Assembly: GCF_900112815.1 (NCBI RefSeq)
Contig: NZ_FOND01000001.1
Location: 342,816 to 406,815 of the forward strand
Source: Blastococcus tunisiensis
GTDB taxonomy: Bacteria > Actinomycetota > Actinomycetes > Mycobacteriales > Geodermatophilaceae
Length of the DNA stretch: 64,000 nucleotides
Reading direction: 5' to 3'
Shown here piece by piece: positions 1-64,000 of the stretch. The notes beneath the pieces are model-generated. The model made no database searches. It was not told the origin of the DNA and saw nothing but the letters and a program-made list of their open reading frames with translations. The translations under genes and the position numbers were made by a program. Numbering within the stretch: position 1 is the stretch's first letter; every line of letters starts with the position of its first letter.

Positions 1-638
1 GAGCCCTGCTCTGCGCCATGCGGCAGGCCGACCGCTGGGAGGAGGTGGCCGGCCTGGTCGTCCGCTTCCGCGACGCCGGGGTGGTCGGGTTCGACCTGGC
101 CGGGCCCGAGATCGGCTTCCCCCCGGACCGCGTCCCCTCGGCCATCGGCGTCCTCGACGGCGCCCGCGCGCACCGGACGATCCACGCCGGTGAGGCCGCC
201 GGGATCGACAGCATCCGGACCGCCCTGGACGGCGCGCACGCCGAACGCCTGGGTCACGGGGTCCGCATCGCCGACGAGGTCCCCGCGGACGGCCCGCTCG
301 GCCCGCTGGCGCAGCGGGTGCTCGACGAGCAGGTGACCCTGGAGGTCGCGCCGTCGTCGAACGTGCAGACCGGCGCCTACCCCTCGCTCGCCGAGCACCC
401 GGTGGACCGGCTGCACCGGCTGGGCTTCGCCGTCACCCTCAACACCGATAACCGGTTGATGAGCGGGGTGTCGGCCACCAGCGAGGTGGCGGCCGTCGCG
501 CGCACGTTCGGCTGGTCCTGGGACGACGTCCAGACGGTCACCGAGCGTGCCGTGGCCGGTGCCTTCCTGGACGACGGGGAGCGCGCCCGCCTGCTCACCG
601 ACGTCGTCCGCCCGGGCTACACGGTCCTCCGCTCCTGA
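1..638 (+). CDS. add: adenosine deaminase, 3' part (5' end outside window)
   Basis: This is the C-terminal part of a metal-dependent adenosine deaminase, which hydrolyses (deoxy)adenosine to (deoxy)inosine in cytosolic purine salvage. The reading frame is open from the first bases, so the start lies outside the window. Visible family motifs are HAGE (substrate and metal pocket), ERLGHG with the catalytic-region histidine, and the metal-ligand region TLNTDNRLMSG, which has NTDN where eukaryotic enzymes have NTDD, as is usual in bacteria. A purine nucleoside phosphorylase, deoC, upp and a phosphohexomutase follow within 15 kb, so this belongs to a nucleoside-salvage neighbourhood. Family assignment is firm; substrate specificity is inferred. 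Confidence 0.93.
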   Translation, partial: ALLCAMRQADRWEEVAGLVVRFRDAGVVGFDLAGPEIGFPPDRVPSAIGVLDGARAHRTIHAGEAAGIDSIRTALDGAHAERLGHGVRIADEVPADGPLGPLAQRVLDEQVTLEVAPSSNVQTGAYPSLAEHPVDRLHRLGFAVTLNTDNRLMSGVSATSEVAAVARTFGWSWDDVQTVTERAVAGAFLDDGERARLLTDVVRPGYTVLRS

Positions 639-728
639 CGGAGGGTGACCGTGGACACCCCGTGCTGGGGAATCGTCCGGCGGGCCCCGCTGCTAACCTG
701 GGCAGACCGGCACAACGCCGGTCATCCT

Positions 729-747
729 CCCGGACGGTTGGTCCGGG
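729..747 (+). promoter_or_regulatory. leader hairpin 1 upstream of DEAD-box helicase
   Basis: Perfect 7-bp stem (cccggac / gtccggg, loop ggttg) in the gap between adenosine deaminase and the helicase. It ends one base before the ATG of a 24-codon upstream reading frame. It is not followed by a T-run, so it looks more like a leader element than a terminator, though either is possible. Confidence 0.35.
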
Positions 748-748
748 C

Positions 749-823
749 ATGAGCGCATCCGTGCAGATCACGCGTTCCATCCCTGGGCGCATCCGATCGC
801 CAAGTGAGGACGCCGGTACCTGA
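749..823 (+). CDS. possible 24-aa leader peptide (uORF) before helicase
   Basis: A short open frame with ATG at 749 and TGA at 821-823 encodes 24 residues beginning MSASVQITRS. It sits between two hairpins in the leader of the helicase gene and is in the same frame as the helicase, with one stop codon separating them. No clear Shine-Dalgarno is present. It could be a regulatory upstream peptide or chance; only conservation across relatives would tell. No known leader peptide is recognised. Confidence 0.3.
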   Translation: MSASVQITRSIPGRIRSPSEDAGT

Positions 824-850
824 CGGTGCTCCTCCTCTTTCACGGGACGC

Positions 851-870
851 GCTCCGAGCTGTATCGGAGC
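851..870 (+). promoter_or_regulatory. leader hairpin 2 covering the helicase Shine-Dalgarno
   Basis: Perfect 7-bp stem gctccga / tcggagc with a 6-nt loop. The right arm contains GGAG, the only Shine-Dalgarno-like sequence ahead of the helicase ATG at 881, so the stem would hide the ribosome site. This would fit temperature- or helicase-dependent control of translation; that function is inferred. Confidence 0.4.
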
Positions 871-880
871 CCCACCCCGC

Positions 881-2383
881 ATGACGTTGGTCCACCCTGT
901 CTCGTTCGAGTCGAACGCTGTTCAGAACACTGCTGTCCAGAAGACTTCTGAGAACGCCCCCGTCGAGACCCCCGCGGGTCCGACCTTCCACGAGCTGGGC
1001 CTGCCCCAGCCGCTGGTGACCGCCCTCGAGCGGCGCGGCATCCACCGCCCGTTCGCCATCCAGACCTCCGCCCTGCCGGACGCCCTCGCCGGGCGTGACG
1101 TGCTCGGCAAGGCCGCCACCGGCTCCGGCAAGACGCTGGCCTTCGGTCTGCCGCTGCTGGCCCGCGTGGGCCGGGAGGTCAAGAACGGCCGCCGCGCGCC
1201 GCGCGGGCTGGTCCTGGTGCCGACCCGTGAGCTGGCCCAGCAGGTGCACGACGCCCTGGCGCCCCTCGGCCAGGCCAGTGGCGTCCAGCTCGTCGCCGTC
1301 TACGGCGGCGCGCCGATGTACCGCCAGATCCAGCAGCTGCGCCGTGGCGTGGACGTCATCATCGCCACCCCGGGCCGGCTGCAGGACCTGATCAGCCAGG
1401 GCGAGGCCACCCTCGCCGAGGTCGTCGTCACCGTGCTGGACGAGGCCGACTTCATGGCCGACCTGGGCTTCCTCCCGGTCGTCAAGGAGCTGCTCGACCA
1501 GACCGACCGCAACGCCCAGCGGCTGCTGTTCTCGGCCACGCTGGACGGCGAGGTCGACTCGCTGGTCCGCCGCTACCTCAAGGACCCGGCGCGGCACGAG
1601 GTCAAGCGGGCCGGCGACGACGCCCCGCCGGCCGAGCACCTGGCCTTCAGCCTGGCCTTCCGCGACAAGCTGCAGGTGGCCACCGAGCTCGCCGGCCGCC
1701 CCGGCCGGACGATCGTCTTCGCCCGCACCCAGCTGGGCGTGGACCGGCTGGCCGAGAACCTGAAGGCCGCCGGCATCAAGGCCGAGGCGATCCACGGCGG
1801 GCTGCCCCAGTCCGCGCGCAAGCGGGCCCTCGAGGAGTTCACCGACGCCCGGTCCCCGGTGCTGGTGGCCACGGACGTCGCGGCCCGCGGCATCCACGTG
1901 GACGACGTCTCGCTGGTCCTGCACTACGACCCGCCGACGGACGCCAAGACCTACCTGCACCGGTCCGGCCGCACCGCCCGCGCCGGTGCCGCCGGTGTCG
2001 TCGTCTCGCTGCTGCTGCCCGACCAGGTCGGGCAGGCCAAGCGCCGCTTCCGCACCGCCAAGGTCGACCCGTCCGTCGACCGGATCCGCCCGGGCGACCA
2101 GGCGATCCTCGACCTGGTGGCCAAGGGCATCCCCGTGGAGCCCAAGGAGCGCACCCAGCGCGACATGCGCCGCGGCGGTGGCGGCCCCGGCGGGCGTCCG
2201 CGTCGCGACGGCGACCGCCCCACCGGCGGGCACCGCGGCGGCCCGCGCCGCTCGTTCGGCGACAAGCCGCGGCCGGCCGGTGAGCGCTCCGGGGGCTCGT
2301 ACGGCGAGCGCTCCTCCGGCGGTTCGTACGGCGGCGGGCGTTCCGGTGGCCGGCCGAGCCGGCCGTCGCGCTACAGCAACTAG
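881..2383 (+). CDS. DEAD-box ATP-dependent RNA helicase
   Basis: A 500-aa cytosolic RNA helicase expected to remodel structured RNA (ribosome assembly, mRNA decay or cold adaptation). All core motifs are present: Q-motif region (FAIQTSALP), Walker A ATGSGKT near residue 85, PTRELAQQ, the DEAD box near 187, SAT near 219, ATDVAARGI near 330 and HRSGRTARAG near 360. The last 75 residues are Gly/Arg/Ser-rich (RRGGGG, GGR and SYG repeats), the usual basic RNA-binding tail of actinobacterial RhlE-type helicases. The ATG is chosen because the upstream frame is stopped at 823. The gene stands alone, has a 240-nt leader with two hairpins and a small uORF, and is closed by a strong terminator. The exact RNA target cannot be read. 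Confidence 0.95.
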   Translation: MTLVHPVSFESNAVQNTAVQKTSENAPVETPAGPTFHELGLPQPLVTALERRGIHRPFAIQTSALPDALAGRDVLGKAATGSGKTLAFGLPLLARVGREVKNGRRAPRGLVLVPTRELAQQVHDALAPLGQASGVQLVAVYGGAPMYRQIQQLRRGVDVIIATPGRLQDLISQGEATLAEVVVTVLDEADFMADLGFLPVVKELLDQTDRNAQRLLFSATLDGEVDSLVRRYLKDPARHEVKRAGDDAPPAEHLAFSLAFRDKLQVATELAGRPGRTIVFARTQLGVDRLAENLKAAGIKAEAIHGGLPQSARKRALEEFTDARSPVLVATDVAARGIHVDDVSLVLHYDPPTDAKTYLHRSGRTARAGAAGVVVSLLLPDQVGQAKRRFRTAKVDPSVDRIRPGDQAILDLVAKGIPVEPKERTQRDMRRGGGGPGGRPRRDGDRPTGGHRGGPRRSFGDKPRPAGERSGGSYGERSSGGSYGGGRSGGRPSRPSRYSN

Positions 2384-2404
2384 CAGTCCCAGCACGAAAC
2401 TGAG

Positions 2405-2440
2405 CGGCCGGCCCCGGGGTTCTCCCGGGGCCGGCCGTTC
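2405..2440 (+). terminator. strong intrinsic terminator between convergent genes
   Basis: Perfect 14-bp inverted repeat (arms 2405-2418 and 2424-2437, loop gttct) followed by ttctgttc. It lies between the convergent helicase and the deoC-operon hypothetical gene and could serve both strands. Confidence 0.8.
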
Positions 2441-2479
2441 TGTTCGTCCGCGCCCCCGCGCACTGGCGGGGGAGGGTCC

Positions 2480-3799
2480 CTACCCGCGGAAGACGAGGGC
2501 CCCGCTGACCTGGGTGACGACCTCGTCCCACTCGGTCCGCAGGGTGGCGGCGTCCTCGGCGCGGAGGGTCGCCCGCGGGTCGGCCTCGCCGCGGGCGACG
2601 GCCCTGCCCAGCGGCGCGGTGGGGGCGAGCAGCTCGTCGACGCGGCGCAGGCCGGCGTACTCGGCCAGGTCGCGGACGCCCTCGACCGGCTGGGCGAAGG
2701 CCTGGTGGTCGACCAGCCCGGCGGCGCCGTCGGCGACCTCGGCGAGCGCCTCGGTGAGCTCGGTCAGGTCGTAGCGGTCCTGGTCGGACGGCAGCGGCGG
2801 GACGTCGGTCTCGGCCACCTCCGGCCAGGACGCGATCTCGGTGAGGTCGTGGTCCTCGGTGCCCCGGCAGAAGCGGCTGAGGTCGGCCGGGGTGTCGAAC
2901 ACGAACACCTCGCCGTCGCGGCCCAGGAAGCGGGCGACGTCCTCGACGTAGCAGCGCAGGGTCACCCCGGCGCCCTCGGGGACCACGATCTCGACCGGCA
3001 GGATGCCGACGGCCTCCCAGAACGCCGCGGCCTTCGCCACCTCGCCCGGCGGGGCGTCGATCCGGCCGCCGCGGGCGATGGTGCGGACGGGTGCGACGGC
3101 GGTCGCACCCGTGGGCCGCTCGTCTGCCCCGGTGTCGTCCTCGTCGTCCTCGTCGGTGTCGGACGCCGAGGGGTAGTCCTCCAGCGTGGCCGAGCCGGCG
3201 CCGGTCCAGTCGAAGTGCTCGTCGAGCTCGGCCACGACGTCCTCCCACAGGTCGTCGAGGACGCTCCCGACGCCGACCCACGCGTCCTCGCCGGAGCGGC
3301 CGACGAAGGCGTCCACCCCGAGCCCCAGGGAGCCGATCTCGGGCTTGGCGGCGAGCTCGGCGACGGCCTCGAACTGGGTCTCGTCGTCGTCCTCGTCGTC
3401 CTCACCACCGGTGTCGAGGCACTCGGCGAGCCGGCTGACCATGTCGACGGTCGCGGCCAGCTCCTCGACGGCCCACCGGTCCGGGTTCTCCGCGGCGATG
3501 TCGTAGACGCCGTCGAGGTCGAAGCGGTGGTCGTCGTCCGGCGTCAGGTCGGCGGCGCCGAGTCCGGCCACCACCGGCCACACCGGATGGTCGGCGAGGT
3601 CGTGGTCGGTGCTGCGCCGGCAGAACGTCGCCAGCGCGGCCGGGGTCGGGAAGAGGTGCACCCGCGTGGTGTCGTCCTCGGTGGTGCCGAGGAACGCCTG
3701 CCACTCCTCGCCGTCCTCCTCCCACGGCGGAGCCCACAGCGTGTAGCCGGTTCGGTCGTCGAGGGTGAGTGCGATCGGGACGATGCTGGGCCTGGCCAC
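2480..3799 (-). CDS. conserved actinobacterial acidic protein with duplicated domain
   Basis: A 439-aa soluble acidic protein beginning with GTG (VARPSIVPI). It contains two related halves. Residues ~1-110 carry HLFPTPAALATFCRRSTDHD and residues ~275-345 carry VFVFDTPADLSRFCRGTEDHD, each preceded by a segment with WEEDGEEWQAFLG or a comparable sequence. A very acidic, low-complexity linker (runs of D and E, around residues 135-150 and again at 205-220) separates them. Proteins of this type are widespread in actinobacteria, and I recall them sometimes being labelled primosomal protein without good reason. No catalytic motif is seen. It is the last gene of the leftward deoC-aldehyde dehydrogenase run, 68 nt downstream of the short ALDH, so it may be cotranscribed. 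Function unknown. Confidence 0.8.
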   Translation of the reverse strand: MARPSIVPIALTLDDRTGYTLWAPPWEEDGEEWQAFLGTTEDDTTRVHLFPTPAALATFCRRSTDHDLADHPVWPVVAGLGAADLTPDDDHRFDLDGVYDIAAENPDRWAVEELAATVDMVSRLAECLDTGGEDDEDDDETQFEAVAELAAKPEIGSLGLGVDAFVGRSGEDAWVGVGSVLDDLWEDVVAELDEHFDWTGAGSATLEDYPSASDTDEDDEDDTGADERPTGATAVAPVRTIARGGRIDAPPGEVAKAAAFWEAVGILPVEIVVPEGAGVTLRCYVEDVARFLGRDGEVFVFDTPADLSRFCRGTEDHDLTEIASWPEVAETDVPPLPSDQDRYDLTELTEALAEVADGAAGLVDHQAFAQPVEGVRDLAEYAGLRRVDELLAPTAPLGRAVARGEADPRATLRAEDAATLRTEWDEVVTQVSGALVFRG

Positions 3800-3867
3800 G
3801 GCCCCATCCTGCCCGGTCCACCTGGGAGCGCGCGCCCGGGTTCCGGGGCTACACGCCGGTCGGGCCG

Positions 3868-4737
3868 TCACACGCCGATCGGATGCCACACCGTCTTGGT
3901 CTCGAGGAACGGCGTCATCCGGGACAGGCCCGGGTCGGCGGTCCAGTCCGGCTCGGTGGCCGGGGGACGCAGCACGCGCTTGACGGTGCCGGCGGCCTCC
4001 CGCTCGAACTCCATGGCCCGGCCCGCGGGCGCCCCCGTCAGGTCGATGGCGTCGACGTCGGCGTGCTCGGCCAGCCAGGTGCCGAGCTCCTCGGCGTCGC
4101 CGGTGAGCAGGTTGACCACGCCGCCCGGGACGTCGCTGGTGGCGAGCACCTCGGCGAGGGTGATCGCCGGCAGCGGCCGCTCCTTCGACGTCACGACGAC
4201 GGCGGTGCTGCCCGTGGCGAGCACCGGCGCGAGGACGCTGACGAGGCCGAGCAGCGAGGACTGCTGCGGCGCGAGGACGGCGACGACGCCGGTCGGCTCC
4301 GGCATCGAGAAGTCGAAGTACGGCCCGGCGACGGGGTTGGCCCCGCCGAGGACGGCGGCCAGCTTGTCGGTCCAGCCGGCGTACCAGACCCAGCGGTCGA
4401 TGGCGGCGTCGACGGCGGCCCGCGCCTTGGAGGAGGACAGCCCCTCGCTCTGCGCCACCTCCTCGCAGAACTGGACGTGCCGGCCCTCCATCACCTCGGC
4501 CACCCGGTAGAGCACCTGGCCGCGGTTGTAGGCGGTCGTGCCCGACCACTTCCGGAACGCGGCGCGGGCGGCGACGACGGCGTCGCGGGCGTCCTTGCGG
4601 GAGGCCCGGGCGGCGTTGGCGAGGAAGTGGCCCTTGGCGTCGGTGACCTCGTAGGTGCGGCCGGACTCCGAGCGCGGGAAGGCGCCGTTGACGTAGAGCT
4701 TGTAGGTCTTCCGGACGGCGAGACGGTCGGAACTCAT
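3868..4737 (-). CDS. truncated aldehyde-dehydrogenase-like protein lacking catalytic residues
   Basis: A 289-aa protein aligned by eye to the N-terminal NAD-binding part of aldehyde dehydrogenases (TYKLYVNGAFPRSESGRTYEV, then a WYAGWTDKLA segment like the WADKLDH of its neighbour, and GVVNLLTGDAEELG). Full ALDHs are about 480-500 aa. Here the LELGGK catalytic glutamate and the GQxCxA nucleophile cysteine are absent, the FTGS motif is DLTGA, and the protein ends in FLETKTVWHPIGV. Its ATG shares one base with the stop of the complete ALDH upstream (TGATG), implying translational coupling. It is therefore likely a non-catalytic partner or structural subunit rather than decay, because the frame is clean and the end is conserved-looking. 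Its function is inferred only. Confidence 0.85.
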   Translation of the reverse strand: MSSDRLAVRKTYKLYVNGAFPRSESGRTYEVTDAKGHFLANAARASRKDARDAVVAARAAFRKWSGTTAYNRGQVLYRVAEVMEGRHVQFCEEVAQSEGLSSSKARAAVDAAIDRWVWYAGWTDKLAAVLGGANPVAGPYFDFSMPEPTGVVAVLAPQQSSLLGLVSVLAPVLATGSTAVVVTSKERPLPAITLAEVLATSDVPGGVVNLLTGDAEELGTWLAEHADVDAIDLTGAPAGRAMEFEREAAGTVKRVLRPPATEPDWTADPGLSRMTPFLETKTVWHPIGV

Positions 4738-6185
4738 CAGGCGTCGTGCCCCTTCAGGTACGCGGCGAGCCCGTGGCGGCCGCCCTCGCGGCCGTAGCCG
4801 GACTGCTTGTAGCCGCCGAACGGCGAGGTGGGGTCGAACTTGTTGAACGTGTTGGCCCAGATCACGCCGGCCCGCAGCTGGTTCGCGATCTTGAGGATCC
4901 GCGAGCCCTTCTCCGTCCAGATGCCGGCCGAGAGCCCGTAGGTGGTGTTGTTCGCCTTCGCGACGGCCTCGTCCGGGGTGCGGAACGTGAGCACGGAGAG
5001 CACCGGGCCGAAGACCTCGTCCCGGGCGATGCGGTGGGCGGGGGAGACGTTCGTGAAGACCGTCGGCGGGAACCAGAACCCGCGCTCGGGCAGGTCGCAG
5101 GCGGGCTGCCAGCGCTCGGCGCCCTCTGCCTCGCCGATGTCGGACAGCTCCCGGATGCGGGCGAGCTGCTCGGCGGAGTTGATCGCCCCGATGTCGGTGT
5201 TCTTGTCCAGCGGGTCGCCGACCCGCAGGGTGCCGATCCGCCGCTGCAGCGAGGCGATGACCTCGTCGTGGATCGACTCCTGCACCAGCAGCCGGGAGCC
5301 GGCGCAGCACACGTGGCCCTGGTTGAAGAAGATGCCCTGCACGATGCCCTCGACGGCCTGGTCGATCGGTGCGTCGTCGAAGACGATGTTGGCCGCCTTG
5401 CCGCCGAGCTCCAGCGTGACCTTCTTGCGGGTGCCGGCGACGGCGCGGGCGATGGACTTGCCGACCTCCGTGGAGCCGGTGAAGGCCACCTTGTCGACGT
5501 CGCCGTGCTCGACCACCGCGCGCCCCGTCTCGCCGGCGCCGGTCACGATGTTCACCACGCCGGGGGGCAGGTCGGCCCGGCGGCAGACCTCGGCGAACAG
5601 CAGCGCGGTCAGCGGGGTGGTCTCGGCCGGCTTGAGGACGACGGTGTTGCCCGTCGCCAGCGCCGGCGCGACCTTCCAGGCGAGCATCAGCAGCGGGAAG
5701 TTCCAGGGGATGACCTGTCCGGCCACGCCGAGGGGCCGCGGGGCGGGGCCGAGGCCCGCGTGGTCGAGCTTGTCCGCCCAGCCCGCGTGGTAGAAGAAGT
5801 GCGCGGCGGCCAGGGGGACGTCGACGTCGCGGGACTCCCGGATCGGCTTGCCGTTGTCCAGGGACTCCAGGACGGCGAACTCCCGCGCCCGCTCCTGCAG
5901 CAGGCGGGCGATGCGGAACAGGTACTTGCCGCGGTCGGCCGGGCGCATCGGGCCCCAGACCTTGTCGAACGCCCGGCGGGCGGCCCGCACGGCGCGGTCG
6001 ACGTCGGCCTCGCTCGCCGTGGCGACCTCGGTGAGGACCTCCTCGGTGGCCGGGTTGACCGACTTCAGCGGCTCGCCGGTGCCGTCGACGAACTCGCCGT
6101 CGACGAACAGGCCGTAGGACGGCGCGATGTCGACGATGGACCGCGACTCGGGCGCGGGGGCGTACTCGAAAACGCTGCTGCTCAT
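4737..6185 (-). CDS. NAD(P)-dependent aldehyde dehydrogenase
   Basis: A 482-aa full-length aldehyde dehydrogenase that oxidises an aldehyde to the acid with NAD(P)+. Motifs in order: VIPWNFPLLM near residue 160, NTVVLKPAE, FTGSTEVGK near 235, LELGGKAANI (general base Glu), the nucleophile in NQGHVCCAG near 295, and EVFGPVLSV near 390. It starts 5 nt after deoC ends and is followed by the short ALDH-like gene with a 1-nt overlap. In this context the likely substrate is acetaldehyde released by deoxyribose-phosphate aldolase, although the sequence alone does not fix the substrate. The operon order deoC-ALDH-ALDH-like gives deoxynucleoside catabolism a route from deoxyribose 5-phosphate to acetate and glyceraldehyde 3-phosphate. 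Confidence 0.93.
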   Translation of the reverse strand: MSSSVFEYAPAPESRSIVDIAPSYGLFVDGEFVDGTGEPLKSVNPATEEVLTEVATASEADVDRAVRAARRAFDKVWGPMRPADRGKYLFRIARLLQERAREFAVLESLDNGKPIRESRDVDVPLAAAHFFYHAGWADKLDHAGLGPAPRPLGVAGQVIPWNFPLLMLAWKVAPALATGNTVVLKPAETTPLTALLFAEVCRRADLPPGVVNIVTGAGETGRAVVEHGDVDKVAFTGSTEVGKSIARAVAGTRKKVTLELGGKAANIVFDDAPIDQAVEGIVQGIFFNQGHVCCAGSRLLVQESIHDEVIASLQRRIGTLRVGDPLDKNTDIGAINSAEQLARIRELSDIGEAEGAERWQPACDLPERGFWFPPTVFTNVSPAHRIARDEVFGPVLSVLTFRTPDEAVAKANNTTYGLSAGIWTEKGSRILKIANQLRAGVIWANTFNKFDPTSPFGGYKQSGYGREGGRHGLAAYLKGHDA

Positions 6186-6190
6186 GCGGG

Positions 6191-7186
6191 TCAGTCCACC
6201 GTGACGTAGTCGGGGCCGGAGTAGTGGCCGGTGCGCAGCTTCTGGCGCTGCAGCAGGAGGTCGTTGAGCAGGCTGGAGGCGCCGAAGCGGAACCAGTCGG
6301 GGTCGAGCCAGTCCGCGCCGACGGTCTCGTTGATCAGCACCAGGTGCTTGATCGCGTCCTTGGTCGTCCGGATGCCGCCGGCGGGCTTGAAGCCGATCTG
6401 CCGGCCGGTGGCGGCGCGGAAGTCGCGGACCGCCTCGAGCATCACGAGGGAGACCGGGAGGGTGGCGGCCGGGTTCACCTTGCCGGTGGAGGTCTTGATG
6501 AAGTCGCCGCCGGCGAGCATTGCGATCCACGAGGCACGGCGGACGTTGTCCAGCGTGACCAGCTCACCGGTCTCGAGGATGACCTTCAGGTGGGCATCTC
6601 CGCACGCCTCCTTGACCGCGACGATCTCCTCGTAGACGTCGAGGTAGCGGCCGGACAGGAACGCACCGCGGTCGATGACCATGTCGATCTCGTCGGCGCC
6701 GTTGGCCACGGCGTCCTGCACGTCGGCGATCTTCACCGCGCGGGAGGCCCGGCCGCTGGGGAAGGCGGTGGCGACGGCGGCGACGTGGATGCCGCTGTCG
6801 CCGAGCGCCTCGCGGGCGACGCCGGCGAGGTCGCCGTAGACGCAGACGGCCGCGACGTGCGGGCAGGCCGGGTCGCCGGGGTCGGGACGGCGGGCCTTGG
6901 CGGCCAGCGAGCGGACCTTGCCGGGGGTGTCGGCGCCCTCGAGCGTGGTCAGGTCGACCATCGAGATCGCGGTGTCGATGGCCCAGGCCTTCGAGGTGGT
7001 CTTGATCGACCGGGTGCCCAGCATGGCGACGCGGGACTCCGCGCCCACCTGGTCGACGCCCGGCAGGCCGTGCAGGAAGGCGCGGAACGCCGAGTCGGAG
7101 CGCGTCACGTCGTCGTACGGCGGGAGCGGCGCCATCAACGCGCGCCCGTCGTCGGGCAGCGCGTCGGGGTCGAGCACGTGGGTCAT
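6191..7186 (-). CDS. deoC: deoxyribose-phosphate aldolase
   Basis: A 331-aa class I aldolase cleaving 2-deoxyribose 5-phosphate to glyceraldehyde 3-phosphate and acetaldehyde. It has the Schiff-base lysine motif FIKTSTGKV, the second catalytic lysine motif GFKPAGGIRT and the LKVILETGEL strand, with DEIDMVIDRG earlier. Two ATG codons are possible. That at 7186 gives MTHVLDPD; that at 7195 adds three residues and has aggggaca just upstream, slightly close for a Shine-Dalgarno. It heads the leftward operon with two aldehyde dehydrogenase genes. Together with the purine nucleoside phosphorylase and phosphohexomutase at 11-14.6 kb it completes breakdown of deoxynucleosides. Confidence 0.95.
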   Translation of the reverse strand: MTHVLDPDALPDDGRALMAPLPPYDDVTRSDSAFRAFLHGLPGVDQVGAESRVAMLGTRSIKTTSKAWAIDTAISMVDLTTLEGADTPGKVRSLAAKARRPDPGDPACPHVAAVCVYGDLAGVAREALGDSGIHVAAVATAFPSGRASRAVKIADVQDAVANGADEIDMVIDRGAFLSGRYLDVYEEIVAVKEACGDAHLKVILETGELVTLDNVRRASWIAMLAGGDFIKTSTGKVNPAATLPVSLVMLEAVRDFRAATGRQIGFKPAGGIRTTKDAIKHLVLINETVGADWLDPDWFRFGASSLLNDLLLQRQKLRTGHYSGPDYVTVD

Positions 7187-7350
7187 GCAGGCCATTGTCC
7201 CCTGCGCCGGCCGGGGATCCGAACGTGCAGCCTCGATGGGGTGGGACTCGAGCGGGCGGGCTCTCCGGGGCGCCGTGTCAAGGCCCTTCGGTGATCTGTG
7301 GACAAGCCCTTGACCTGCGGATTCGCCTCGTGGGCAGGTTCGGATCGCGG

Positions 7351-7356
7351 TAGAAT
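7351..7356 (+). promoter_or_regulatory. putative -10 element of DUF222-HNH gene
   Basis: TAGAAT matches the actinobacterial -10 consensus TANNNT. It abuts the SOS-box-like palindrome and lies 34 nt upstream of the GTG start. No good -35 is visible. Confidence 0.45.
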
Positions 7357-7373
7357 TCGAACACATGATCGAA
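7356..7373 (+). promoter_or_regulatory. LexA/SOS-box-like palindrome
   Basis: The core TCGAAC-ACAT-GATCGA (7357-7372) differs by one base from the mycobacterial/Gram-positive SOS box TCGAAC(N4)GTTCGA, and the flanking T and A extend the symmetry. It overlaps the last base of the TAGAAT -10 and precedes a DUF222-HNH (13E12-like) gene, a class known to carry SOS boxes in M. tuberculosis. LexA binding is inferred. Confidence 0.6.
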
Positions 7374-7390
7374 CGAAGAGGAGGGGTGTC

Positions 7391-8602
7391 GTGCCCGGGC
7401 TGCTGCGCTCCTTCCTGGACCTCCTGGACGCCGATGCGCTGGAGGGCCTCGTCACCGACGACCAGGTGCTGGACCGGACGGCGGTGCTGGTCGCGGTGCG
7501 CAACGCGGCGGACGCCGAGCTGACCCGCACCGTGCGCAAGGCCGAGAACATGCAGGCCCCCGAGCGCGACGGGACGAGGTCCATGCGGTCCTGGCTGCGC
7601 GGGCACGTGCGGCTCTCGGCCAGGGAGGCAGCCCGCATCGTCCGTAACGGGCGAGCGCTGGAGCAGTTCCCGGCGGTGGCGAAGGCGTTCGCCGAAGGTG
7701 CGGTGACCGCCGAGCAGGTCGCGGTGATCGCCCCGGCCGCGGCGGTGGACGTCCTGGCGGAGGCAGTCGGGCAGGGCATCGACGTGTCAGCCGTCGACGA
7801 GCTCCTCGCGGAGGTCGCGACGACACAGGAGCACGCCGTGCTCGGAACGGTCGTGCAGCACTTCCTCGCCCGGCTGGACCCCGACGGCTCGGAGCCCGAC
7901 CCGACGGAGCGGCGTGCGGTGTCCATCTCCCGGCACGCCGACGGCAGCGTGAGCGGCCGGTTCGAGCTCGACGCCGTCGGCGGGGAGAAGTTCTGCAGCG
8001 TGCTGGAGTCGATGGTGCAGGCCGACCGGCCGGCCGGTGACCTGCGAACCCGTTCCCGGCAGCTGGGCGACGCCCTCGTGCAGTGGGCGGACAACACCCT
8101 TGCTGCGGGGCAGCTGCCGATCCTGCGGACCGTCAAGCCGCACGTGATCGTCACCATCCCGCTGGCGGACCTGGTGGATCTCGCCGCCCTCCCGGGCGCC
8201 GGATCGACCGGGTTCGGCGCGGAGATCTCCGCCGCGCGGGCCCGGATGCTGGCCTGCGACGGCAACGTCACCCGGATCGTCATCGGCCCCGAAGGGCAGC
8301 CGCTGGAGGCGGGACGCACGAAACGGGTGTTCCCGCCGCACCTGCGCCGGGCCGTGGACGTCCGAGACCACCACTGCGTGTTCGCCGGCTGCAGCGCCCC
8401 CAGCCACTGGTGCGATGTCCACCACCTCGTCCACTGGGCCCACGGCGGAGAGACCGACGTGGACAACGCAGCTCTCCTGTGCGAACGGCACCACACCAAG
8501 GTGCACCACGGGTTCCGGGTGGAGCGGCAACCCGACGGCCGATGGCGCACCTGGCGCCCCGACGGCACCGAGATCCTGCTCGGCTCAGCGCTCCTCGCCT
8601 GA
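7391..8602 (+). CDS. DUF222 / HNH endonuclease domain protein (13E12 family)
   Basis: A 403-aa protein with an N-terminal helical DUF222 region (residues ~1-300) and a C-terminal HNH nuclease domain. The HNH core CDVHHLVHWAHGG near residue 340 and LLCERHHTKVHHG near 360 hold the metal-binding histidines, with paired cysteines in CVFAGCS. These multi-copy actinobacterial genes resemble the M. tuberculosis 13E12 repeats; their biological role is unclear, and links to DNA damage and mobile DNA have been suggested. The GTG at 7391 is chosen because a strong aggagg lies just upstream; an upstream frame extension to 7298 would run through the promoter and SOS box. No neighbouring integrase or inverted repeats are seen. 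Confidence 0.88.
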   Translation: MPGLLRSFLDLLDADALEGLVTDDQVLDRTAVLVAVRNAADAELTRTVRKAENMQAPERDGTRSMRSWLRGHVRLSAREAARIVRNGRALEQFPAVAKAFAEGAVTAEQVAVIAPAAAVDVLAEAVGQGIDVSAVDELLAEVATTQEHAVLGTVVQHFLARLDPDGSEPDPTERRAVSISRHADGSVSGRFELDAVGGEKFCSVLESMVQADRPAGDLRTRSRQLGDALVQWADNTLAAGQLPILRTVKPHVIVTIPLADLVDLAALPGAGSTGFGAEISAARARMLACDGNVTRIVIGPEGQPLEAGRTKRVFPPHLRRAVDVRDHHCVFAGCSAPSHWCDVHHLVHWAHGGETDVDNAALLCERHHTKVHHGFRVERQPDGRWRTWRPDGTEILLGSALLA

Positions 8603-8691
8603 GCGCCGCCGACTCGTCGGCTGCTCGTGCCGGGCGGGTCCGTCGTCCTGCACGATCCCGGCTGCCCCGATGCTGCGGGCCCGCCTGCCGA

Positions 8692-8697
8692 TACGGT
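8692..8697 (+). promoter_or_regulatory. putative -10 of leaderless upp
   Basis: TACGGT ends 7 nt before the GTG start of upp, the spacing expected when transcription begins at the start codon. No Shine-Dalgarno is present. Confidence 0.5.
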
Positions 8698-8704
8698 GTG
8701 CCGC

Positions 8705-9328
8705 GTGCAGCTCACCGTCGTCGATCACCCGTTGGCCCGTGCCCGCCTGAGCAGGATGCGCGACGAGCGGACGGACAACGCCATGTTCCGGGCCGCCCTG
8801 CGCGAGCTCACCCAGATGCTGGTCTACGAGGCCACCCGCGACCTGACGATCGCCGAGGAGCCGATCCAGACCCCGGTCACCGGGACCACCGGCTTCCGGC
8901 TGGCGGCACCGCCGCTGATCGTCCCGGTCCTGCGGGCGGGCCTCGGCATGGCCGACACCGCGCACGGGATGCTGCCGGAGTCCCAGATGGGCTTCGTCGG
9001 CCTGGCCCGCAACGAGGAGACCTTCCAGCCCGAGGCGTACATGGCCTCGCTACCGGAGTCGCTGGTCGACCGGCAGGTCTTCGTCCTCGACCCGATGCTG
9101 GCCACCGGCGGCTCGCTGGTGCACTGCTGCGGGCTGCTCACCGCCCGCGGCGCCACCTCCATCACCGTCCTCTGCGCGCTGGCCGCGCCGGAGGGGATCC
9201 GCCGGCTGGAGGAGAGCGGCCTGCCGCTGCGCGTCTTCACCGCCAGCGTGGACGAGGGGCTCAACGACAAGGCCTACATCGTCCCGGGGCTGGGCGACGC
9301 GGGCGACCGCCAGTTCGGCGCGGTCTGA
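8705..9328 (+). CDS. upp: uracil phosphoribosyltransferase
   Basis: A 207-aa enzyme, the normal family length, converting uracil and PRPP to UMP in pyrimidine salvage. The PRPP-binding loop is [11 protein letters not shown] (residues ~130-140), with PVLRAGLGM earlier and the uracil-binding C-terminal segment [20 protein letters not shown]. The GTG at 8705 starts VQLTVVDHP, matching the usual N-terminus; a longer in-frame start at 8627 would add an atypical proline/glycine-rich leader. A -10-like TACGGT 7 nt upstream suggests leaderless transcription. The oxidoreductase gene follows after 2 nt. Confidence 0.96.
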
Positions 9329-9330
9329 CC

Positions 9331-10221
9331 GTGCGCTTCGGCGTCCTCGGCACCGGCTTCTGGGCCAAGGAGATCCATGCCGCGGCGCTGGCCGCGCACC
9401 CGGCGGCCGAGCTGGTCGGCGTGTGGGGGCGCGACGGCGCCAAGGCGAAGGCGGTCGGCGCGGAGTTCGACGTGCCCGGGTTCGCCGACGTCGACCAGCT
9501 CCTGGACCAGGTGGACGCCGTCACCATCGCACTGCCCCCGGACGTCCAGGCCCCGCTGGCCGAGCGGGCCGCCGCGGCGGGCAAGCACCTGCTGCTGGAG
9601 AAGCCGATCGCCCTCGACGTCGCCGGCGCGGACCGGGTCGTCGCCGCCGTCCGGGACGCCGGTGTCGCCTCGGTCGTCTTCTTCACCTTCCGGTTCCGCC
9701 CGGCCACGGCGACCTGGCTCGATCAGGCTGCCCGGACGACCCTGGCCGGCGGGCACGGCTCGTGGCTGTCGTCGCTCGCGGGCTCCCCGTTCGACTCCTC
9801 GCCCTGGCGCAAGGACCGCGGGGCGCTGTGGGACATCGGCCCGCACGCGCTCTCCCTGCTCGTCCCCGCGCTCGGTCCGGTGGTCTCGGTGCAGGCCGGT
9901 GCCGGGCTCGGGGACACCGTCCACCTGGTGCTCACCCACCGGTCCGGCGTCGCCTCGACGGTCACGGTGTCGCACACGGTGGCGCCGATGTCGGTGGGCA
10001 ACGAGTTCTTCGTCCACGGGGACGCCGGGCGGCTGGTGCTGCTGCCCGAGGAGGGGGTGGCGCGCGAGGCCTTCGCGGTCGCCGTCGACGAGCTGGTGCA
10101 GGCTGCGGTAGCGGGCGGCACCCACCCCTGCGACGTCGGCTTCGGCCGGGACGTCGTCGCCGTGCTGGCCGCCGCCGCACGGGCGCTGGACTCCGGCTGC
10201 CGGGAGCCGGTCGGGGCATGA
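9331..10221 (+). CDS. Gfo/Idh/MocA-family oxidoreductase
   Basis: A 296-aa NAD(P)-dependent oxidoreductase with an N-terminal Rossmann fold (VRFGVLGTGFWAKEI, residues 1-15) and the family's signature EKPIAL near residue 91, whose lysine is part of the active site. A later WRKDRGALWDIGPHALSLL segment supplies the conserved D-x-G-x-H region. Members act on sugars, inositol or related polyols; the substrate cannot be assigned here. It begins 2 nt after upp and overlaps the DUF805 gene by 4 nt (ATGA), so the three form one transcription unit. Confidence 0.9.
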   Translation: MRFGVLGTGFWAKEIHAAALAAHPAAELVGVWGRDGAKAKAVGAEFDVPGFADVDQLLDQVDAVTIALPPDVQAPLAERAAAAGKHLLLEKPIALDVAGADRVVAAVRDAGVASVVFFTFRFRPATATWLDQAARTTLAGGHGSWLSSLAGSPFDSSPWRKDRGALWDIGPHALSLLVPALGPVVSVQAGAGLGDTVHLVLTHRSGVASTVTVSHTVAPMSVGNEFFVHGDAGRLVLLPEEGVAREAFAVAVDELVQAAVAGGTHPCDVGFGRDVVAVLAAAARALDSGCREPVGA

Positions 10222-10652
10222 CCGTCGGGACGTCGAGGGGCGCCGCGCACGGTCTCCTGGACTGGTACCTGCCCACCGGCAGGCGCCGCCGCGGTGAGCT
10301 GTGGCTGGGCTACGTGCTCGTCCTGGTGCTGATCTTCCTGCTCGCGCAGGTCGCCGACTCGATCTGGTTCGCCTCGTCGTCGGTCCGGCTGGTCCGCCAC
10401 GACGACGCGGACCTGATGGACCTGCTCTGGGTCACGCCGGAGGGGGGCGGCCCGGTCACGCTGCTCGCGGTGCTGCTGCTCGCGGTGCCGAACGTGGCGG
10501 CGATCGTCTGCCGGCTGCACGACCGCGGGCACTCCGCCTGGTGGCTCGCGTGGAACCTGCTGCCCGGCATCGGCACGCTGGTCCTGTTCGTCACGGTCGG
10601 CCTGCTCGGCTCGGACCCGCGGCCCAACCGGTACGGCCCACCGAGGAGCTGA
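10218..10652 (+). CDS. DUF805 membrane protein
   Basis: A 144-aa small integral membrane protein of the DUF805 (YhaH-like) family, function unknown. It has a soluble start (LLDWYLPTGRRRRGELWLG) followed by hydrophobic segments around residues 33-50, 80-98 and 110-130. The family hallmark CRLHDRGHSAWW lies just before the last segment pair and DPRPNRYG at the end. The ATG overlaps the stop of the preceding oxidoreductase (ATGA). Confidence 0.88.
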   Translation: MTVGTSRGAAHGLLDWYLPTGRRRRGELWLGYVLVLVLIFLLAQVADSIWFASSSVRLVRHDDADLMDLLWVTPEGGGPVTLLAVLLLAVPNVAAIVCRLHDRGHSAWWLAWNLLPGIGTLVLFVTVGLLGSDPRPNRYGPPRS

Positions 10653-10659
10653 CCGGTGC

Positions 10660-11229
10660 TCAGCCCGGGCGCACGCGTTCGTGGCGCAGCAGGACGACGC
10701 CGTTGCCGAAGGCGCGGCTCTCCACCAGCCGCAGGTCGCGGGGGACGTCGGCCGGGTCGAACAGCCGCCGGCCGCGGCCGAGCAGGACCGGGTTGACGAA
10801 GAGTCGGTACTCGTCGATCAGGTCGTGCTGCCGGAATGCGTCGATCAGCTTCGCGCCCCCGATGGTCATGTCACCGCCCGGCTGCTGCTGCAGGGACCGG
10901 ATCGCCTCCGGGTCGACCTCGCGGTGCACCTCGGTACGGGGGCCGGTCGGCGCCAGCGTGCGGGAGAACACGATCCTGGGTATCCGCCGGTAGATGCCGG
11001 CGAACTCGCCCATCGGCGCCGGCACCTCGGGGTCGTCGTCCGCCGTGGGCCAGAACTCGTCCATCAGCTCGAAGGTGACCCGCCCGAAGAGGAACGCGCT
11101 CGTGGTCGCCAGGTACTCGTTGAAGTACCGGTGCAGGTCGTCGTCGACCCGGTGCCAGCCGATGTCGCGGTCCGGCCCCTCGAAGAAGCCGTCGAGGGAC
11201 ACCGCCATGTGGACGACGATCTTGCGCAC
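10660..11229 (-). CDS. dihydrofolate reductase-like (RibD C-terminal domain) protein
   Basis: A 189-aa single-domain protein of the RibD-C/YyaP-like dihydrofolate reductase superfamily. It starts with VRKIVVHMAVSLDGFFEG and has LFGRVTFELM, GGDMTIGGAKLIDAF (nucleotide-binding GGA loop) and VLLGRGRRLF. The GTG is supported by ggagga just upstream. Such stand-alone proteins are NADPH-dependent reductases of uncertain substrate; they are not the essential FolA. It converges on the DUF805 gene with only 7 nt between. Confidence 0.88.
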   Translation of the reverse strand: MRKIVVHMAVSLDGFFEGPDRDIGWHRVDDDLHRYFNEYLATTSAFLFGRVTFELMDEFWPTADDDPEVPAPMGEFAGIYRRIPRIVFSRTLAPTGPRTEVHREVDPEAIRSLQQQPGGDMTIGGAKLIDAFRQHDLIDEYRLFVNPVLLGRGRRLFDPADVPRDLRLVESRAFGNGVVLLRHERVRPG

Positions 11230-11290
11230 CGGTTCCTCCGTTCGTGGACGTCGCAGGTGTGACCGGGCGGACCGGCGGAACTGATCGGCG

Positions 11291-12913
11291 TCAGAGGCCG
11301 AGCGCCGCCGACATCTCCGCGCGGAGCTGGTCCAGCTCGTCCTCGCCGCGGCCGCGGGCGGCGATCAGGCCGGCGTCCTCGTGCACCGGGACGACCGTCT
11401 CCAGGTAGGCCTTGAGCTTCGGCTCGGTGCCGCTGGGCCGCACGATCACCCGCACGCCGTCGCCGAGCAGCCGCACCGCGTCGACCGGCGGCTCCTCGAG
11501 CGCCAGGTCGGCGTACCTGACCGGGCGGCCGAGCAGTGTCGCCGGCGGCCGGGCGCGCAACCGGGTCATCGCGTCGGAGATCAGCGTCAGGTCCTCGACC
11601 CGCACGGACAGCTGGCCGGTCACGAAGAGCCCGTGCTCGGCGGCCAGCTCGTCCAGCCGGTCGAGCAGCGTGCGGCCCCGGGCCTTCAGCTCGGCTGCCA
11701 GCAGGGCGACGGCCAGCGCCGCCGAGATCCCGTCCTTGTCGCGGGCCACCGACGGCGTGACCGCGTAGCCGAGCGCCTCCTCGTAGCCGTACACGAGGGG
11801 TGCCTCCGCCGACCCGGCGCGGATGATCCACTTGAAGCCGGTGGGTGTCTCCGCCGACGGCTGCCCGGCGGCCGCCGCGATCACGTGCATCAGCGAACCG
11901 CTGACCAGCGACGACGCGTACGTCCCGTGCGCCCCCCGGCGCAGCAGCCAGTCCGCCAGCAGGGCCCCGACCTCGTCACCGGTCAGCTGCCGGCCGCCGC
12001 AGACGACGGCGCAGCGGTCGGCGTCCGGGTCCTCGGCGATCGCCACGTCGGCGCCGGTCCGGTCCGCCAGCGCCTTCAGCAGATCGGTGGCGCCCGGCTC
12101 CTCCGGGTTGGGGAACGCGACCGTCCGGAAGGTCGGGTCGGGGGCGTCCTGCTCGGCGACGGTCGCCGGCTCCGCGAGCCCGGCGGCGGCGAAGACGGCC
12201 CGGGTCGTCTCCGCGCCCACGCCGTGCATGGCCGTGTAGGCGACGGTCAGCTCGCCGCGGGACGGGACCCGCGCGGGCTCCAGCGCGTCGACGACGGCGG
12301 CCACGTAGTCGGCCTGGACGTCGTCGCCCAGGGTCAGCCAGTCGTCGGACAGCGGCACCTCGCGGGCCGGGCCGACCGCCGCGATCGCCGCCTCGATCTC
12401 CCGGTCGGCCGGCGGCACGAGCTGCGCCCCGTCGGCCAGGTAGACCTTGTACCCGTTGTCGTCGGGCGGGTTGTGGCTGGCGGTCACCATGATCCCGGCC
12501 GCGCAGCCCAGGTGCCGGACGGCGAAGGACAGCACCGGCGTCGGCAGCGCCTTCGGCAGCACCTGCACGGCGAAACCGGCACCGGTCAGCACCGCGGCCG
12601 AGACGTGCGCGAACTCGTCGGACCGGCGGCGGGCGTCGTAGCCGATGACGACGCCCCCGCCGGCGTGCCCGGAGTCCGCCAGGTACCGGGCCAGACCGGC
12701 CGCGGCCCGGGTGACGACGGCGGCGTTCATCCCGGCCGGGCCGGCGCGCAGCGGACCGCGCAGCCCCGCCGTCCCGAAGGTCAGCGGACCGGCGAAGCGG
12801 CGGGCCAGCTCGGCGGCGTCGCCCGCCTCGACCAGCGCCTCGATCTCCGCCCGGTCGCCGGCGTGCGGATCGGCGTCGGCCCAGGCCCGGGCGGTGGCCA
12901 GCAGGTCGCTCAC
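11291..12913 (-). CDS. phosphohexomutase (phosphoglucomutase/phosphomannomutase family)
   Basis: A 540-aa alpha-D-phosphohexomutase. The phospho-serine loop is TASHNPPDDNG near residue 138, the Mg site DPDADR near 295, the sugar loop GYEEALGY near 375 and the C-terminal phosphate-binding RPSGTEPKLK near 500. It resembles M. tuberculosis PmmB, which sits next to a purine nucleoside phosphorylase in that genome as here. In a nucleoside operon it probably interconverts (deoxy)ribose 1- and 5-phosphate or hexose phosphates; the sequence does not decide between them. Its GTG start overlaps the stop of the uronate-dehydrogenase-like gene by 4 nt (GTGA). Confidence 0.92.
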   Translation of the reverse strand: MSDLLATARAWADADPHAGDRAEIEALVEAGDAAELARRFAGPLTFGTAGLRGPLRAGPAGMNAAVVTRAAAGLARYLADSGHAGGGVVIGYDARRRSDEFAHVSAAVLTGAGFAVQVLPKALPTPVLSFAVRHLGCAAGIMVTASHNPPDDNGYKVYLADGAQLVPPADREIEAAIAAVGPAREVPLSDDWLTLGDDVQADYVAAVVDALEPARVPSRGELTVAYTAMHGVGAETTRAVFAAAGLAEPATVAEQDAPDPTFRTVAFPNPEEPGATDLLKALADRTGADVAIAEDPDADRCAVVCGGRQLTGDEVGALLADWLLRRGAHGTYASSLVSGSLMHVIAAAAGQPSAETPTGFKWIIRAGSAEAPLVYGYEEALGYAVTPSVARDKDGISAALAVALLAAELKARGRTLLDRLDELAAEHGLFVTGQLSVRVEDLTLISDAMTRLRARPPATLLGRPVRYADLALEEPPVDAVRLLGDGVRVIVRPSGTEPKLKAYLETVVPVHEDAGLIAARGRGEDELDQLRAEMSAALGL

Positions 12914-13773
12914 GGCCGCGTCCCGCTGCCCGGCGCGATGTCGGCCCGGGGAGCGGGCGGCCCGAAGTTCTCCGCGTCGAACTCGGCCAGCGTGTACTGA
13001 CCGCCGACCCGGGAGTGCACGGGATCCGCCGGGTCGGGCTCGCCCTCGGCCTCGATGAGCGCCGCGGCGTACACCTCCGCATCGTCGGCCGGCGCGTAGC
13101 CGAGGGCGCGGGCGGCGGTGAGGTCCCACCAGTTGCGGGTGTTGGCCGAGACGCCCCACACCACGGCGTACCCGGGCGAGGGCGTCCGCAGGGCCGCGTC
13201 GACCAGGGAGACGCTGTCGGCGGGGGAGAGCCAGGTGGCCAGCATCCGGACCGTCGTCGGCTCGGGGAAGGCGCTGCCGATGCGCAGGCAGACGACGTCC
13301 ATGCCGTAGCGGTCGGAGTACAGCGAGCCGAGCGCCTCCATCGTCACCTTGGCGACGCCGTAGTACGTGTCCGGCCGCGGTGGGGCATCGACCTCGCGGA
13401 GCAGTCCCGCGGCCGGGCGTGGGGTGAACCCGGTGGCGTGGTTGCTGCTGGCCAGGACGACCCGTTGCACGCCGGCCCGGCGAGCCGCCTCCAGCGTGGC
13501 GTACGTGCCTTCGATGTTCGCGTGGCTGATGGCCGGCCAGGTGGACTCGCCGACGACGCCGGCCAGGTGCACGACGGCCGAGACGCCCTGCATGGCGTCC
13601 GCCATCGCGGCCAGGTCGGTCACGTCGGCGACGACCTGCTCCTCGCCGGGGCGGACGTCGGAGATCGGGACGACGTCGAGGCTGCGCAGCGCCCAGCCGC
13701 GCTCGGGCAGCCCCCCGCGCAGCACCGTGCCGATCCGGCCGGCCGCACCGGTCAGCAGGACGGGCCCGCTCAC
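12910..13773 (-). CDS. uronate dehydrogenase-like SDR (NAD-dependent)
   Basis: A 287-aa extended-type short-chain dehydrogenase. The nucleotide loop is [10 protein letters not shown] (residues ~5-14) and the catalytic pair is YYGVAK near residue 134. Several stretches recall bacterial uronate dehydrogenase: [31 protein letters not shown], and [14 protein letters not shown] followed by [13 protein letters not shown]. That enzyme oxidises D-galacturonate or D-glucuronate to the aldarolactone. Here the gene is locked between purine nucleoside phosphorylase and phosphohexomutase by 4-nt GTGA overlaps on both sides, an unusual setting, so the true substrate may be another aldose. The general SDR call is certain; the uronate call comes from remembered motifs. 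Confidence 0.8.
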
Positions 13774-14579
13774 GGGAGCCGGCCGATCAGCTCGACGAGG
13801 AACGCCCCGAGCCGGCTCGCCGCGGCCTTGCCGGCGGCGATGACCTCGTCGGCGTCCAGCTTCTCGCCGGTCACGCCGGCCGCCGCGTTGGTGACCAGCG
13901 ACAGCCCGAAGACCTCCGCCCCCTCGGCGTGGGCGGCGATCGCCTCCAGCGCCGTCGACATGCCCACCAGGTCCGCTCCCAGCGTGCGCAGCATGCGGAT
14001 CTCCGCCGGCGTCTCGTAGTGCGGCCCCGGCAGCGCCGCGTACACGCCCTCGGCGAGCGTCGGGTCCAGCTCGCGGGCCAGCTGCCGCAGCCGGGCGGAG
14101 TACAGGTCGGTCAGGTCGACGAAACGGGCACCCACCAGCGGCGAGCGCGCCGTCAGGTTGAGGTGGTCGGTGATGACCACCGCCTGCCCGACCTGGTGCT
14201 CGGGGGCCAGGCCGCCCGCGGCATTCGTGAGGATCACCGTCCGCGCGCCGGCGGCCACGGCGGTCCGGACGCCGTGGACGACCGGCTCCACGCCGCGCCC
14301 CTCGTAGAGGTGCGTGCGGCCGAGGAACAGCAGCACCCGCCGGTCGCCCACCCGCACCGACCGCACCTCGCCGCCGTGGCCGACCGCGGTCGGGGCGGCG
14401 AAGCCGGGCAGGTCCCCGATCGCCACCGACGCGGCGGCGGCGCCGAAGGCGTCGGCGGCGGGCGCCCAGCCGGAGCCCATGACCACCGCCACGTCGTGCG
14501 GTCCGCCGAGCGCGGCGGTGAGGTCCTGCGCCGCCGTCGCGGCGAGGGTGTGCGGATCGGTTCCGGGAGCCTGGTTCAC
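13770..14579 (-). CDS. purine nucleoside phosphorylase
   Basis: A 269-aa trimeric-type (PNP class II) phosphorylase splitting purine (deoxy)nucleosides with phosphate into base and (deoxy)ribose 1-phosphate. Motifs: VVMGSGWAP (phosphate loop), [47 protein letters not shown] and the base-recognition SLVTNAAAG. It is first in a leftward three-gene operon with GTGA overlaps. A -10-like TAGCGT 6 nt before the GTG suggests a leaderless mRNA. Products would feed the phosphohexomutase and then deoC. Confidence 0.95.
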
Positions 14580-14585
14580 GCACGG

Positions 14586-14591
14586 ACGCTA
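14586..14591 (-). promoter_or_regulatory. putative -10 of leaderless purine nucleoside phosphorylase operon
   Basis: TAGCGT on the minus strand ends 6 nt before the GTG at 14579. The 153-nt divergent gap also holds the rightward promoter of the GCS2 gene. Confidence 0.5.
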
Positions 14592-14720
14592 ACGCAGGAC
14601 CGGATGCGCGGGCGGAGCGGAGGCCGGCCCCCTGTCCGATCCCGCGTGCCCCGTACCGCGACCCGATCCATCGCACGGGTGATCGTGCACCGCCACCGGG
14701 TGGCCACCGGTCGTCGAACC

Positions 14721-14726
14721 TAGACT
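14721..14726 (+). promoter_or_regulatory. putative -10 of leaderless GCS2 gene
   Basis: TAGACT ends 6 nt before the GTG at 14733; no Shine-Dalgarno is seen. Confidence 0.5.
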
Positions 14727-14732
14727 TCCGAT

Positions 14733-15938
14733 GTGCAGATCCCCTTCGAGTCCTCCGAGCGCGCCAGCCTGGGCGTGGAGTGGGAGCTGCAGCTCGTCGA
14801 CCGGGAGACCCGCGAGCTGACGGCGGGCGCGATCGAGATCCTCGAGGAGATCCGGCCCGAGGGCGCCGAGGAGCACCCGAAGGCCAAGCACGAGCTGCTG
14901 CAGTCGACGATCGAGATCATCACCGGGATCTGCGGCACCGTGTCGGAGGCGAAGGCCGACCTGGCCGGCACGCTGGCCGAGGTGAGCGCCGCAGCGGAGC
15001 GCCGCGGGCTGGGACTGATGTGCGCGGGCACGCACCCGTTCACCGACTGGCAGAGCCAGCTCATCTCGCCCAAGGAGCGCTACCTCGAGCTGGTCGAGCG
15101 CATGCAGTGGCTGGCGCGGCGGCTGCAGATCTTCGGCGTGCACGTCCACGTCGGCGTCCGGTCGCCGGACAAGGCCATCCCGATCGTCAACGCGCTGTGC
15201 CAGTACCAGCCGCACTTCCTGGCGCTGTCGGCGTCCTCCCCGTTCTGGAAGGGGGCCGACACCGGGCTCGCCTCGGCCCGGACCAAGGTGTTCGAGAGCA
15301 TGCCCACGGCCGGGCTGCCCTACCAGCTGTCCGGGTGGGAGGAGTTCGAGGGCTACATGGCCACCCAGATCTCCTCCCACGCCATCGAGAGCGTCCGCGA
15401 GGTGTGGTGGGACATCCGGCCGCACCCGAACTTCGGCACCGTCGAGCTGCGCATCTGCGACGGCCTGCCGACCCTCGACGAGATCGGCGCGGTCGCCGCG
15501 CTGAGCCAGTGCCTGGTCGAGCAGTTCGACACCCAGCTCGACCGCGGCTACACCCTGCCGACCCCGGCGCGCTGGGTGCTGCAGGAGAACAAGTGGCGGG
15601 CGGCGCGCTACGGCCTCGACGCCGACATCGTCGTCGACGACAAGGGCACCGTCCGCCCCGTGCGGCAGGCGATCCTCGACCTCGTCGAGGACCTCGCGCC
15701 GACCGCGAGACGGCTGCACTGCGAGGCCGAGCTGCGCGACGTCGAGCGCGTCCTGGCCGTCGGCGCCTCCTACCAGCGGCAGCGCGCGGTCGCCGCGGCC
15801 TCCGGCGGGGACCTGAAGCCGGTGGTGGACAGCCTGCTCGCCGAGATGCGGGACGGCCTGCCGACCTCGGGTCCGGCCGGTCGTCCCACCCGCCCGGTCC
15901 CCGGACCCGCCGACCTCCCCGGGGGACACGCCGCATGA
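14733..15938 (+). CDS. carboxylate-amine ligase, glutamate-cysteine ligase family 2 (GCS2/YbdK-like)
   Basis: A 401-aa ATP-dependent ligase of the GCS2 family, related to gamma-glutamylcysteine synthetases such as EgtA and to YbdK. Visible motifs are LGVEWELQLVD at the start (metal/Glu site), HPKAKHELLQSTIEI, FGVHVHVGV near residue 133, WWDIRPHPNFGTVELRICDG near 225 and the C-terminal EAELRDVERVL. The family makes amide bonds between a gamma-carboxylate and an amine; whether cysteine is the acceptor here is open, and this enzyme is not clearly the ergothioneine one. It starts with GTG just after a -10-like TAGACT and overlaps the M20D gene by 4 nt (ATGA). Confidence 0.88.
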   Translation: MQIPFESSERASLGVEWELQLVDRETRELTAGAIEILEEIRPEGAEEHPKAKHELLQSTIEIITGICGTVSEAKADLAGTLAEVSAAAERRGLGLMCAGTHPFTDWQSQLISPKERYLELVERMQWLARRLQIFGVHVHVGVRSPDKAIPIVNALCQYQPHFLALSASSPFWKGADTGLASARTKVFESMPTAGLPYQLSGWEEFEGYMATQISSHAIESVREVWWDIRPHPNFGTVELRICDGLPTLDEIGAVAALSQCLVEQFDTQLDRGYTLPTPARWVLQENKWRAARYGLDADIVVDDKGTVRPVRQAILDLVEDLAPTARRLHCEAELRDVERVLAVGASYQRQRAVAAASGGDLKPVVDSLLAEMRDGLPTSGPAGRPTRPVPGPADLPGGHAA

Positions 15939-17221
15939 CGCCGGTCGTCGAGAAGCTCGGTGCCGCCGTCGACGAGTGGGTCGCCGCCAACCAGGCCGCG
16001 CTGTCGTCAACCCGGCGGCACCTGCACGCCCATCCCGAGCTCGGCTACGCGGAGTTCGAGACCACGTCCTTCCTCGAGCAGCGGCTGCGCCACCACGGGC
16101 TCACGCCGCGCCGGCTGCCCACCGGGACCGGGCTGACCGTCGACGTCGGCTCCGGCGGGCCCGTCGGTCGGGCGGGTGGGGGCCCGATCGTCGTCCTGCG
16201 CGCCGACATCGACGCGCTGCCGCTGAACGACCTCAAGGACGTCCCCTACGCGTCCACCCGCGAGGGGCTCGCGCACGCCTGCGGGCACGACGTGCACACC
16301 ACCGTCGTCCTCGGCGTCGCCGTCGCGCTGGCCTCGCTGGACGGCCTGCCCGGCACGGTGCGCTGCGTCTTCCAGCCGGCGGAGGAGACGGTGCCCGGCG
16401 GCGCCACCGAGGTGGTCGCCTCCGGGGTGCTCGACGGCGGCTCCCGGGCCTTCGCCCTGCACTGCGACCCGTCGCTCCCGGTGGGGACGATCGGCCTGCG
16501 CACCGGCCCGATCACCGCGGCGTGCGACCGCATGGACGTCACCCTGACCGGACCGGGCGGGCACACCGCCCGCCCGCAGCTCACCGTCGACCTGGTGGAC
16601 GCGCTCGGCCGGCTGATCACCGACGTCCCCGGCCTGCTGTCCCGCCAGGTCGACCCGCGCACCGGGATGTCGCTCGTGTGGGGCGCGGTCAACGCCGGGG
16701 TCGCCGCCAACGCCATCCCCCAGCGGGGCCAGCTGCGCGGCACCGTGCGGGTCCTGGACCGGGAGGCGTGGAAGGGCGCCGAGGAGCTGATGCGCTCGCT
16801 GGTGGCGCGGGTCGCCGCCACGACCGGCGCCGAGGTGGACGTCGACTACATCCGCGGCGTCCCCCCGGTGGTCAACGACCCGCGCGCGGTCGCGCTGCTG
16901 CGGGCCGCGGCCCTGGAGACGGTCGGCAGCGACCACCTCGCGGTGTCCCCGCAGTCGATGGGCGGCGAGGACTTCGGCTGGTTCGCCGACGTGATGCCCA
17001 TCGCGCTGGCCCGGCTGGGCACCCACGGCGGCGGCCCGCCGCTCGACCTGCACCGGGGCACCTTCGACGTCGACGAACGCGCGATCGGGGTGGGGGTGCG
17101 GCTGCTGGCCCGGACCGCGCTGCACGCCCTGGAGGCCGATGCGGCACCCGCCCGCACGGGCCGTCCCGCGCCCGGAGACACTGCAGGCCGACCGTCCGGC
17201 GAGGAGAGCCACCGAGGATGA
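15935..17221 (+). CDS. M20D-family amidohydrolase (AmiA/AmiB-like)
   Basis: A 428-aa zinc-dependent amidohydrolase/peptidase of the M20D group (N-acyl-amino-acid or IAA-conjugate hydrolases). Metal motifs: HAHPELGYAEFET at residue ~30, LRADIDALPL near 89, HACGHDVHT near 111, FQPAEETVPGG near 147 and GGEDFGWF near 350. It lies in the position where M. tuberculosis has amiB1/amiA1, beside the purine phosphorylase. It overlaps the GCS2 gene upstream and mutA downstream by 4 nt each. The pairing with a gamma-carboxylate ligase suggests opposite reactions on related amides, which is inference. The last 30 residues are a disordered Pro/Arg/Glu-rich tail. Confidence 0.9.
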   Translation: MTPVVEKLGAAVDEWVAANQAALSSTRRHLHAHPELGYAEFETTSFLEQRLRHHGLTPRRLPTGTGLTVDVGSGGPVGRAGGGPIVVLRADIDALPLNDLKDVPYASTREGLAHACGHDVHTTVVLGVAVALASLDGLPGTVRCVFQPAEETVPGGATEVVASGVLDGGSRAFALHCDPSLPVGTIGLRTGPITAACDRMDVTLTGPGGHTARPQLTVDLVDALGRLITDVPGLLSRQVDPRTGMSLVWGAVNAGVAANAIPQRGQLRGTVRVLDREAWKGAEELMRSLVARVAATTGAEVDVDYIRGVPPVVNDPRAVALLRAAALETVGSDHLAVSPQSMGGEDFGWFADVMPIALARLGTHGGGPPLDLHRGTFDVDERAIGVGVRLLARTALHALEADAAPARTGRPAPGDTAGRPSGEESHRG

Positions 17222-19085
17222 GCGCCACCGACCAGCAGGCCGACGCAGCGGTGCCGGCCGAGCACGAGGTGCCCAGCGACCTGACGCTGGCCGCCGGGTT
17301 CGACGCGGCGACGCGGGAGCAGTGGCGGGAGCTGGTGGCCGGCGTCCTGCGCAAGGTCGGCCGGGAGGAGCTGCCCGATCCAGTCGAGGACGCGCTGAGC
17401 CGCACCGTCGCCACGGGGGTGCGGGTCGCCCCGCTGTACACGGCCGAGGACGCCGGTGACCTGCCCACGGCGGTCGGCGTCCCGGGGCTGGCACCGTTCG
17501 TGCGGGGGGCGCGCGCCGGGGCGGATCCGGATAGGGGGGTGCCCGGCGGCTGGGACGTCCGGCAGCGGCACGCGCACCCCGACGTCGCGGTGACCCGGGA
17601 GGCGATCGCCGCCGACCTGGAGAACGGCGTCACCTCGCTGTGGCTGGTCGTCGGCGACGGGGCGATCCCGGCCGGCTCCCTCGGCGACGTCCTCACCGAC
17701 GTCTACCTCGACCTCGCGCCGGTGGCCGTCACGGGTGGTCTCCCGGCCGCCGAGGCGTTCCTGGCACTCGTGGACGGCCGGGACGACCTGGCCCCCGGCG
17801 GCTCGCTGGGGCTCGACCCGCTCGCGGTACACGCGGCGACGGGGGAGCGGCAGGACCTCTCCGCCCTCGCCGACGTCGCCCGCCGGGCCGCCGCGCACCC
17901 GGGTCTGCGCAGCGTCGTCGTCGACGCCACCGTCTTCTCCGACGCGGGGGCCTCGGCCGTCGAGGAGCTCGGCTGCTCGCTGGCCGCCGGGGTGGCCTAC
18001 CTGCGTGCGCTCACCGAGGGCGGGGTGTCGGTCGACGAGGCGTTCGGTCAGCTGGAGTTCCGCTACGCGGCCACGGCCGACCAGTTCACGACCATCGCTG
18101 CGCTGCGTGCCGCCCGCCGGCTCTGGGACCGCGTGGGCGAGGTCAGCGGCGCGTCGCCGGAGGCGAGGGCCCAGCGGCAGCACGCCGTCACCTCCTCGGT
18201 GATGACGACGAGGCGCGACCCGTGGGTGAACATGCTGCGCACCACGGTGGCCTGCTTCGCCGCGGGCGTGGGCGGCGCCGACGTCGTCACGGTGCAGCCG
18301 TTCGACGCCGCGCTCGGCCTGCCCGACGCGTTCTCCCGCCGGATCGCCCGCAACACCCAGAGCCTGCTGGTCGAGGAGGGCCACCTGGCCCGCGTCCTCG
18401 ACCCGGCCGGCGGCTCCTGGTACGTCGAATCGCTGACCGACTCCCTCGCCCGGGCGGCCTGGGAGTGGTTCACCGAGATCGAGCGGGCCGGCGGCCTGGC
18501 CGCGGCGCTGGACTCCGGCCTGGTGCGCGACCGGATCGCCGCCGCGTGGGACGAGCGGGCGAAGCGGCTGGCCACGCGGAAGGACGCGATCACCGGGGTC
18601 AGCGAGTTCCCGAACCTGGCCGAGAAGCTGCCGGCGCGGGAGCCCTACGCCTGGGTGGCGCCGTCCGGCGGGCTGCCGAAGGTGCGCGCGGCGCAGGAGT
18701 TCGAGGCGCTGCGGGACGCCGCCGACGCCGTAGCGGAGCGGCCGAGCGTCTACCTGGCGACGATCGGGCCGATCGCCCGGCACACCGCTCGGGCCACGTT
18801 CGCCGGCAACCTGTTCCAGGCCGGCGGCCTGGCGACGCCGTCCGGGGACGGCGCTTCCGGCCTCGCCGAGGCGGGCACGACGGTCGCCTGCATCTGCGGC
18901 ACCGACAGGGACTACGCGGACTCGGCCGCGGCGCTGGTGGCGGAGCTCCGGAAGGCCGGTGCCACCCAGGTCTGGGTGGCCGGCAAGCCCGACCTGGCCG
19001 TCGACGGCGTCGACGGGTACGTGTACGCCGGCTGCGACGCCCTCGCGGCGCTGCGGACGGCGCACGAGCAGCTGGGAGTGCAGGC

Positions 19086-19089
<4 letters not shown>
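17218..19089 (+). CDS. mutA: methylmalonyl-CoA mutase small (alpha/MutA) subunit
   Basis: A 623-aa non-catalytic partner of MutB in the B12-dependent isomerisation of methylmalonyl-CoA to succinyl-CoA. It follows the MutB barrel fold ([60 protein letters not shown]). The C-terminal domain lacks the cobalamin-binding DxHxxG that MutB has; at that position it reads [11 protein letters not shown]. Length is normal for actinobacterial MutA. ATG overlaps the M20D stop (ATGA), and its own stop overlaps the mutB ATG. A short segment after residue ~95 ([14 protein letters not shown]) is glycine-rich. Confidence 0.95.
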
Positions 19090-21311
<2,222 letters not shown>

Positions 21312-21327
21312 GCTGCGGGGCCGCTGA

Positions 21328-22413
21328 ATGGCCCGGGAGATCGACGTCCCGGCCCTCGTCGACGGGGTGCTGGCCGGCGACCGGCGGGTGATGGCGCGCG
21401 CCATCACGCTGGTCGAGTCCCGGCGCGGGGACCACCGCGAACGGGCGCAGGAACTCCTCGTCGGGCTGCTGCCGCACGCCGGGGGAGCCCGCCGCGTCGG
21501 CATCAGCGGGGTGCCCGGGGTCGGCAAGTCGACCTTCATCGACTCGCTCGGCGTCGACCTGACCGCCGCCGGGTCCAAGGTCGCGGTGCTCGCCGTCGAC
21601 CCGTCGTCCGCGCGGTCGGGCGGCTCCATCCTCGGCGACAAGACGCGGATGTCCCGGCTCTCGGTCGACCCGCACGCCTTCATCCGGCCGTCGCCCACGT
21701 CCGGGACCCTCGGCGGGGTCGCCCAGGCCACCCGCGAGTCGATGGTGGTGGTGGAGGCCGCGGGCTACGACGTGGTGCTCGTCGAGACCGTGGGCGTCGG
21801 GCAGTCGGAGATCGCCGTGGCGGAGATGGTCGACTCCTTCCTGTTCCTCACCCTCGCCCGCACCGGGGACCAGCTGCAGGGGATCAAGCGCGGCATCCTC
21901 GAGATCGCCGACGTCATCGCGGTCAACAAGGCCGACGGCCCGGCCGCGGGGGATGCTCGCAAGGCCGCCCGCGAGCTGTCCGGCGCCATCCGGATGCTGC
22001 GCGGCCACGACGAGACCTGGGACGTGCCGGTGCTCACCTGCGCGGGCCTCACCGGCGAGGGCCTGGACGAGGTGTGGGCGAAGATCGTCGAGCACCAGGA
22101 GCGGATGAGGTCCTCCGGCCGGTTCGACGAGCGGCGCCGCGGCCAGCAGGTGCGCTGGACCTGGCAGCTCGTCCGCGACTCCCTGGAGCACCAGCTGCGC
22201 GCGCACCCGGGCGTGCGGTCCGCCGTCCCCGACCTGGAGAAGGCGGTGCTGGCCGGCGAGCTCACCCCCGCACTGGCCGCCCAGCAGATCCTCGGCTGTT
22301 TCCTCCAGGACGCCCCGGTGCCGGGCAGCGTCACCGGGGACACCGGGAGCGGGGAGAGCGGTGTGGATGTGTCGCGGGGGGCGCCAGCGACGCCGCCGGC
22401 CGGCACGGGGTGA
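21328..22413 (+). CDS. meaB: MeaB/ArgK-type GTPase, methylmalonyl-CoA mutase chaperone
   Basis: A 361-aa G3E-family GTPase that protects and reloads the mutase's cobalamin. The Walker A is GVPGVGKST near residue 56, with VLAVDPSSARSGGSILGDKTRM, VLVETVGVGQSE (Walker B/switch) and VNKADG (guanine specificity, NKxD). It was formerly labelled lysine/arginine/ornithine transport kinase ArgK. The C-terminal 30 residues are low complexity and variable. It follows mutB directly, consistent with function. Confidence 0.95.
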   Translation: MAREIDVPALVDGVLAGDRRVMARAITLVESRRGDHRERAQELLVGLLPHAGGARRVGISGVPGVGKSTFIDSLGVDLTAAGSKVAVLAVDPSSARSGGSILGDKTRMSRLSVDPHAFIRPSPTSGTLGGVAQATRESMVVVEAAGYDVVLVETVGVGQSEIAVAEMVDSFLFLTLARTGDQLQGIKRGILEIADVIAVNKADGPAAGDARKAARELSGAIRMLRGHDETWDVPVLTCAGLTGEGLDEVWAKIVEHQERMRSSGRFDERRRGQQVRWTWQLVRDSLEHQLRAHPGVRSAVPDLEKAVLAGELTPALAAQQILGCFLQDAPVPGSVTGDTGSGESGVDVSRGAPATPPAGTG

Positions 22414-22444
22414 GTCGCAGGCTTCCCGCGGGAGCAGCCGCGCC

Positions 22445-22450
22445 TAGCCT
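22445..22450 (+). promoter_or_regulatory. putative -10 of leaderless membrane-protein gene
   Basis: TAGCCT ends 6 nt before the ATG at 22457. Confidence 0.45.
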
Positions 22451-22456
22451 GCGTCC

Positions 22457-24019
22457 ATGCTGTCCGACACGCGCCGGGTGGCCGAGCGGCCCATCCTCGG
22501 CGAGCGTCCGCCGGCCGCCGCGCCTCCGGTGACGGGCAGCGCGAGCGACGTCGACACCGACGACCGCCGGAGTGGCGACCCGAGCCGGCCCGGGATGCAC
22601 CGGTACGTCCGCCGGTCACTGCTGGTCATCGCCGGCGCCCACGTCGTCGTGGGCGTCATCTGGTGGCTGCTCAACCTGACCGCCGTCCCCGCGTACGGCG
22701 ACACCCCGGAGTACGTGCGGCTGGCCCAGACCCTCGACGTCGACGGCTACCGCACGCTCGCCTATCCGGCGCTGGTGCGGATCTCCCTCGAGCTGTCGAC
22801 GGCGACGGGTGTCCCGTGGCAGCTCCCCCTGTACCTCGGCCAGACCGCTGCCTCGGTGCTGGCGCTCTGGTACTTCGTCCGCACCGTGGCCCCGAGGGCG
22901 TCGCGGGCGAGCGTCGCGCTGGTGACGGCCGTGACCGTGACCACGCCGCTCGTGCTCCACTACGCCACGACCGTGCTGAGCGATTCCGTGGCGGCTGCCC
23001 TGTTCGTCGTGGCGCTGTCCGGAGCAGCGCGCATGGCCGTCCACGGCGACACGCGATGGCGGACGGTCCTCCTCACCGGGGGGAGCGCCGTCGGCACTGC
23101 CCTCATGCGAGCCGAGAAGCCCGTGGTGCTGGTCGCCGTCGCCGTCGCGTTCGTGGGCATCGCGCTCGTCACGCGACGACGGGGGCCCGGCGCCGTCCCT
23201 GCGCGGGCCCGGATCCGCTCCGTCGTGCCGCCCGCCGGTCTGTTCCTGGTGGCGGCGGTCGTCGCGACCGTCGTCAACGGTGCGACCCAGGCGGGGGACC
23301 ACGGACGGCCCGACGCCGGGCTGGTGACGGCGGCGATGAGCCGGATCGTGTGGCCGCACGTCGCGGAGATCCGCGACGACCTCCCCGAGCCCGTGCGCGA
23401 CGCCATCAGCCCGGCGGACGCCGCCACCTTCGACCAGAACGTCAACAGCATCCTCGCGCTCACGAACCTGCTGCGCGAGCTCGACGGGGGAGGCGACGCG
23501 TACACGGGCGCGGCGATCCGCGCGGCGCTCCGGTGCTGCGCACCGACCGTCGCCCTGCAGACGGGTGGTGACGCGGTCGAGCTCGCCGTCGCACCGCTCA
23601 CCTTCGCGGGAGAGGCATCGAGGGCCATCCTGGCGGAGGGGCCCGTCGAGGGGCCGACGGTGTGGAACCTGACCCGCATGGACGCAGCTCACCCTGCGCT
23701 GACCCACGTCTGGGTGGGGCTCTCCTCCCTCGTCCTGCTGCTCGTGGTCGTCGGGGGTGGCCTCGCCGTGGGACGAGCGCGCGGAACGACCCGCAGGCCG
23801 GGCTGGTCGGGCGGCCACACCTCCACGGTGGTCCTGCTGGTGTGGGCGGGCGCCGTCGTCAACGGGTGCTTCTTCGCCGCTGTCGGCGGGGGAGACGCGA
23901 ACGTCCGGTACGGCGTCAGCAGCGGCATGGTCGTCGTGGGCGTCCTCGCGGTGCTCTGCCTGGCGAGGGCCCGGGCCGAGCGGACCGACGGGACACCGGG
24001 CGCGCCGGCGCCTCGCTGA
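22457..24019 (+). CDS. polytopic membrane protein, GT-C glycosyltransferase-like
   Basis: A 520-aa multi-spanning membrane protein with a ~50-residue cytosolic, Pro/Arg/Asp-rich start. The first membrane segment (LLVIAGAHVVVGVIWWLL) is followed by an outside loop with GDTPEYVRLAQTLDVDGYRT, then LAYPALVRISLEL. An acidic residue in the first loop and this arrangement are typical of GT-C enzymes and related mannosyl/arabinosyl-transferase-like proteins that use lipid-linked sugars. Further hydrophobic segments follow to residue ~510. There is no family-specific signature that I can name, so substrate and even enzymatic activity are uncertain. It is preceded by a leaderless-type -10 and converges with the next gene, with 3 nt between them. 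Confidence 0.65.
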   Translation: MLSDTRRVAERPILGERPPAAAPPVTGSASDVDTDDRRSGDPSRPGMHRYVRRSLLVIAGAHVVVGVIWWLLNLTAVPAYGDTPEYVRLAQTLDVDGYRTLAYPALVRISLELSTATGVPWQLPLYLGQTAASVLALWYFVRTVAPRASRASVALVTAVTVTTPLVLHYATTVLSDSVAAALFVVALSGAARMAVHGDTRWRTVLLTGGSAVGTALMRAEKPVVLVAVAVAFVGIALVTRRRGPGAVPARARIRSVVPPAGLFLVAAVVATVVNGATQAGDHGRPDAGLVTAAMSRIVWPHVAEIRDDLPEPVRDAISPADAATFDQNVNSILALTNLLRELDGGGDAYTGAAIRAALRCCAPTVALQTGGDAVELAVAPLTFAGEASRAILAEGPVEGPTVWNLTRMDAAHPALTHVWVGLSSLVLLLVVVGGGLAVGRARGTTRRPGWSGGHTSTVVLLVWAGAVVNGCFFAAVGGGDANVRYGVSSGMVVVGVLAVLCLARARAERTDGTPGAPAPR

Positions 24020-24022
24020 TCC

Positions 24023-24493
24023 TCAGACGCCGGTGGAGCGGCACTCGCGGGTGCGCAGGTCGTGCACGTAGTCCTCGGGCGCCCCGGCGGCCTCGGCGGC
24101 GTCGGCCAACGCCCCCAGGTAGCGGGCCGACGGCAGCCCGCCCTCGAAGGCGTCGAGGACGTAGACGTAGGCCACCTCGTCGCCGCCCAGGGTGTGCACC
24201 CGCAGGTGCAGCTTCCGGTAGAGCCCGAGGTCGGCGCCCTCCCAGGCGTCCAGCGCCCGCTCGTCGGTGTCGGTGAGGTCGTACAGGGCGACGAACACGC
24301 CCGGGTGCAGCGCCTCGTGCTCCTCCTCCGCCGGGACGAGGGTGGCCAGCGACCCCTCCCAGCCGAACTCCTCGGCGCCGAAGGTGAGCCGCCAGCCGCG
24401 GATCCAGCCGGTGCCGGTGTGCGGGGACGACGGACAACGGCGCAGCATCTGCGCGGGATCCATGTTCGACCCGTAGGCGGCGTAGAGGCCCAT
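24023..24493 (-). CDS. gamma-glutamylcyclotransferase-like (GGCT/AIG2 fold) protein
   Basis: A 156-aa protein with the family's N-terminal YGSNMDPAQM loop (residues 6-15), a central GVFVALYDLTDTDERALDAWEG (the glutamate is the likely catalytic acid) and YRKLHLRV. Members cleave gamma-glutamyl amino acids or peptides to 5-oxoproline. The GCS2 ligase 9 kb away may be functionally related, but this is inference. ATG at 24493 follows a -10-like TAGGCT by 8 nt. Confidence 0.82.
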   Translation of the reverse strand: MGLYAAYGSNMDPAQMLRRCPSSPHTGTGWIRGWRLTFGAEEFGWEGSLATLVPAEEEHEALHPGVFVALYDLTDTDERALDAWEGADLGLYRKLHLRVHTLGGDEVAYVYVLDAFEGGLPSARYLGALADAAEAAGAPEDYVHDLRTRECRSTGV

Positions 24494-24501
24494 CGGGTGG
24501 G

Positions 24502-24507
24502 AGCCTA
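24502..24507 (-). promoter_or_regulatory. putative -10 of GGCT-like gene
   Basis: TAGGCT on the minus strand, 8 nt before the ATG at 24493, giving an almost leaderless transcript. Confidence 0.4.
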
Positions 24508-24622
24508 ACCACCGGCCGCGGCGGGCCGGGGGACGCCGGTGGCAGCGCTCCGGACCGGCACCGGGGAGAATGGCCGCGCACCAGGACCGCGTCACCGCAC
24601 GCCCAGCACCGGGGAAGGACCC

Positions 24623-26029
24623 ATGACCCGCATCGTCATCATCGGCGGAGGACCGGCCGGCTACGAGGCCGCGCTGGTGGCCGCACAGCTCGGTGCCGAG
24701 GTCACCGTCATCGAACGCGACGGCATCGGGGGTGCCAGCGTGCTCACCGACTGCGTCCCGTCCAAGACCTTCATCGCCGCAGCCGGTGCCATGACGTCGG
24801 TGCGCGACTCCGCCGTCCTCGGCCTGCAGGGCGCGGGACTGACCACCGTGGACCTGGACCTGCCGTCGGTGAACCAGCGGGTGAAGGGCCTGGCGGTGGC
24901 GCAGTCGGACGACATCCACGCCCGGCTGGCCGCCGAAGGGGTGCGCATCCTCGCCGGTCAGGGGCGGCTCTCCGACGACGTCCGCGGGCTGGCCGCGCAC
25001 ACCGTCGAGGTCGTCGACGCCGACGGCCGGGTGTCGGAGGAGCTGGAGAGCGACGTCGTCCTCATCGCCACCGGCGCCGACCCGCGGGTGCTGCCCGGAG
25101 CCGAGCCGGACGGCGAACGCATCATCGACTGGCGCGACGTCTACGACCTCCAGGAGATGCCCGAGCACCTGGTCGTGGTCGGCTCCGGCGTGACCGGCGC
25201 CGAGTTCGCGTCCGGTTACCTCGAGGCCGGGGTCCCGGTCACCCTCGTCTCCTCCCGCGACCAGGTGCTGCCGGGCGAGGACTCGGACGCGGCCGCCGTC
25301 GTCGAGGAGGTGTTCCGGTCCCGCGGCGGGAAGATCGCCGAGAAGGGCCGGGCCGCCGCGGTGCGGCGCACCGGGGGCGGTGTGCTCGTCGAGCTGACCG
25401 ACGGCCGCACGGTCGAGGGGTCGCACGCACTGATGACCGTGGGCACCGTGCCGAACACGTCGGGCCTGAACCTCGAGAGCTGCGGCGTGGAGGTGACGGA
25501 GTCCGGGCACGTCGTGGTGGACCGCGTCTCCCGCACGTCGGTGCCCGGTATCTATGCCGCGGGTGACGTCACGGGCGTCTTCCAGCTCGCCTCCGTGGCG
25601 GCCATGCAGGGCCGGATCGCGATGTGGCACGCACTGGGGGAGGCGGTGGCGCCGATCCGGCTGAAGACCGTCGCGGCCAACGTCTTCACGCATCCGGAGA
25701 TCGCCACGGTGGGCGTGCAGCAGAAGAGCCTGCCGGACTACCCCGACGTCGAGGTGGTCCTGCTGCCGCTGGCGACCAACGCCCGGGCGAAGATGAGCGA
25801 TCTGCACGACGGGTTCGTCAAGATGTTCGCCCGCCGGTCCACCGGCGTGATCGTGGGCGGTGTGGTCGTGGCCCCGGGGGCCTCCGAGCTGATCCTGCCG
25901 ATCGCGCTCGCGGTCACCCAGCGGCTGACCGTCGCCGACCTGGCCCAGACGTTCGCGATCTACCCGTCGCTGTCGGGCTCCATCACCGAGGCCGGCCGCC
26001 GGCTGATGGGCGCCGACCACCTCGCCTGA
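24623..26029 (+). CDS. lpdA: NAD(P)H-quinone reductase LpdA-like flavoprotein
   Basis: A 468-aa FAD/NAD protein of the disulfide-reductase fold. The FAD loop is VIIGGGPAGYEAA, the NAD loop VVVGSGVTGAEFA near residue 190 and the second FAD motif GIYAAGDVTG near 310. The redox-disulfide position reads GGASVLTDCVPSKT: only one cysteine remains, where dihydrolipoamide dehydrogenase has CLNxGC. The usual C-terminal active-site His-Glu pair is absent (FAIYPSLSGSITEA instead). Both changes match M. tuberculosis LpdA (Rv3303c), which acts as a quinone reductase, not a lipoamide dehydrogenase. The start has ggggaagg 4 nt upstream. Confidence 0.9.
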   Translation: MTRIVIIGGGPAGYEAALVAAQLGAEVTVIERDGIGGASVLTDCVPSKTFIAAAGAMTSVRDSAVLGLQGAGLTTVDLDLPSVNQRVKGLAVAQSDDIHARLAAEGVRILAGQGRLSDDVRGLAAHTVEVVDADGRVSEELESDVVLIATGADPRVLPGAEPDGERIIDWRDVYDLQEMPEHLVVVGSGVTGAEFASGYLEAGVPVTLVSSRDQVLPGEDSDAAAVVEEVFRSRGGKIAEKGRAAAVRRTGGGVLVELTDGRTVEGSHALMTVGTVPNTSGLNLESCGVEVTESGHVVVDRVSRTSVPGIYAAGDVTGVFQLASVAAMQGRIAMWHALGEAVAPIRLKTVAANVFTHPEIATVGVQQKSLPDYPDVEVVLLPLATNARAKMSDLHDGFVKMFARRSTGVIVGGVVVAPGASELILPIALAVTQRLTVADLAQTFAIYPSLSGSITEAGRRLMGADHLA

Positions 26030-26069
26030 GGCCGCCCACCGGGACGCGCGGGGGCGCGGGGCCGGATGA

Positions 26070-26104
26070 GCCGGATGTGGCGAGCGTTCCGCTCGATATC
26101 CGGC
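26070..26104 (+). terminator. possible terminator hairpin after lpdA
   Basis: Nested inverted repeat: outer arms gccggat / atccggc, inner arms cgagcg / cgctcg around ttc. No T-run follows, so it could also be a leader element of the metalloprotease gene. Confidence 0.35.
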
Positions 26105-26134
26105 ATCCGGTGCCGATAGGGCCGGACCCCGCCG

Positions 26135-27841
26135 ATGTCGGGGTGGATGACCTCGCACCGGCTCGTCCCCGCTCCCGCGCCGCGGCCGTGGCTGCTGCGC
26201 CCGCTCGCCGTGGCCGCGGCCGTCGTCGCCGGCGCCGTCGTCCCGCTGGTGCTGCCCGGGGCCGCCTCGGCCGAGCAGGGCGGCCGCGGCACCCTGGCGG
26301 GCGAGCTGGTCCACGCGTGGTCGGAGGTCGAGCCCGCCGGGGCCCCGGCCGGACACGGCTCCGAGGAGATGGTCAGCTGGGTCCAGCCGGCCGACGGGGA
26401 CGCCGTCCTCGTCGACAGCGACGACGTCGAGGGCGTCCCCTCCGGGTCGACCGTCTCGCTCACCGTCGGCACCCCGACCGCGGACCCCTCCGGCGACCGG
26501 GCGCCGCTCGCGGTCGTCGACACCGCCGTCGTCGCCCTCCCGGAGACCGCACCCGAGCGCGTCACCAACGAGGTGACCGTGGCGATGGTCGCCCCGGCCG
26601 GATCCGCCGCCACCGGCGACGGCACGACACTGGCTCAGGTCGTCTCGCTGGTGGACGACGACGTGGCGACGTTCTGGTCGGAGCAGAGCGACGGCGCCAT
26701 CTCCCTCCACGTGACCGCCGCCCACGACTGGGCCCCCGCCGCCGTCGGCTGCTCGAACCCCGGCCTGCTCTGGGACGACGTCGCCACCCGGGTGGGGTTC
26801 GTGCCCGGCCCCGGCAAGCACCTGATGCTCTACGTCAGCCGGGACTCCGACTGCGCCTACGCGCTCGCCGAGGTGGGCAGCAGCCGCACCTCCGGGGGCC
26901 GGCTCTACGTCCGCGACACCTCGATGTCGGTGATCGCCCACGAGCTCGGCCACAACTTCGGCCTGGGCCACTCCTCGGGGGAGCAGTGCGACGGCACCGT
27001 CGAGGGTGGGTCGTGCCGCACCACCGCCTATCGCGACCACTACGACGTCATGGGCGTCTCCTGGTCGCGGACCGGGACGCTGAACGCCGCGCAGGCGGCG
27101 CTGCTCGGTGTGCTGCCCGCGGCCCAGCAGCGGGCCGTCCCGCTGGCTGCCGGGACCACCACGGTGACGCTCAGCCCGATCGCGGGCCGGGGCGGCATCC
27201 GGGCGGTGCGGCTCACCGACGCCGAGGGCGTCGACTACTGGCTGGAGTACCGGACCGCCACGGGTCGCGACGGCTGGCTGGACACGGCCAACCCGTTCGG
27301 CCTGCAGCCGGGCGTGCTGCTGCGCCGGGCCGGTGGCCTGCCGGACACCTCGGTCCTGCTCGACGGCAGCCCCAGCCCTGCGGGTTCCTGGGCCGATGAC
27401 CACGCCGCCGCCCTGCCCACCGGTGTGGCCGTGCCGGTCTCCGGTGGCGACTTCACCGTCGTCGTGGAGGGCGTCTCCGCCGACGGGGCCGTCCTGAGCA
27501 TCACGGCGGCACCGCCGGCCGGAGCCGGCGCACCGGCTCCTGCCCCCGCGCCCGCCGCTCCCGGCGGGGTCATGTCCGGTGCCGGATCCCGCAGCACGAC
27601 CGGTGGGACCGCGGCCGGCGAGGGCGAGGGCGAGGGCGCGGTCGTGGCCGACGGCGCGACGGGCGTGGTCTGGGTGCCCGGGTACCGGGGGGCCGCCCCC
27701 CGGTCGGCGTCCGTGCTCGAGGCTGCCGACGGCGACAGCTCGCTCGGCCTCACTGCTCTCGTGGCCTCCGGCGGAGGACTGCTCGCGGCCGGCGGAGTGC
27801 TGGCCGGGCGCCGGCTGCGACGCACCGGAGCAATCGTTTAG
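26135..27841 (+). CDS. secreted/membrane-anchored zinc metalloprotease-like protein
   Basis: A 568-aa exported protein. Residues ~20-47 form a signal sequence ending in GAASA. The zinc site HELGHNFGLGH near residue 270 is the extended HExxHxxGxxH of metzincins, and DVMGVSW ~35 residues later supplies the Met-turn. The fold recalls gametolysin-like M11 or similar metzincins. After the catalytic part there is a Pro/Ala/Gly linker and a final hydrophobic stretch near residues 540-560 followed by RRLRR, so the protein is likely tethered to the membrane. ATG at 26147 is an alternative start. It shares about the first 450 residues' layout with the next gene, implying tandem duplication. Confidence 0.82.
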   Translation: MSGWMTSHRLVPAPAPRPWLLRPLAVAAAVVAGAVVPLVLPGAASAEQGGRGTLAGELVHAWSEVEPAGAPAGHGSEEMVSWVQPADGDAVLVDSDDVEGVPSGSTVSLTVGTPTADPSGDRAPLAVVDTAVVALPETAPERVTNEVTVAMVAPAGSAATGDGTTLAQVVSLVDDDVATFWSEQSDGAISLHVTAAHDWAPAAVGCSNPGLLWDDVATRVGFVPGPGKHLMLYVSRDSDCAYALAEVGSSRTSGGRLYVRDTSMSVIAHELGHNFGLGHSSGEQCDGTVEGGSCRTTAYRDHYDVMGVSWSRTGTLNAAQAALLGVLPAAQQRAVPLAAGTTTVTLSPIAGRGGIRAVRLTDAEGVDYWLEYRTATGRDGWLDTANPFGLQPGVLLRRAGGLPDTSVLLDGSPSPAGSWADDHAAALPTGVAVPVSGGDFTVVVEGVSADGAVLSITAAPPAGAGAPAPAPAPAAPGGVMSGAGSRSTTGGTAAGEGEGEGAVVADGATGVVWVPGYRGAAPRSASVLEAADGDSSLGLTALVASGGGLLAAGGVLAGRRLRRTGAIV

Positions 27842-27937
27842 TAGTCAGTCACTTACGTACCGTATCGGCGCGTCGTCCCCGTTGCGAACGGGCCCTCGAC
27901 TGAGATGACGCGGATCCCCCCGGTTCCAGGAGTGTCC

Positions 27938-30430
27938 ATGAAGTCTGCCCACCGGCCGCACGCGCGGCGGTCGCTGCTGGCCGCGGCGGCCGTCGCGGCG
28001 GCGCTGCTCACCGTTCCCGGCGTCGCCGCCGCGGAGGACGGGCCGGCCGGTGGCGACACGATCGTCGGCGAGTTCGTCCAGGTCTGGCAGGAGCACGAGC
28101 ACGCCGAGACGGCCGTCCAGCGCGCCGACGGCTCGCTGCTCAGCTTCGTCCGCACCGGGTCCGACGGCACGGTCCGCCTGGCCACGGGCGACGTCGAGGA
28201 CCTGCCCGTCGGCGCCACCGTGGAGGTGACCGTCGGCGAGACCGTCGCCGACGACGCGGCCGCCGAGGAGGGGCTGGAGCCGGCCCGCGAGGTGCTGGCC
28301 GCCGAGGTGCTCGAAGCCGCACCGCAGCCCACCGCCGGTGGCTTCGCCTCGCCCGACCATGCGGTCACCGTGGTCATGGTGGCGCCGGCCGGGGAGGTGC
28401 AGGACGGCACGACCCTGCCGGACGTCGTCGCTGCGGTGGACGGCCCGGTCTCGGACTTCTGGTGGGAGCAGGCCCGCCTCCGGATCGGCGTCGTCGGGTC
28501 CCACGACTGGATCAGCACCACCGCCGACTGCAGCGATCCGTTCCTCCTGTGGGACGAGGTGGCGACGACGGTGGGGTTCACCCCCGGACTCGGGCGGCAC
28601 CTGCTGCTCTACGTCGCCGACGACCCGGCGAACCCGTCCTGCTCGTACGGCCTGGGCACGGTCGGCTCGGTTCTGAGCGACGGTGGCTACTCCTACGTGC
28701 GGAGCACCGGGACCTCGCTCATCGCCCACGAGCTCGGGCACAACTTCGGGCTCGGGCACTCGTCGGCCCGGCAGTGCGACCGGGCGGTCGAGACCGGCAC
28801 CTGCCAGACCGTGCCCTACGCCGACTACTACGACGTCATGGGCTACTCGTGGGAGAACCTCGGGTCGCTGTCGATGGCGCAGGCCTGGCAGCTGAACAAG
28901 GTGCCGACATGGGACATGCGCCAGATCCACCCCTCGAGCCCGTCGGAGACCGTGACGCTCGTGCCGGTCTCCCAGCTGAGCGGCATGCGGGGCATCCTGC
29001 TGTGGGGTGGCCCGGGCAGGATCTACTGGCTGGAGTACCGCGCCGCGAGCGGGCGGGATGCCTGGATCCCGGGTGCGGGACTGCAGACGGGCGTGCAGAT
29101 CCGGTACATCCCCGGCCAGGGCGACGACTTCTCGCTGCTCCTCGACGGCACGCCGGGGTCCCCGGCGCAGTGGGCCGGGGACGTGCAGACCGCGGTGCCG
29201 CTGAACACCCCCGTCCGGCTGGCCGGCGGCGACTTCACGGTGACGGTCACGTCCGCGTCGGCCGCCGGCGCCACCGTCCGGGTGACGACCCCGGCCCCGG
29301 TGACCCCGGTCGCCGCGGCCTACGCCGCGGCCGGTGCCGAGACCGGCGTCCTGGGCCCGGCCACGTCGGCCGAGACGTGCAGCCTGCCGGGCAGCGGACA
29401 GGTGTGCTGGCGGCTCTACGAGCGCGGCGCCATCTACTGGAGCGCGACGACCGGCGCCCACCCCGTCCACGGCGGCCTCTACACCCCCTGGGTCGCTTCC
29501 GGTGGGAAGGACCGCTGGGGACTGCCGACCTCCGGGACCGTCTGCGGCCTGGCCCGGGGCTGGTGCAGCCAGGACTTCACGACGCCGAGCAGGACCTCCC
29601 TGTACTGGTCACCGGACACCGGCCTCGTCGGCGTGTCCGGCGCCATCAATGCCTCGTACCAGGCCGTCAAGGCGCAGAACGGCTCCCTGGGCTACCCCGT
29701 GGAGGCGATGGGCTGCACGGCGGACAGCTGCAGCCAGCGGTTCGAGGGTGGCCGGGTGGTGTGGTCGACGCTGACCGGGACGCACACGGTGACCGCGCCG
29801 CTGGCGGATGCGTGGGTGGCGGCGGGTGCGGGCACGGGGCCGTTGCGGTTCCCGGTGCGCAGCTCCCAGTGCGGGCTGGTCCGTGGTGGGTGCGGTCAGC
29901 TGTTCCAGGGCGGGTCGATGTACTGGTCGCCGGCGACGGGGGCGCACCCGATGTTCGGGGCGATCCGGCAGCACTGGACGGCCCAGCGGTGGGAGCTCGG
30001 CCCGCTGGGTTACCCGGTGGAGGCGATGGGCTGCACGGCGGACAGCTGCAGCCAGCGGTTCGAGGGTGGCCGGGTGGTGTGGTCGGCGGCGACCGGGATC
30101 CACACGGTGACCGCGCCGGTCGCTGATGCATGGGTGGCGGCGGGCGCCGGCACGGGCTCCCTGGGCTACCCGGTCCGCAGCTCCCAGTGCGGGATGGTCC
30201 GGGGTGGGTGCGGGCAGCTGTTCCAGGGCGGGTCGATGTACTGGTCGCCGGCGACGGGGGCGTTCCCCATCGTCGGGGCGATCCGGCAGCACTGGGCCGC
30301 ACAGCGGTGGGAGCTGGGCCCGCTGGGCTACCCGGTGGAGGCGATGAGCTGCACGACCGACAGCTGCAGCCAGCGGTTCGAGGGCGGCCGGGTCGTGTGG
30401 TCGGCCGGGGCCGGGACGCGCACCGTCTGA
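27938..30430 (+). CDS. secreted zinc metalloprotease with LGFP repeats
   Basis: An 830-aa exported protein: signal peptide (RRSLLAAAAVAAALLTVPGVAAA, residues ~9-31, in two parts), metzincin site HELGHNFGLGH near 264, Met-turn DVMGYSW near 303, then six to seven LGFP-type repeats of ~53 aa from about residue 490 to the end. LGFP repeats are thought to bind the cell wall in corynebacterial and mycobacterial proteins. Instead of LGFP the repeats here read LGYPVEAM or LRFPVRSS, and each holds paired cysteines (MGCTADSCSQRF, QCGLVRGGCGQLF). The ATG at 27938 has aggag 6 nt upstream, so it is preferred over 27905. The predecessor gene has the same protease part but a membrane anchor in place of the repeats. 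Confidence 0.85.
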   Translation: MKSAHRPHARRSLLAAAAVAAALLTVPGVAAAEDGPAGGDTIVGEFVQVWQEHEHAETAVQRADGSLLSFVRTGSDGTVRLATGDVEDLPVGATVEVTVGETVADDAAAEEGLEPAREVLAAEVLEAAPQPTAGGFASPDHAVTVVMVAPAGEVQDGTTLPDVVAAVDGPVSDFWWEQARLRIGVVGSHDWISTTADCSDPFLLWDEVATTVGFTPGLGRHLLLYVADDPANPSCSYGLGTVGSVLSDGGYSYVRSTGTSLIAHELGHNFGLGHSSARQCDRAVETGTCQTVPYADYYDVMGYSWENLGSLSMAQAWQLNKVPTWDMRQIHPSSPSETVTLVPVSQLSGMRGILLWGGPGRIYWLEYRAASGRDAWIPGAGLQTGVQIRYIPGQGDDFSLLLDGTPGSPAQWAGDVQTAVPLNTPVRLAGGDFTVTVTSASAAGATVRVTTPAPVTPVAAAYAAAGAETGVLGPATSAETCSLPGSGQVCWRLYERGAIYWSATTGAHPVHGGLYTPWVASGGKDRWGLPTSGTVCGLARGWCSQDFTTPSRTSLYWSPDTGLVGVSGAINASYQAVKAQNGSLGYPVEAMGCTADSCSQRFEGGRVVWSTLTGTHTVTAPLADAWVAAGAGTGPLRFPVRSSQCGLVRGGCGQLFQGGSMYWSPATGAHPMFGAIRQHWTAQRWELGPLGYPVEAMGCTADSCSQRFEGGRVVWSAATGIHTVTAPVADAWVAAGAGTGSLGYPVRSSQCGMVRGGCGQLFQGGSMYWSPATGAFPIVGAIRQHWAAQRWELGPLGYPVEAMSCTTDSCSQRFEGGRVVWSAGAGTRTV
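29690..30412 (+). repeat. 318-bp tandem DNA repeat encoding paired LGFP units
   Basis: The GGC/GGT-TAC-CCG segment recurs exactly at 29690, 30008 and 30326, i.e. every 318 bp (106 codons, two LGFP units). About 75 bases after each start are almost identical between copies, far more than protein selection alone requires, indicating recent expansion or gene conversion. Confidence 0.8.
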
Positions 30431-30486
30431 TCGGGTCGCCCCTCGCGTGCGGGGACCGGCCCCGACCGCGCGGGACCCCCGCGACC

Positions 30487-30512
30487 GCCCCGCCGGCGCA
30501 TGCCGGCGGGGC
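30487..30512. terminator. bidirectional terminator
   Basis: Perfect 11-bp stem gccccgccggc / gccggcggggc with loop gcat, midway between the convergent metalloprotease and carboxylase alpha genes. Confidence 0.65.
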
Positions 30513-30521
30513 GCACGCGGA

Positions 30522-32276
30522 CTACTCGGCGTCCGCGATCGTGCAGAGGACGGCTCCGCTGGTCACCGCGCCACCGACCTCGGCGGTGAGCCCGGAGATC
30601 GTGCCGGCCTTGTGCGCGTTGATCGGCTGCTCCATCTTCATCGCCTCGAGCACGACGACCAGGTCACCGGCCTCGACGGTGGCACCGTCCTCGACCGCGA
30701 CCTTGACGATCGTGCCCTGCATCGGTGAGGTCAGCGAGTCCCCGGACGCCGCCGAGCCGCTGCCGCCACCGCCCCGCTTCCGGGGCTTGGCGGCCGCGCC
30801 CGGCGCGGCACCGCCGGCGGCCAGTCCCGCCGGGAGGGACACCTCGAGGCGACGGCCGCCGACCTCGACCACGACGGTCTGCCGCGGGGTCTCCTCCTCC
30901 TGCTCGGCCGGTGCGGCGTCGTAGGGGGCGACCTGGTTGTCCCACTCGGTCTCGATCCACCGGGTGTGCACCGTGAACGGCTCGGTGGTGAAGGCCTCGT
31001 CGCGGACGACGGCGCGGTGGAACGGGATGACCGTCGGCATGCCCTCGACGACCAGCTCGTCCAGCGCCCGGCGGGCGCGCTGCAGCGCCTCGTCGCGGGT
31101 CGCGCCGGTGACGATCAGCTTGGCCAGCATGGAGTCGAACGCACCGGCGACCTCTCCGCCGGTCTCGACCCCGGAGTCCCAGCGCACGCCCGGGCCCTGC
31201 GGGATCTCCAGGCGCTCCACCGGCCCGGGCGCCGGCATGAAGTTGCGGCCGGCGTCCTCGGCGTTGATCCGGAACTCGATGCTGTGCCCGCGCGGCGCCG
31301 GGTCCTCGGTGATCTCGAGGGCCTCGCCGCGGGCGATCCGGAACTGCTGGCGGACCAGGTCGATGCCCGACGTCTCCTCCGACACCGGGTGCTCCACCTG
31401 CAGCCGGGTGTTCACCTCCAGGAAGGAGATCGACCCGTCGACGCCCACCAGGTACTCCACCGTGCCGGCACCGTGGTAGCCCGCCTCCGCGCAGATGGCC
31501 TTGGCCGAGGAGTGGATGCGGGCGCGCTGCTCGTCGGTCAGGAACGGCGCCGGGGCCTCCTCGACCAGCTTCTGGTTGCGCCGCTGCAGCGAGCAGTCGC
31601 GGGTGCCGACGACGATCACGTTGCCGTGGGTGTCGGCGAGCACCTGCGCCTCGACGTGCCGGGGCTTGTCGAGGAACCGCTCGACGAAGCACTCGCCGCG
31701 GCCGAAGGCGGAGACCGCCTCGCGGACGGCGGAGTCGAACAGCTCGGGGATCTCCTCCATGGTGCGGGCGACCTTCAGCCCGCGGCCACCACCGCCGAAC
31801 GCGGCCTTGATGGCGACCGGGAGGCCGTGCTCCTCGGCGAAGGCGACCACCTCGTCGGCGCCGCCGACCGGGTCCTTGGTGCCGGGCACGAGCGGGGCCC
31901 CGGCCCGGGTGGCGATGTGCCGGGCCGCGACCTTGTCGCCGAGGTCGATGATCGACTGCGGCGAGGGGCCGATCCAGATCAGCCCGGCGTCCAGGACGGC
32001 CTGGGCGAAGTCGGCGTTCTCGGACAGGAAGCCGTAGCCGGGGTGGATCGCGTCGGCGCCGGACTTCGCGGCGGCGTCGAGGATCTTCTCGATCACCAGG
32101 TAGGAGTCGCCCGGCGTCGTGCCGCCGAGGGCGAACGCCTCGTCCGCGGCCCGCACGTGCAGCGCGTCCCGGTCGGGCTCGGCGTAGACGGCCACACTCG
32201 TCAGGCCCTCGTCCCTGCAGGCGCGTGCCACGCGGACCGCGATCTCACCGCGGTTGGCGATCAGGACCTTCTGCAC
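30522..32276 (-). CDS. acetyl/propionyl-CoA carboxylase alpha subunit (biotin carboxylase + BCCP)
   Basis: A 584-aa fused biotin carboxylase and biotin carrier protein. N-terminal [18 protein letters not shown] loop GGGGRGLKV near residue 163, [14 protein letters not shown] near 290 and the biotin lysine in EAMKM near 544. It corresponds to AccA3 of M. tuberculosis, which serves several beta subunits. A GTG start is preceded by gagggag. It is the last gene of the leftward beta-epsilon-maf-alpha cluster, 59 nt after maf. It carboxylates acetyl- or propionyl-CoA together with the beta subunit at 33-35 kb, and BirA attaches its biotin. Confidence 0.95.
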
Positions 32277-32335
32277 CGGTGCAACTCCCTCGTCGAGTCA
32301 AACGGTCGGACTGTGGTTCTGGGTGGAGCGGCTGG

Positions 32336-32944
32336 TCAGCGGCGCCAGAGGTCGGTGATGGCCAGCCCGCGTTTGGCCAGCTGGGTGCGGAGCACCGTCA
32401 GCGACAGGCCCACGACGGCGGCCGGGTCACCCTCGACCCGGCGGACGAACGGTGCGCCGAGACCGTCGAGGGTGAACGCCCCCGCCACGGCCAGCGGCTC
32501 ACCGGTGGCCAGGTAGGCCTCGATCTCCTGCGGCGTCGGCGTCGTGAAGTAGACGACGGTCGAGGCCACCGCGATGTCCCGGCCGACGACGGCGCCGTCC
32601 CGGACGTCGAAGAGCGCCTGGCCCGTGTGCAGGACGCCGGACCGGCCGCCCATCCGCCGCCAGCGGTCCCGGGCCTCGGCGGCGTCCGCCGGCTTGCCCA
32701 GCGGCCTGCCGTTGAACTCCAGCAGGGAGTCCGCCCCGATGACGAGCGCGTCGGTCTCCTGCCGCGACACCGCCGCCGCCTTCGCGGCCGCGAGCAGGGC
32801 CACCTGCTCGGCGACCCGGGGCGCACGGACGGTGGACTCGTCGACGTGGCTGACGACGACCTCGGGGACCAGCCCGGCCTGGCGCAGCAGCGAGAGACGG
32901 GCGGGGGAGGCCGACGCGAGCACCAGCCGGCGGTCGCTGCTCAC
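32336..32944 (-). CDS. Maf-family nucleoside triphosphate pyrophosphatase
   Basis: A 202-aa Maf protein that hydrolyses non-canonical or modified nucleoside triphosphates. Signature start VLASASPARLSLL, then DESTVRAPRVAEQVALLAAAKA and GADSLLEFNGRPLGKP. It begins GTG with a 4-nt overlap (GTGA) with the epsilon-subunit gene, so it is translated from the carboxylase mRNA. The same arrangement (accE, maf) is present in mycobacteria at Rv3281-Rv3282. Confidence 0.92.
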   Translation of the reverse strand: MSSDRRLVLASASPARLSLLRQAGLVPEVVVSHVDESTVRAPRVAEQVALLAAAKAAAVSRQETDALVIGADSLLEFNGRPLGKPADAAEARDRWRRMGGRSGVLHTGQALFDVRDGAVVGRDIAVASTVVYFTTPTPQEIEAYLATGEPLAVAGAFTLDGLGAPFVRRVEGDPAAVVGLSLTVLRTQLAKRGLAITDLWRR

Positions 32945-33159
32945 TGCGCGAACCTCCCGGACGCGCGCCACCCGCCGGCGCCCACCTGCAGCGGCCGGCG
33001 GTGGCCGTCGGCGTAGGACGCCCAGGCGCCGACCGGCGTCGGACGACGGCGTGCGCGCCGCTGCGACAGCGCGGCGACGACGACGGTCAGGGCGGCGAGC
33101 TCCTCGGCAGAAGGCTCGCCCTTGACGACCCGCAGAAGCGGGTGCGGTTCCTCACTCAC
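32941..33159 (-). CDS. accE: acyl-CoA carboxylase epsilon subunit
   Basis: A 72-aa small subunit with the family's [20 protein letters not shown] start, a basic middle (RRARRRP) and the conserved C-terminal [10 protein letters not shown]...GGWRASG. It binds the alpha/beta complex and stimulates propionyl/acetyl-CoA carboxylase in actinomycetes. GTG start and stop both overlap neighbours by 4 nt. Confidence 0.9.
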
Positions 33160-34784
33160 AGCGGGATGTTCCCGTGCTTCTTCGGCGGCAGGGTCTGGCG
33201 CTTGTTGGCCAGGACGCGCAGCGCCTTGGTGACCTGCACCCGGGTCTGCGACGGCGGGATGACCGCGTCCACGTAGCCCCGGTCGGCGGCGATGTAGGGG
33301 TTGGCGAGGGTGTCCTCGTACTCCGCGATCAGCTCGGCCCGGCGGGCGTCGGGGTCCTCGGCCGCCGCGAGCTCCTTGCGGTACAGGATGCCGACCGCCC
33401 CCTGGGCACCGACGACGGCGATCTGCGCGCTCGGCCAGGCGAGGTTGACGTCCGCGCCGAGGTGCTTGGAGCCCATGACGTCGTAGGCGCCGCCGTAGGC
33501 CTTGCGGGTGATCACCGTGACCTTCGGGACGGTGGCCTCGGCGTAGGCGTAGATCAGCTTCGCGCCGCGGCGGATGATCCCCTCCCACTCCTGCGACGTC
33601 CCGGGCAGGAAGCCGGGGACGTCGACGAAGGTGAGCACCGGGATGTTGAAGGCGTCGCAGGTGCGGACGAACCGCGCGGCCTTCTCGCTGGCGTCGATGT
33701 CGAGCGTGCCGGCGAACTGGGTGGGCTGGTTGGCCACGACGCCGACCGGCCGGCCCTCGACCCGGCCGAAGCCGATCAGGATGTTCGGCGCGAACAGCGG
33801 CTGCACCTCGAGGAACTCGCCGTCGTCGAGCACGTGCTCGATCACGGTGTGCATGTCGTACGGGGTGTTCGCCGAGTCGGGGATGAAGTTGTCGAGCTCG
33901 AGGTCGTCGTCGGTGAGCGCGTTGGGTAGCACGGTCTCGACCGGCGCCACCTCGGTGGCGGGCAGCGGGTCGAGGTTGTTGCTCGGCAGGTAGGACAGCA
34001 GCGCCTTCACGTAGTCCAGCGCGTCGGCCTCGTCCTCGGCCAGGTAGTGCGCGACCCCGGACTTGGTGTTGTGCGTCCGCGCCCCGCCGAGCTCCTCGAG
34101 GGTGACGTCCTCGCCGGTCACGGTCTTCACGACGTCGGGGCCGGTGATGAACATCTGGCTGGTCTTGTCGACCATCACGACGAAGTCGGTGAGCGCGGGG
34201 GAGTAGACGTGCCCGCCGGCCGCGGGGCCCATCACCAGGGAGATCTGCGGGATGACGCCGGAGGCGTGCACGTTGCGCCGGAAGATCTCGCCGTAGAGCC
34301 CGAGGGAGACCACGCCCTCCTGGATCCGCGCGCCGCCGCCCTCGTTGATGCCCACCACGGGGCAGCCGTTCTGCACGGCGAAGTCGAGGATCTTGACGAT
34401 CTTCTCGCCGTAGACCTCGCCGAGGCTGCCCCCGAAGACGGTCACGTCCTGGGAGAAGATCGCGATCGGCCGGCCGTCGACGGTGCCGTAGCCGGTGACG
34501 ACGCCGTCGCCGAAGGGCCGCTTGGCGTCCATGCCGAAGTTCGTCGACCGGTGCCGGGCGAACTCGTCGAACTCGGTGAACGAGCCCGGGTCCAGCAGCG
34601 CCTCGATCCGCTCGCGGGCGGTCATCTTGCCGGCCGCGTGCTGCTTCTCCACGGCCCGCTCGGACCCGGCGTGCGTCGCCTCCTGCACCCGGCGCTCGAA
34701 GTCGGCCAGCTTCCCGGCGGTGGTGTGGATGTCGATGTCGTCGGGGACGTTCTCCCCGGCGCTCTCGAGCTCGGCGGCACTCAC
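33156..34784 (-). CDS. acyl-CoA carboxylase beta subunit (carboxyltransferase)
   Basis: A 542-aa carboxyltransferase (AccD5/PccB type) transferring CO2 from biotin to propionyl- or acetyl-CoA. Motifs: [28 protein letters not shown] (N-domain oxyanion region), [29 protein letters not shown] and the C-domain [17 protein letters not shown]. The GTG at 34784 has gaggaga upstream and starts [10 protein letters not shown]. It heads the leftward acc operon, divergent from birA. The position equals accD5 (Rv3280) in M. tuberculosis, favouring propionyl-CoA as substrate, with mutAB downstream in metabolism. Confidence 0.95.
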
Positions 34785-34872
34785 GCGTTGTCTCCTCGCT
34801 GGCGCTCGTCGGACGCAGGTTCGCGGCGGTGCTGTGCACATCGGTGACCGGCGCAAGCGCGATCACGGGCCG

Positions 34873-34878
34873 TAGCGT
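34873..34878 (+). promoter_or_regulatory. putative -10 of leaderless birA
   Basis: TAGCGT ends 6 nt before the GTG at 34885, within the 100-bp divergent gap shared with the acc operon. Confidence 0.5.
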
Positions 34879-34884
34879 AAGGGA

Positions 34885-35706
34885 GTGCCCGACACGCCCT
34901 CATCCCGATGGTCCGATCTCGAGCGCCCGGCGCTCGACGGGCCTGCACTCTCCGGCGCGCTCACCCGGGACAGCCAGCTCTGGCGGGACCTGCGGGTGGT
35001 CCCCGAGATCGGGTCCACGAACGCCGAGCTGGTCGCTGCCGCCGGGGCCGGCGAGCCCGAGGGACTGGTCCTGGTGGCCGAGCACCAGGTGGCCGGCCGC
35101 GGCCGCCTCGACCGGGTGTGGACCTCCCCGCCGCGCGCCGGTCTCACCGTCTCGTTCCTGCTGCGCCCCGACGTGCCCGCCGCGCGCCGCGGATGGCTGC
35201 CGCTGCTCACCGGTGTGGCCCTGGCCGAGGCGGTCGGCGAGGTGACCGGAGTCCGGGCGTCGCTGAAGTGGCCCAACGACCTGCTGGCCCTCGACGGGCG
35301 GAAGCTGGCCGGGATCCTCGCCGAGTCGAGCGGGAACGCCGTCGTCGTCGGGGTCGGGCTCAACGTGTCGACGACGGGGGAGGAGCTGCCGGAGACCGGC
35401 ACCTCGCTGTCCCGCGTCACGGGCGGGACCGTGGACCGGGGGCCGGTGCTGCTGGGCTTCCTCCGGGCGGTGGAGCGCCGCTACCGACGGTGGACGGCGG
35501 CGCTCGGCGACCCGGTCGCCTCCGGTCTGGCACGGGACTACCTCGCGTGGTCCTCCACCGTCGGCACCGACGTCGTGGTCGCGCTGCCCGACGGTTCCAC
35601 CCTCGAGGGGACGGCGACGGCGGTCGACTGGGACGGCCGGCTGGTGGTCACGACCCCGGAGGGGCAGGTCGAGCTGGCGTCCGGCGACGTGCGCCACGTG
35701 CGATGA
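34885..35706 (+). CDS. birA: biotin-[acetyl-CoA-carboxylase] ligase
   Basis: A 273-aa biotin protein ligase that makes biotinyl-AMP and loads the carrier lysine of the carboxylase alpha subunit. Motifs: GSTNAEL, GRGRLDRVWTSPPRAGLTVS (biotinyl-5'-AMP loop, GRGR), LKWPNDLLALDGRKLAGIL and VGVGLNVS. There is no N-terminal helix-turn-helix, so this is the non-regulatory (group I) type. It is divergent from the acc operon, as in mycobacteria. Confidence 0.94.
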   Translation: MPDTPSSRWSDLERPALDGPALSGALTRDSQLWRDLRVVPEIGSTNAELVAAAGAGEPEGLVLVAEHQVAGRGRLDRVWTSPPRAGLTVSFLLRPDVPAARRGWLPLLTGVALAEAVGEVTGVRASLKWPNDLLALDGRKLAGILAESSGNAVVVGVGLNVSTTGEELPETGTSLSRVTGGTVDRGPVLLGFLRAVERRYRRWTAALGDPVASGLARDYLAWSSTVGTDVVVALPDGSTLEGTATAVDWDGRLVVTTPEGQVELASGDVRHVR

Positions 35707-35709
35707 CAC

Positions 35710-35728
35710 TGCGGTCCTCCGGACCGCA
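35710..35728 (+). terminator. possible terminator hairpin after birA
   Basis: Perfect 8-bp stem tgcggtcc / ggaccgca with a 3-nt loop, 3 nt after the birA stop; no T-run follows. Confidence 0.4.
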
Positions 35729-35860
35729 CCGCGGCCAGGTGCCGTCCCCTGTCGCGCTGAGCCCCGTCGTCCCGCCTGCGCGGACCCCTCCGGGGCCCAC
35801 TCGCCGCGACACCACGCACCGCGGCCCGCCACCTCGGGAAGGCTGGGTCATCCTGGGGGG

Positions 35861-36427
35861 ATGCCGTACCCGGACAAGCTGCTCGCGGAGGACGAAGAGG
35901 TCGTCCGGCACCTGCACCCGCACTGGACGACGCTCTTCTGGCCGGTCGTCCGGCTGCTGCTGATCGTGGGCGCCGCCTCGTTCGGCGTGGCCGCGATCCC
36001 GGACGGACGGCAGCAGGGCATCCTGCGGATGGTCGTCCTCGCGGTGGCGGTGCTCCTGCTGGTGCTCACCGTGCTGGTGCCGTTGCTGCGGTGGCGGACG
36101 ACGCACTACGTGGTGACCACGCACCGACTGCTCTTCCGCGAGGGCATCCTCGCCCGCCGGGGCCGGGACATCGGGCTGCCCCGCATCACCGACGTCTCCT
36201 ACACGCAGTCCCTCTGGGACCGGATCATCAACTCGGGGACGCTCACCATCGAGTCGGCGGGGGACAGCGGGCCCACGGTCCTGCGCCAGATCCCGGACAG
36301 CGACGGCGTCCAGCAGCTGCTCAACCACATGATCGAGGAGGACGCCGACCGCCGGGCGATGGAGAGCGCCGGATACATCGACGACCGCTACGGGCGGGGC
36401 GACACGGCGCCCCAGCAGTACCGCTGA
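35861..36427 (+). CDS. PH-domain (bPH2/DUF304) membrane protein
   Basis: A 188-aa protein with two membrane segments (residues ~25-45, FWPVVRLLLIVGAASFGVAA; and ~56-74, RMVVLAVAVLLLVLTVLVPL). A bacterial PH-like domain follows (THYVVTTHRLLFREGILARR, DIGLPRITDVSYTQSLWDRI, SGTLTIESAG). Function unknown; members are thought to act at the membrane. It sits directly after birA, equal in position to Rv3278c in M. tuberculosis. Confidence 0.88.
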   Translation: MPYPDKLLAEDEEVVRHLHPHWTTLFWPVVRLLLIVGAASFGVAAIPDGRQQGILRMVVLAVAVLLLVLTVLVPLLRWRTTHYVVTTHRLLFREGILARRGRDIGLPRITDVSYTQSLWDRIINSGTLTIESAGDSGPTVLRQIPDSDGVQQLLNHMIEEDADRRAMESAGYIDDRYGRGDTAPQQYR

Positions 36428-36492
36428 CCCCGCACGGCCGTGTGACCGTTCCGTCACGGCGCGCCTGAGCCGGTTCTGTCGGTGGCGCCACC

Positions 36493-36498
36493 TACCTT
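36493..36498 (+). promoter_or_regulatory. putative -10 of leaderless sbcD
   Basis: TACCTT ends 6 nt before the ATG at 36505. Confidence 0.45.
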
Positions 36499-36504
36499 CC
36501 GCCC

Positions 36505-37653
36505 ATGCGCCTGCTGCACACGTCCGACTGGCACATCGGCCGGACCCTGCACGGCACCGAGCTGCTCGCCGAGCAGGAGGCGGTGCTCACCGGGCTGGCG
36601 CGCGTCGTGACGGCGGAGTCGGTGGACGTCGTGCTGGTCGCCGGCGACGTGTACGACCGCGCCGTCCCGTCGGCCGACGCGACGGCGGTGCTCGACCGCG
36701 TGGTCGGCCGGCTCCTCGCCGCCGGCGCCGCCGTGGTGATGACGCCGGGCAACCACGACTCGGCCCGCCGGTTGGGCACCTTCTCCGGGCTGCTCTCCGC
36801 CGCCGGCCTGCACGTCCGCGCCTCGACCGGCCGGCTGGACGAGCCGGTCCTGCTGGCCGACGAGCACGGCGAGGTGGCCGTCTACGGGCTGCCCTTCCTG
36901 GAGCCCGAGGTCGCGCGGCACGAGCTGCGGATCAGTGGTGGGCGCAGCCACGAGGCCGTCGTGGGCGCGGCCATGGAGCGGGTCCGGTCGGACCTGTTCC
37001 TGCGTCCGGGAGCCCGCTCGGTGGTGCTCGCGCACGCGTTCGTGGGCGGCGGGGTCGCCAGCGACAGCGAGCGCGACATCTGCGTGGGCGGTGTCGACCT
37101 GGTGCCCTCGTCGGTGTTCGACGGGGTCGACTACGTGGCACTGGGCCACCTGCACCGCCCGCAGACGCTGACCCCCCGGCTGCGGTACAGCGGCTCGCCG
37201 CTGGCCTACTCCTTCGGTGAGGCGGGCCAGCAGAAGCAGGCCTGGCTGGTCGACCTGGATGCAGGGGGCCTGGCCGAGGTGCGTCCCGTGCTGCTCCCGA
37301 CGCCGCGGGAGCTCACCGTCCTCACCGGCACCCTGGACGAGCTGCTGCAGGACCCGGCCCACGCCCCGGCCGAGGAGCACTTCGTCTCGGCCCGGCTGAC
37401 CGATCCGGTCCGCCCGGTGGACCCGATGCGCCGCATCCAGGCGCGCTTCCCGCACTGCGTGCACCTGGAATGGGCCGGCGCGGGGGCCCGGGACGACGGC
37501 CGCAGCTACCAGGAGCGGATGCGCGGCCGGGGTGATCTCGACGTCGCCGCCGAGTTCGTCGGGCACGTCCGCGGGGTCGGTCCCACCTCGGCGGAGCGGG
37601 AGCTGCTCGCCCGGGCGCTCGGTGCCGCCGGCCGCGCGGAGGTGCGGCGGTGA
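36505..37653 (+). CDS. sbcD: SbcD (Mre11-type) nuclease subunit
   Basis: A 382-aa metallophosphoesterase, the nuclease half of SbcCD, which cuts hairpins and blocked DNA ends. Metal motifs in order: SDWHIGRTL, VLVAGDVYDRAVPS, MTPGNHDSARR, VLAHAFVGG and ALGHLHRPQ. Normal length. Its stop overlaps the sbcC GTG by 4 nt. The pair is inserted between a PH-domain gene and gtrA, which are near neighbours in mycobacteria. Confidence 0.94.
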   Translation: MRLLHTSDWHIGRTLHGTELLAEQEAVLTGLARVVTAESVDVVLVAGDVYDRAVPSADATAVLDRVVGRLLAAGAAVVMTPGNHDSARRLGTFSGLLSAAGLHVRASTGRLDEPVLLADEHGEVAVYGLPFLEPEVARHELRISGGRSHEAVVGAAMERVRSDLFLRPGARSVVLAHAFVGGGVASDSERDICVGGVDLVPSSVFDGVDYVALGHLHRPQTLTPRLRYSGSPLAYSFGEAGQQKQAWLVDLDAGGLAEVRPVLLPTPRELTVLTGTLDELLQDPAHAPAEEHFVSARLTDPVRPVDPMRRIQARFPHCVHLEWAGAGARDDGRSYQERMRGRGDLDVAAEFVGHVRGVGPTSAERELLARALGAAGRAEVRR

Positions 37654-40610
37654 GGCTGCACCGGCTCTCGCTCACGGCGTTCGGCCCGTTCGCCGGCACT
37701 GAACAGGTCGACTTCGACGACGTGGGCCGGGACGGGCTGTTCCTCCTGTGGGGCCCGACCGGGGCGGGGAAGACGACGCTGCTGGACGCCGTGGTGTTCG
37801 CGCTCTACGGCACGGTGCCCGGCGCTCGCGGGGAGGAGAAGCGGCTGCGCAGCGACCACGCCGCGACCGCGGTCCGCACGGAGGTGACCTGCGAGCTCAC
37901 CCTCGGCGGCGAGCGGCTGCTGGTCGTGCGACGCCCCGAGCAGCAGCGGCCGAAGAAGCGCGGCGACGGAGTGACGACCGAGCAGGCCCGGCTCACCGTC
38001 CAGCGGCTCACCGACGGCGGCTGGGAGCCGGTGAGCACCCGCATCGACGAGGGCTCCGAGCACCTGCGCACCCGGCTGGGCCTGGACGTGCACCAGTTCT
38101 GCCAGGTGGTCCTGCTGCCGCAGGGCGACTTCGCCCGCTTCCTGCGTGCCGAGCCCGAGCACCGCGGCGAGCTGCTGCGCACCCTCTTCGACGTCGGGCG
38201 CTTCGCCGCGGCCGAGGACTGGCTCGCCGACGAGCGCGCCACCGCGCGGGAGCGGGTCGCCGTCCAGCGGGCGCGGGTCAGCACGCTGCTCGCCCGCGTC
38301 GCCCAGGTGGCCGACGTCGACATCCCGGAGGAGCTCGCCCCCGAGTCGGTCGGCAGCGGGAGCGGGCACGCGGTCGGCGCCTGGGTGGACCGGACCCGGG
38401 CGGCGGCGGCGGCCCGGCTCGCCGAGGCGTCGGCGCAGGCCGAACGGGCGTCCGCCGATGCCGGCCGGGCCGATGCCGACCTGGCCGCCGCACGCGCTCT
38501 GGCCGACCGGCACGACCGGCGAGCCCGGGCCCTCGCCGAGCTGGCCGCGCTGACCGCCCGCGATCCGGAGCTGGCCGTGCTGCGCGCCGAGCGCGATGCC
38601 GGGCGCCGTGCCGAGCCGTTGCGCGACAGCCTGGAGTCCGCCGGCCACGCCTCCCTCGTGGCCGAGCAGGCCGCCGCCGCGGCCGACCGGGCGAGGGCGG
38701 CCTGGAACGAGGTCGCCGCCGGCCGCGGCGCCGGTCCGGAGGCCGTCGAAGAGCTGCGCACCGCCGTCGCCGCGGCGCGGGCGATGCTCCCCGAGGTGGA
38801 CCGGGCCCACGACCTGCGCCGGCGCATCGCCGCGCTCGATCTCCGCATCGCGGAGCTGGCCGGGACGTGCCAGGACGCGGTCCGGGCCGCCGAGACCTGG
38901 CCCGCCCGGCTGGCCCAGCAGCAGGACCGGGTCACCCGCGCACGGGACGCGGCGGTGCGGCTCCCGGCGGAGCGGGACGCGGTCACCGCGGCGGGGGCCG
39001 CGCTCGAGGCCGGCCGGGCCGCGGCCGCACTGGAGGCGCGGCTGCCCGACAGCCGGCGGGCGGTGCAGGAACGTCGCGAGGCGTGGTCCGATGCCCGGGA
39101 GCACTGGCTGGACCTGCGGGCCCGGCGGCTGGAGGGCATGGCCGCCGAGCTGGCGGCGCAGCTGACCCACGGCGGTTCCTGCCCCGTCTGCGGGGCCACC
39201 GAGCACCCCCGGCCGGCGGCGCACGAGGGAACGGCCGTCACCGCCGCTGACGAGCAGGGCGCGCACGACGGCGTCGAGCAGGCGGAGGCGGTGCTGTCGG
39301 CCGCCACCGCGGAGCTCGACCGCCAGGAGCGGGAGGTCGTGGCGCTCCGTGCCCGCGCGGGGACGGTGCCCGTCGCCGCGCAGGCCGCGGCCCTCGAGGA
39401 ACTGCGGGCGGCCGTCCGGGAGACCGCGGAGCTCGCCGGCTCCCTCGCCGCGGCCGAGACGCGGCTGGCCGAGCTGGTGGCCGAGCGCGAGTCCTCGGCC
39501 GCCCGGCTGGCCGCCGACCGGGAGGAGCTGGGCGCCCGGACCGCCGAGCGCGACTCGCTGAGCGCCGCGCTGACCGACCTGGAACAGCGGCTGGACGACG
39601 CGCGCGGCGAGGACGACGACCTCGGGACGCGGGTTGCGCGCCTGGCCGAGGCCGTGTCCCGGTGCGAGGCGCAGGTCGACGCCGTCGCCGAGGAGACCCG
39701 CCACCGCGAGGCGGCGGCCGCCGCACTCGCCCGCGCGGCGGAGCGGGCGACCGAGGCCGGCTTCCCGGACGTCCTGGACGCCGGTGCCGCGCTGCTCGCC
39801 GCGGGCCGGCTGGCCGCGCTCGATCGCGAGCTCGACGGGCACGACAGCCGGCTCGCGGTCGTCCGGGGCCGGCTGGCCGAACCCGATCTGGCGGAACTGG
39901 CCGACCGTCCCGACGTGGCCGCCCTCGAGCAGCGCTGCGCGGCGGCCACCGGTCGACGCGAGGACGCGGTGGCCGAGCTGGAGCGGGCCCGCCGCTGTTC
40001 CGGCGCGCTCGAGGTGCTGGCCGGCGACGTCACCGCCGCCGAGACGGAACTGGCGGAGCTGCGCGGCTGGGCCGATCAGGTGACGGCCCTGGCCGACCTG
40101 GTGAACGGCCGCGGCTCCAACGCGCTGCGGATGCGGCTGCAGTCCTTCGTCCTGGCCGCCCGCCTGGAGCAGGTCGCCGAGGTCGCGAGCCGGCGGCTGC
40201 TGGAGATGTCCGGCGGCCGCTACACGTTCCTGCACAGCGATGCCCAGGGGCGCCGCGGGGCCCGCGGTGGCCTCGGGCTGGACGTCTTCGACGAGTACAC
40301 CGGGGTCCGGCGGCCGACGAAGACGCTCTCCGGCGGAGAGAGCTTCATGGCCTCCCTCGCCCTGGCGCTCGGCCTCGCCGACGTGGTGACCGCGGAGAGC
40401 GGCGGCATCCAACTGGACACCCTCTTCGTCGACGAGGGCTTCGGCAGCCTGGACCCCTCCGCCCTCGACGCCGTGATGTCCGTGCTCGACGAGCTCCGCC
40501 GCGGCGGCCGCACCGTCGGCGTGATCAGCCACGTGGAGGAGCTGCGCACCCGCATCCCCACGCGCCTGGAGGTCGTGGCCGGCAGGGAGGGTTCCCGGCT
40601 CGCCGGGTGA
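37650..40610 (+). CDS. sbcC: SbcC (Rad50-type) ATPase subunit
   Basis: A 986-aa SMC-like ATPase. N-terminal FGPFAGTEQVDF and Walker A WGPTGAGKTT (~residue 34), Q-loop LLPQGDFARFL near 157, then ~650 residues of Ala/Arg/Glu-rich coiled coil. The zinc hook SCPVCG lies near 510, the ABC signature TLSGGESFMASLALALGLA near 893 and Walker B LDTLFVDEGFGSLD near 925. With SbcD it forms the DNA-end-processing complex. The GTG start overlaps the sbcD stop (GTGA). Confidence 0.95.
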   Translation: MRLHRLSLTAFGPFAGTEQVDFDDVGRDGLFLLWGPTGAGKTTLLDAVVFALYGTVPGARGEEKRLRSDHAATAVRTEVTCELTLGGERLLVVRRPEQQRPKKRGDGVTTEQARLTVQRLTDGGWEPVSTRIDEGSEHLRTRLGLDVHQFCQVVLLPQGDFARFLRAEPEHRGELLRTLFDVGRFAAAEDWLADERATARERVAVQRARVSTLLARVAQVADVDIPEELAPESVGSGSGHAVGAWVDRTRAAAAARLAEASAQAERASADAGRADADLAAARALADRHDRRARALAELAALTARDPELAVLRAERDAGRRAEPLRDSLESAGHASLVAEQAAAAADRARAAWNEVAAGRGAGPEAVEELRTAVAAARAMLPEVDRAHDLRRRIAALDLRIAELAGTCQDAVRAAETWPARLAQQQDRVTRARDAAVRLPAERDAVTAAGAALEAGRAAAALEARLPDSRRAVQERREAWSDAREHWLDLRARRLEGMAAELAAQLTHGGSCPVCGATEHPRPAAHEGTAVTAADEQGAHDGVEQAEAVLSAATAELDRQEREVVALRARAGTVPVAAQAAALEELRAAVRETAELAGSLAAAETRLAELVAERESSAARLAADREELGARTAERDSLSAALTDLEQRLDDARGEDDDLGTRVARLAEAVSRCEAQVDAVAEETRHREAAAAALARAAERATEAGFPDVLDAGAALLAAGRLAALDRELDGHDSRLAVVRGRLAEPDLAELADRPDVAALEQRCAAATGRREDAVAELERARRCSGALEVLAGDVTAAETELAELRGWADQVTALADLVNGRGSNALRMRLQSFVLAARLEQVAEVASRRLLEMSGGRYTFLHSDAQGRRGARGGLGLDVFDEYTGVRRPTKTLSGGESFMASLALALGLADVVTAESGGIQLDTLFVDEGFGSLDPSALDAVMSVLDELRRGGRTVGVISHVEELRTRIPTRLEVVAGREGSRLAG

Positions 40611-40641
40611 GCGGTGACCGCCGGGCCCGGCGCCGCCTGCG

Positions 40642-41199
40642 TCAGGCCTCGACGGTGGACCGCGCGGCGGCCTCGGCGCGGCGGCCGGCCCCCCGGGAGA
40701 CGGGCCGCGGCCGTCCACGGCCGCCCCGCTCGTGCCGGGCGACGGCGACCGGAGCCCCCTCGGCGACGAACACCCAGCGTCGGTAGGCCACGAAGCGGAT
40801 CAGCGTGCCGACGGCGATCGAGCCCACGTTGACCGCCTGCAGCGCCAGCACCCCCTCGACGGCGAACCCGTGCACGGTGACGGCCACGGCAGCCACCCCC
40901 AAGGACATGGTGGCGCCGTTGACCAGGAAGAAGAGGCCGTACTCCCGGCCGATCCCGGTCCGCGCGCGGTGCGCGAAGGACCAGTAGCGGTGGCCGACGA
41001 AGGCCGCGGTCATGGACACCAGCGCCGAGATGAGCCGGGCGGTGACGGCACCGGTGCCGGCGCCGGCGTAGAGCAGCTGGAAGAGCAGCAGGTCGAGGAC
41101 GAAGCAGGCCGCGCCGACGACCCCGAAGGCGCCCGCCTCCTTCACCAGCAGCCGCCCGCCGCGGCGGAGCCGGGTCCTCGCATCCTCCACCAGGGGCAC
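40642..41199 (-). CDS. GtrA-family membrane protein
   Basis: A 185-aa protein with four hydrophobic segments (from FGVVGAACFVLDLLLFQLLY to SIAVGTLIRFVAYRRWVF) and the family landmarks ISALVSMTAAFVGHRYWSF and FFLVNG. GtrA-like proteins help move lipid-linked sugars or take part in wall-glycan synthesis. The ~30 C-terminal residues are basic. It equals Rv3277 in position, next to purK. GTG start, with a -10-like TACCAT 7 nt upstream. Confidence 0.88.
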   Translation of the reverse strand: MPLVEDARTRLRRGGRLLVKEAGAFGVVGAACFVLDLLLFQLLYAGAGTGAVTARLISALVSMTAAFVGHRYWSFAHRARTGIGREYGLFFLVNGATMSLGVAAVAVTVHGFAVEGVLALQAVNVGSIAVGTLIRFVAYRRWVFVAEGAPVAVARHERGGRGRPRPVSRGAGRRAEAAARSTVEA

Positions 41200-41206
41200 G
41201 ACCGCG

Positions 41207-41212
41207 ATGGTA
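41207..41212 (-). promoter_or_regulatory. putative -10 of leaderless gtrA-like gene
   Basis: TACCAT on the minus strand, 7 nt before the GTG at 41199. Confidence 0.45.
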
Positions 41213-41292
41213 GGTCGGGACGTGCCCGTCCGGCTGAACCGGGCGCCGCCGGGGAGCCGGTCGCGGCGGACCGGGCGCAGCCGGGGAGCCGG

Positions 41293-42498
41293 TCAGGCGG
41301 AGAGGGCGCGGCGGGCGACCGCTGCGTCGCGGGGCAGGGGGACCGGGCCCGCGATCCGGACCGGGACGGGAGCCGGAGCGGGCGGCCGGACGGGGACCGG
41401 GAGCTGCGCCGCCGCGGCGGGCCGGACCGCCACCGTGTCCCGCCGCCGGCCGAGCGCGATCGCCGGGCGTTCGACGAACCGGTACGTCAGCTCGCTGACC
41501 ACGAGGGTCGCGCCCACCCAGACCACCGCACTGCCGACGGCGCTGGACAGCGCCGGCACCGCGGCCAGGACGAGGGCCTGCATCAGGTAGACGGAGTAGC
41601 TGATCGTGCCGAGCCGGGACAGCGCCGCCGGGACGCGGCGGTGCCGCAGCGCGACGCCCGCGCAGAAGACGGCGTAAGCCCCGAGCCACGCCGTCAGCAT
41701 CGCCAGGAACTGGGGTGCCTCCGGTGGCTGCGGCGCACCCAGCGTCGCCGCGGCCAGCAGCGCCGTCCCGGAGCCGAGGGCAGCGACCACGCAGAGCACC
41801 AGGCGGCTCAGGCCGATCTCGCCGCTGTGCCAGCGGTGGAAGACCGTGCCGGTGAGCATCGTGGCGAGGCAGAAGGCGCCGGTCGGTGGGGCCGCACCCA
41901 GCAGCGGGCCGGCCCCCAGGGCCAGGGCGAGGCACACGGCGGATGCGGCCAGCGACAGCTCGACGCTGCGGCGGTTCAGGCCGAGGACGAAGAGCACCGA
42001 CAGGCCGGCGTAGAACAGCAGCTCGAAGGCCAGCGTCCAGTAGGCGACCAGGGCGTTGGGGACGCCCACCAGCATCTGGAACATGACGCCGTTGGCCAGC
42101 CAGTCACCACCCGACATCGGCGCGGCGGGGGAGTACGTGCCCCGGTAGGCCAGCCAGCCGGCGACGGCCAGGCTCAGCCAGTACAGCGGGAAGAGCCGGA
42201 AGAAGCGGCCGCGCCAGAAGGACGCGAACCGGCGGCCACGCCCCTCACCCGGGCGCTCCCGCTCCAGGCTGGCCGGGATGATGAAGCCGCTGCAGAGGAA
42301 GAAGACCATCACGCCCAGCTGCCCCAGCAGGAGGCTGGAGTGGGTCAGCTCCGCCACGGCCGGGAAGGCGCGCTCGCCGACGTGCTGGACGAGGACGAGG
42401 GTGACGGCGACCCCGCGCAGCCCGTCGAGGAACTGCAGCCGGCTCGCCGGCCGCGGAGAGCGCGTGGAGCTGCCTTCGCAGCGTGCTCGAGCCGTCAC
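41293..42498 (-). CDS. acyltransferase family 3 membrane protein (OafA-like)
   Basis: A 401-aa integral membrane O-acyltransferase of the acyltransferase-3 family. It has the characteristic start RLQFLDGLRGVAVTLVLVQH (His in the active-site helix), SGFIIPASL, FWRGRFFRLFPLYWL (R-x-x-R motif) and ten or so membrane segments. It probably acetylates or acylates a cell-surface polysaccharide or lipid. The tail of ~60 residues is Pro/Val/Arg-rich and likely cytosolic. The GTG at 42498 is preferred over 42531 because TACTCT ends 6 nt upstream of it. Confidence 0.85.
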   Translation of the reverse strand: MTARARCEGSSTRSPRPASRLQFLDGLRGVAVTLVLVQHVGERAFPAVAELTHSSLLLGQLGVMVFFLCSGFIIPASLERERPGEGRGRRFASFWRGRFFRLFPLYWLSLAVAGWLAYRGTYSPAAPMSGGDWLANGVMFQMLVGVPNALVAYWTLAFELLFYAGLSVLFVLGLNRRSVELSLAASAVCLALALGAGPLLGAAPPTGAFCLATMLTGTVFHRWHSGEIGLSRLVLCVVAALGSGTALLAAATLGAPQPPEAPQFLAMLTAWLGAYAVFCAGVALRHRRVPAALSRLGTISYSVYLMQALVLAAVPALSSAVGSAVVWVGATLVVSELTYRFVERPAIALGRRRDTVAVRPAAAAQLPVPVRPPAPAPVPVRIAGPVPLPRDAAVARRALSA

Positions 42499-42504
42499 TT
42501 TCTG

Positions 42505-42510
42505 AGAGTA
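42505..42510 (-). promoter_or_regulatory. putative -10 of leaderless acyltransferase gene
   Basis: TACTCT on the minus strand, 6 nt before the GTG at 42498; it supports this start over the longer frame. Confidence 0.45.
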
Positions 42511-42562
42511 CGAACGGGACCGGCCCTTCACCCCGCCCGACGAGCGGGGCGGCGCGCATCTC

Positions 42563-42568
42563 TAGTCT
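42563..42568 (+). promoter_or_regulatory. putative -10 of purKE
   Basis: TAGTCT, 11 nt before the purK ATG; back to back with the acyltransferase promoter. Confidence 0.4.
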
Positions 42569-42579
42569 CAGCAACCACG

Positions 42580-43785
42580 ATGGCCACTCCACTCGACCCG
42601 CGTACCGGGCTGCCCGTCGTCGCGATGGTCGGCGGGGGCCAGCTGGCGCGCATGGCGCACCAGGCGGGGATCGCCCTCGGCCAGTCCCTCAGGGTGCTGG
42701 CGGCGTCGCCGGAGGAGTCGGCGGGCCTGGTCTCCGCCGACGTCGTCCTCGGCGACCACCGGAGCCTGCCCGACCTCCGGCGGCTGGCCGACGGGGCCAC
42801 GGTGCTCACCTTCGACCACGAGCACGTGCCCACCGAGCACCTGCACGCGCTCGAGCGCGACGGCCACCGCGTCGCCCCCGGCCCGGCGGCGCTCGTGCAC
42901 GCGCAGGACAAGCTGGTCCTGCGCCGCCGGCTCCAGGAGTCGGGTGAGCCGCAGCCGGCGTGGGTCGAGGCCCGCACCGTCCACGACGTCACCGCGTTCG
43001 CCGACGAGGTCGGCTGGCCGGTGGTCCTCAAGACCCCGCGCGGCGGGTACGACGGCAAGGGCGTGTTCGTCGTCCGGGGGCCCGACCAGGTGGCCGACCT
43101 CCTCGAACGGCACGGCACCCTGCTGGCCGAGGAGCGGGTCGGCATGGTGCGGGAGCTGTCGGCGCAGGTCGCCCGCTCGCCCTTCGGTCAGGTCGCCGTC
43201 TGGCCGGTCGTCGAGACGGTGCAGCGCGACGGCGTGTGCGCCGAGGTGCTCGCACCGGCGCCCGGCCTCCCGGAGAGCCTGGCGACGGCGGCGCAGGAAC
43301 TCGCGGTCCGCATCGCCGACCGGCTGGGGGTCGTCGGCATGCTGGCCGTCGAGCTGTTCCAGACCGCCGAGGGCGTCCTGGTCAACGAGCTGGCCATGCG
43401 CCCGCACAACTCCGGGCACTGGACCATCGAGGGCGCCCGCACCAGCCAGTTCGAGCAGCACCTGCGCGCCGTCCTCGACTACCCGCTGGGCTCGACGGCG
43501 ATGACCGCACCGGTCGTCGTCATGGCCAACGTCCTGGGCGGCGCCGCGGCGGCCGACGGCTGGGCGGGCCCCCCGCTCGATGAGCGGGTGCACCACTTCA
43601 TGGCGCACTGGCCGGACGTGAAGCTGCACTGGTACGGCAAGGGGCAGCGTCCCGGCCGCAAGCTCGGCCACGTGACGGCGCTCGGCGACGACCTCGCCGA
43701 GGTGCGCGCCCGCGCGGTCGCCGCGGCGCGCTACCTGGCCGACGGCGTGGTCGACGACGCCTTCGCCTTCGAGCACGAGCACTGA
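42580..43785 (+). CDS. purK: 5-(carboxyamino)imidazole ribonucleotide synthase
   Basis: A 401-aa ATP-grasp enzyme making N5-CAIR from AIR, bicarbonate and ATP in purine synthesis. Motifs: [17 protein letters not shown] at the start, [34 protein letters not shown] (ATP-grasp) and [15 protein letters not shown] near the end. purE follows 23 nt later. Confidence 0.95.
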
Positions 43786-43808
43786 GTCATCGAGCACCGA
43801 GGAGCAGC

Positions 43809-44327
43809 GTGAGCGGTCCGAGCGGCACCCCGATCGTGGGCATCGTCATGGGCAGCGACTCCGACTGGCCGGTCATGGAGCCGGCCGCCCGGGCGCTCGA
43901 GGAGTTCGGCGTGCCGTACGAGGCGCACGTCGTGTCCGCCCACCGGACCCCGCGCCGCATGCTCGACTACGCCGAGGCGGCGGCCGGCCGGGGCCTGCGG
44001 GTGATCATCGCCGGCGCCGGGGGAGCGGCCCACCTGCCGGGCATGATCGCCGCCGCCACCCCGCTCCCGGTCATCGGCGTCCCCCGGTCCCTGGACCGGC
44101 TGGACGGGATGGACAGCCTGCTGTCCATCGTGCAGATGCCGGCCGGGGTGCCCGTCGCCACGGTGGGCATCGACGGCGGCCGCAACGCCGGTCTGCTCGC
44201 CGTCCGGGTGCTGGCGGCGTCCGACGACTCGCTGCGGGATGCGGTCGCGCGCTTCCAGGCCGCGCTCGCCGAGCAGGTGGCGGCCCGCGACCTCACCCTG
44301 CAGGAGCGTCTCGCTTCGGCGGACTGA
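43809..44327 (+). CDS. purE: 5-(carboxyamino)imidazole ribonucleotide mutase
   Basis: A 172-aa class I PurE converting N5-CAIR to CAIR. It has [23 protein letters not shown] (catalytic His) and [18 protein letters not shown] start with gaggag 4 nt upstream. It is cotranscribed with purK. Confidence 0.95.
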
Positions 44328-44338
44328 GCCTCCGGGCT

Positions 44339-44344
44339 TAAGGT
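44339..44344 (+). promoter_or_regulatory. putative -10 of leaderless acyl-CoA dehydrogenase gene
   Basis: TAAGGT ends 6 nt before the GTG at 44351. Confidence 0.45.
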
Positions 44345-44350
44345 CTACCC

Positions 44351-45505
44351 GTGGGTAACAACACCGGGCTCTACGCCCTCACCGAGGAGCACGAGGCGAT
44401 CCGGGCGGCCGTCCGCGAGATCGCCGAACGGGAGATCGCGCCGTACGCCGCCGAGGTGGACGCCGAGTCGCGCTATCCGATCGAGGCGCAGAAGGCCCTC
44501 ACGCAGGCCGGCTTCCACGCGACCCACATCCCCGAGCAGTACGGCGGCGAGGGCGCGGACGCCATCGCGACCTGCATCGTCATCGAGGAGGTCGCCCGCG
44601 TCGACGTGAGCGCCTCGCTGATCCCGGCGGTGAACAAGCTCGGCTCGATGCCGATCATCCTGTCGGCGTCCGAGGACGTGAAGCAGAAGGTGCTCCGGCC
44701 GATCGCCGCCGGCGACGCGATGATCAGCTACGGCCTGTCCGAGCGCGAGGCGGGCTCCGACGCCGCCGCCATGACGACCCGCGCCCGCCTTGACGGCGAC
44801 TCGTGGGTGCTCAACGGCACCAAGGCCTGGATCACCAACTCGGGCGTCTCCGAGTGGTACACGGTCATGGCGGTCACCGACCCGGAGAAGAAGGCCAACG
44901 GCATCTCCGCGTTCGCCGTCCACCGTGACGACCCGGGCTTCGCGGTCGGCCCCAAGGAACGCAAGATGGGCATCAAGGGCTCGCCGACCTGCGAGCTGTA
45001 CTTCACCGACTGCACCATCCCGGCCGACCGGATCATCGGGGCGCCGGGCACCGGCTTCAAGACGGCGCTGCGGACCCTGGACTTCACCCGGCCGACCATC
45101 GGCGCGCAGGCCGTGGGCGTGGCGCAGGGCGCGCTGGACGCCTCGGTCGCCTACGTCAAGGAGCGCCGGCAGTTCGGCACGAGCATCGGCAGCTTCCAGG
45201 GCGTGCAGTTCATGCTCGCCGACATGGAGATGAAGATCGAGGCCGCCCGGCACCTCGTCTACGTCGCCGCGGCTGCGGGGGAGCAGGGCCGCCCCGACGT
45301 CACCCGGGTGTCGGCCTCGGCCAAGGCGTTCGCCTCCGACGTCGCCATGCAGGTGACCACCGACGCCGTCCAGCTCTTCGGCGGGGCCGGGTACACCCAG
45401 GACTTCCCGGTCGAGCGGATGATGCGCGACGCCAAGATCACCCAGATCTACGAGGGCACCAACCAGGTGCAGCGCATGGTGATCGCCCGCAGCCTCCTGA
45501 AGTAG
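44351..45505 (+). CDS. acyl-CoA dehydrogenase (FadE25-like)
   Basis: A 384-aa FAD flavoenzyme oxidising an acyl-CoA to its trans-2-enoyl form. Motifs: LSEREAGSDAAAM (FAD/acyl binding), KAWITNS, KMGIKGSPTCELYF, KERRQFGTSIGSFQ and the catalytic glutamate in QIYEGTNQVQRMVIAR. It lies directly after purKE, as fadE25 does beside purE in M. tuberculosis. It may supply branched or short acyl-CoA for the carboxylase-mutase route. GTG start; leaderless-type -10. Confidence 0.94.
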   Translation: MGNNTGLYALTEEHEAIRAAVREIAEREIAPYAAEVDAESRYPIEAQKALTQAGFHATHIPEQYGGEGADAIATCIVIEEVARVDVSASLIPAVNKLGSMPIILSASEDVKQKVLRPIAAGDAMISYGLSEREAGSDAAAMTTRARLDGDSWVLNGTKAWITNSGVSEWYTVMAVTDPEKKANGISAFAVHRDDPGFAVGPKERKMGIKGSPTCELYFTDCTIPADRIIGAPGTGFKTALRTLDFTRPTIGAQAVGVAQGALDASVAYVKERRQFGTSIGSFQGVQFMLADMEMKIEAARHLVYVAAAAGEQGRPDVTRVSASAKAFASDVAMQVTTDAVQLFGGAGYTQDFPVERMMRDAKITQIYEGTNQVQRMVIARSLLK

Positions 45506-45648
45506 GCCGTCGACCGGGGCGAGGCGGGCGGAAGTGCCCGGCCGACCGGGACCTCCGGACCTCGCCGCCGGGGTGTGGGAGCACGACGGTGGACCGCAGG
45601 AGGTCCACGGCGGCCTCGACCTCGATGCCGGCCAGGAGGGGACTGCTC

Positions 45649-45915
45649 GTGATGTTCTGGGGGGATCACGGACTGAGCGGCTGGGGCTGGGTCGGGATGG
45701 TGACCGGCATGGTCCTCTTCTGGGGGTTCCTGCTCGCCCTGGTCGTCGTCCTGGTGCGCAGCCTGAACCGATCGGCCGGCCAGGCGCAGGGGCCACGCCC
45801 CTCGCCGGAGCAGCTGCTGGGCGAGCGGTTCGCCCGCGGCGAGATCGACGAGGAGGAGTACCGGCGCCGCCTGGCCGCGCTGACCGGATCGGACAGGGGA
45901 GGACCGGCCCCCTGA
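45649..45915 (+). CDS. small SHOCT-domain membrane protein
   Basis: An 88-aa protein: one membrane segment (residues ~12-36, WGWVGMVTGMVLFWGFLLALVV in two parts) and a C-terminal SHOCT motif (LLGERFARGEIDEEEYRRRL). SHOCT modules are short oligomerising tails of unknown role. GTG at 45649 has aggagggg 7 nt upstream; ATG at 45652 is also possible, and longer frames reach 45589. Confidence 0.75.
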   Translation: MMFWGDHGLSGWGWVGMVTGMVLFWGFLLALVVVLVRSLNRSAGQAQGPRPSPEQLLGERFARGEIDEEEYRRRLAALTGSDRGGPAP

Positions 45916-45983
45916 CGCGGGCCCGGCAGCAGCCGCGGGGCGCCTGAGCCCCGCCGCACGTCCCGCCGGCCGACGCCGGGTCG

Positions 45984-46383
45984 TCAGCGGCCGGCGCCCA
46001 GGCGGCCGGCCAGGGTCTCGGCGAACCCCTCGGCGACGGCGAGCTGCTCCGTCAACGCGGTGACCCGTGCGATGGCGGCCTCGTGGAACATCCGCAGCCG
46101 GTCGAGGTGCTCCGCGCGTTCGCCCGTACCCGCGTCGAAGTCGGCCAGCAGGGTCAGACAGCTCCCGCATCTCCTCGAGGGTGAAGCCGAGCGGCTTCAT
46201 CCGCATGATGACCCGTAGCCGGGCGACGTCGTCGTCGCTGTAGAGCCGGAAGCCGCCGTCGGAGCGGGCGGTGGGGATCACCAGCCCGGTCTCCTCGTAG
46301 AAGCGGATCGTCCGCAGGCTCAGGCCGGTGCGCTCGGCGACCTGGCCGATCTGCACCAGCTCCCCGCGAGCCGACGCCCGCAT
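45984..46383 (-). pseudogene. MerR-family regulator, frameshifted
   Basis: The first 75 codons give a normal MerR DNA-binding domain (VQIGQVAERTGLSLRTIRFYEE, FRLYSDDDVARLRVIMRMK, FTLEEMREL). At about 46158 one extra T on the minus strand shifts the frame. Removing it restores LTLLADFDAGTGERAEHLDR, a coiled-coil effector segment ending FAETLAGRLGAGR with a stop at 45984-45986, for 132 aa in all. Uncorrected, the frame runs on antisense to the SHOCT gene to 45448 with nonsense Arg/Pro-rich sequence. Either a sequencing error or a recent mutation. ATG overlaps the SulP stop (TGATG), so the two were co-translated. Confidence 0.8.
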
Positions 46384-47876
46384 CAGTGCGCTCCGGCGAG
46401 CCGGCCGGTGTGCCGGTCGAAGCGGTCGGCCGAGTGCCCCTGCAGGCCGACGATCTGCACCGTCTTGCCGCGGGTCTCGTACTTGTGGGTGATGGCGTCG
46501 AGCGCGGCGACGGTGGAGGCGTCCCAGACGTGCGCGTCGGAGAGGTCGATGACCACGGTCGCCGGGTCCCCGGCGTAGTCGAACTGGGTGTAGAGGTCGT
46601 TGCTGGAGGCGAAGAACAGCGCCCCGTGCACCGAGTAGAAGCGGGTCGTCCCCTCCGGGTCGGAGACGCTGGTGACCTCGACCAGGTGGGCGACGCGCTG
46701 GGCGAAGAGCACGCAGGCCACGAGGACGCCGACGCCCACCCCGATCGCCAGGTTGTGCGTGAGCAGCGTGACCGCGACCGTCGAGAGCATCACGGTGGTC
46801 TCGCTCTTCGGCATCCGGTGGATGGTCTGCAGGCTGTGCCAGTCGAAGGTGGCGATGGACACGAAGACCATGACCGCGACGAGGGCGGCCATCGGGATGA
46901 TCGCCACGACGTCGCCGAGCGCGACGACGAGGACGAGCAGGAAGACGCCGGCCAGGAAGGTGGACAGCCGGGTGCGGGCGCCCGACACCTTCACGTTGAT
47001 CATCGTCTGGCCGATCATGGCGCAGCCGCCCATGCCGCCGAAGAAGCCCGAGGCGATGTTGGCCACGCCCTGGCCCCAGGACTCGCGGGTCTTGTCGGAG
47101 TGGGTGTCGGTGATGTCGTCGACGAGCTTCGCCGTCATGAGCGACTCCATCAGCCCGACGAAGGCCACGCCCAGGGCGTAGGGGGCGATGATGCTCAGCG
47201 TCTCGGCGGTGAACGGCACGTCGGGCAGGAGGAAGAACGGCAGGCTGTCGGGCAGCTCGCCCTCGCCGCCGACGTCGGGCAGCTCCCAGCCGGCCGCCAC
47301 CGCCAGACCGGTCAGCACGAGGATCGCCACGAGGGGCGGCGGGACGGCGCTCGTCAGCCGGGGCAGCAGGAAGATGATCGCCAGGCCGGCGGCGACCATC
47401 GGGTAGACCAGCCACGGGACGTCGATCAGCTGCGGGAACTGCGCGGTGAAGATCATGATCGCCAGGGCGTTGACGAAGCCCACCATGACGCTGCGCGGGA
47501 TGAACCGCATGAGCCGCGCGACGCCGGCCGCGGCCAGCAGGACCTGGAAGACGCCGCCCAGGACGACGGCGGCGAAGAGGTACTGGACGCCGTACTCGAG
47601 GGCCAGTGGCGCCACCACGAGGGCGATGGCGCCGGTCGCGGCGGTGATCATCGCCGGGCGGCCGCCGGTGAAGGCGATGACCACGGCCATGACGAAGGAG
47701 GAGAACAGCCCGACGCGCGGGTCCACCCCGGCCAGGATGGAGAAGCTGATGGCCTCGGGGATCAGTGCCAGCGCGACGACGAGGCCGGCGAGCACCTCGG
47801 TGCGGGCCACGGCGGGGGACAGCCAGACGGGGCGGGTGGCACGCGGTCGCGCCGGTGCCGGGGGAGCAGAGGACAT
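46383..47876 (-). CDS. SulP-family anion transporter with STAS domain
   Basis: A 497-aa membrane permease of the SulP family (sulfate, bicarbonate or other anions). Ten or more hydrophobic segments; landmarks are LVVALALIPEAISFSILAG, TGGRPAMITAATGAIALVV, and SGFFGGMGGCAMIGQTMINV. The last ~100 residues are a STAS domain (VVIDLSDAHVWDASTVAALD). It corresponds in position to Rv3273 of M. tuberculosis but lacks a carbonic anhydrase fusion. The ATG at 47876 (MSSAPPAPARP) is preferred over the longer frame from 47951. A frameshifted MerR gene is coupled downstream. Ion specificity unknown. Confidence 0.9.
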   Translation of the reverse strand: MSSAPPAPARPRATRPVWLSPAVARTEVLAGLVVALALIPEAISFSILAGVDPRVGLFSSFVMAVVIAFTGGRPAMITAATGAIALVVAPLALEYGVQYLFAAVVLGGVFQVLLAAAGVARLMRFIPRSVMVGFVNALAIMIFTAQFPQLIDVPWLVYPMVAAGLAIIFLLPRLTSAVPPPLVAILVLTGLAVAAGWELPDVGGEGELPDSLPFFLLPDVPFTAETLSIIAPYALGVAFVGLMESLMTAKLVDDITDTHSDKTRESWGQGVANIASGFFGGMGGCAMIGQTMINVKVSGARTRLSTFLAGVFLLVLVVALGDVVAIIPMAALVAVMVFVSIATFDWHSLQTIHRMPKSETTVMLSTVAVTLLTHNLAIGVGVGVLVACVLFAQRVAHLVEVTSVSDPEGTTRFYSVHGALFFASSNDLYTQFDYAGDPATVVIDLSDAHVWDASTVAALDAITHKYETRGKTVQIVGLQGHSADRFDRHTGRLAGAH

Positions 47877-48044
47877 GTCACCGTTTCCGGTCGTGCGCCG
47901 TCCGGACGCAGGGAGGAGCGACGCGAGGTCGGGGGTGGTGCGTCGGTGCACCGAGGGGCGGCGGCACGAACGGCAGCGAGGCGGACAGGCGTCGGCGCCA
48001 CGCTGCGGTGCCGCGGTGTCCCGGTCAGTCTGCCCGACGCCCGA

Positions 48045-48058
48045 CCCTCACGTGAGGG
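48045..48058 (-). promoter_or_regulatory. perfect palindrome upstream of SulP-merR, candidate MerR operator
   Basis: CCCTCACGTGAGGG, 169 nt upstream of the SulP ATG, in a 251-nt gap between leftward genes that otherwise shows no gene. MerR regulators bind such dyads in their own promoters, so this is the natural site for the linked MerR. No convincing -35/-10 pair was seen around it. Confidence 0.4.
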
Positions 48059-48127
48059 AACAGTGCTGCGCCGTTCGTCACGTCCGGGGGCTGCCCGCTC
48101 CGCGGGCCGCACCCGGCGCGCGGTCGG

Positions 48128-48928
48128 TCAGGCCGGTCGGCCGAGCTCCCGGACGCCGGGGACCCGGCACCCCAGGGTGGCCGTGACGCGTTCCTCCGCG
48201 GCGCGCGCCACGAGCCGCTCCGGGGAGGTGTTCCGGCTGAGCAGGATCGAGGCACCGGCCGACAGCGGCGCCAGCAGCCAGGCCACCGGCCCGGCCTCGG
48301 CGGCGGTCGCCTCGTCCAGCAGGATCCGGTCACCGGGGACGATGCCCAGCCGGGCGGCGAGCTCGCCGGCCGCCTCGACGAGCCCGCCGAGGGTCAGCTC
48401 CAGTGCGCCGGTGACCAGGCCGGGCGTGGCGGGGTCCGGCGGCGAGTAGGGCACGAACCGGTCACCTGCGGCGCGGACCTCGATCGCGAAGTCCCGCGCC
48501 GGCCCGGTGTAGCCGGCCATCCCACCGCCCAGCGGGTGCAGCGACAGGCCGAGCAGGTCGGTGTCCCCGATCTCCTCCTCCAGCGCCGCCAGGCGGTCCT
48601 GGGCGGCGAGGACGAGGTCGATGCCGCTCAGCCCGCCCTCGTCCTCGGTGGCCGTGTCGCGCACCGCCGCGCCGCAGCTCCACGTCGCCAGCAGCACCGC
48701 CGCGGTCTGCCAGTGCACCGGCAGGACGACGGCGACCGTGCTGCTCGGGCCGACGTCGAACTCGTCCTGGAGCAGGTTCGCCGTCTTGGCCACCCAGTTG
48801 GCCAGGGTCGCCCCGGAGAGCTCGACCCGCTCACCGGTCGCGTCGTCGTAGGAGGTGATCAGTGGCACGGCCGCGTCCCGGCGCACCACCGACGCGAGCA
48901 GGTCCGCAGGGGTCGTCGCAATGGCCAC
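48128..48928 (-). CDS. TIGR03089-family protein (short AMP-binding-like)
   Basis: A 266-aa actinobacterial protein with remote likeness to the N-terminal part of acyl-adenylate enzymes (PLITSYDDATGERVELSGATLANWV, AVVLPVHWQTAAVLLATWSCGAAV) but without the nucleotide P-loop or the catalytic second half. Function unknown. In M. tuberculosis the counterpart (Rv3268) also lies next to a LytR-CpsA-Psr gene. Confidence 0.82.
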   Translation of the reverse strand: MAIATTPADLLASVVRRDAAVPLITSYDDATGERVELSGATLANWVAKTANLLQDEFDVGPSSTVAVVLPVHWQTAAVLLATWSCGAAVRDTATEDEGGLSGIDLVLAAQDRLAALEEEIGDTDLLGLSLHPLGGGMAGYTGPARDFAIEVRAAGDRFVPYSPPDPATPGLVTGALELTLGGLVEAAGELAARLGIVPGDRILLDEATAAEAGPVAWLLAPLSAGASILLSRNTSPERLVARAAEERVTATLGCRVPGVRELGRPA

Positions 48929-48945
48929 GCCGCCAGCCTGGCATG

Positions 48946-48979
48946 CGGTGCCCGCCCGCCGGCCGGCGGGCGGGCACCG
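48946..48979 (-). terminator. terminator hairpin after the LytR-CpsA-Psr gene
   Basis: A perfect 34-nt inverted repeat with arms of 17 nt (cggtgcccgcccgccgg and its complement) and no spacer, 40 nt beyond the stop of the leftward LCP gene. GC-rich with no T-run. Confidence 0.6.
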
Positions 48980-48980
48980 T

Positions 48981-49013
48981 GCCGATCAGCGGCCGATCAG
49001 CGGCCGATCAGCC
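48981..49013. repeat. three tandem 11-bp repeats
   Basis: The unit gccgatcagcg occurs three times in a row (the last with one change) just after the LCP stop codon, with a degenerate fourth copy overlapping it. Possibly slippage; no function seen. Confidence 0.6.
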
Positions 49014-49018
49014 GCGGA

Positions 49019-50578
49019 TCAGTTGATGCAGGTGGTGTCGGCGGCCGTGCGCGCGTCCTCGCCGGCCACCGGCTCCACCGGCTCGGGAGCCGTGACCGGC
49101 TGTCCGACGCCGTTGAAGTTGGAACCGATCACCAGCTCCAGCGTCCCCGGGGCCGGCTCGTCGGCCTCTGCGATGGTCGCCCCCGGGATCGACGCGGCCA
49201 GCGTGTTGGCCAGCGCCTGGTCTCCGGCGGCGTACCGGATCTCCGTGCCGGTGTACTCGCTGCTGTCGGCGTTGCCGGTGCTCGTGACCTGGTACCCCTC
49301 GGCCGCCAGGGCCTCGGCCGTCGAGGCGGCCACGCCCGAGATCCCGGAGCCGTTGAACACCGCGACCGACACCTCGCCGGGGGCCACCGTCTCCGGCGCC
49401 GCAGGTGCGGTCGGCCCGGCGGGGGCCTCCGGTTCGGCGGAGAGGTCGGCGAAGAAGGCGTGCAGCGCGTCCTCGTCCTCCAGCCGCAGGATGTACCGCC
49501 CCTCGTCGTCGGTGTCGTCGCCGACGTAGGGGACGGTCTGGAACTCGACGGCGCCGGCGGTCACCGACTGCATCTGGGTGGCCAGTCCCAGCAGGTCCAG
49601 GGACTGGTCGACGGTGAGCGAGTCGGCGGCGGCCTGGACCAGGGTGCGCTGCTTGCCCAGGTCGAGGAGCACGTTGTCCGACAGCATCTTGCGGATCATG
49701 CCGCCGATGAAGGTCTGCTGGCGGATGATGCGGTCGAAGTCCCCGCGCGGCAGGCCGTGCCGCTGGCGGACGAACGCCAGCGCCTGCTCGCCGCTGATCG
49801 TCTGGACGCCGGCGGGCAGGTTGACGCCGGAGTAGCCGTCCTTGACCGCCTCGCAGAGGTTGATCTCGACGCCGCCGACCACGCTGGACAGGTTGAAGAA
49901 GCCGAGCAGGTCCACCTCGGCGTAGTGGTCGATCTGCAGGCCGGTCAGGCTGCTGATCGTCTGGATGAGCAGCTGGGCACCGGAGGCCTGGCGCTGGGCG
50001 TCGGTGGCGTTGTCGGCCGCCTCGTACTGGTAGCCGTAGGCGTAGGCGGCGTTGAGCTTGTCCCAGCCGTAGCCCGGGATCTCCACGTAGGAGTCGCGGG
50101 GGAAGGAGACGAACGACGCCTTCGACCCGTCGGCGGGGACGTGCACCAGGATCATCGTGTCGGTGTTGATGCCGTCGTTCGCGGTGGTGTTGAGCTGGTC
50201 CAGCTGGTCCTCCGTCGCGCTGGCCCGGCTGTCGTTGCCGACGAGCAGCAGGTTCATCGCCTCGGTGTTGCCGATGCCGTCGTTGCCCTCGCTCGGGATC
50301 GCGTTGGTGCGGTTGACGCTCGCGTCGGCGACCTGACCGAGGTACCAGCCCCAGCCGCTCGTCCCCAGGACCAGCACCGCCAGGACCGCGCTGAGTGCAC
50401 GGGTGGCTCCGGCCGCTCGGCCGAGGGCGCTCCGGCGCGGCCGCGCCTCCCGCGGTCCGCCGTCCTCGGTGCGGGTGTCGCCGCGTCCGCCGCGGCGTGT
50501 CGGTGGCCTGCCGGCGCGCGGGTCGAGCCGGGCGGGAAGCGGCCGCCCCCCGGGGCTGCGCGGGTCTGAACTGCTCAC
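49019..50578 (-). CDS. LytR-CpsA-Psr (LCP) cell-wall glycopolymer ligase with LytR_C domain
   Basis: A 519-aa type II membrane protein: ~90 basic, Pro/Arg/Gly-rich cytosolic residues, one membrane segment (TRALSAVLAVLVLGTSGWGW), an LCP catalytic domain (MNLLLVGNDSRA, INTDTMILVHVP, SFPRDSYVEIPGYGWDKLNAAY, FVRQRHGLPRGDFDRIIRQQ) and a LytR_C domain from about residue 410 (VAVFNGSGISGVAASTAEAL). LCP enzymes attach wall polymers from polyprenyl-phosphate donors to peptidoglycan. The position beside TIGR03089 equals Rv3267. It may ligate the polymer made by the locus at 53.8-63.8 kb. GTG at 50578 with gagga 7 nt upstream. Confidence 0.93.
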   Translation of the reverse strand: MSSSDPRSPGGRPLPARLDPRAGRPPTRRGGRGDTRTEDGGPREARPRRSALGRAAGATRALSAVLAVLVLGTSGWGWYLGQVADASVNRTNAIPSEGNDGIGNTEAMNLLLVGNDSRASATEDQLDQLNTTANDGINTDTMILVHVPADGSKASFVSFPRDSYVEIPGYGWDKLNAAYAYGYQYEAADNATDAQRQASGAQLLIQTISSLTGLQIDHYAEVDLLGFFNLSSVVGGVEINLCEAVKDGYSGVNLPAGVQTISGEQALAFVRQRHGLPRGDFDRIIRQQTFIGGMIRKMLSDNVLLDLGKQRTLVQAAADSLTVDQSLDLLGLATQMQSVTAGAVEFQTVPYVGDDTDDEGRYILRLEDEDALHAFFADLSAEPEAPAGPTAPAAPETVAPGEVSVAVFNGSGISGVAASTAEALAAEGYQVTSTGNADSSEYTGTEIRYAAGDQALANTLAASIPGATIAEADEPAPGTLELVIGSNFNGVGQPVTAPEPVEPVAGEDARTAADTTCIN

Positions 50579-50921
50579 GTACACGTCCTCACGTCTGGCT
50601 GGTCGGCCTGCTCGGGCGGAGCGCGACAGCTCGGCGTCCAGCGGCGGAGATCCGACGACGATACGTCGCCGGGCGGGCCGGACCGGGGACTGACGCCGCG
50701 GAACGGGGCGGGGATCGCTCTCGGCGGTCACACCGACCACGCCGGTGCACTCCCGTCCCGGAGATCGGTGCAAGCACACGTACTGTGACCGGCCAGGCAC
50801 CGATTGCAGCGATCGGACGGCGCGGCAGCCCGAAACCGGCCCGTCGAGCCGTCATCCTGCCGGAGCAGGACTTCCAGCTCGGCGCGCATCCGGCCCCGGC
50901 TGGCACGGAAGGGCAAGGCAT
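50579..50921. other. 343-bp divergent intergenic region
   Basis: It lies between the leftward LCP gene and the rightward exported-protein pair. No gene is supported. A TACTGTGACCG element at 50781-50791 could be a rightward -10 and is repeated exactly upstream of the methyltransferase gene at 53729-53739. No -35, riboswitch or terminator is recognised. Confidence 0.5.
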
Positions 50922-51488
50922 ATGCAGAGGAACAGCCGGCGACTGCTCGTCGTACCGGTCGCGATCGTGGTGGTCGGCGGGGCCCTCGTCGGCGGCGCGG
51001 CCCTGGCCGACATCGGGCCCTTCGCGGCCACCGCCGACGGCGCGCCGGAGACGTCCGGCAGCCCGTCCCCGCAGCCCTCCGACCCCGGAACCGCGACCAC
51101 GGCGCCGGCGGCGACCACCACCACCGCCCCGGCGGCCCCGACGGCGCCGGAGACCTCCGCCGCACCGACCCCGCCGGCCGGGAAGCCGGTGGACGTGCTC
51201 CTCTCCTACGCCGGCTGGGATGCCGGTCGCGGGGTGGTCGAGGCCGCGGCGTCCGTGGCCGGCGTCGTCGAGTCCGGCGGCGTCTGCACGATGACGCTGA
51301 CCTCCGGCAGCAGCACGTTCGAGACCACGCAGGACGCCCTGGCCGACGCCAGCACCACGCAGTGCGGCGCCCTGACCTATCCGGGCGCGCAGCTCGGCTC
51401 CGGGCGCTGGGACGTGACCGTGTCCTACCGCTCCGCCACGTCGTCGGGCGCCTCCGTCGCGACCGCCGTGGAGGTGCCGGCCCGATGA
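50922..51488 (+). CDS. exported protein of unknown function with T/P/A-rich linker
   Basis: A 188-aa protein with an N-terminal membrane/signal segment (RLLVVPVAIVVVGGALVGG, residues ~7-26), a low-complexity Thr/Pro/Ala linker (~40-78) and a ~105-residue domain with two cysteines (GGVCTMTL, TQCGALTY) that looks like a beta-sandwich (WDVTVSYRSAT). Unrecognised family. Its stop overlaps the next gene's ATG (ATGA), so the two products probably work together at the surface. The ATG has aagg upstream; longer frames start at 50745. Confidence 0.75.
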   Translation: MQRNSRRLLVVPVAIVVVGGALVGGAALADIGPFAATADGAPETSGSPSPQPSDPGTATTAPAATTTTAPAAPTAPETSAAPTPPAGKPVDVLLSYAGWDAGRGVVEAAASVAGVVESGGVCTMTLTSGSSTFETTQDALADASTTQCGALTYPGAQLGSGRWDVTVSYRSATSSGASVATAVEVPAR

Positions 51489-53641
51489 GCGACCGTCCCC
51501 TGCCCCGGCACCTCGACCCCCGCCGCCCGGCCGTCGTCCCGCGCAAGCGCCGCTCCTGGCTCGGCCGGCTCCTCCCGGCGCTGGTCGTCCTGGCGGCCGC
51601 TGCCTCGGTGCTCACCGTCGGCGGCAGCTCCTCCAGCGGTGTCCAGCAGGCCGCCGAGCTCAGTCAGTTCGACCCCGGCAACATCATCAGCGACGAGGTG
51701 TTCTTCTTCGGCGCGGGCATGTCGGTGCCCGACATCCAGGCGTTCATCGACACCAAGGGCGCGACCTGCGTGACGGGGAACGACGGGACCCCGTGCCTGC
51801 GGGTCTTCCGCCAGAACACGACCGACCGGCCGTCGGACGCCTACTGCGGGGGCTACGCCGGCGCCGCACAGGAGACCGCGGCGTCGATCATCGCGAAGGT
51901 CGCGCTGTCCTGCGGGATCAACCCCAAGGTCCTGCTGGTCATGCTCGAGAAGGAGCGGGGCCTCATCCGGGCGTCCGGCGCCGCGCTGACGTCCGGGGAC
52001 TACCGGATCGCCATGGGCTACGGCTGCCCGGACACCGCCCCGTGCGATGCGCAGTACTACGGCTTCCAGAATCAGGTCTACATGGCCGCCTGGCAGATGC
52101 AGAAGTACGCCAAGAACCCGCAGAACTACGCCTACAAGGCGGGGCGCACCAACAACATCTACTGGCACCCGAACCTGGCCTGCGGAGCTGCGCCGGTCTA
52201 CATCCAGAACCAGGCCACCGCCGGGCTCTACAACTACACGCCCTACCAGCCCAACAGCGCCGCACTGGGCAACGGCGGGAACACCAGCTGCTCCTCCTAC
52301 GGCAACCGCAACTTCTGGATGTACTTCACCGACTGGTTCATCTCCACCCAGAGCGACTCCGTGGCCCAGGCCTCTCCGCGCGGGAACCTGGAGGCGCTGA
52401 CCCTGACGTCGGCGGGGTTCCGTGCCGTCGGCTGGTCCTTCGATCCCGATGCCGCGCAGACGCCGGTCCCGCTCAAGATCCTCGTCGACGGGACGGCCGT
52501 CGTGAGCGGCAAGACCGGGCTGCCGAGACCGGACGTGGCCACGGTCTTCGGCCCCGGGGGGGCCAACAGCGGGTACTCCGTCGAGGGGCACCTGAGCCAG
52601 GGGCAGCACCAGGTGTGCGTCGTCGCCGACAACGCCGGTGGAAAGGGCGTCCCGATCTCCCTCGGCTGCCGGACGCTGGACTTCACCAACGTGCGCCCGA
52701 CCGTGACGATCGACGTCCTGGCCGAGCAGCCCGACGGCTCGGTGAAGATCGGCGGCTGGGCGTTCGACGGCGACGGGACGCCGGTGGAGCTGCACGTCTA
52801 CGACAACGGCAAGGGGCGCAGCTACAGCCCGACGCTGGCGCGGCCGGACGTCTACAGCATGCACGCGGTCGCCGGACCCAACGCCGGGTACGAGATCGAC
52901 CTCGGGCCGCTCTCGGGGACGCACAACATCTGCGTCTTCGGCGTCGACACCGTCGCCCCGGGCAACAACACGTTGCTGCGCTGCCAGACGTTCAGCTACA
53001 AGGCCCCGCTGGGCCGGGTGGACGCCGTGACCGAGACCGCCGCCGGCACGCTGCAGATCAGCGGCTGGGCCTTCGACCCGAGCGTGCCGACGTTCTCCGC
53101 CGACACGCACGTCTACGTCAACGGCCGTGGGGTCGCCGTCCGGGCCGATCAGCCCCGGCCGGACATCGCCCGGGCCTTCCCCGGCGCCGGTGAGGCGCAC
53201 GGTTTCGCCATGGAGGCACCGGCCGTGGCCGGGACCAACGGGGTGTGCGTCTACAGCATCAACTTCGGGATGGCCGGCCCGCACCTGCCGCTCGTCTGCT
53301 CGGACTTCCCGTTCCCGTACCAGCCCCCGCTGGCCAACGTGGAACTGATCACCGCCGCAGGTCCGGGCCAGGCCCGCGTCGTGGGCTGGGCGTACGACAA
53401 CAGCGTGCCGAAGGCGCCGGTGACCATGCACTACTGGGTGGACGGCAAGCCGTTCCAGGCCGCGAACGCGGATCTGGCGCGGACGGACATCACCCGCTTC
53501 TACCCGGCGGGCGGGCCCAACCACGGCTTCGACAGCACGCTGACCCTCACCCCGGGGCGGCACACGGTGTGCGTCTTCGTCATCAACAACGGTGTCCCGG
53601 GCCCGAACCAGCTCATGCGCTGCGGGGACGTCACCGTCTGA
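51485..53641 (+). CDS. large exported surface protein with four GWxxD repeats
   Basis: A 718-aa protein. Basic N-terminus, a membrane/signal segment (LLPALVVLAAAASVLTVGG, residues ~29-47) and a ~240-aa N-terminal domain with several cysteines and SIIAKVALSCGINPKVLLVM-LEKERGLI, whose glutamate and YYGFQNQVYMAAWQMQKYA recall lysozyme/transglycosylase-like domains (weak). Then four ~105-aa repeats from residue ~298, each with GWxFDP/GWAFD/GWAYDN, RPDVA/RPDIAR/RTDITR and a C-x-V/C-x-F near the end. Similar repeats occur in actinobacterial surface proteins. Enzymatic activity is not established. It ends in a strong terminator. Confidence 0.8.
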   Translation: MSDRPLPRHLDPRRPAVVPRKRRSWLGRLLPALVVLAAAASVLTVGGSSSSGVQQAAELSQFDPGNIISDEVFFFGAGMSVPDIQAFIDTKGATCVTGNDGTPCLRVFRQNTTDRPSDAYCGGYAGAAQETAASIIAKVALSCGINPKVLLVMLEKERGLIRASGAALTSGDYRIAMGYGCPDTAPCDAQYYGFQNQVYMAAWQMQKYAKNPQNYAYKAGRTNNIYWHPNLACGAAPVYIQNQATAGLYNYTPYQPNSAALGNGGNTSCSSYGNRNFWMYFTDWFISTQSDSVAQASPRGNLEALTLTSAGFRAVGWSFDPDAAQTPVPLKILVDGTAVVSGKTGLPRPDVATVFGPGGANSGYSVEGHLSQGQHQVCVVADNAGGKGVPISLGCRTLDFTNVRPTVTIDVLAEQPDGSVKIGGWAFDGDGTPVELHVYDNGKGRSYSPTLARPDVYSMHAVAGPNAGYEIDLGPLSGTHNICVFGVDTVAPGNNTLLRCQTFSYKAPLGRVDAVTETAAGTLQISGWAFDPSVPTFSADTHVYVNGRGVAVRADQPRPDIARAFPGAGEAHGFAMEAPAVAGTNGVCVYSINFGMAGPHLPLVCSDFPFPYQPPLANVELITAAGPGQARVVGWAYDNSVPKAPVTMHYWVDGKPFQAANADLARTDITRFYPAGGPNHGFDSTLTLTPGRHTVCVFVINNGVPGPNQLMRCGDVTV

Positions 53642-53663
53642 CATCCGCGACCGGTGGCACGGA

Positions 53664-53697
53664 CGACCTGCCCCCGCCGACCGGCGGGGGCAGGTCG
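53664..53697 (+). terminator. strong intrinsic terminator after surface-protein gene
   Basis: Perfect 15-bp stem (53664-53678 / 53683-53697, loop gacc) followed by ttcgg. It separates the exported-protein pair from the polysaccharide locus. Confidence 0.8.
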
Positions 53698-53728
53698 TTC
53701 GGCGCCGCTGGCCGCCCGACGCGCCCGG

Positions 53729-53739
53729 TACTGTGACCG
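53729..53739 (+). promoter_or_regulatory. TACTGTGACCG element, candidate -10 of polysaccharide locus
   Basis: TACTGT fits TANNNT; the 11-bp string is identical to that at 50781-50791 upstream of the exported-protein pair. It precedes the methyltransferase start by ~90 nt. Confidence 0.35.
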
Positions 53740-53826
53740 CCGGGGGCAGGTCCCGGCGGAGTGTCCGGGCGAGCGACTGCAGACCGGCTGCCGGCCGGGT
53801 TCCGATCAGAGAGGGCGGGTCAGGAC

Positions 53827-55773
53827 GTGTCCGTTGGGAAACCCGTCGACGTGACGACCGCGACGCCGGTGCGGATCGCGCACCCGGACCCCGGTCAGGG
53901 CCGGTACACGCTGCTGCGGGCCGTCGAGTCGACGTACCGCGACGGGGCCGAGGAGACCCTGCTCGACATGGTCCGCGGCTCCGAGGACCTCGGATCGCTC
54001 AACGAGGACCTGCACGGCCGGGCCGAGGGATGGGCGCAGCGCTACCACGTCGACCGTCAGCGGGCGAACGTGCTGCGCGCCTTCGAGCTGTCCGGCGCCA
54101 CCCGGGTGCTGGAGGTCGGCGCCGGGTGCGGGGCGATGAGCCGGTACCTCGCCGAGACCTGCACCGCGGTCGACGCGCTGGAGCCGGTGCAGGCGCGGGC
54201 GGCCGTGGCGGCCGCGCGGCTGCGCGACCTGCCGGGCGCCCGGGTGTTCGCCGGGGAGCTGGCCGACCTGCCCGACGAGCCCTCCTACGACCTGATCGTC
54301 GTCATCGGCGTCCTCGAGTACGTGGGCGGCGGGACCGCCGTCCGCGCGCCGTACCTGGACTTCCTCGACCAGATCTCCCGGCGGCTGCTGCCCGGCGGGC
54401 AGCTGCTCCTCGCCATCGAGAACAAGCTGGGCGTCAAGTACTTCGCCGGCTCGCCGGAGGACCACAGCGACCGCGCCTACGACTCCCTCGAGGGATACCC
54501 GGTCGGCTCCCCGGCCCGCACGTTCGACCGCGCCGCCCTCGCTGACCTGTTCCGCGACGCCGGCCTCGCGCCCCGGTTCTTCAGCGCCTTCCCCGACTAC
54601 AAGCTCACCCGCGCCGTCATGGCCGACGAGCTCATGACCGATCCGTCCGGGCTCGCCGCCCGCCTCCCGCGGTTCCCCAGCCCCGACTGGCAGACCGCGC
54701 GCGACTACGGACCGAACGAGGAACTGCTCTGGCGCACGCTCGTCGAGGCCGGGCAGGCGGGCCACTTCGGGAACTCCTTCGTCGTCGTCGCCGAGCCCGG
54801 GCCGGCCGCCGCCGAGCTGTGGCCGGCCCGGCGGCAGGCCGCCTTCTACACGACCGAACGACGCCCGGGACGGTCCACCGAGACCGTGGTGGACCGGGAG
54901 GACGGCGGGCTCACCCTGCACCGCCGGGTCCTGGGCACGCGCCGCGACGAGGGCGGCCCCACCCACCGGGTGACCGGCGGACCGGTCCTCCCGGGGGTGT
55001 CCCTGGTGGAGAGGCTCGCCCTGGACGACGACCCGACGACGGTCGGCGGCCTGCTCAAGGAGTGGCAGCGGCTGGTGGCCGAGTCGGCCCAGGACGCCGA
55101 CGGCGTGGCGCTCGACCTGGTCCCGCACAACCTGCTGCTGGACGAGTCCGGCCGGCTGGCCTACATCGACGACGAGTGGCGCAGCACCGACTGGTCGCCG
55201 GACGACGTGGTGGCGCGTGGGCTCATCTGGCTGGCCGAGCGGCTGTCGGCGACGCCCTCGCCGTGGCAGTCGCGGGCCTCGCGGCGGGCGCTCGCCGACG
55301 AGCTGGCGCGGCTGATCGACTTCCCGCCCACCGGGGAGTGGCTGTCGGCCGCCGTGCGGCGCGAGGCCGAGCTCCAGGTGCAGCTGCTCCGCGTCGGCCC
55401 CGGGGACCCCCGCTACGCCGGGGAGGTGGACCGGACCGCGGCGGAGCTCGCGCACCTGCAGGAGGCGGCGATGCGCCCGCTGCGGCCGACGGTGAACTCG
55501 CTCGTCGCCGAGCGCGAGGCGGCGCGGGCGGAGCTGGCGGCCGTGCGCCGGGACAACGAGGAGCGCCAGGCGGAGATGCGCGAGGACATCACCCGGACGC
55601 ACGCGGCCCTGGCGGCCGCGCACGAGGAGCTCGGCTCGATCCACGGCTCGCTCGGGTTCCGCGCGGTCGTGGGGCTGCGCAACGGCGTCGACCGGATCGC
55701 CCCCGGGGGCACCCGGCGGCGGGCGCTCTACGAGCGGGCGTCGGCCGGCCTGCAGGCGCGTCGTCGTTCCTGA
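53827..55773 (+). CDS. SAM methyltransferase with kinase-like domain and coiled coil (WbdD-like layout)
   Basis: A 648-aa cytosolic protein. Residues ~65-330 are a class I methyltransferase (motif I VLEVGAGCGAMSRYL near 94; VVIGVLEYVG; LLPGGQLLLAIENK). Residues ~340-530 resemble an aminoglycoside-phosphotransferase/kinase-like fold: LDLVPHNLLLDESG (D-x4-N catalytic loop, ~429-434) and LAYIDDEW (metal-binding D, ~448). Residues ~555-605 are Glu/Arg/Ala-rich coiled coil, followed by a basic C-terminus. Methyltransferase, kinase and coiled coil, in that order and next to Wzm/Wzt, is the plan of WbdD, which caps and measures ABC-exported O-antigen in enteric bacteria. The start may instead be GTG 53851 or 53761. 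Homology to WbdD is a hypothesis. Confidence 0.75.
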   Translation: MSVGKPVDVTTATPVRIAHPDPGQGRYTLLRAVESTYRDGAEETLLDMVRGSEDLGSLNEDLHGRAEGWAQRYHVDRQRANVLRAFELSGATRVLEVGAGCGAMSRYLAETCTAVDALEPVQARAAVAAARLRDLPGARVFAGELADLPDEPSYDLIVVIGVLEYVGGGTAVRAPYLDFLDQISRRLLPGGQLLLAIENKLGVKYFAGSPEDHSDRAYDSLEGYPVGSPARTFDRAALADLFRDAGLAPRFFSAFPDYKLTRAVMADELMTDPSGLAARLPRFPSPDWQTARDYGPNEELLWRTLVEAGQAGHFGNSFVVVAEPGPAAAELWPARRQAAFYTTERRPGRSTETVVDREDGGLTLHRRVLGTRRDEGGPTHRVTGGPVLPGVSLVERLALDDDPTTVGGLLKEWQRLVAESAQDADGVALDLVPHNLLLDESGRLAYIDDEWRSTDWSPDDVVARGLIWLAERLSATPSPWQSRASRRALADELARLIDFPPTGEWLSAAVRREAELQVQLLRVGPGDPRYAGEVDRTAAELAHLQEAAMRPLRPTVNSLVAEREAARAELAAVRRDNEERQAEMREDITRTHAALAAAHEELGSIHGSLGFRAVVGLRNGVDRIAPGGTRRRALYERASAGLQARRRS

Positions 55774-55829
55774 CATCCGGCGCCGTCGGTCGCGCCCGTC
55801 GCCGTCCGGGGCGAGCTGCGCACGGAAGG

Positions 55830-55835
55830 TAGAGT
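55830..55835 (+). promoter_or_regulatory. putative -10 upstream of wzm
   Basis: TAGAGT, 26 nt before the GTG of the ABC permease, which has gaggtaa as ribosome site. No clear -35. Confidence 0.3.
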
Positions 55836-55861
55836 CGACGGACGATGCGAGGTAACCGGTC

Positions 55862-56695
55862 GTGAGCGTCATCGGAGACCTCAAGGACTCCCGCGGGCTC
55901 CTGGTCAACCTGACCCTCCGCGAGGTGCGGGGCAAGTACAAGCGCACCCTGCTGGGGCAGGGCTGGTCGCTGCTGAACCCCATCGCCGTCCTGCTGATCT
56001 ACACGCTGGTGTTCGGCTTCGTGCTGCGCGTCCCGGTGCCGATCGGCGAGAACAGCGGCGTGCAGATCTTCGCCCTCTACCTGGCCTGCGGCCTGATCCC
56101 CTGGACCTTCTTCAGCAACTCGGTCACCAGTGGTATGGGGGCGCTGCTCGGCAACGCGAACCTGCTCCGCAAGGTCTACTTCTGGCGACCCACGCTGGTG
56201 GTCGCGTCGGTGTTCGCCTGGGACGTCACGTTCGCCATCGAGCTGCTGGTGCTCATGGCGGCGCTGCTCATCGTGGGGTCGATGCCGCTGCCCTGGCTGC
56301 CGCTGCTGTTGCTGGCCGTCGTCCTGCTGACCGTCTTCGCCCTCGGCATCGCCCTGATGCTGTCGGTGGCGAACGTGTACTTCCGCGACACCCAGCACTT
56401 CGTCAGCATCGGCATGCAGCTGTGGTTCTACGCCACCCCGATCGTCTACCCGTACTCCCTGATCCAGGACCAGGCCGACCGCATGGCGGCCGACGGGAAC
56501 GGGTTCCCCCTGGAGACGATCTACCGGCTCAACCCGATGGAGCGGTTCGTCAGCGTCTTCCGGTCGATGCTCTACGACAACACCTGGCCGCAGTGGGGCG
56601 ACGTGCTGTTCTGCGTCGTGGTGGCCGCCGCCTCGCTGGGCATCGGCATCTGGGTCTTCACCCGGAGCCAGCACCGTCTCGTGGAGGAACTGTGA
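55862..56695 (+). CDS. wzm: polysaccharide ABC transporter permease (Wzm-like, ABC-2)
   Basis: A 277-aa inner-membrane permease with six hydrophobic segments. Start RDLKD-like segment then LTLREVRGKYKRTLLGQGWSLLNP, the amphipathic/first-helix motif typical of Wzm/TagG, and SVANVYFRDTQHFVSIGMQLWFYATPIVYP. With Wzt it moves a finished undecaprenyl-linked glycan across the membrane. The GTG follows gaggtaa; its stop overlaps wzt (GTGA). Confidence 0.93.
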   Translation: MSVIGDLKDSRGLLVNLTLREVRGKYKRTLLGQGWSLLNPIAVLLIYTLVFGFVLRVPVPIGENSGVQIFALYLACGLIPWTFFSNSVTSGMGALLGNANLLRKVYFWRPTLVVASVFAWDVTFAIELLVLMAALLIVGSMPLPWLPLLLLAVVLLTVFALGIALMLSVANVYFRDTQHFVSIGMQLWFYATPIVYPYSLIQDQADRMAADGNGFPLETIYRLNPMERFVSVFRSMLYDNTWPQWGDVLFCVVVAAASLGIGIWVFTRSQHRLVEEL

Positions 56696-57930
56696 GCGCC
56701 GCGCCCGCCGTCGAGGTCGAGGGCGTCGCCAAGCGCTTCCGCATGTACCGGGAGCGCAACCAGTCGCTCAAGGCCGCCCTCATGCGCGGGGGTCGGGCCA
56801 GCTTCGACGAGTACTGGGCGCTCAAGGACGTCTCCTTCGAGATCCCCCAGGGCTCCACGTTCGCCCTGATCGGGGAGAACGGCTCCGGCAAGTCCACCCT
56901 GCTCAAGTGCATCGCCCGGATCCTCGAGCCGGAGCGGGGACGGATCCGCACGCACGGCTCGGTGGCCGCGCTGCTGGAGCTGGGCTCGGGCTTCCACCCG
57001 GAGCTCTCCGGCCGGGAGAACGTCTTCCTCAACGGCTCGATCCTCGGGATGACCAAGCGCGAGCTGGAGCGGAAGTTCGACGAGATCGTCGACTTCGCCG
57101 GCATCGAGCCGTTCATCGACCAGCCGGTCAAGAACTACTCGTCGGGCATGTACATGCGCCTGGGCTTCTCGGTGGCGATCAACGTCGACCCCGACATCCT
57201 GCTGGTCGACGAGGTCCTCGCGGTCGGGGACGCGGCGTTCCAGGAGAAGTGCATGGAGAAGTTCGTGGACTTCCGCCGTGCCGGCAAGACGGTCGTCATC
57301 GTCAGCCACGCCATGGGCTCGATGCGCACGCTGTGCGACCAGGCCGCCTGGCTGGACCGCGGCAGCCTGCTGGACATCGGGCGGGCGGACGCGATCGTGG
57401 ACCGCTACGTCGACAAGGGCCACGAGAAGGGCGTCGCACCGGGGACGGCCGGTGGCGCGAACGCCGAGGCGCGCGTCGGCTCGGGCGAGGCGCGGCTGAC
57501 CACCGTGGAGATGCTGGACGCGTCGGGGACGCCGGCCACCTCGTTCCGGACCGGCGACCCGGTCACGGTGCGCGTGGGCTACGAGTGCACCGAGCGGGTC
57601 GAGCAGCCGGCGTTCGCCCTCGCCATGGACACCGTCGACGGGATGCGCTTCTGGGCGCACCACACCCGCGACGGCGGGCTGGAGCTGCCCTTCATCGAGG
57701 GCACCGGCCACGTCGACCTGGTGATCCCCGCCCTGGCGCTGCAGCCGTACACCATCGACCTCAGCGCGCGGATCCTCGACCACACGCTGACCCACACCTA
57801 CGACTTCCGGCGGCACTGCTACCGGTTCGTCGTCGAGACCGGCGACCACCGGGAGTCCGGCGGGGTGGTGGCCCTCGGCGGTCGCTGGACCGCCGACCTG
57901 CCGGCGTCCGCGTCGGAGACCGCCGTCTGA
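56692..57930 (+). CDS. wzt: polysaccharide ABC transporter ATPase with C-terminal glycan-binding domain (Wzt-like)
   Basis: A 412-aa ATPase: Walker A LIGENGSGKST near residue 60, signature NYSSGMYMRLGFS near 143, Walker B PDILLVDEVLAVGD near 165, and H-loop VSHAMGSM. Residues ~255-412 form an extra domain (RLTTVEMLDASGTPATSFRTG, TVDGMRFWAHHTRDGGL, IDLSARILDHTLTHTYDF), matching the Wzt C-terminal beta-sandwich that in Gram-negatives recognises the capped end of the chain. Its presence implies an end-modified polymer. TagH-type exporters without it do not need a cap. It overlaps wzm by 4 nt. Confidence 0.92.
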   Translation: MSAAPAVEVEGVAKRFRMYRERNQSLKAALMRGGRASFDEYWALKDVSFEIPQGSTFALIGENGSGKSTLLKCIARILEPERGRIRTHGSVAALLELGSGFHPELSGRENVFLNGSILGMTKRELERKFDEIVDFAGIEPFIDQPVKNYSSGMYMRLGFSVAINVDPDILLVDEVLAVGDAAFQEKCMEKFVDFRRAGKTVVIVSHAMGSMRTLCDQAAWLDRGSLLDIGRADAIVDRYVDKGHEKGVAPGTAGGANAEARVGSGEARLTTVEMLDASGTPATSFRTGDPVTVRVGYECTERVEQPAFALAMDTVDGMRFWAHHTRDGGLELPFIEGTGHVDLVIPALALQPYTIDLSARILDHTLTHTYDFRRHCYRFVVETGDHRESGGVVALGGRWTADLPASASETAV

Positions 57931-57946
57931 TGGAGGCCACCGCCTG

Positions 57947-60454
57947 ATGCCCGTGGAGCCGCTCGTCTCCGTCGTCCTCGTGAACTACAAGGGCGCCGAC
58001 GACACGATCACCTGCCTGAAGTCCTTCCAGCAGGTCGACTGGCCCGCCGAGTCCCTCGAGCTGATCGTCGTGGACAACGACTCCGGCGGGGACGACGCCG
58101 AACGGATCCGCCGCGAGGTGCCGTCGGCCGTCGTCGTCGAGGCCGGCGACAACACCGGCTTCGCCGGCGGCTGCAACACCGGTGTGCGGCACGCCCGCGG
58201 CGAGATCGTCGGCTTCATCAACAACGACGCGCGGCCGGCTCCGCAGTGGATCCGGGCGGCCGTGGACGTGCTGGCGCACGACCGGTCGGTGGCGTCGGTG
58301 GCCAGCAAGGTCCTCGACTGGGACGGCACCCACATCGACTACGTCGACGGCTCGCTGACCTGGTTCGGCATGGGCTACAAGCGCGAGGTCGAACGTCCCG
58401 ACACCGGGGAGTGGGACACCCCGCACGACGTCCTGTTCGGCACCGGGGCGGCGATGTTCGTCCGGAAGGACGTCTACGAGACCGTCGGCGGGTTCGACGA
58501 GCGCTTTTTCATGTTCTACGAGGACGTCGACCTCGGGTGGCGGCTCAACCTGCTCGGCTGGCGGGTGCGGTACGAGCCCACGTCCGTGGCGTTCCACAAG
58601 CACCACGCCTCGATGAACAAGTTCGGCAGCTACCGGGAGACGTTCCTCCTCGAGCGCAACGCCCTGTTCAGCATGATCAAGAACTACGGCGACGTGGCCC
58701 TGGCGAAGACCCTCGCCCCGGCCCTGCTGCTGGCCGTGACCCGGGCGGTGGAGCGCGGCGAGATCGACCCGGGCGCCCTGGACCTGAAGCGGTCGCCCGG
58801 CGGCGACGACGTCGGCGAGATGCCCGTACCGAAGGTGACGATGGCCGGGCTCCTGGCCATCGCCGACGCGGCCACCGACATCGACGGGCTGTGGGCCGAG
58901 CGCGACCGGCTGCAGGCCCAGCGCCGCCGAAGCGACCTCGAGCTGGCCCCGCTGTTCCGCCAGGCCATCGAGCCGGCCTTCCCGCTGCCCCGGTACCTGA
59001 AGGCCCACGGCGAGCTGGTGGACCTGTTCGGCATCGGCGAGCTGTTCGCCACCCGCCGCCGGATCGTGGTGATCACCGGCGACCCGCTCGCCGCGAAGAT
59101 GGCCGGGCCGGCCATGCGTGCGTGGGCCATCTCGGAGCACCTGGCGGAGGAGCACGACGTCCGCCTGGTCTCGACCAGCTCGGCGAGCATCACGCACCCG
59201 AAGGTGTCGGTGTCGGCGGTCTCCACCCCCGACCAGCTGCGGCCGCACGAGGCGTGGGCCGACATCATCGTGTTCCAGGGCTTCGCGATGGCCTCCGCCC
59301 CGTGGCTGGCCCGCTCCGGCAAGATCATCGTCTGCGACATCTACGACCCCATGCACCTGGAGCAGCTCGAGCAGACGCGCGGCCAGGAAGGCGACCAGCG
59401 CACCCGCGACGTCGCCAACACCACGACCGTGCTGAACCAGCAGCTGGCCCGGGGCGACTTCTTCCTGTGCGCCAGCGAGAAGCAGCGGCACTTCTGGCTC
59501 GGGCAGATGGCCGGGGTCGGGCGGCTCAACCCGTCGAACTACGACGCCGACTCCTCGCTGAACTCGCTTCTCGCCGTGGTCCCGTTCGGGCTGAGCTCGG
59601 TCCCGCCGCGGCGCACCCGGCCCGCGATCAAGGGCGTGGTCCCGGGCATCAGCGAGAGCGACAAGGTCGTCATCTGGGCCGGCGGCGTCTACAACTGGTT
59701 CGACCCGCTGACCCTGGTGCGCGCCGTCGACCAGCTGCGCCACCGGCGGCCCGATCTCCGGATGTTCTTCCTCGGCATGCGCAATCCCAACCCGCACGTG
59801 CCCGAGATGCGGATGGCCGCGGCCACCCGCGAGCTGTCGGACTCCCTCGGGCTCACCGGCACGCACGTGTTTTTCAACGAGGAATGGGTCGACATCGACG
59901 ACCGGCAGAACTACCTGCTGGACGCCGACGTCGGGGTCAGCACGCACTTCCAGCACGTGGAGACCACCTTCGCGTTCCGCACCCGGATGCTGGACTACCT
60001 CTGGGCGGACCTGCCCATCGTGGCCACGGGCGGCGACACGTTCGGCGACCTGATCGCCGCCGAGGGGCTCGGCGTGACGGTGGGGGAGCAGGACGTCGAC
60101 GCCCTCGCCGAGGCGCTGGAGCGGACCCTCTACGACGAGGAGTTCGCCGCCTCCTGCCGGCAGGCCGTCGACCGGGTGCGCGGCGAGTACTCGTGGGAGA
60201 CGGCGCTGCGCCCGCTGATGGAGTTCTGCCGGGCGCCGCGCCGCGCGCCGGACCTCCAGGTCCCCGACGCCAAGGGCCGGGAGCGGTCGCTGGTGCCCGG
60301 CCGGCTCCTCGACACCGGCTACCAGCCGTCCCTGCGCGGCGATGCCGGCCTGGTCCGGCAGTACCTGGCCGAGGGCGGGCCGACCGAGCTGGCCCGGCGG
60401 GTCGTCGGCCGGGTCCGCCGCCGGACCGTCGAGCGGCTGCGCGGCGGGAGCTGA
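57947..60454 (+). CDS. two-domain glycosyltransferase (GT2 + GT-B)
   Basis: An 835-aa bifunctional protein. Residues 1-270 are a GT2 rhamnosyltransferase-like domain (SVVLVNYKGADDTITCLKSF, VVDNDSGG, FINNDARPAP, MFYEDVDLGWRLNLLGWRV). Residues ~365-760 are a GT-B domain (RIVVITGDPLAAKMAGPAMR, VIWAGGVYNWFDPLTLVRAV, MFFLGMRNPNPHVPEM, RMLDYLWADLPIVATGGDTF, where GT4 enzymes usually have an E-x7-E). Between them lies a ~60-residue linker. Two linkages could be made by one protein, as in bacterial heteropolymer repeat synthesis. It begins 16 nt after wzt. Sugar donors are not predictable, although GT2 members of this type often use dTDP-rhamnose. Confidence 0.88.
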   Translation: MPVEPLVSVVLVNYKGADDTITCLKSFQQVDWPAESLELIVVDNDSGGDDAERIRREVPSAVVVEAGDNTGFAGGCNTGVRHARGEIVGFINNDARPAPQWIRAAVDVLAHDRSVASVASKVLDWDGTHIDYVDGSLTWFGMGYKREVERPDTGEWDTPHDVLFGTGAAMFVRKDVYETVGGFDERFFMFYEDVDLGWRLNLLGWRVRYEPTSVAFHKHHASMNKFGSYRETFLLERNALFSMIKNYGDVALAKTLAPALLLAVTRAVERGEIDPGALDLKRSPGGDDVGEMPVPKVTMAGLLAIADAATDIDGLWAERDRLQAQRRRSDLELAPLFRQAIEPAFPLPRYLKAHGELVDLFGIGELFATRRRIVVITGDPLAAKMAGPAMRAWAISEHLAEEHDVRLVSTSSASITHPKVSVSAVSTPDQLRPHEAWADIIVFQGFAMASAPWLARSGKIIVCDIYDPMHLEQLEQTRGQEGDQRTRDVANTTTVLNQQLARGDFFLCASEKQRHFWLGQMAGVGRLNPSNYDADSSLNSLLAVVPFGLSSVPPRRTRPAIKGVVPGISESDKVVIWAGGVYNWFDPLTLVRAVDQLRHRRPDLRMFFLGMRNPNPHVPEMRMAAATRELSDSLGLTGTHVFFNEEWVDIDDRQNYLLDADVGVSTHFQHVETTFAFRTRMLDYLWADLPIVATGGDTFGDLIAAEGLGVTVGEQDVDALAEALERTLYDEEFAASCRQAVDRVRGEYSWETALRPLMEFCRAPRRAPDLQVPDAKGRERSLVPGRLLDTGYQPSLRGDAGLVRQYLAEGGPTELARRVVGRVRRRTVERLRGGS

Positions 60455-60466
60455 CCGGCTCCTCGC

Positions 60467-61528
60467 TCAGTCCTCGACGAGCAGGCCGGCGGTGACCCGG
60501 GGCGGCACCGCCGCGGTGCGCCGCAGCGCCCGCCGCCGGCGCAGCATGCGGGGGAGCAGCCGGAGGAACGAGCCGTAGGCCCGCAGCCGCGTGGTGGTCA
60601 TCGCGCGGCCGGGCCCCTCGTGCACGGTCAGCGAGGCCACCGTCAGCGGGTAGCGCAGCGCCGCCCGCCAGGCGAGCGCCGCCGGCGCGTTCTTCGCCAG
60701 CACCAGCAGCCGGTTGCGGTCGTCGTGGAAGCGGAACAGCCGGGAGCGGAGGTCGCTGCTCGCCCCGTGGGCGTGGCGGACGACGGACGACGGCTCGTAG
60801 CGCACCGTCCACCCCGCGGCGCGCAGCCGCCAGGACAGGTCGGTGTCCTCGTAGTAGAGGAAGAGGTCCGGGTCGAAGTTCCCCACCTCGGCCACGGCGT
60901 CCATCCGCAGCAGCACGGCCGCGCCGCAGAACGCGAACACCTCCGGCGGCGGCTCGTCCCCGCCGTCCGGCCGCAGCCAGCCGCGGTCCCGCCCGTAGCC
61001 GCCGCGCGTCACCTCGTTGCCGGTGGAGTTCACCAGGTCGACGGGGCCCGCCGGGTCCGGCCGGTAGACGCCCGCCGCGGTGACGACGTCCCCGGCCGCG
61101 GGTGCTCCGGCGGTGGCCGGGGACAGCAGCCGGAAGCGCGGGCGCAGCAGCACCTTGGCGGTGACCGCGGCGACGCGCCCGGCGTCCGGGGCCTCGACCG
61201 CCCGCACCAGCGCACCCAGGAAGTCCGGCTCGGGGACCGCGTCGTTGTTGAGCAGAACCGCGTACGGGGTGCGCACCTGGGCGAGGCCCAGGTGGGCGCC
61301 GCCGGCGAACCCCGTGTTGACCGGCGAGGTCAGCACCTCGACGTCGGGGTGGGCGCGGGCCAGGTGCGCGAGCGTGCCGTCGGTCGAGGCGTTGTCGACG
61401 ACGAGGACGCGCCACAGCGCCGGGTCGAGCCGCTGGCGGGCCAGGCCGCCCAGGCAGTCGTCGAGCAGGTGCACGCCGTTCCAGGTGACCACCACGACGG
61501 TGACCAGCGGCCGTGCCGCCTCGGTCAC
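60467..61528 (-). CDS. GT2 glycosyltransferase (rhamnosyltransferase-like)
   Basis: A 353-aa glycosyltransferase family 2 protein: TVVVVTWNGVHLLDDCLGGL, VVDNASTDGTLAHL, NTGFAGGAHLGL, LLNNDAVPEPD (metal site) and LFLYYEDTDLSWRLRAAGW. The pattern resembles WbbL, which adds rhamnose in the mycobacterial linkage unit; Rv3265c lies at the same end of the syntenic region. The C-terminal ~50 residues are basic and amphipathic, possibly membrane-binding. GTG start overlaps the upstream GT4 gene stop (GTGA). Donor sugar inferred. Confidence 0.9.
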   Translation of the reverse strand: MTEAARPLVTVVVVTWNGVHLLDDCLGGLARQRLDPALWRVLVVDNASTDGTLAHLARAHPDVEVLTSPVNTGFAGGAHLGLAQVRTPYAVLLNNDAVPEPDFLGALVRAVEAPDAGRVAAVTAKVLLRPRFRLLSPATAGAPAAGDVVTAAGVYRPDPAGPVDLVNSTGNEVTRGGYGRDRGWLRPDGGDEPPPEVFAFCGAAVLLRMDAVAEVGNFDPDLFLYYEDTDLSWRLRAAGWTVRYEPSSVVRHAHGASSDLRSRLFRFHDDRNRLLVLAKNAPAALAWRAALRYPLTVASLTVHEGPGRAMTTTRLRAYGSFLRLLPRMLRRRRALRRTAAVPPRVTAGLLVED

Positions 61529-62604
61529 GCCCGCGACCGCTCGTAGGCGCCGACCGTCCGGCGGGCGCACTCGGTCCAGGTGTGCCCGACCGCCCACTCC
61601 CGGGCGGCGGCCACGCTCCCGGGCCGGCGCGGGGGGAGGGCCAGCAGCGCAGCGGCCCACGCGTCCACGTCGGTGGGCGGCACCAGCCGGGCGTGGCCCC
61701 CCGCGACCTCCCGGTGCACCGGCAGGTCGCTGGCGAGGACCGGGGTGCCGGCCGCCATCGCCTCCAGCACGGGCAGGCCGAACCCCTCGTAGTGCGACGG
61801 GAGCGCCGCGGCGGCCGCACGGGCGACCAGGGCGCGCAGGTCGCCCGGGTCCAGCCAGCCGGTGAGGTGGACGCCGGGGCGTGCGGGCAGCTCCGGGCCC
61901 CAGCCGACCGGGCCGGCGATGACCAGGTCGGGCACCTCGCCCGCCGCCCGGGCCCGGGCGTGCGCGTCGAGCAGGGTGGTCAGGTTCTTCCGGGGCTCGC
62001 GGGTGCCGGTGAACAGGACGAACCGGCCCGGCAGCCCCCGGGAGGTGAGCCACGCGTCGTCGGCCGGCACCGCCTGCGCCCATGCCGGGTCGACGCCCAG
62101 GGGGGTGGCGACCACCCGCTCCGCCGGCAGCCCGTAGGCCTCCCGGACCTCGTCGGCGACCGCCCGGCTGGGGGTGACGACGATCGCGGCCGTGTTCCGC
62201 AGCGCGCGGGGCACCAGGTCGGTGTACCGCGCCACGGCCGGGGTGACCCACTGCGGGTGACGCAGGTAGGTGAGGTCGTGGACCGTGACCACCGACCGCG
62301 CCCGCAGCGACGGGGGCGCCACGAAGTTCGTGGCGTGGAAGACGTCGACGTTCCCGGCGAAGACCTCCACCGGGGGCAGCGGGGTCCGCGCCCACGCGGC
62401 CTGCAGCAGCCGTGCGGGCGCGGGCACGTGTCGCCAGGTCACCGCGCTGGGCAGGCCGTCCGGCCGGCCGCCGGCCCGCAGGGTGAACGGCACCGCGCGG
62501 GGCCGGTGCCCGAGGTCGGCGAGCCCGGCCAGCAGGCCGCGCACGTACGTCCCGACTCCCGTTGCGGTCCCCAGCAGGGGGGTCCCGTCCACCGCGATCC
62601 TCAT
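61525..62604 (-). CDS. GT4 glycosyltransferase
   Basis: A 359-aa GT-B glycosyltransferase: MRIAVDGTPLLGTATGVGTY, VVTVHDLTYLRHPQW, VVTPSRAVADEVREAYG, LFTGTREPRKNLTTLL and the E-x7-E donor-binding motif in HYEGFGLPVLEAMAAGTPV. The first ATG, 62613, would add MVP. It is head-to-head with the next GT4 gene (50 nt apart) and precedes the GT2 gene on the same strand. Confidence 0.9.
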   Translation of the reverse strand: MRIAVDGTPLLGTATGVGTYVRGLLAGLADLGHRPRAVPFTLRAGGRPDGLPSAVTWRHVPAPARLLQAAWARTPLPPVEVFAGNVDVFHATNFVAPPSLRARSVVTVHDLTYLRHPQWVTPAVARYTDLVPRALRNTAAIVVTPSRAVADEVREAYGLPAERVVATPLGVDPAWAQAVPADDAWLTSRGLPGRFVLFTGTREPRKNLTTLLDAHARARAAGEVPDLVIAGPVGWGPELPARPGVHLTGWLDPGDLRALVARAAAAALPSHYEGFGLPVLEAMAAGTPVLASDLPVHREVAGGHARLVPPTDVDAWAAALLALPPRRPGSVAAAREWAVGHTWTECARRTVGAYERSRA

Positions 62605-62641
62605 CGGCACCATCTCAGCACGGGTGCCCGCCGCCGCCGTC

Positions 62642-62647
62642 TAGGGT
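62642..62647 (+). promoter_or_regulatory. putative -10 of leaderless GT4 gene
   Basis: TAGGGT ends 7 nt before the GTG at 62655. Confidence 0.45.
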
Positions 62648-62654
62648 CGGGGCC

Positions 62655-63770
62655 GTGCGGGTCGCGGTGGTCCTCGAGCAGTGCCTCGCCCCCGTTCCGG
62701 GCGGGACGGGCCGCTACTCGGCCGAGGTCGCCGCCGCCCTGGCCGGCCGCCCGGACCTGGCCGTGTCCGGCTGGGTGGCCTGGCACCGCCGTCCCGGGGC
62801 CGCCCGGCCGGCCGGCGTGGACGGCCCGCACCGGCTGCCGCTGCCCCGCCGGCCGCTGATCGCCGCCTGGGAGCGTGGCGTGGGTCCGGCGCCCGGGGGC
62901 CGGCCGGACGTCGTGCACGCCCCGACCCTGCTCGTGCCGCCCCGGCGCGGGCGGCCCCTGGTGGCCACGATCCACGACGCCGTGCCCTGGACCCACCCGG
63001 AGACGCTGACCCCACGCGGCGTCCGCTGGCATCGCACGATGGCCGAGCGGGTGGCGCGCACGGCCGACGCCGTCGTGGTGCCCACCCGGGCGGTCGCCGA
63101 CGCGCTCCGGGAGCACGTCCGTCCCCGTCGCGTCGAGGTGATCGGGGAGGGCGGGACGGCGGCGCTGCTGGCCCCGCCACCGGACGCCGCCGCCCGAGCG
63201 CAGCGGCTGGCGCTGCCCGCGTCCGGCTACCTGCTCAGCCTCGCGACGATCGAGCCGCGCAAGGGGCTGGACGTGCTGCTCGCCGCCCTGGCGGATCCGG
63301 CGGCACCGGACCTGCCGCTGGTGGTCGTGGGCCAGCCGGGCTGGGGCGGGGTGGACCCGGACGAGGTCGCGGCCGGACTGGGCCTGCCGGCGGGGCGGGT
63401 GCGGGTCATGGGCAGGCTCTCCGACACCGATCTCAGCGTGGCGCTCGCCGGCGCCACGGCGCTCGTGGTGCCCAGCCGGGCCGAGGGCTTCGGGCTCCCC
63501 GTCGTCGAGGGCATGGCGGCGGGCGTGCCGGTGGTCACCTCGGCCGACCCCGCGCTGGTCGAGGTCGGCGGGGCCGCCACCCGGATCGCCGCGACCGGCG
63601 ACGCGGCGGAGCTCGCCCGGGTGCTGCGGGCCGTCGTCGACGACCCGGGGGAGCGGGCCCGCATGTCCGCGGAGGGGCGGCGGCGTGCCTCGCTGTTCAC
63701 CTGGGCGGCGGCTGCGGTAGAACTGGAGAGCCTCTACCGCGACCTGTGCGGCGCGGACCGGCCCGGCTGA
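62655..63770 (+). CDS. GT4 glycosyltransferase
   Basis: A 371-aa GT-B enzyme with VRVAVVLEQCLAPVPGGTGRY, VATIHDAVPWTHPETL, VVPTRAVADALREHV, LATIEPRKGLDVLLAAL and RAEGFGLPVVEGMAAGVPVV (E-x7-E). Its layout parallels its divergent neighbour, suggesting paralogues acting on consecutive sugars of one polymer. The GTG start is supported by a leaderless-type -10. Confidence 0.9.
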   Translation: MRVAVVLEQCLAPVPGGTGRYSAEVAAALAGRPDLAVSGWVAWHRRPGAARPAGVDGPHRLPLPRRPLIAAWERGVGPAPGGRPDVVHAPTLLVPPRRGRPLVATIHDAVPWTHPETLTPRGVRWHRTMAERVARTADAVVVPTRAVADALREHVRPRRVEVIGEGGTAALLAPPPDAAARAQRLALPASGYLLSLATIEPRKGLDVLLAALADPAAPDLPLVVVGQPGWGGVDPDEVAAGLGLPAGRVRVMGRLSDTDLSVALAGATALVVPSRAEGFGLPVVEGMAAGVPVVTSADPALVEVGGAATRIAATGDAAELARVLRAVVDDPGERARMSAEGRRRASLFTWAAAAVELESLYRDLCGADRPG

Positions 63771-63882
63771 CCGGGCCGGGGACCGGACGGGCATCCTCGC
63801 CGTACCGCGGCACACGACGGCCCGCTGACCGGTGCACGACGCCGGGCCGGTGGCCGCGCCTCATCCTCGTTGGGAGCCCTGG

Positions 63883-64000
63883 GTGTCCGTCCCGCTGCTC
63901 GACCGGCCGCCGGACGCCGGTGGTCCTGCCGGGCGTGCTCCCCTCCGGCGCGCGCGGCTGGTCGCGTTCGCCGACCTCACCGTGCTCTCCGGCGTGGCCG
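63883..64000 (+). CDS. start of an unidentified gene, cut by the window end
   Basis: GTG at 63883 opens a frame of 39 codons to the window edge, beginning VSVPLLDRPPDAGG and then basic PLRRARLVAFADLTVLSGVA, which may lead into a first membrane helix. tgggag lies about 7 nt upstream. In this locus it could be another envelope membrane protein, but there is too little to call. Confidence 0.45.
   Translation, partial: MSVPLLDRPPDAGGPAGRAPLRRARLVAFADLTVLSGVA

Follow-up and report, generated by a model that had tools for sequence, protein, structure and literature searches.

Genes and domains at the locus

The window, a stretch of 64,000 nucleotides from Blastococcus tunisiensis, carries a gene for a 648-residue protein that we propose to be the terminator of a polysaccharide chain, followed directly by genes for the permease and the ATPase of an ABC polysaccharide exporter and then by a group of glycosyltransferase genes (Table 1).

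Table 1. Position of the proposed terminator gene, its parts and its neighbours in the window.
Feature	Position	Strand	Evidence
LytR-CpsA-Psr (LCP) protein, candidate polymer-peptidoglycan ligase	49019..50800	-	PF03816, E 2.2e-43
Strong hairpin with a stem of 19 bp and a loop of 4 nt, between upstream gene and terminator gene	53660..53701	+	folding -50.6 kcal/mol, z -7.9
648-aa methyltransferase-kinase, proposed chain-end terminator (O7 ORF6 / Lcin_0519 type)	53827..55773	+	
Class I S-AdoMet methyltransferase domain, residues 33-325 (about); GxGxG = G98, G100, G102	53923..54801	+	
Kinase-like domain (APH/choline-kinase type), residues 326-546	54802..55464	+	
Catalytic loop D430-L-V-P-H-N435	55114..55131	+	D in 86/87, N in 86/87 family rows
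Proposed metal-binding motif D448-x-E450-W451	55168..55179	+	D in 85/87, E in 85/87, W in 83/87 rows
Long helix, residues 556-606 (51 residues), possible short coiled coil or spacer	55492..55644	+	AF2
C-terminal tail, residues 607-648	55645..55770	+	AF2
Wzm, ABC-2 type polysaccharide export permease	55862..56695	+	PF01061, E 3.7e-11
Wzt, export ATPase	56689..57930	+	ABC_tran, E 5.2e-22
Wzt C-terminal domain (Wzt_C), Wzt residues 260-395	57466..57873	+	PF14524, E 1.2e-17, 64.7 bits, cut-off 30.4
835-aa two-domain glycosyltransferase (GT2 + GT4-type), 16 bp past wzt; candidate polymerase	57947..60454	+	Pfam
GT2 glycosyltransferase	60467..61537	-	Pfam on 60593-61537
GT4 glycosyltransferase	61525..62613	-	Pfam
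GT4 glycosyltransferase	62652..63770	+	Pfam

The initial annotation had read this stretch as a methyltransferase domain, a kinase-like segment and a long helix, followed by Wzm and by a Wzt with an added C-terminal domain, and both Pfam and the AF2 model bear this arrangement out. The sole domain that Pfam recognises in the 648-residue protein is the class I methyltransferase at its N-terminus; for residues 326-546 the search matched no family. AF2 models these residues with a pLDDT of 94.9, and 50 of the 50 structural matches listed are kinase folds, so the possibility raised earlier, that residues 340-530 would turn out to be something other than a kinase, has not materialised. The heptads of the long helix that follows are marginal, passing, among several versions of the test, only in those in which ILMFV alone were counted. 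Of the 87 rows of the protein family described below, 74 entered a family-wide heptad test, and 35 of these 74 tails pass at 0.05 (200 shuffles), many of the tails continuing into fused glycosyltransferases. The C-terminal tail of the window protein combines a helix at residues 609-624, with a hydrophobic moment of 0.54 (a figure without a control), and a very basic helix at residues 630-647, and might possibly contact the membrane or a partner.

Because a very stable hairpin separates the terminator gene from the gene upstream, the terminator gene may have its own transcription unit; the sequence downstream of the hairpin shows no clear U run. In Modestobacter caceresii the terminator, wzm, wzt and four glycosyltransferase genes stand in the same order as in the window with 67-85% identity, and the counterpart of the 835-residue glycosyltransferase, at the same place, is 85% identical. 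Genes just past the downstream end of the window encode a nucleotidyltransferase, presumably RmlA-like by its N-terminus, a DegT aminotransferase, a GDP-mannose 4,6-dehydratase, a ManC-type nucleotidyltransferase and RmlC. Since these nucleotide-sugar genes adjoin the window, dTDP-rhamnose and a GDP-mannose derivative are candidate sugars for the polymer. LCP proteins are established ligases of polymers to peptidoglycan; the LCP gene of the window, 3 kb upstream of the terminator gene, may serve the same locus, as judged from nearness only. Gene calls in the neighbouring loci follow our own GC3 rule and may include wrong frames.

The kinase domain and its described relatives

The D-x4-N and ID-x-E residues to which the initial annotation drew attention are indeed kept, D430, N435, D448 and E450 being present in 85-86 of the 87 family rows; a role of D448 and E450 in metal binding is proposed by analogy. 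A profile of 61 kinase domains of the family, searched against PDB sequences, gave five matches at E <= 10, the best of which, choline kinase 4r77 (E 0.0049), falls on the catalytic loop. The small-molecule kinases of the choline kinase and APH type share with the window domain the D-x2-P-x-N plus ID-x-E loop and the fold. Unlike the window protein, those enzymes are free-standing, act on small molecules and are not known to carry a fused methyltransferase. Protein kinases make up the majority of the structural matches listed for the kinase model; an antibiotic (APH) kinase leads the VIA-align rows, with a protein kinase equal to it, and Foldseek ranks first the Rv3910 kinase homology domain, which we take to be a pseudokinase. 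This majority, together with the kinase fold and with nearness as the only tie to the neighbouring genes, could suggest a regulatory protein kinase and methyltransferase controlling the exporter or the glycosyltransferases. We consider such a function very improbable, given that the best VIA-align row is an APH kinase, albeit a tied one, and that the characterised relative, ORF6 of Klebsiella pneumoniae O7, acts on a sugar (PMC11231755).

ORF6-O7 (JBC 2024; PMC11231755) is built of a methyltransferase and an unannotated domain of 223 residues, for which kinase activity was shown, together with an Ig-like domain, a coiled coil and glycosyltransferases; the enzyme gave phosphorylated and methyl-phosphorylated product in vitro, and the D441A variant was inactive. 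We related the window protein to it through published residue numbers in relatives. Seven relatives, with the start codon left free, carry the S-AdoMet residues Y28, Y66, G91, G93, E112 and Y158 of ORF6-O7 at the same numbers and the catalytic Asp at 443-448, not exactly at 441; none of the other fetched loci reached five of the seven ORF6 residues asked for, D441 included. Through six aligned relatives these positions map to Y37, Y73, G98, G100, E119, Y165 and D430 of the window protein, D430 aligning with the catalytic Asp at 443-446 of the six and being the counterpart of D441.

A second precedent is the kinase-methyltransferase family Lcin_0519 predicted in a 2022 survey of Legionella, with Wzt and Wzm as neighbours; its kinase is described as having typical catalytic residues and no ion-pair Glu (PMC9758233). 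Its pair of enzyme domains and its place near Wzt, Wzm and a glycosyltransferase are shared with the window protein; a coiled coil, frequent in that family, is a marginal possibility in the window protein. No alpha-C helix is reported for Lcin_0519 in the part of the survey drawn upon, and none appears in the AF2 model of the window kinase from the N-lobe strands to residue 393. The family is known from prediction only, and the taxa named for it in those pages are Gram-negative. We infer that the Lcin_0519 and O7 ORF6 families are one and the same. Both are set apart from WbdD by their authors (PMC11231755, PMC9758233).

The window protein fits this family: it has the S-AdoMet residues, a kinase domain outside recognised families with the equivalent of D441, and an adjoining ABC polysaccharide exporter. 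ORF6-O7 and the window protein have in common the order of methyltransferase, kinase domain without a recognised family and helical region, and a gene cluster with wzm and wzt; in both studies CgnL (7pd7) ranks among the top structural matches for the methyltransferase, and an APH-type kinase among those for the other domain. They differ in that ORF6-O7 has, beyond these parts, an Ig-like domain, a coiled coil and two GT2 modules, whereas the window protein ends after its 51-residue helix and basic tail, with glycosyltransferases as separate genes. The setting is also different, an O antigen of a Gram-negative for ORF6-O7 and a monoderm for the window. The orthologues named in the available text of the ORF6 report are alpha- and gammaproteobacterial, cyanobacterial and from Methanoculleus; no actinobacterium is named there (PMC11231755).

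A degenerate kinase, with the methyltransferase alone active and an O-methyl cap as the product, is an alternative that we regard as quite unlikely. Its appeal lies in the missing canonical beta-3 lysine, H365-R366-R367 standing there in columns that are basic but variable, in the Foldseek rank of Rv3910 noted above, and in the example of E. coli O8, whose WbdD is a plain methyltransferase (PMC3482155). Against it, D430, N435, D448 and E450 are intact and near-invariant, and Lcin_0519 likewise combines typical catalytic residues with the lack of an ion-pair Glu (PMC9758233).

The initial annotation had named WbdD as the model for the window protein. E. coli O9a WbdD phosphorylates and then methylates the chain end and works with a spacer helix and the C-terminal domain of Wzt (PMC3482155); the proposed window terminator would work alike, WbdD differing in its long coiled coil and its recruitment of WbdA. 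The domain order is also the same, and in the whole-model Foldseek search WbdD 4azs stands at rank 15 (E 1.3e-8) as the first row with more than 500 aligned columns, but its superposition is poor, with an rmsd of 17.3 over 535 columns. None of the five matches of the kinase-domain profile at E <= 10 is named WbdD, in a PDB sequence set that should contain WbdD entries such as 4azs, and the ORF6 authors describe the kinases of ORF6 and WbdD as quite unlike each other, both in sequence and in structure (PMC11231755). WbdD is also absent among the 50 kinase-model matches listed and among the 60 listed of 222 whole-protein profile matches, two absences that are compatible with WbdD kinship. Despite the WbdD chains in the Foldseek list we dropped orthology on account of the profile result, and give a true WbdD orthologue almost no credence; ORF6-O7, along with Lcin_0519, is the better prototype, and the label 'WbdD-like' is right in function and wrong in family.

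A proposed route of capping and export

The explanation that we favour, and hold to be quite likely, is that the 648-residue protein is a terminator of the O7 ORF6 type, whose methyl-phosphate cap stops growth and licenses export of the chain in a monoderm. A lipid-linked glycan would grow in the cytoplasm, the adjacent 835-residue glycosyltransferase and its neighbours being the probable polymerases. During this growth the kinase domain would use ATP to phosphorylate a hydroxyl group on the terminal sugar at the non-reducing end, with D430 as the catalytic Asp and N435, D448 and E450 arranged around Mg, and the methyltransferase domain would methylate the terminal phosphate with S-AdoMet; for both steps we lean on the biochemistry of ORF6-O7. 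Capping would stop growth, and the presence of Wzt_C together with the linkage of the genes suggests that the C-terminal domain of the neighbouring Wzt recognises the capped chain, so that Wzm and Wzt would export finished chains. The exported chain would most likely be fixed to peptidoglycan by an LCP protein. The helix at residues 556-606 may act as a spacer that fixes the distance from polymerase to cap, a ruler role that is the least secure step of the scheme because the helix has only 51 residues and marginal heptads.

With regard to the earlier proposal that comparable end-capping controls a wall polysaccharide, the anatomy of a capping-and-export system is present and the assignment to the WbdD family is not upheld. 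As to the accompanying remark that such a system was not known to be described in actinobacteria, the open-licence papers searched yielded no actinobacterial precedent; this kind of terminator was already described in 2022-2024 in other bacteria, with the scheme in print for Gram-negatives. What the window adds is a monoderm branch for which we found no description in that literature, and whose cell envelope is quite unlike that of Gram-negatives. If the favoured explanation is true, a cap-and-read module is conserved in an actinobacterial family, where chain-length control and export licensing become directly testable, and methyl phosphate is predicted at the non-reducing end as a specific chemical mark. 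The kinase domain of the terminator family is, in addition, one that family searches miss.

Linkage to exporters and the actinobacterial branch

A one-pattern scan of species genomes returned 402 stretches, 400 of them relatives, and the best 80 of these, six others and the window make up the 87 rows of the family set, in which L021 and L026 are the same place. Three incomplete loci (L058, L098, L100) were left out of the sets A2 (the window and 63 loci out of the remaining 77) and A3 (the window and 60 loci out of the same 77), and the tree omits these three and L021. Within the fetched stretches our search models find Wzt in 57 of the 87 rows, Wzm in 50 and both in 50. As the models were built from rows that were themselves counted (the window and L019-L023), we recounted without these rows and one duplicate, which leaves Wzt in 50/80 and Wzm in 43/80; many loci end at contig ends, and among those of at least 17 kb Wzt is present in 38/55. 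The expectation that homologues would lie beside wzm and wzt is in this way sustained for the family at large, across phyla, and the co-occurrence with a Wzt bearing a C-terminal domain is close, Wzt_C being found in 54 of the 57 Wzt rows. Wzt_C above the cut-off occurs in 39 of 112 Geodermatophilaceae genomes and in two of 14 control genomes, and because it is this uncommon among genomes, its presence within a few kb so often would hardly be expected by chance. All four Geodermatophilaceae genomes with a full-length terminator (our own, G304, G355 and G380), a small sample of genomes related to each other, have Wzt_C, compared with 35 of the 108 others.

With the window protein as the query, 295 other genomes of the class gave two matches at E <= 1e-10, both confined to the methyltransferase part (residues 36-321 in G053 and 12-162 in G078), the G053 protein still having the kinase motif. 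Against 111 other genomes of the taxonomic family there were seven at E <= 1e-5, four of which span only 113-134 methyltransferase residues and were not counted as terminators. None of the other genomes among the 15 listed for the genus matched. The viral contigs searched yielded no relative, and in PHROGs the protein matches only a tRNA-methyltransferase, weakly.

In the tree of 83 rows, made by a quick method and rooted at the midpoint, 14 rows group with an SH-aLRT of 99: ten Actinomycetota records, one Dormiibacterota bin and three unlabelled rows (the window and two genomes of its taxonomic family). This branch contains 13 of the 14 actinobacterial rows, the remaining one, L024, lying with Acidobacteriota on a long end branch. 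Here the linkage to Wzt does not hold up as it does for the whole family, since only six of the 14 rows (the window, L026 of Modestobacter caceresii, L022, L023, L030 and L034) have Wzt in the stretch and eight do not. Wzt_C is found anywhere in 10 of the 14 genomes (seven of 11 plus our own, G304 and G355); the four without it are a Jatrophihabitans MAG, Actinosynnema pretiosum and two Amycolatopsis. These eight rows and four genomes speak against interpreting the whole branch uniformly as one of capping and export. The Actinosynnema gene and the one Amycolatopsis gene scanned are flanked by glycosyltransferase and AlgX-like SGNH genes, which suggests that the setting is still one of glycan assembly, although a cap made there could not be read by Wzt_C, which these genomes lack.

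Such members lend some weight to another explanation, in which methyl phosphate, or phosphate and methyl separately, is placed at internal or side-chain positions or on a lipid-linked intermediate as a decoration that neither stops the chain nor licenses export: the Actinosynnema and Amycolatopsis genes stand beside glycosyltransferase and AlgX-like genes with no wzm or wzt in the stretch, their genomes are without Wzt_C, and the helix of the window protein is short. We judge decoration unlikely, as Wzt lies close by in the window and in most family rows, nearly always with Wzt_C, the partner expected of a cap reader. Returning to the terminator explanation, one may tentatively consider, as a possibility we hold with some doubt, that the branch is an old actinobacterial lineage of methyl-phosphate terminators finishing peptidoglycan-bound wall polymers in monoderms, that in Amycolatopsis and Actinosynnema the cap works without Wzt_C, capping being uncoupled from export licensing, and that in related Geodermatophilaceae, whose exporter is of the same type, this task falls to other candidate terminators, namely a Methyltransf_24 protein adjoining Wzt. 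Among plasmid records, relatives of the window protein occur in Pseudomonas asturiensis and Citrobacter braakii, in both cases directly behind genes annotated as an ABC permease and an ATPase.

Methyltransf_24 proteins beside Wzt

Among six sampled loci of other Geodermatophilaceae genomes encoding a Wzt with the C-terminal domain Wzt_C, a Methyltransf_24 protein of ~400 aa directly adjoins Wzt in three, and the O7-type terminator, the proposed chain-end capping methyltransferase-kinase, is absent from the 16-kb stretch of every one. We consider this protein a candidate for an alternative cap enzyme.

Coordinates of the features discussed
Feature	Source	Position
Methyltransf_24 protein adjoining Wzt	L148	7813-9024
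Methyltransf_24 protein adjoining Wzt	L149	6478-7713
Methyltransf_24 protein adjoining Wzt	L150	6220-7425
Upstream gene overlapping terminator gene	L029, Actinosynnema	6703-7926
Upstream gene overlapping terminator gene	L035, Amycolatopsis	6685-7983
Large protein just 5' of terminator gene	window	51362-53641
Relatives of large protein	L021, Modestobacter caceresii	35-2656, 2726-5809
Hairpin	window	53660-53701
Methyltransferase-kinase fusion	L024	7600-12420
Sugar genes beyond window	L117	1711-18384

Genes upstream of the terminator

The terminator gene and the gene upstream of it overlap by 4 bp in Actinosynnema and Amycolatopsis. The upstream products (407-432 aa), whose N-termini appear similar by eye, are possibly a conserved partner of the terminator; that of L035 matches no Pfam family at E <= 1e-5. 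The large protein upstream of the window terminator, judged by eye, is probably secreted; a search of 51500-53638 returned no Pfam family at E <= 0.1. Modestobacter caceresii has two adjacent relatives of it upstream of its terminator. In the window, a G+C-rich, near-perfect hairpin lies past the gene for the large protein.

A fused methyltransferase-kinase and further sugar genes

In a genome of the same class (L024), a 1606-aa fusion carries ~925 further residues ahead of the methyltransferase-kinase. Neither Wzm nor Wzt was found in the 18-kb stretch around it; the glycosyltransferase adjoining the fusion shares 49% identity over 366 residues with the window's 835-aa glycosyltransferase. 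Directly past the window end, nucleotide-sugar and glycosyltransferase genes continue, encoding nucleotidyltransferases, DegT, GDP-mannose 4,6-dehydratase, RmlC, GT2 and GT4.
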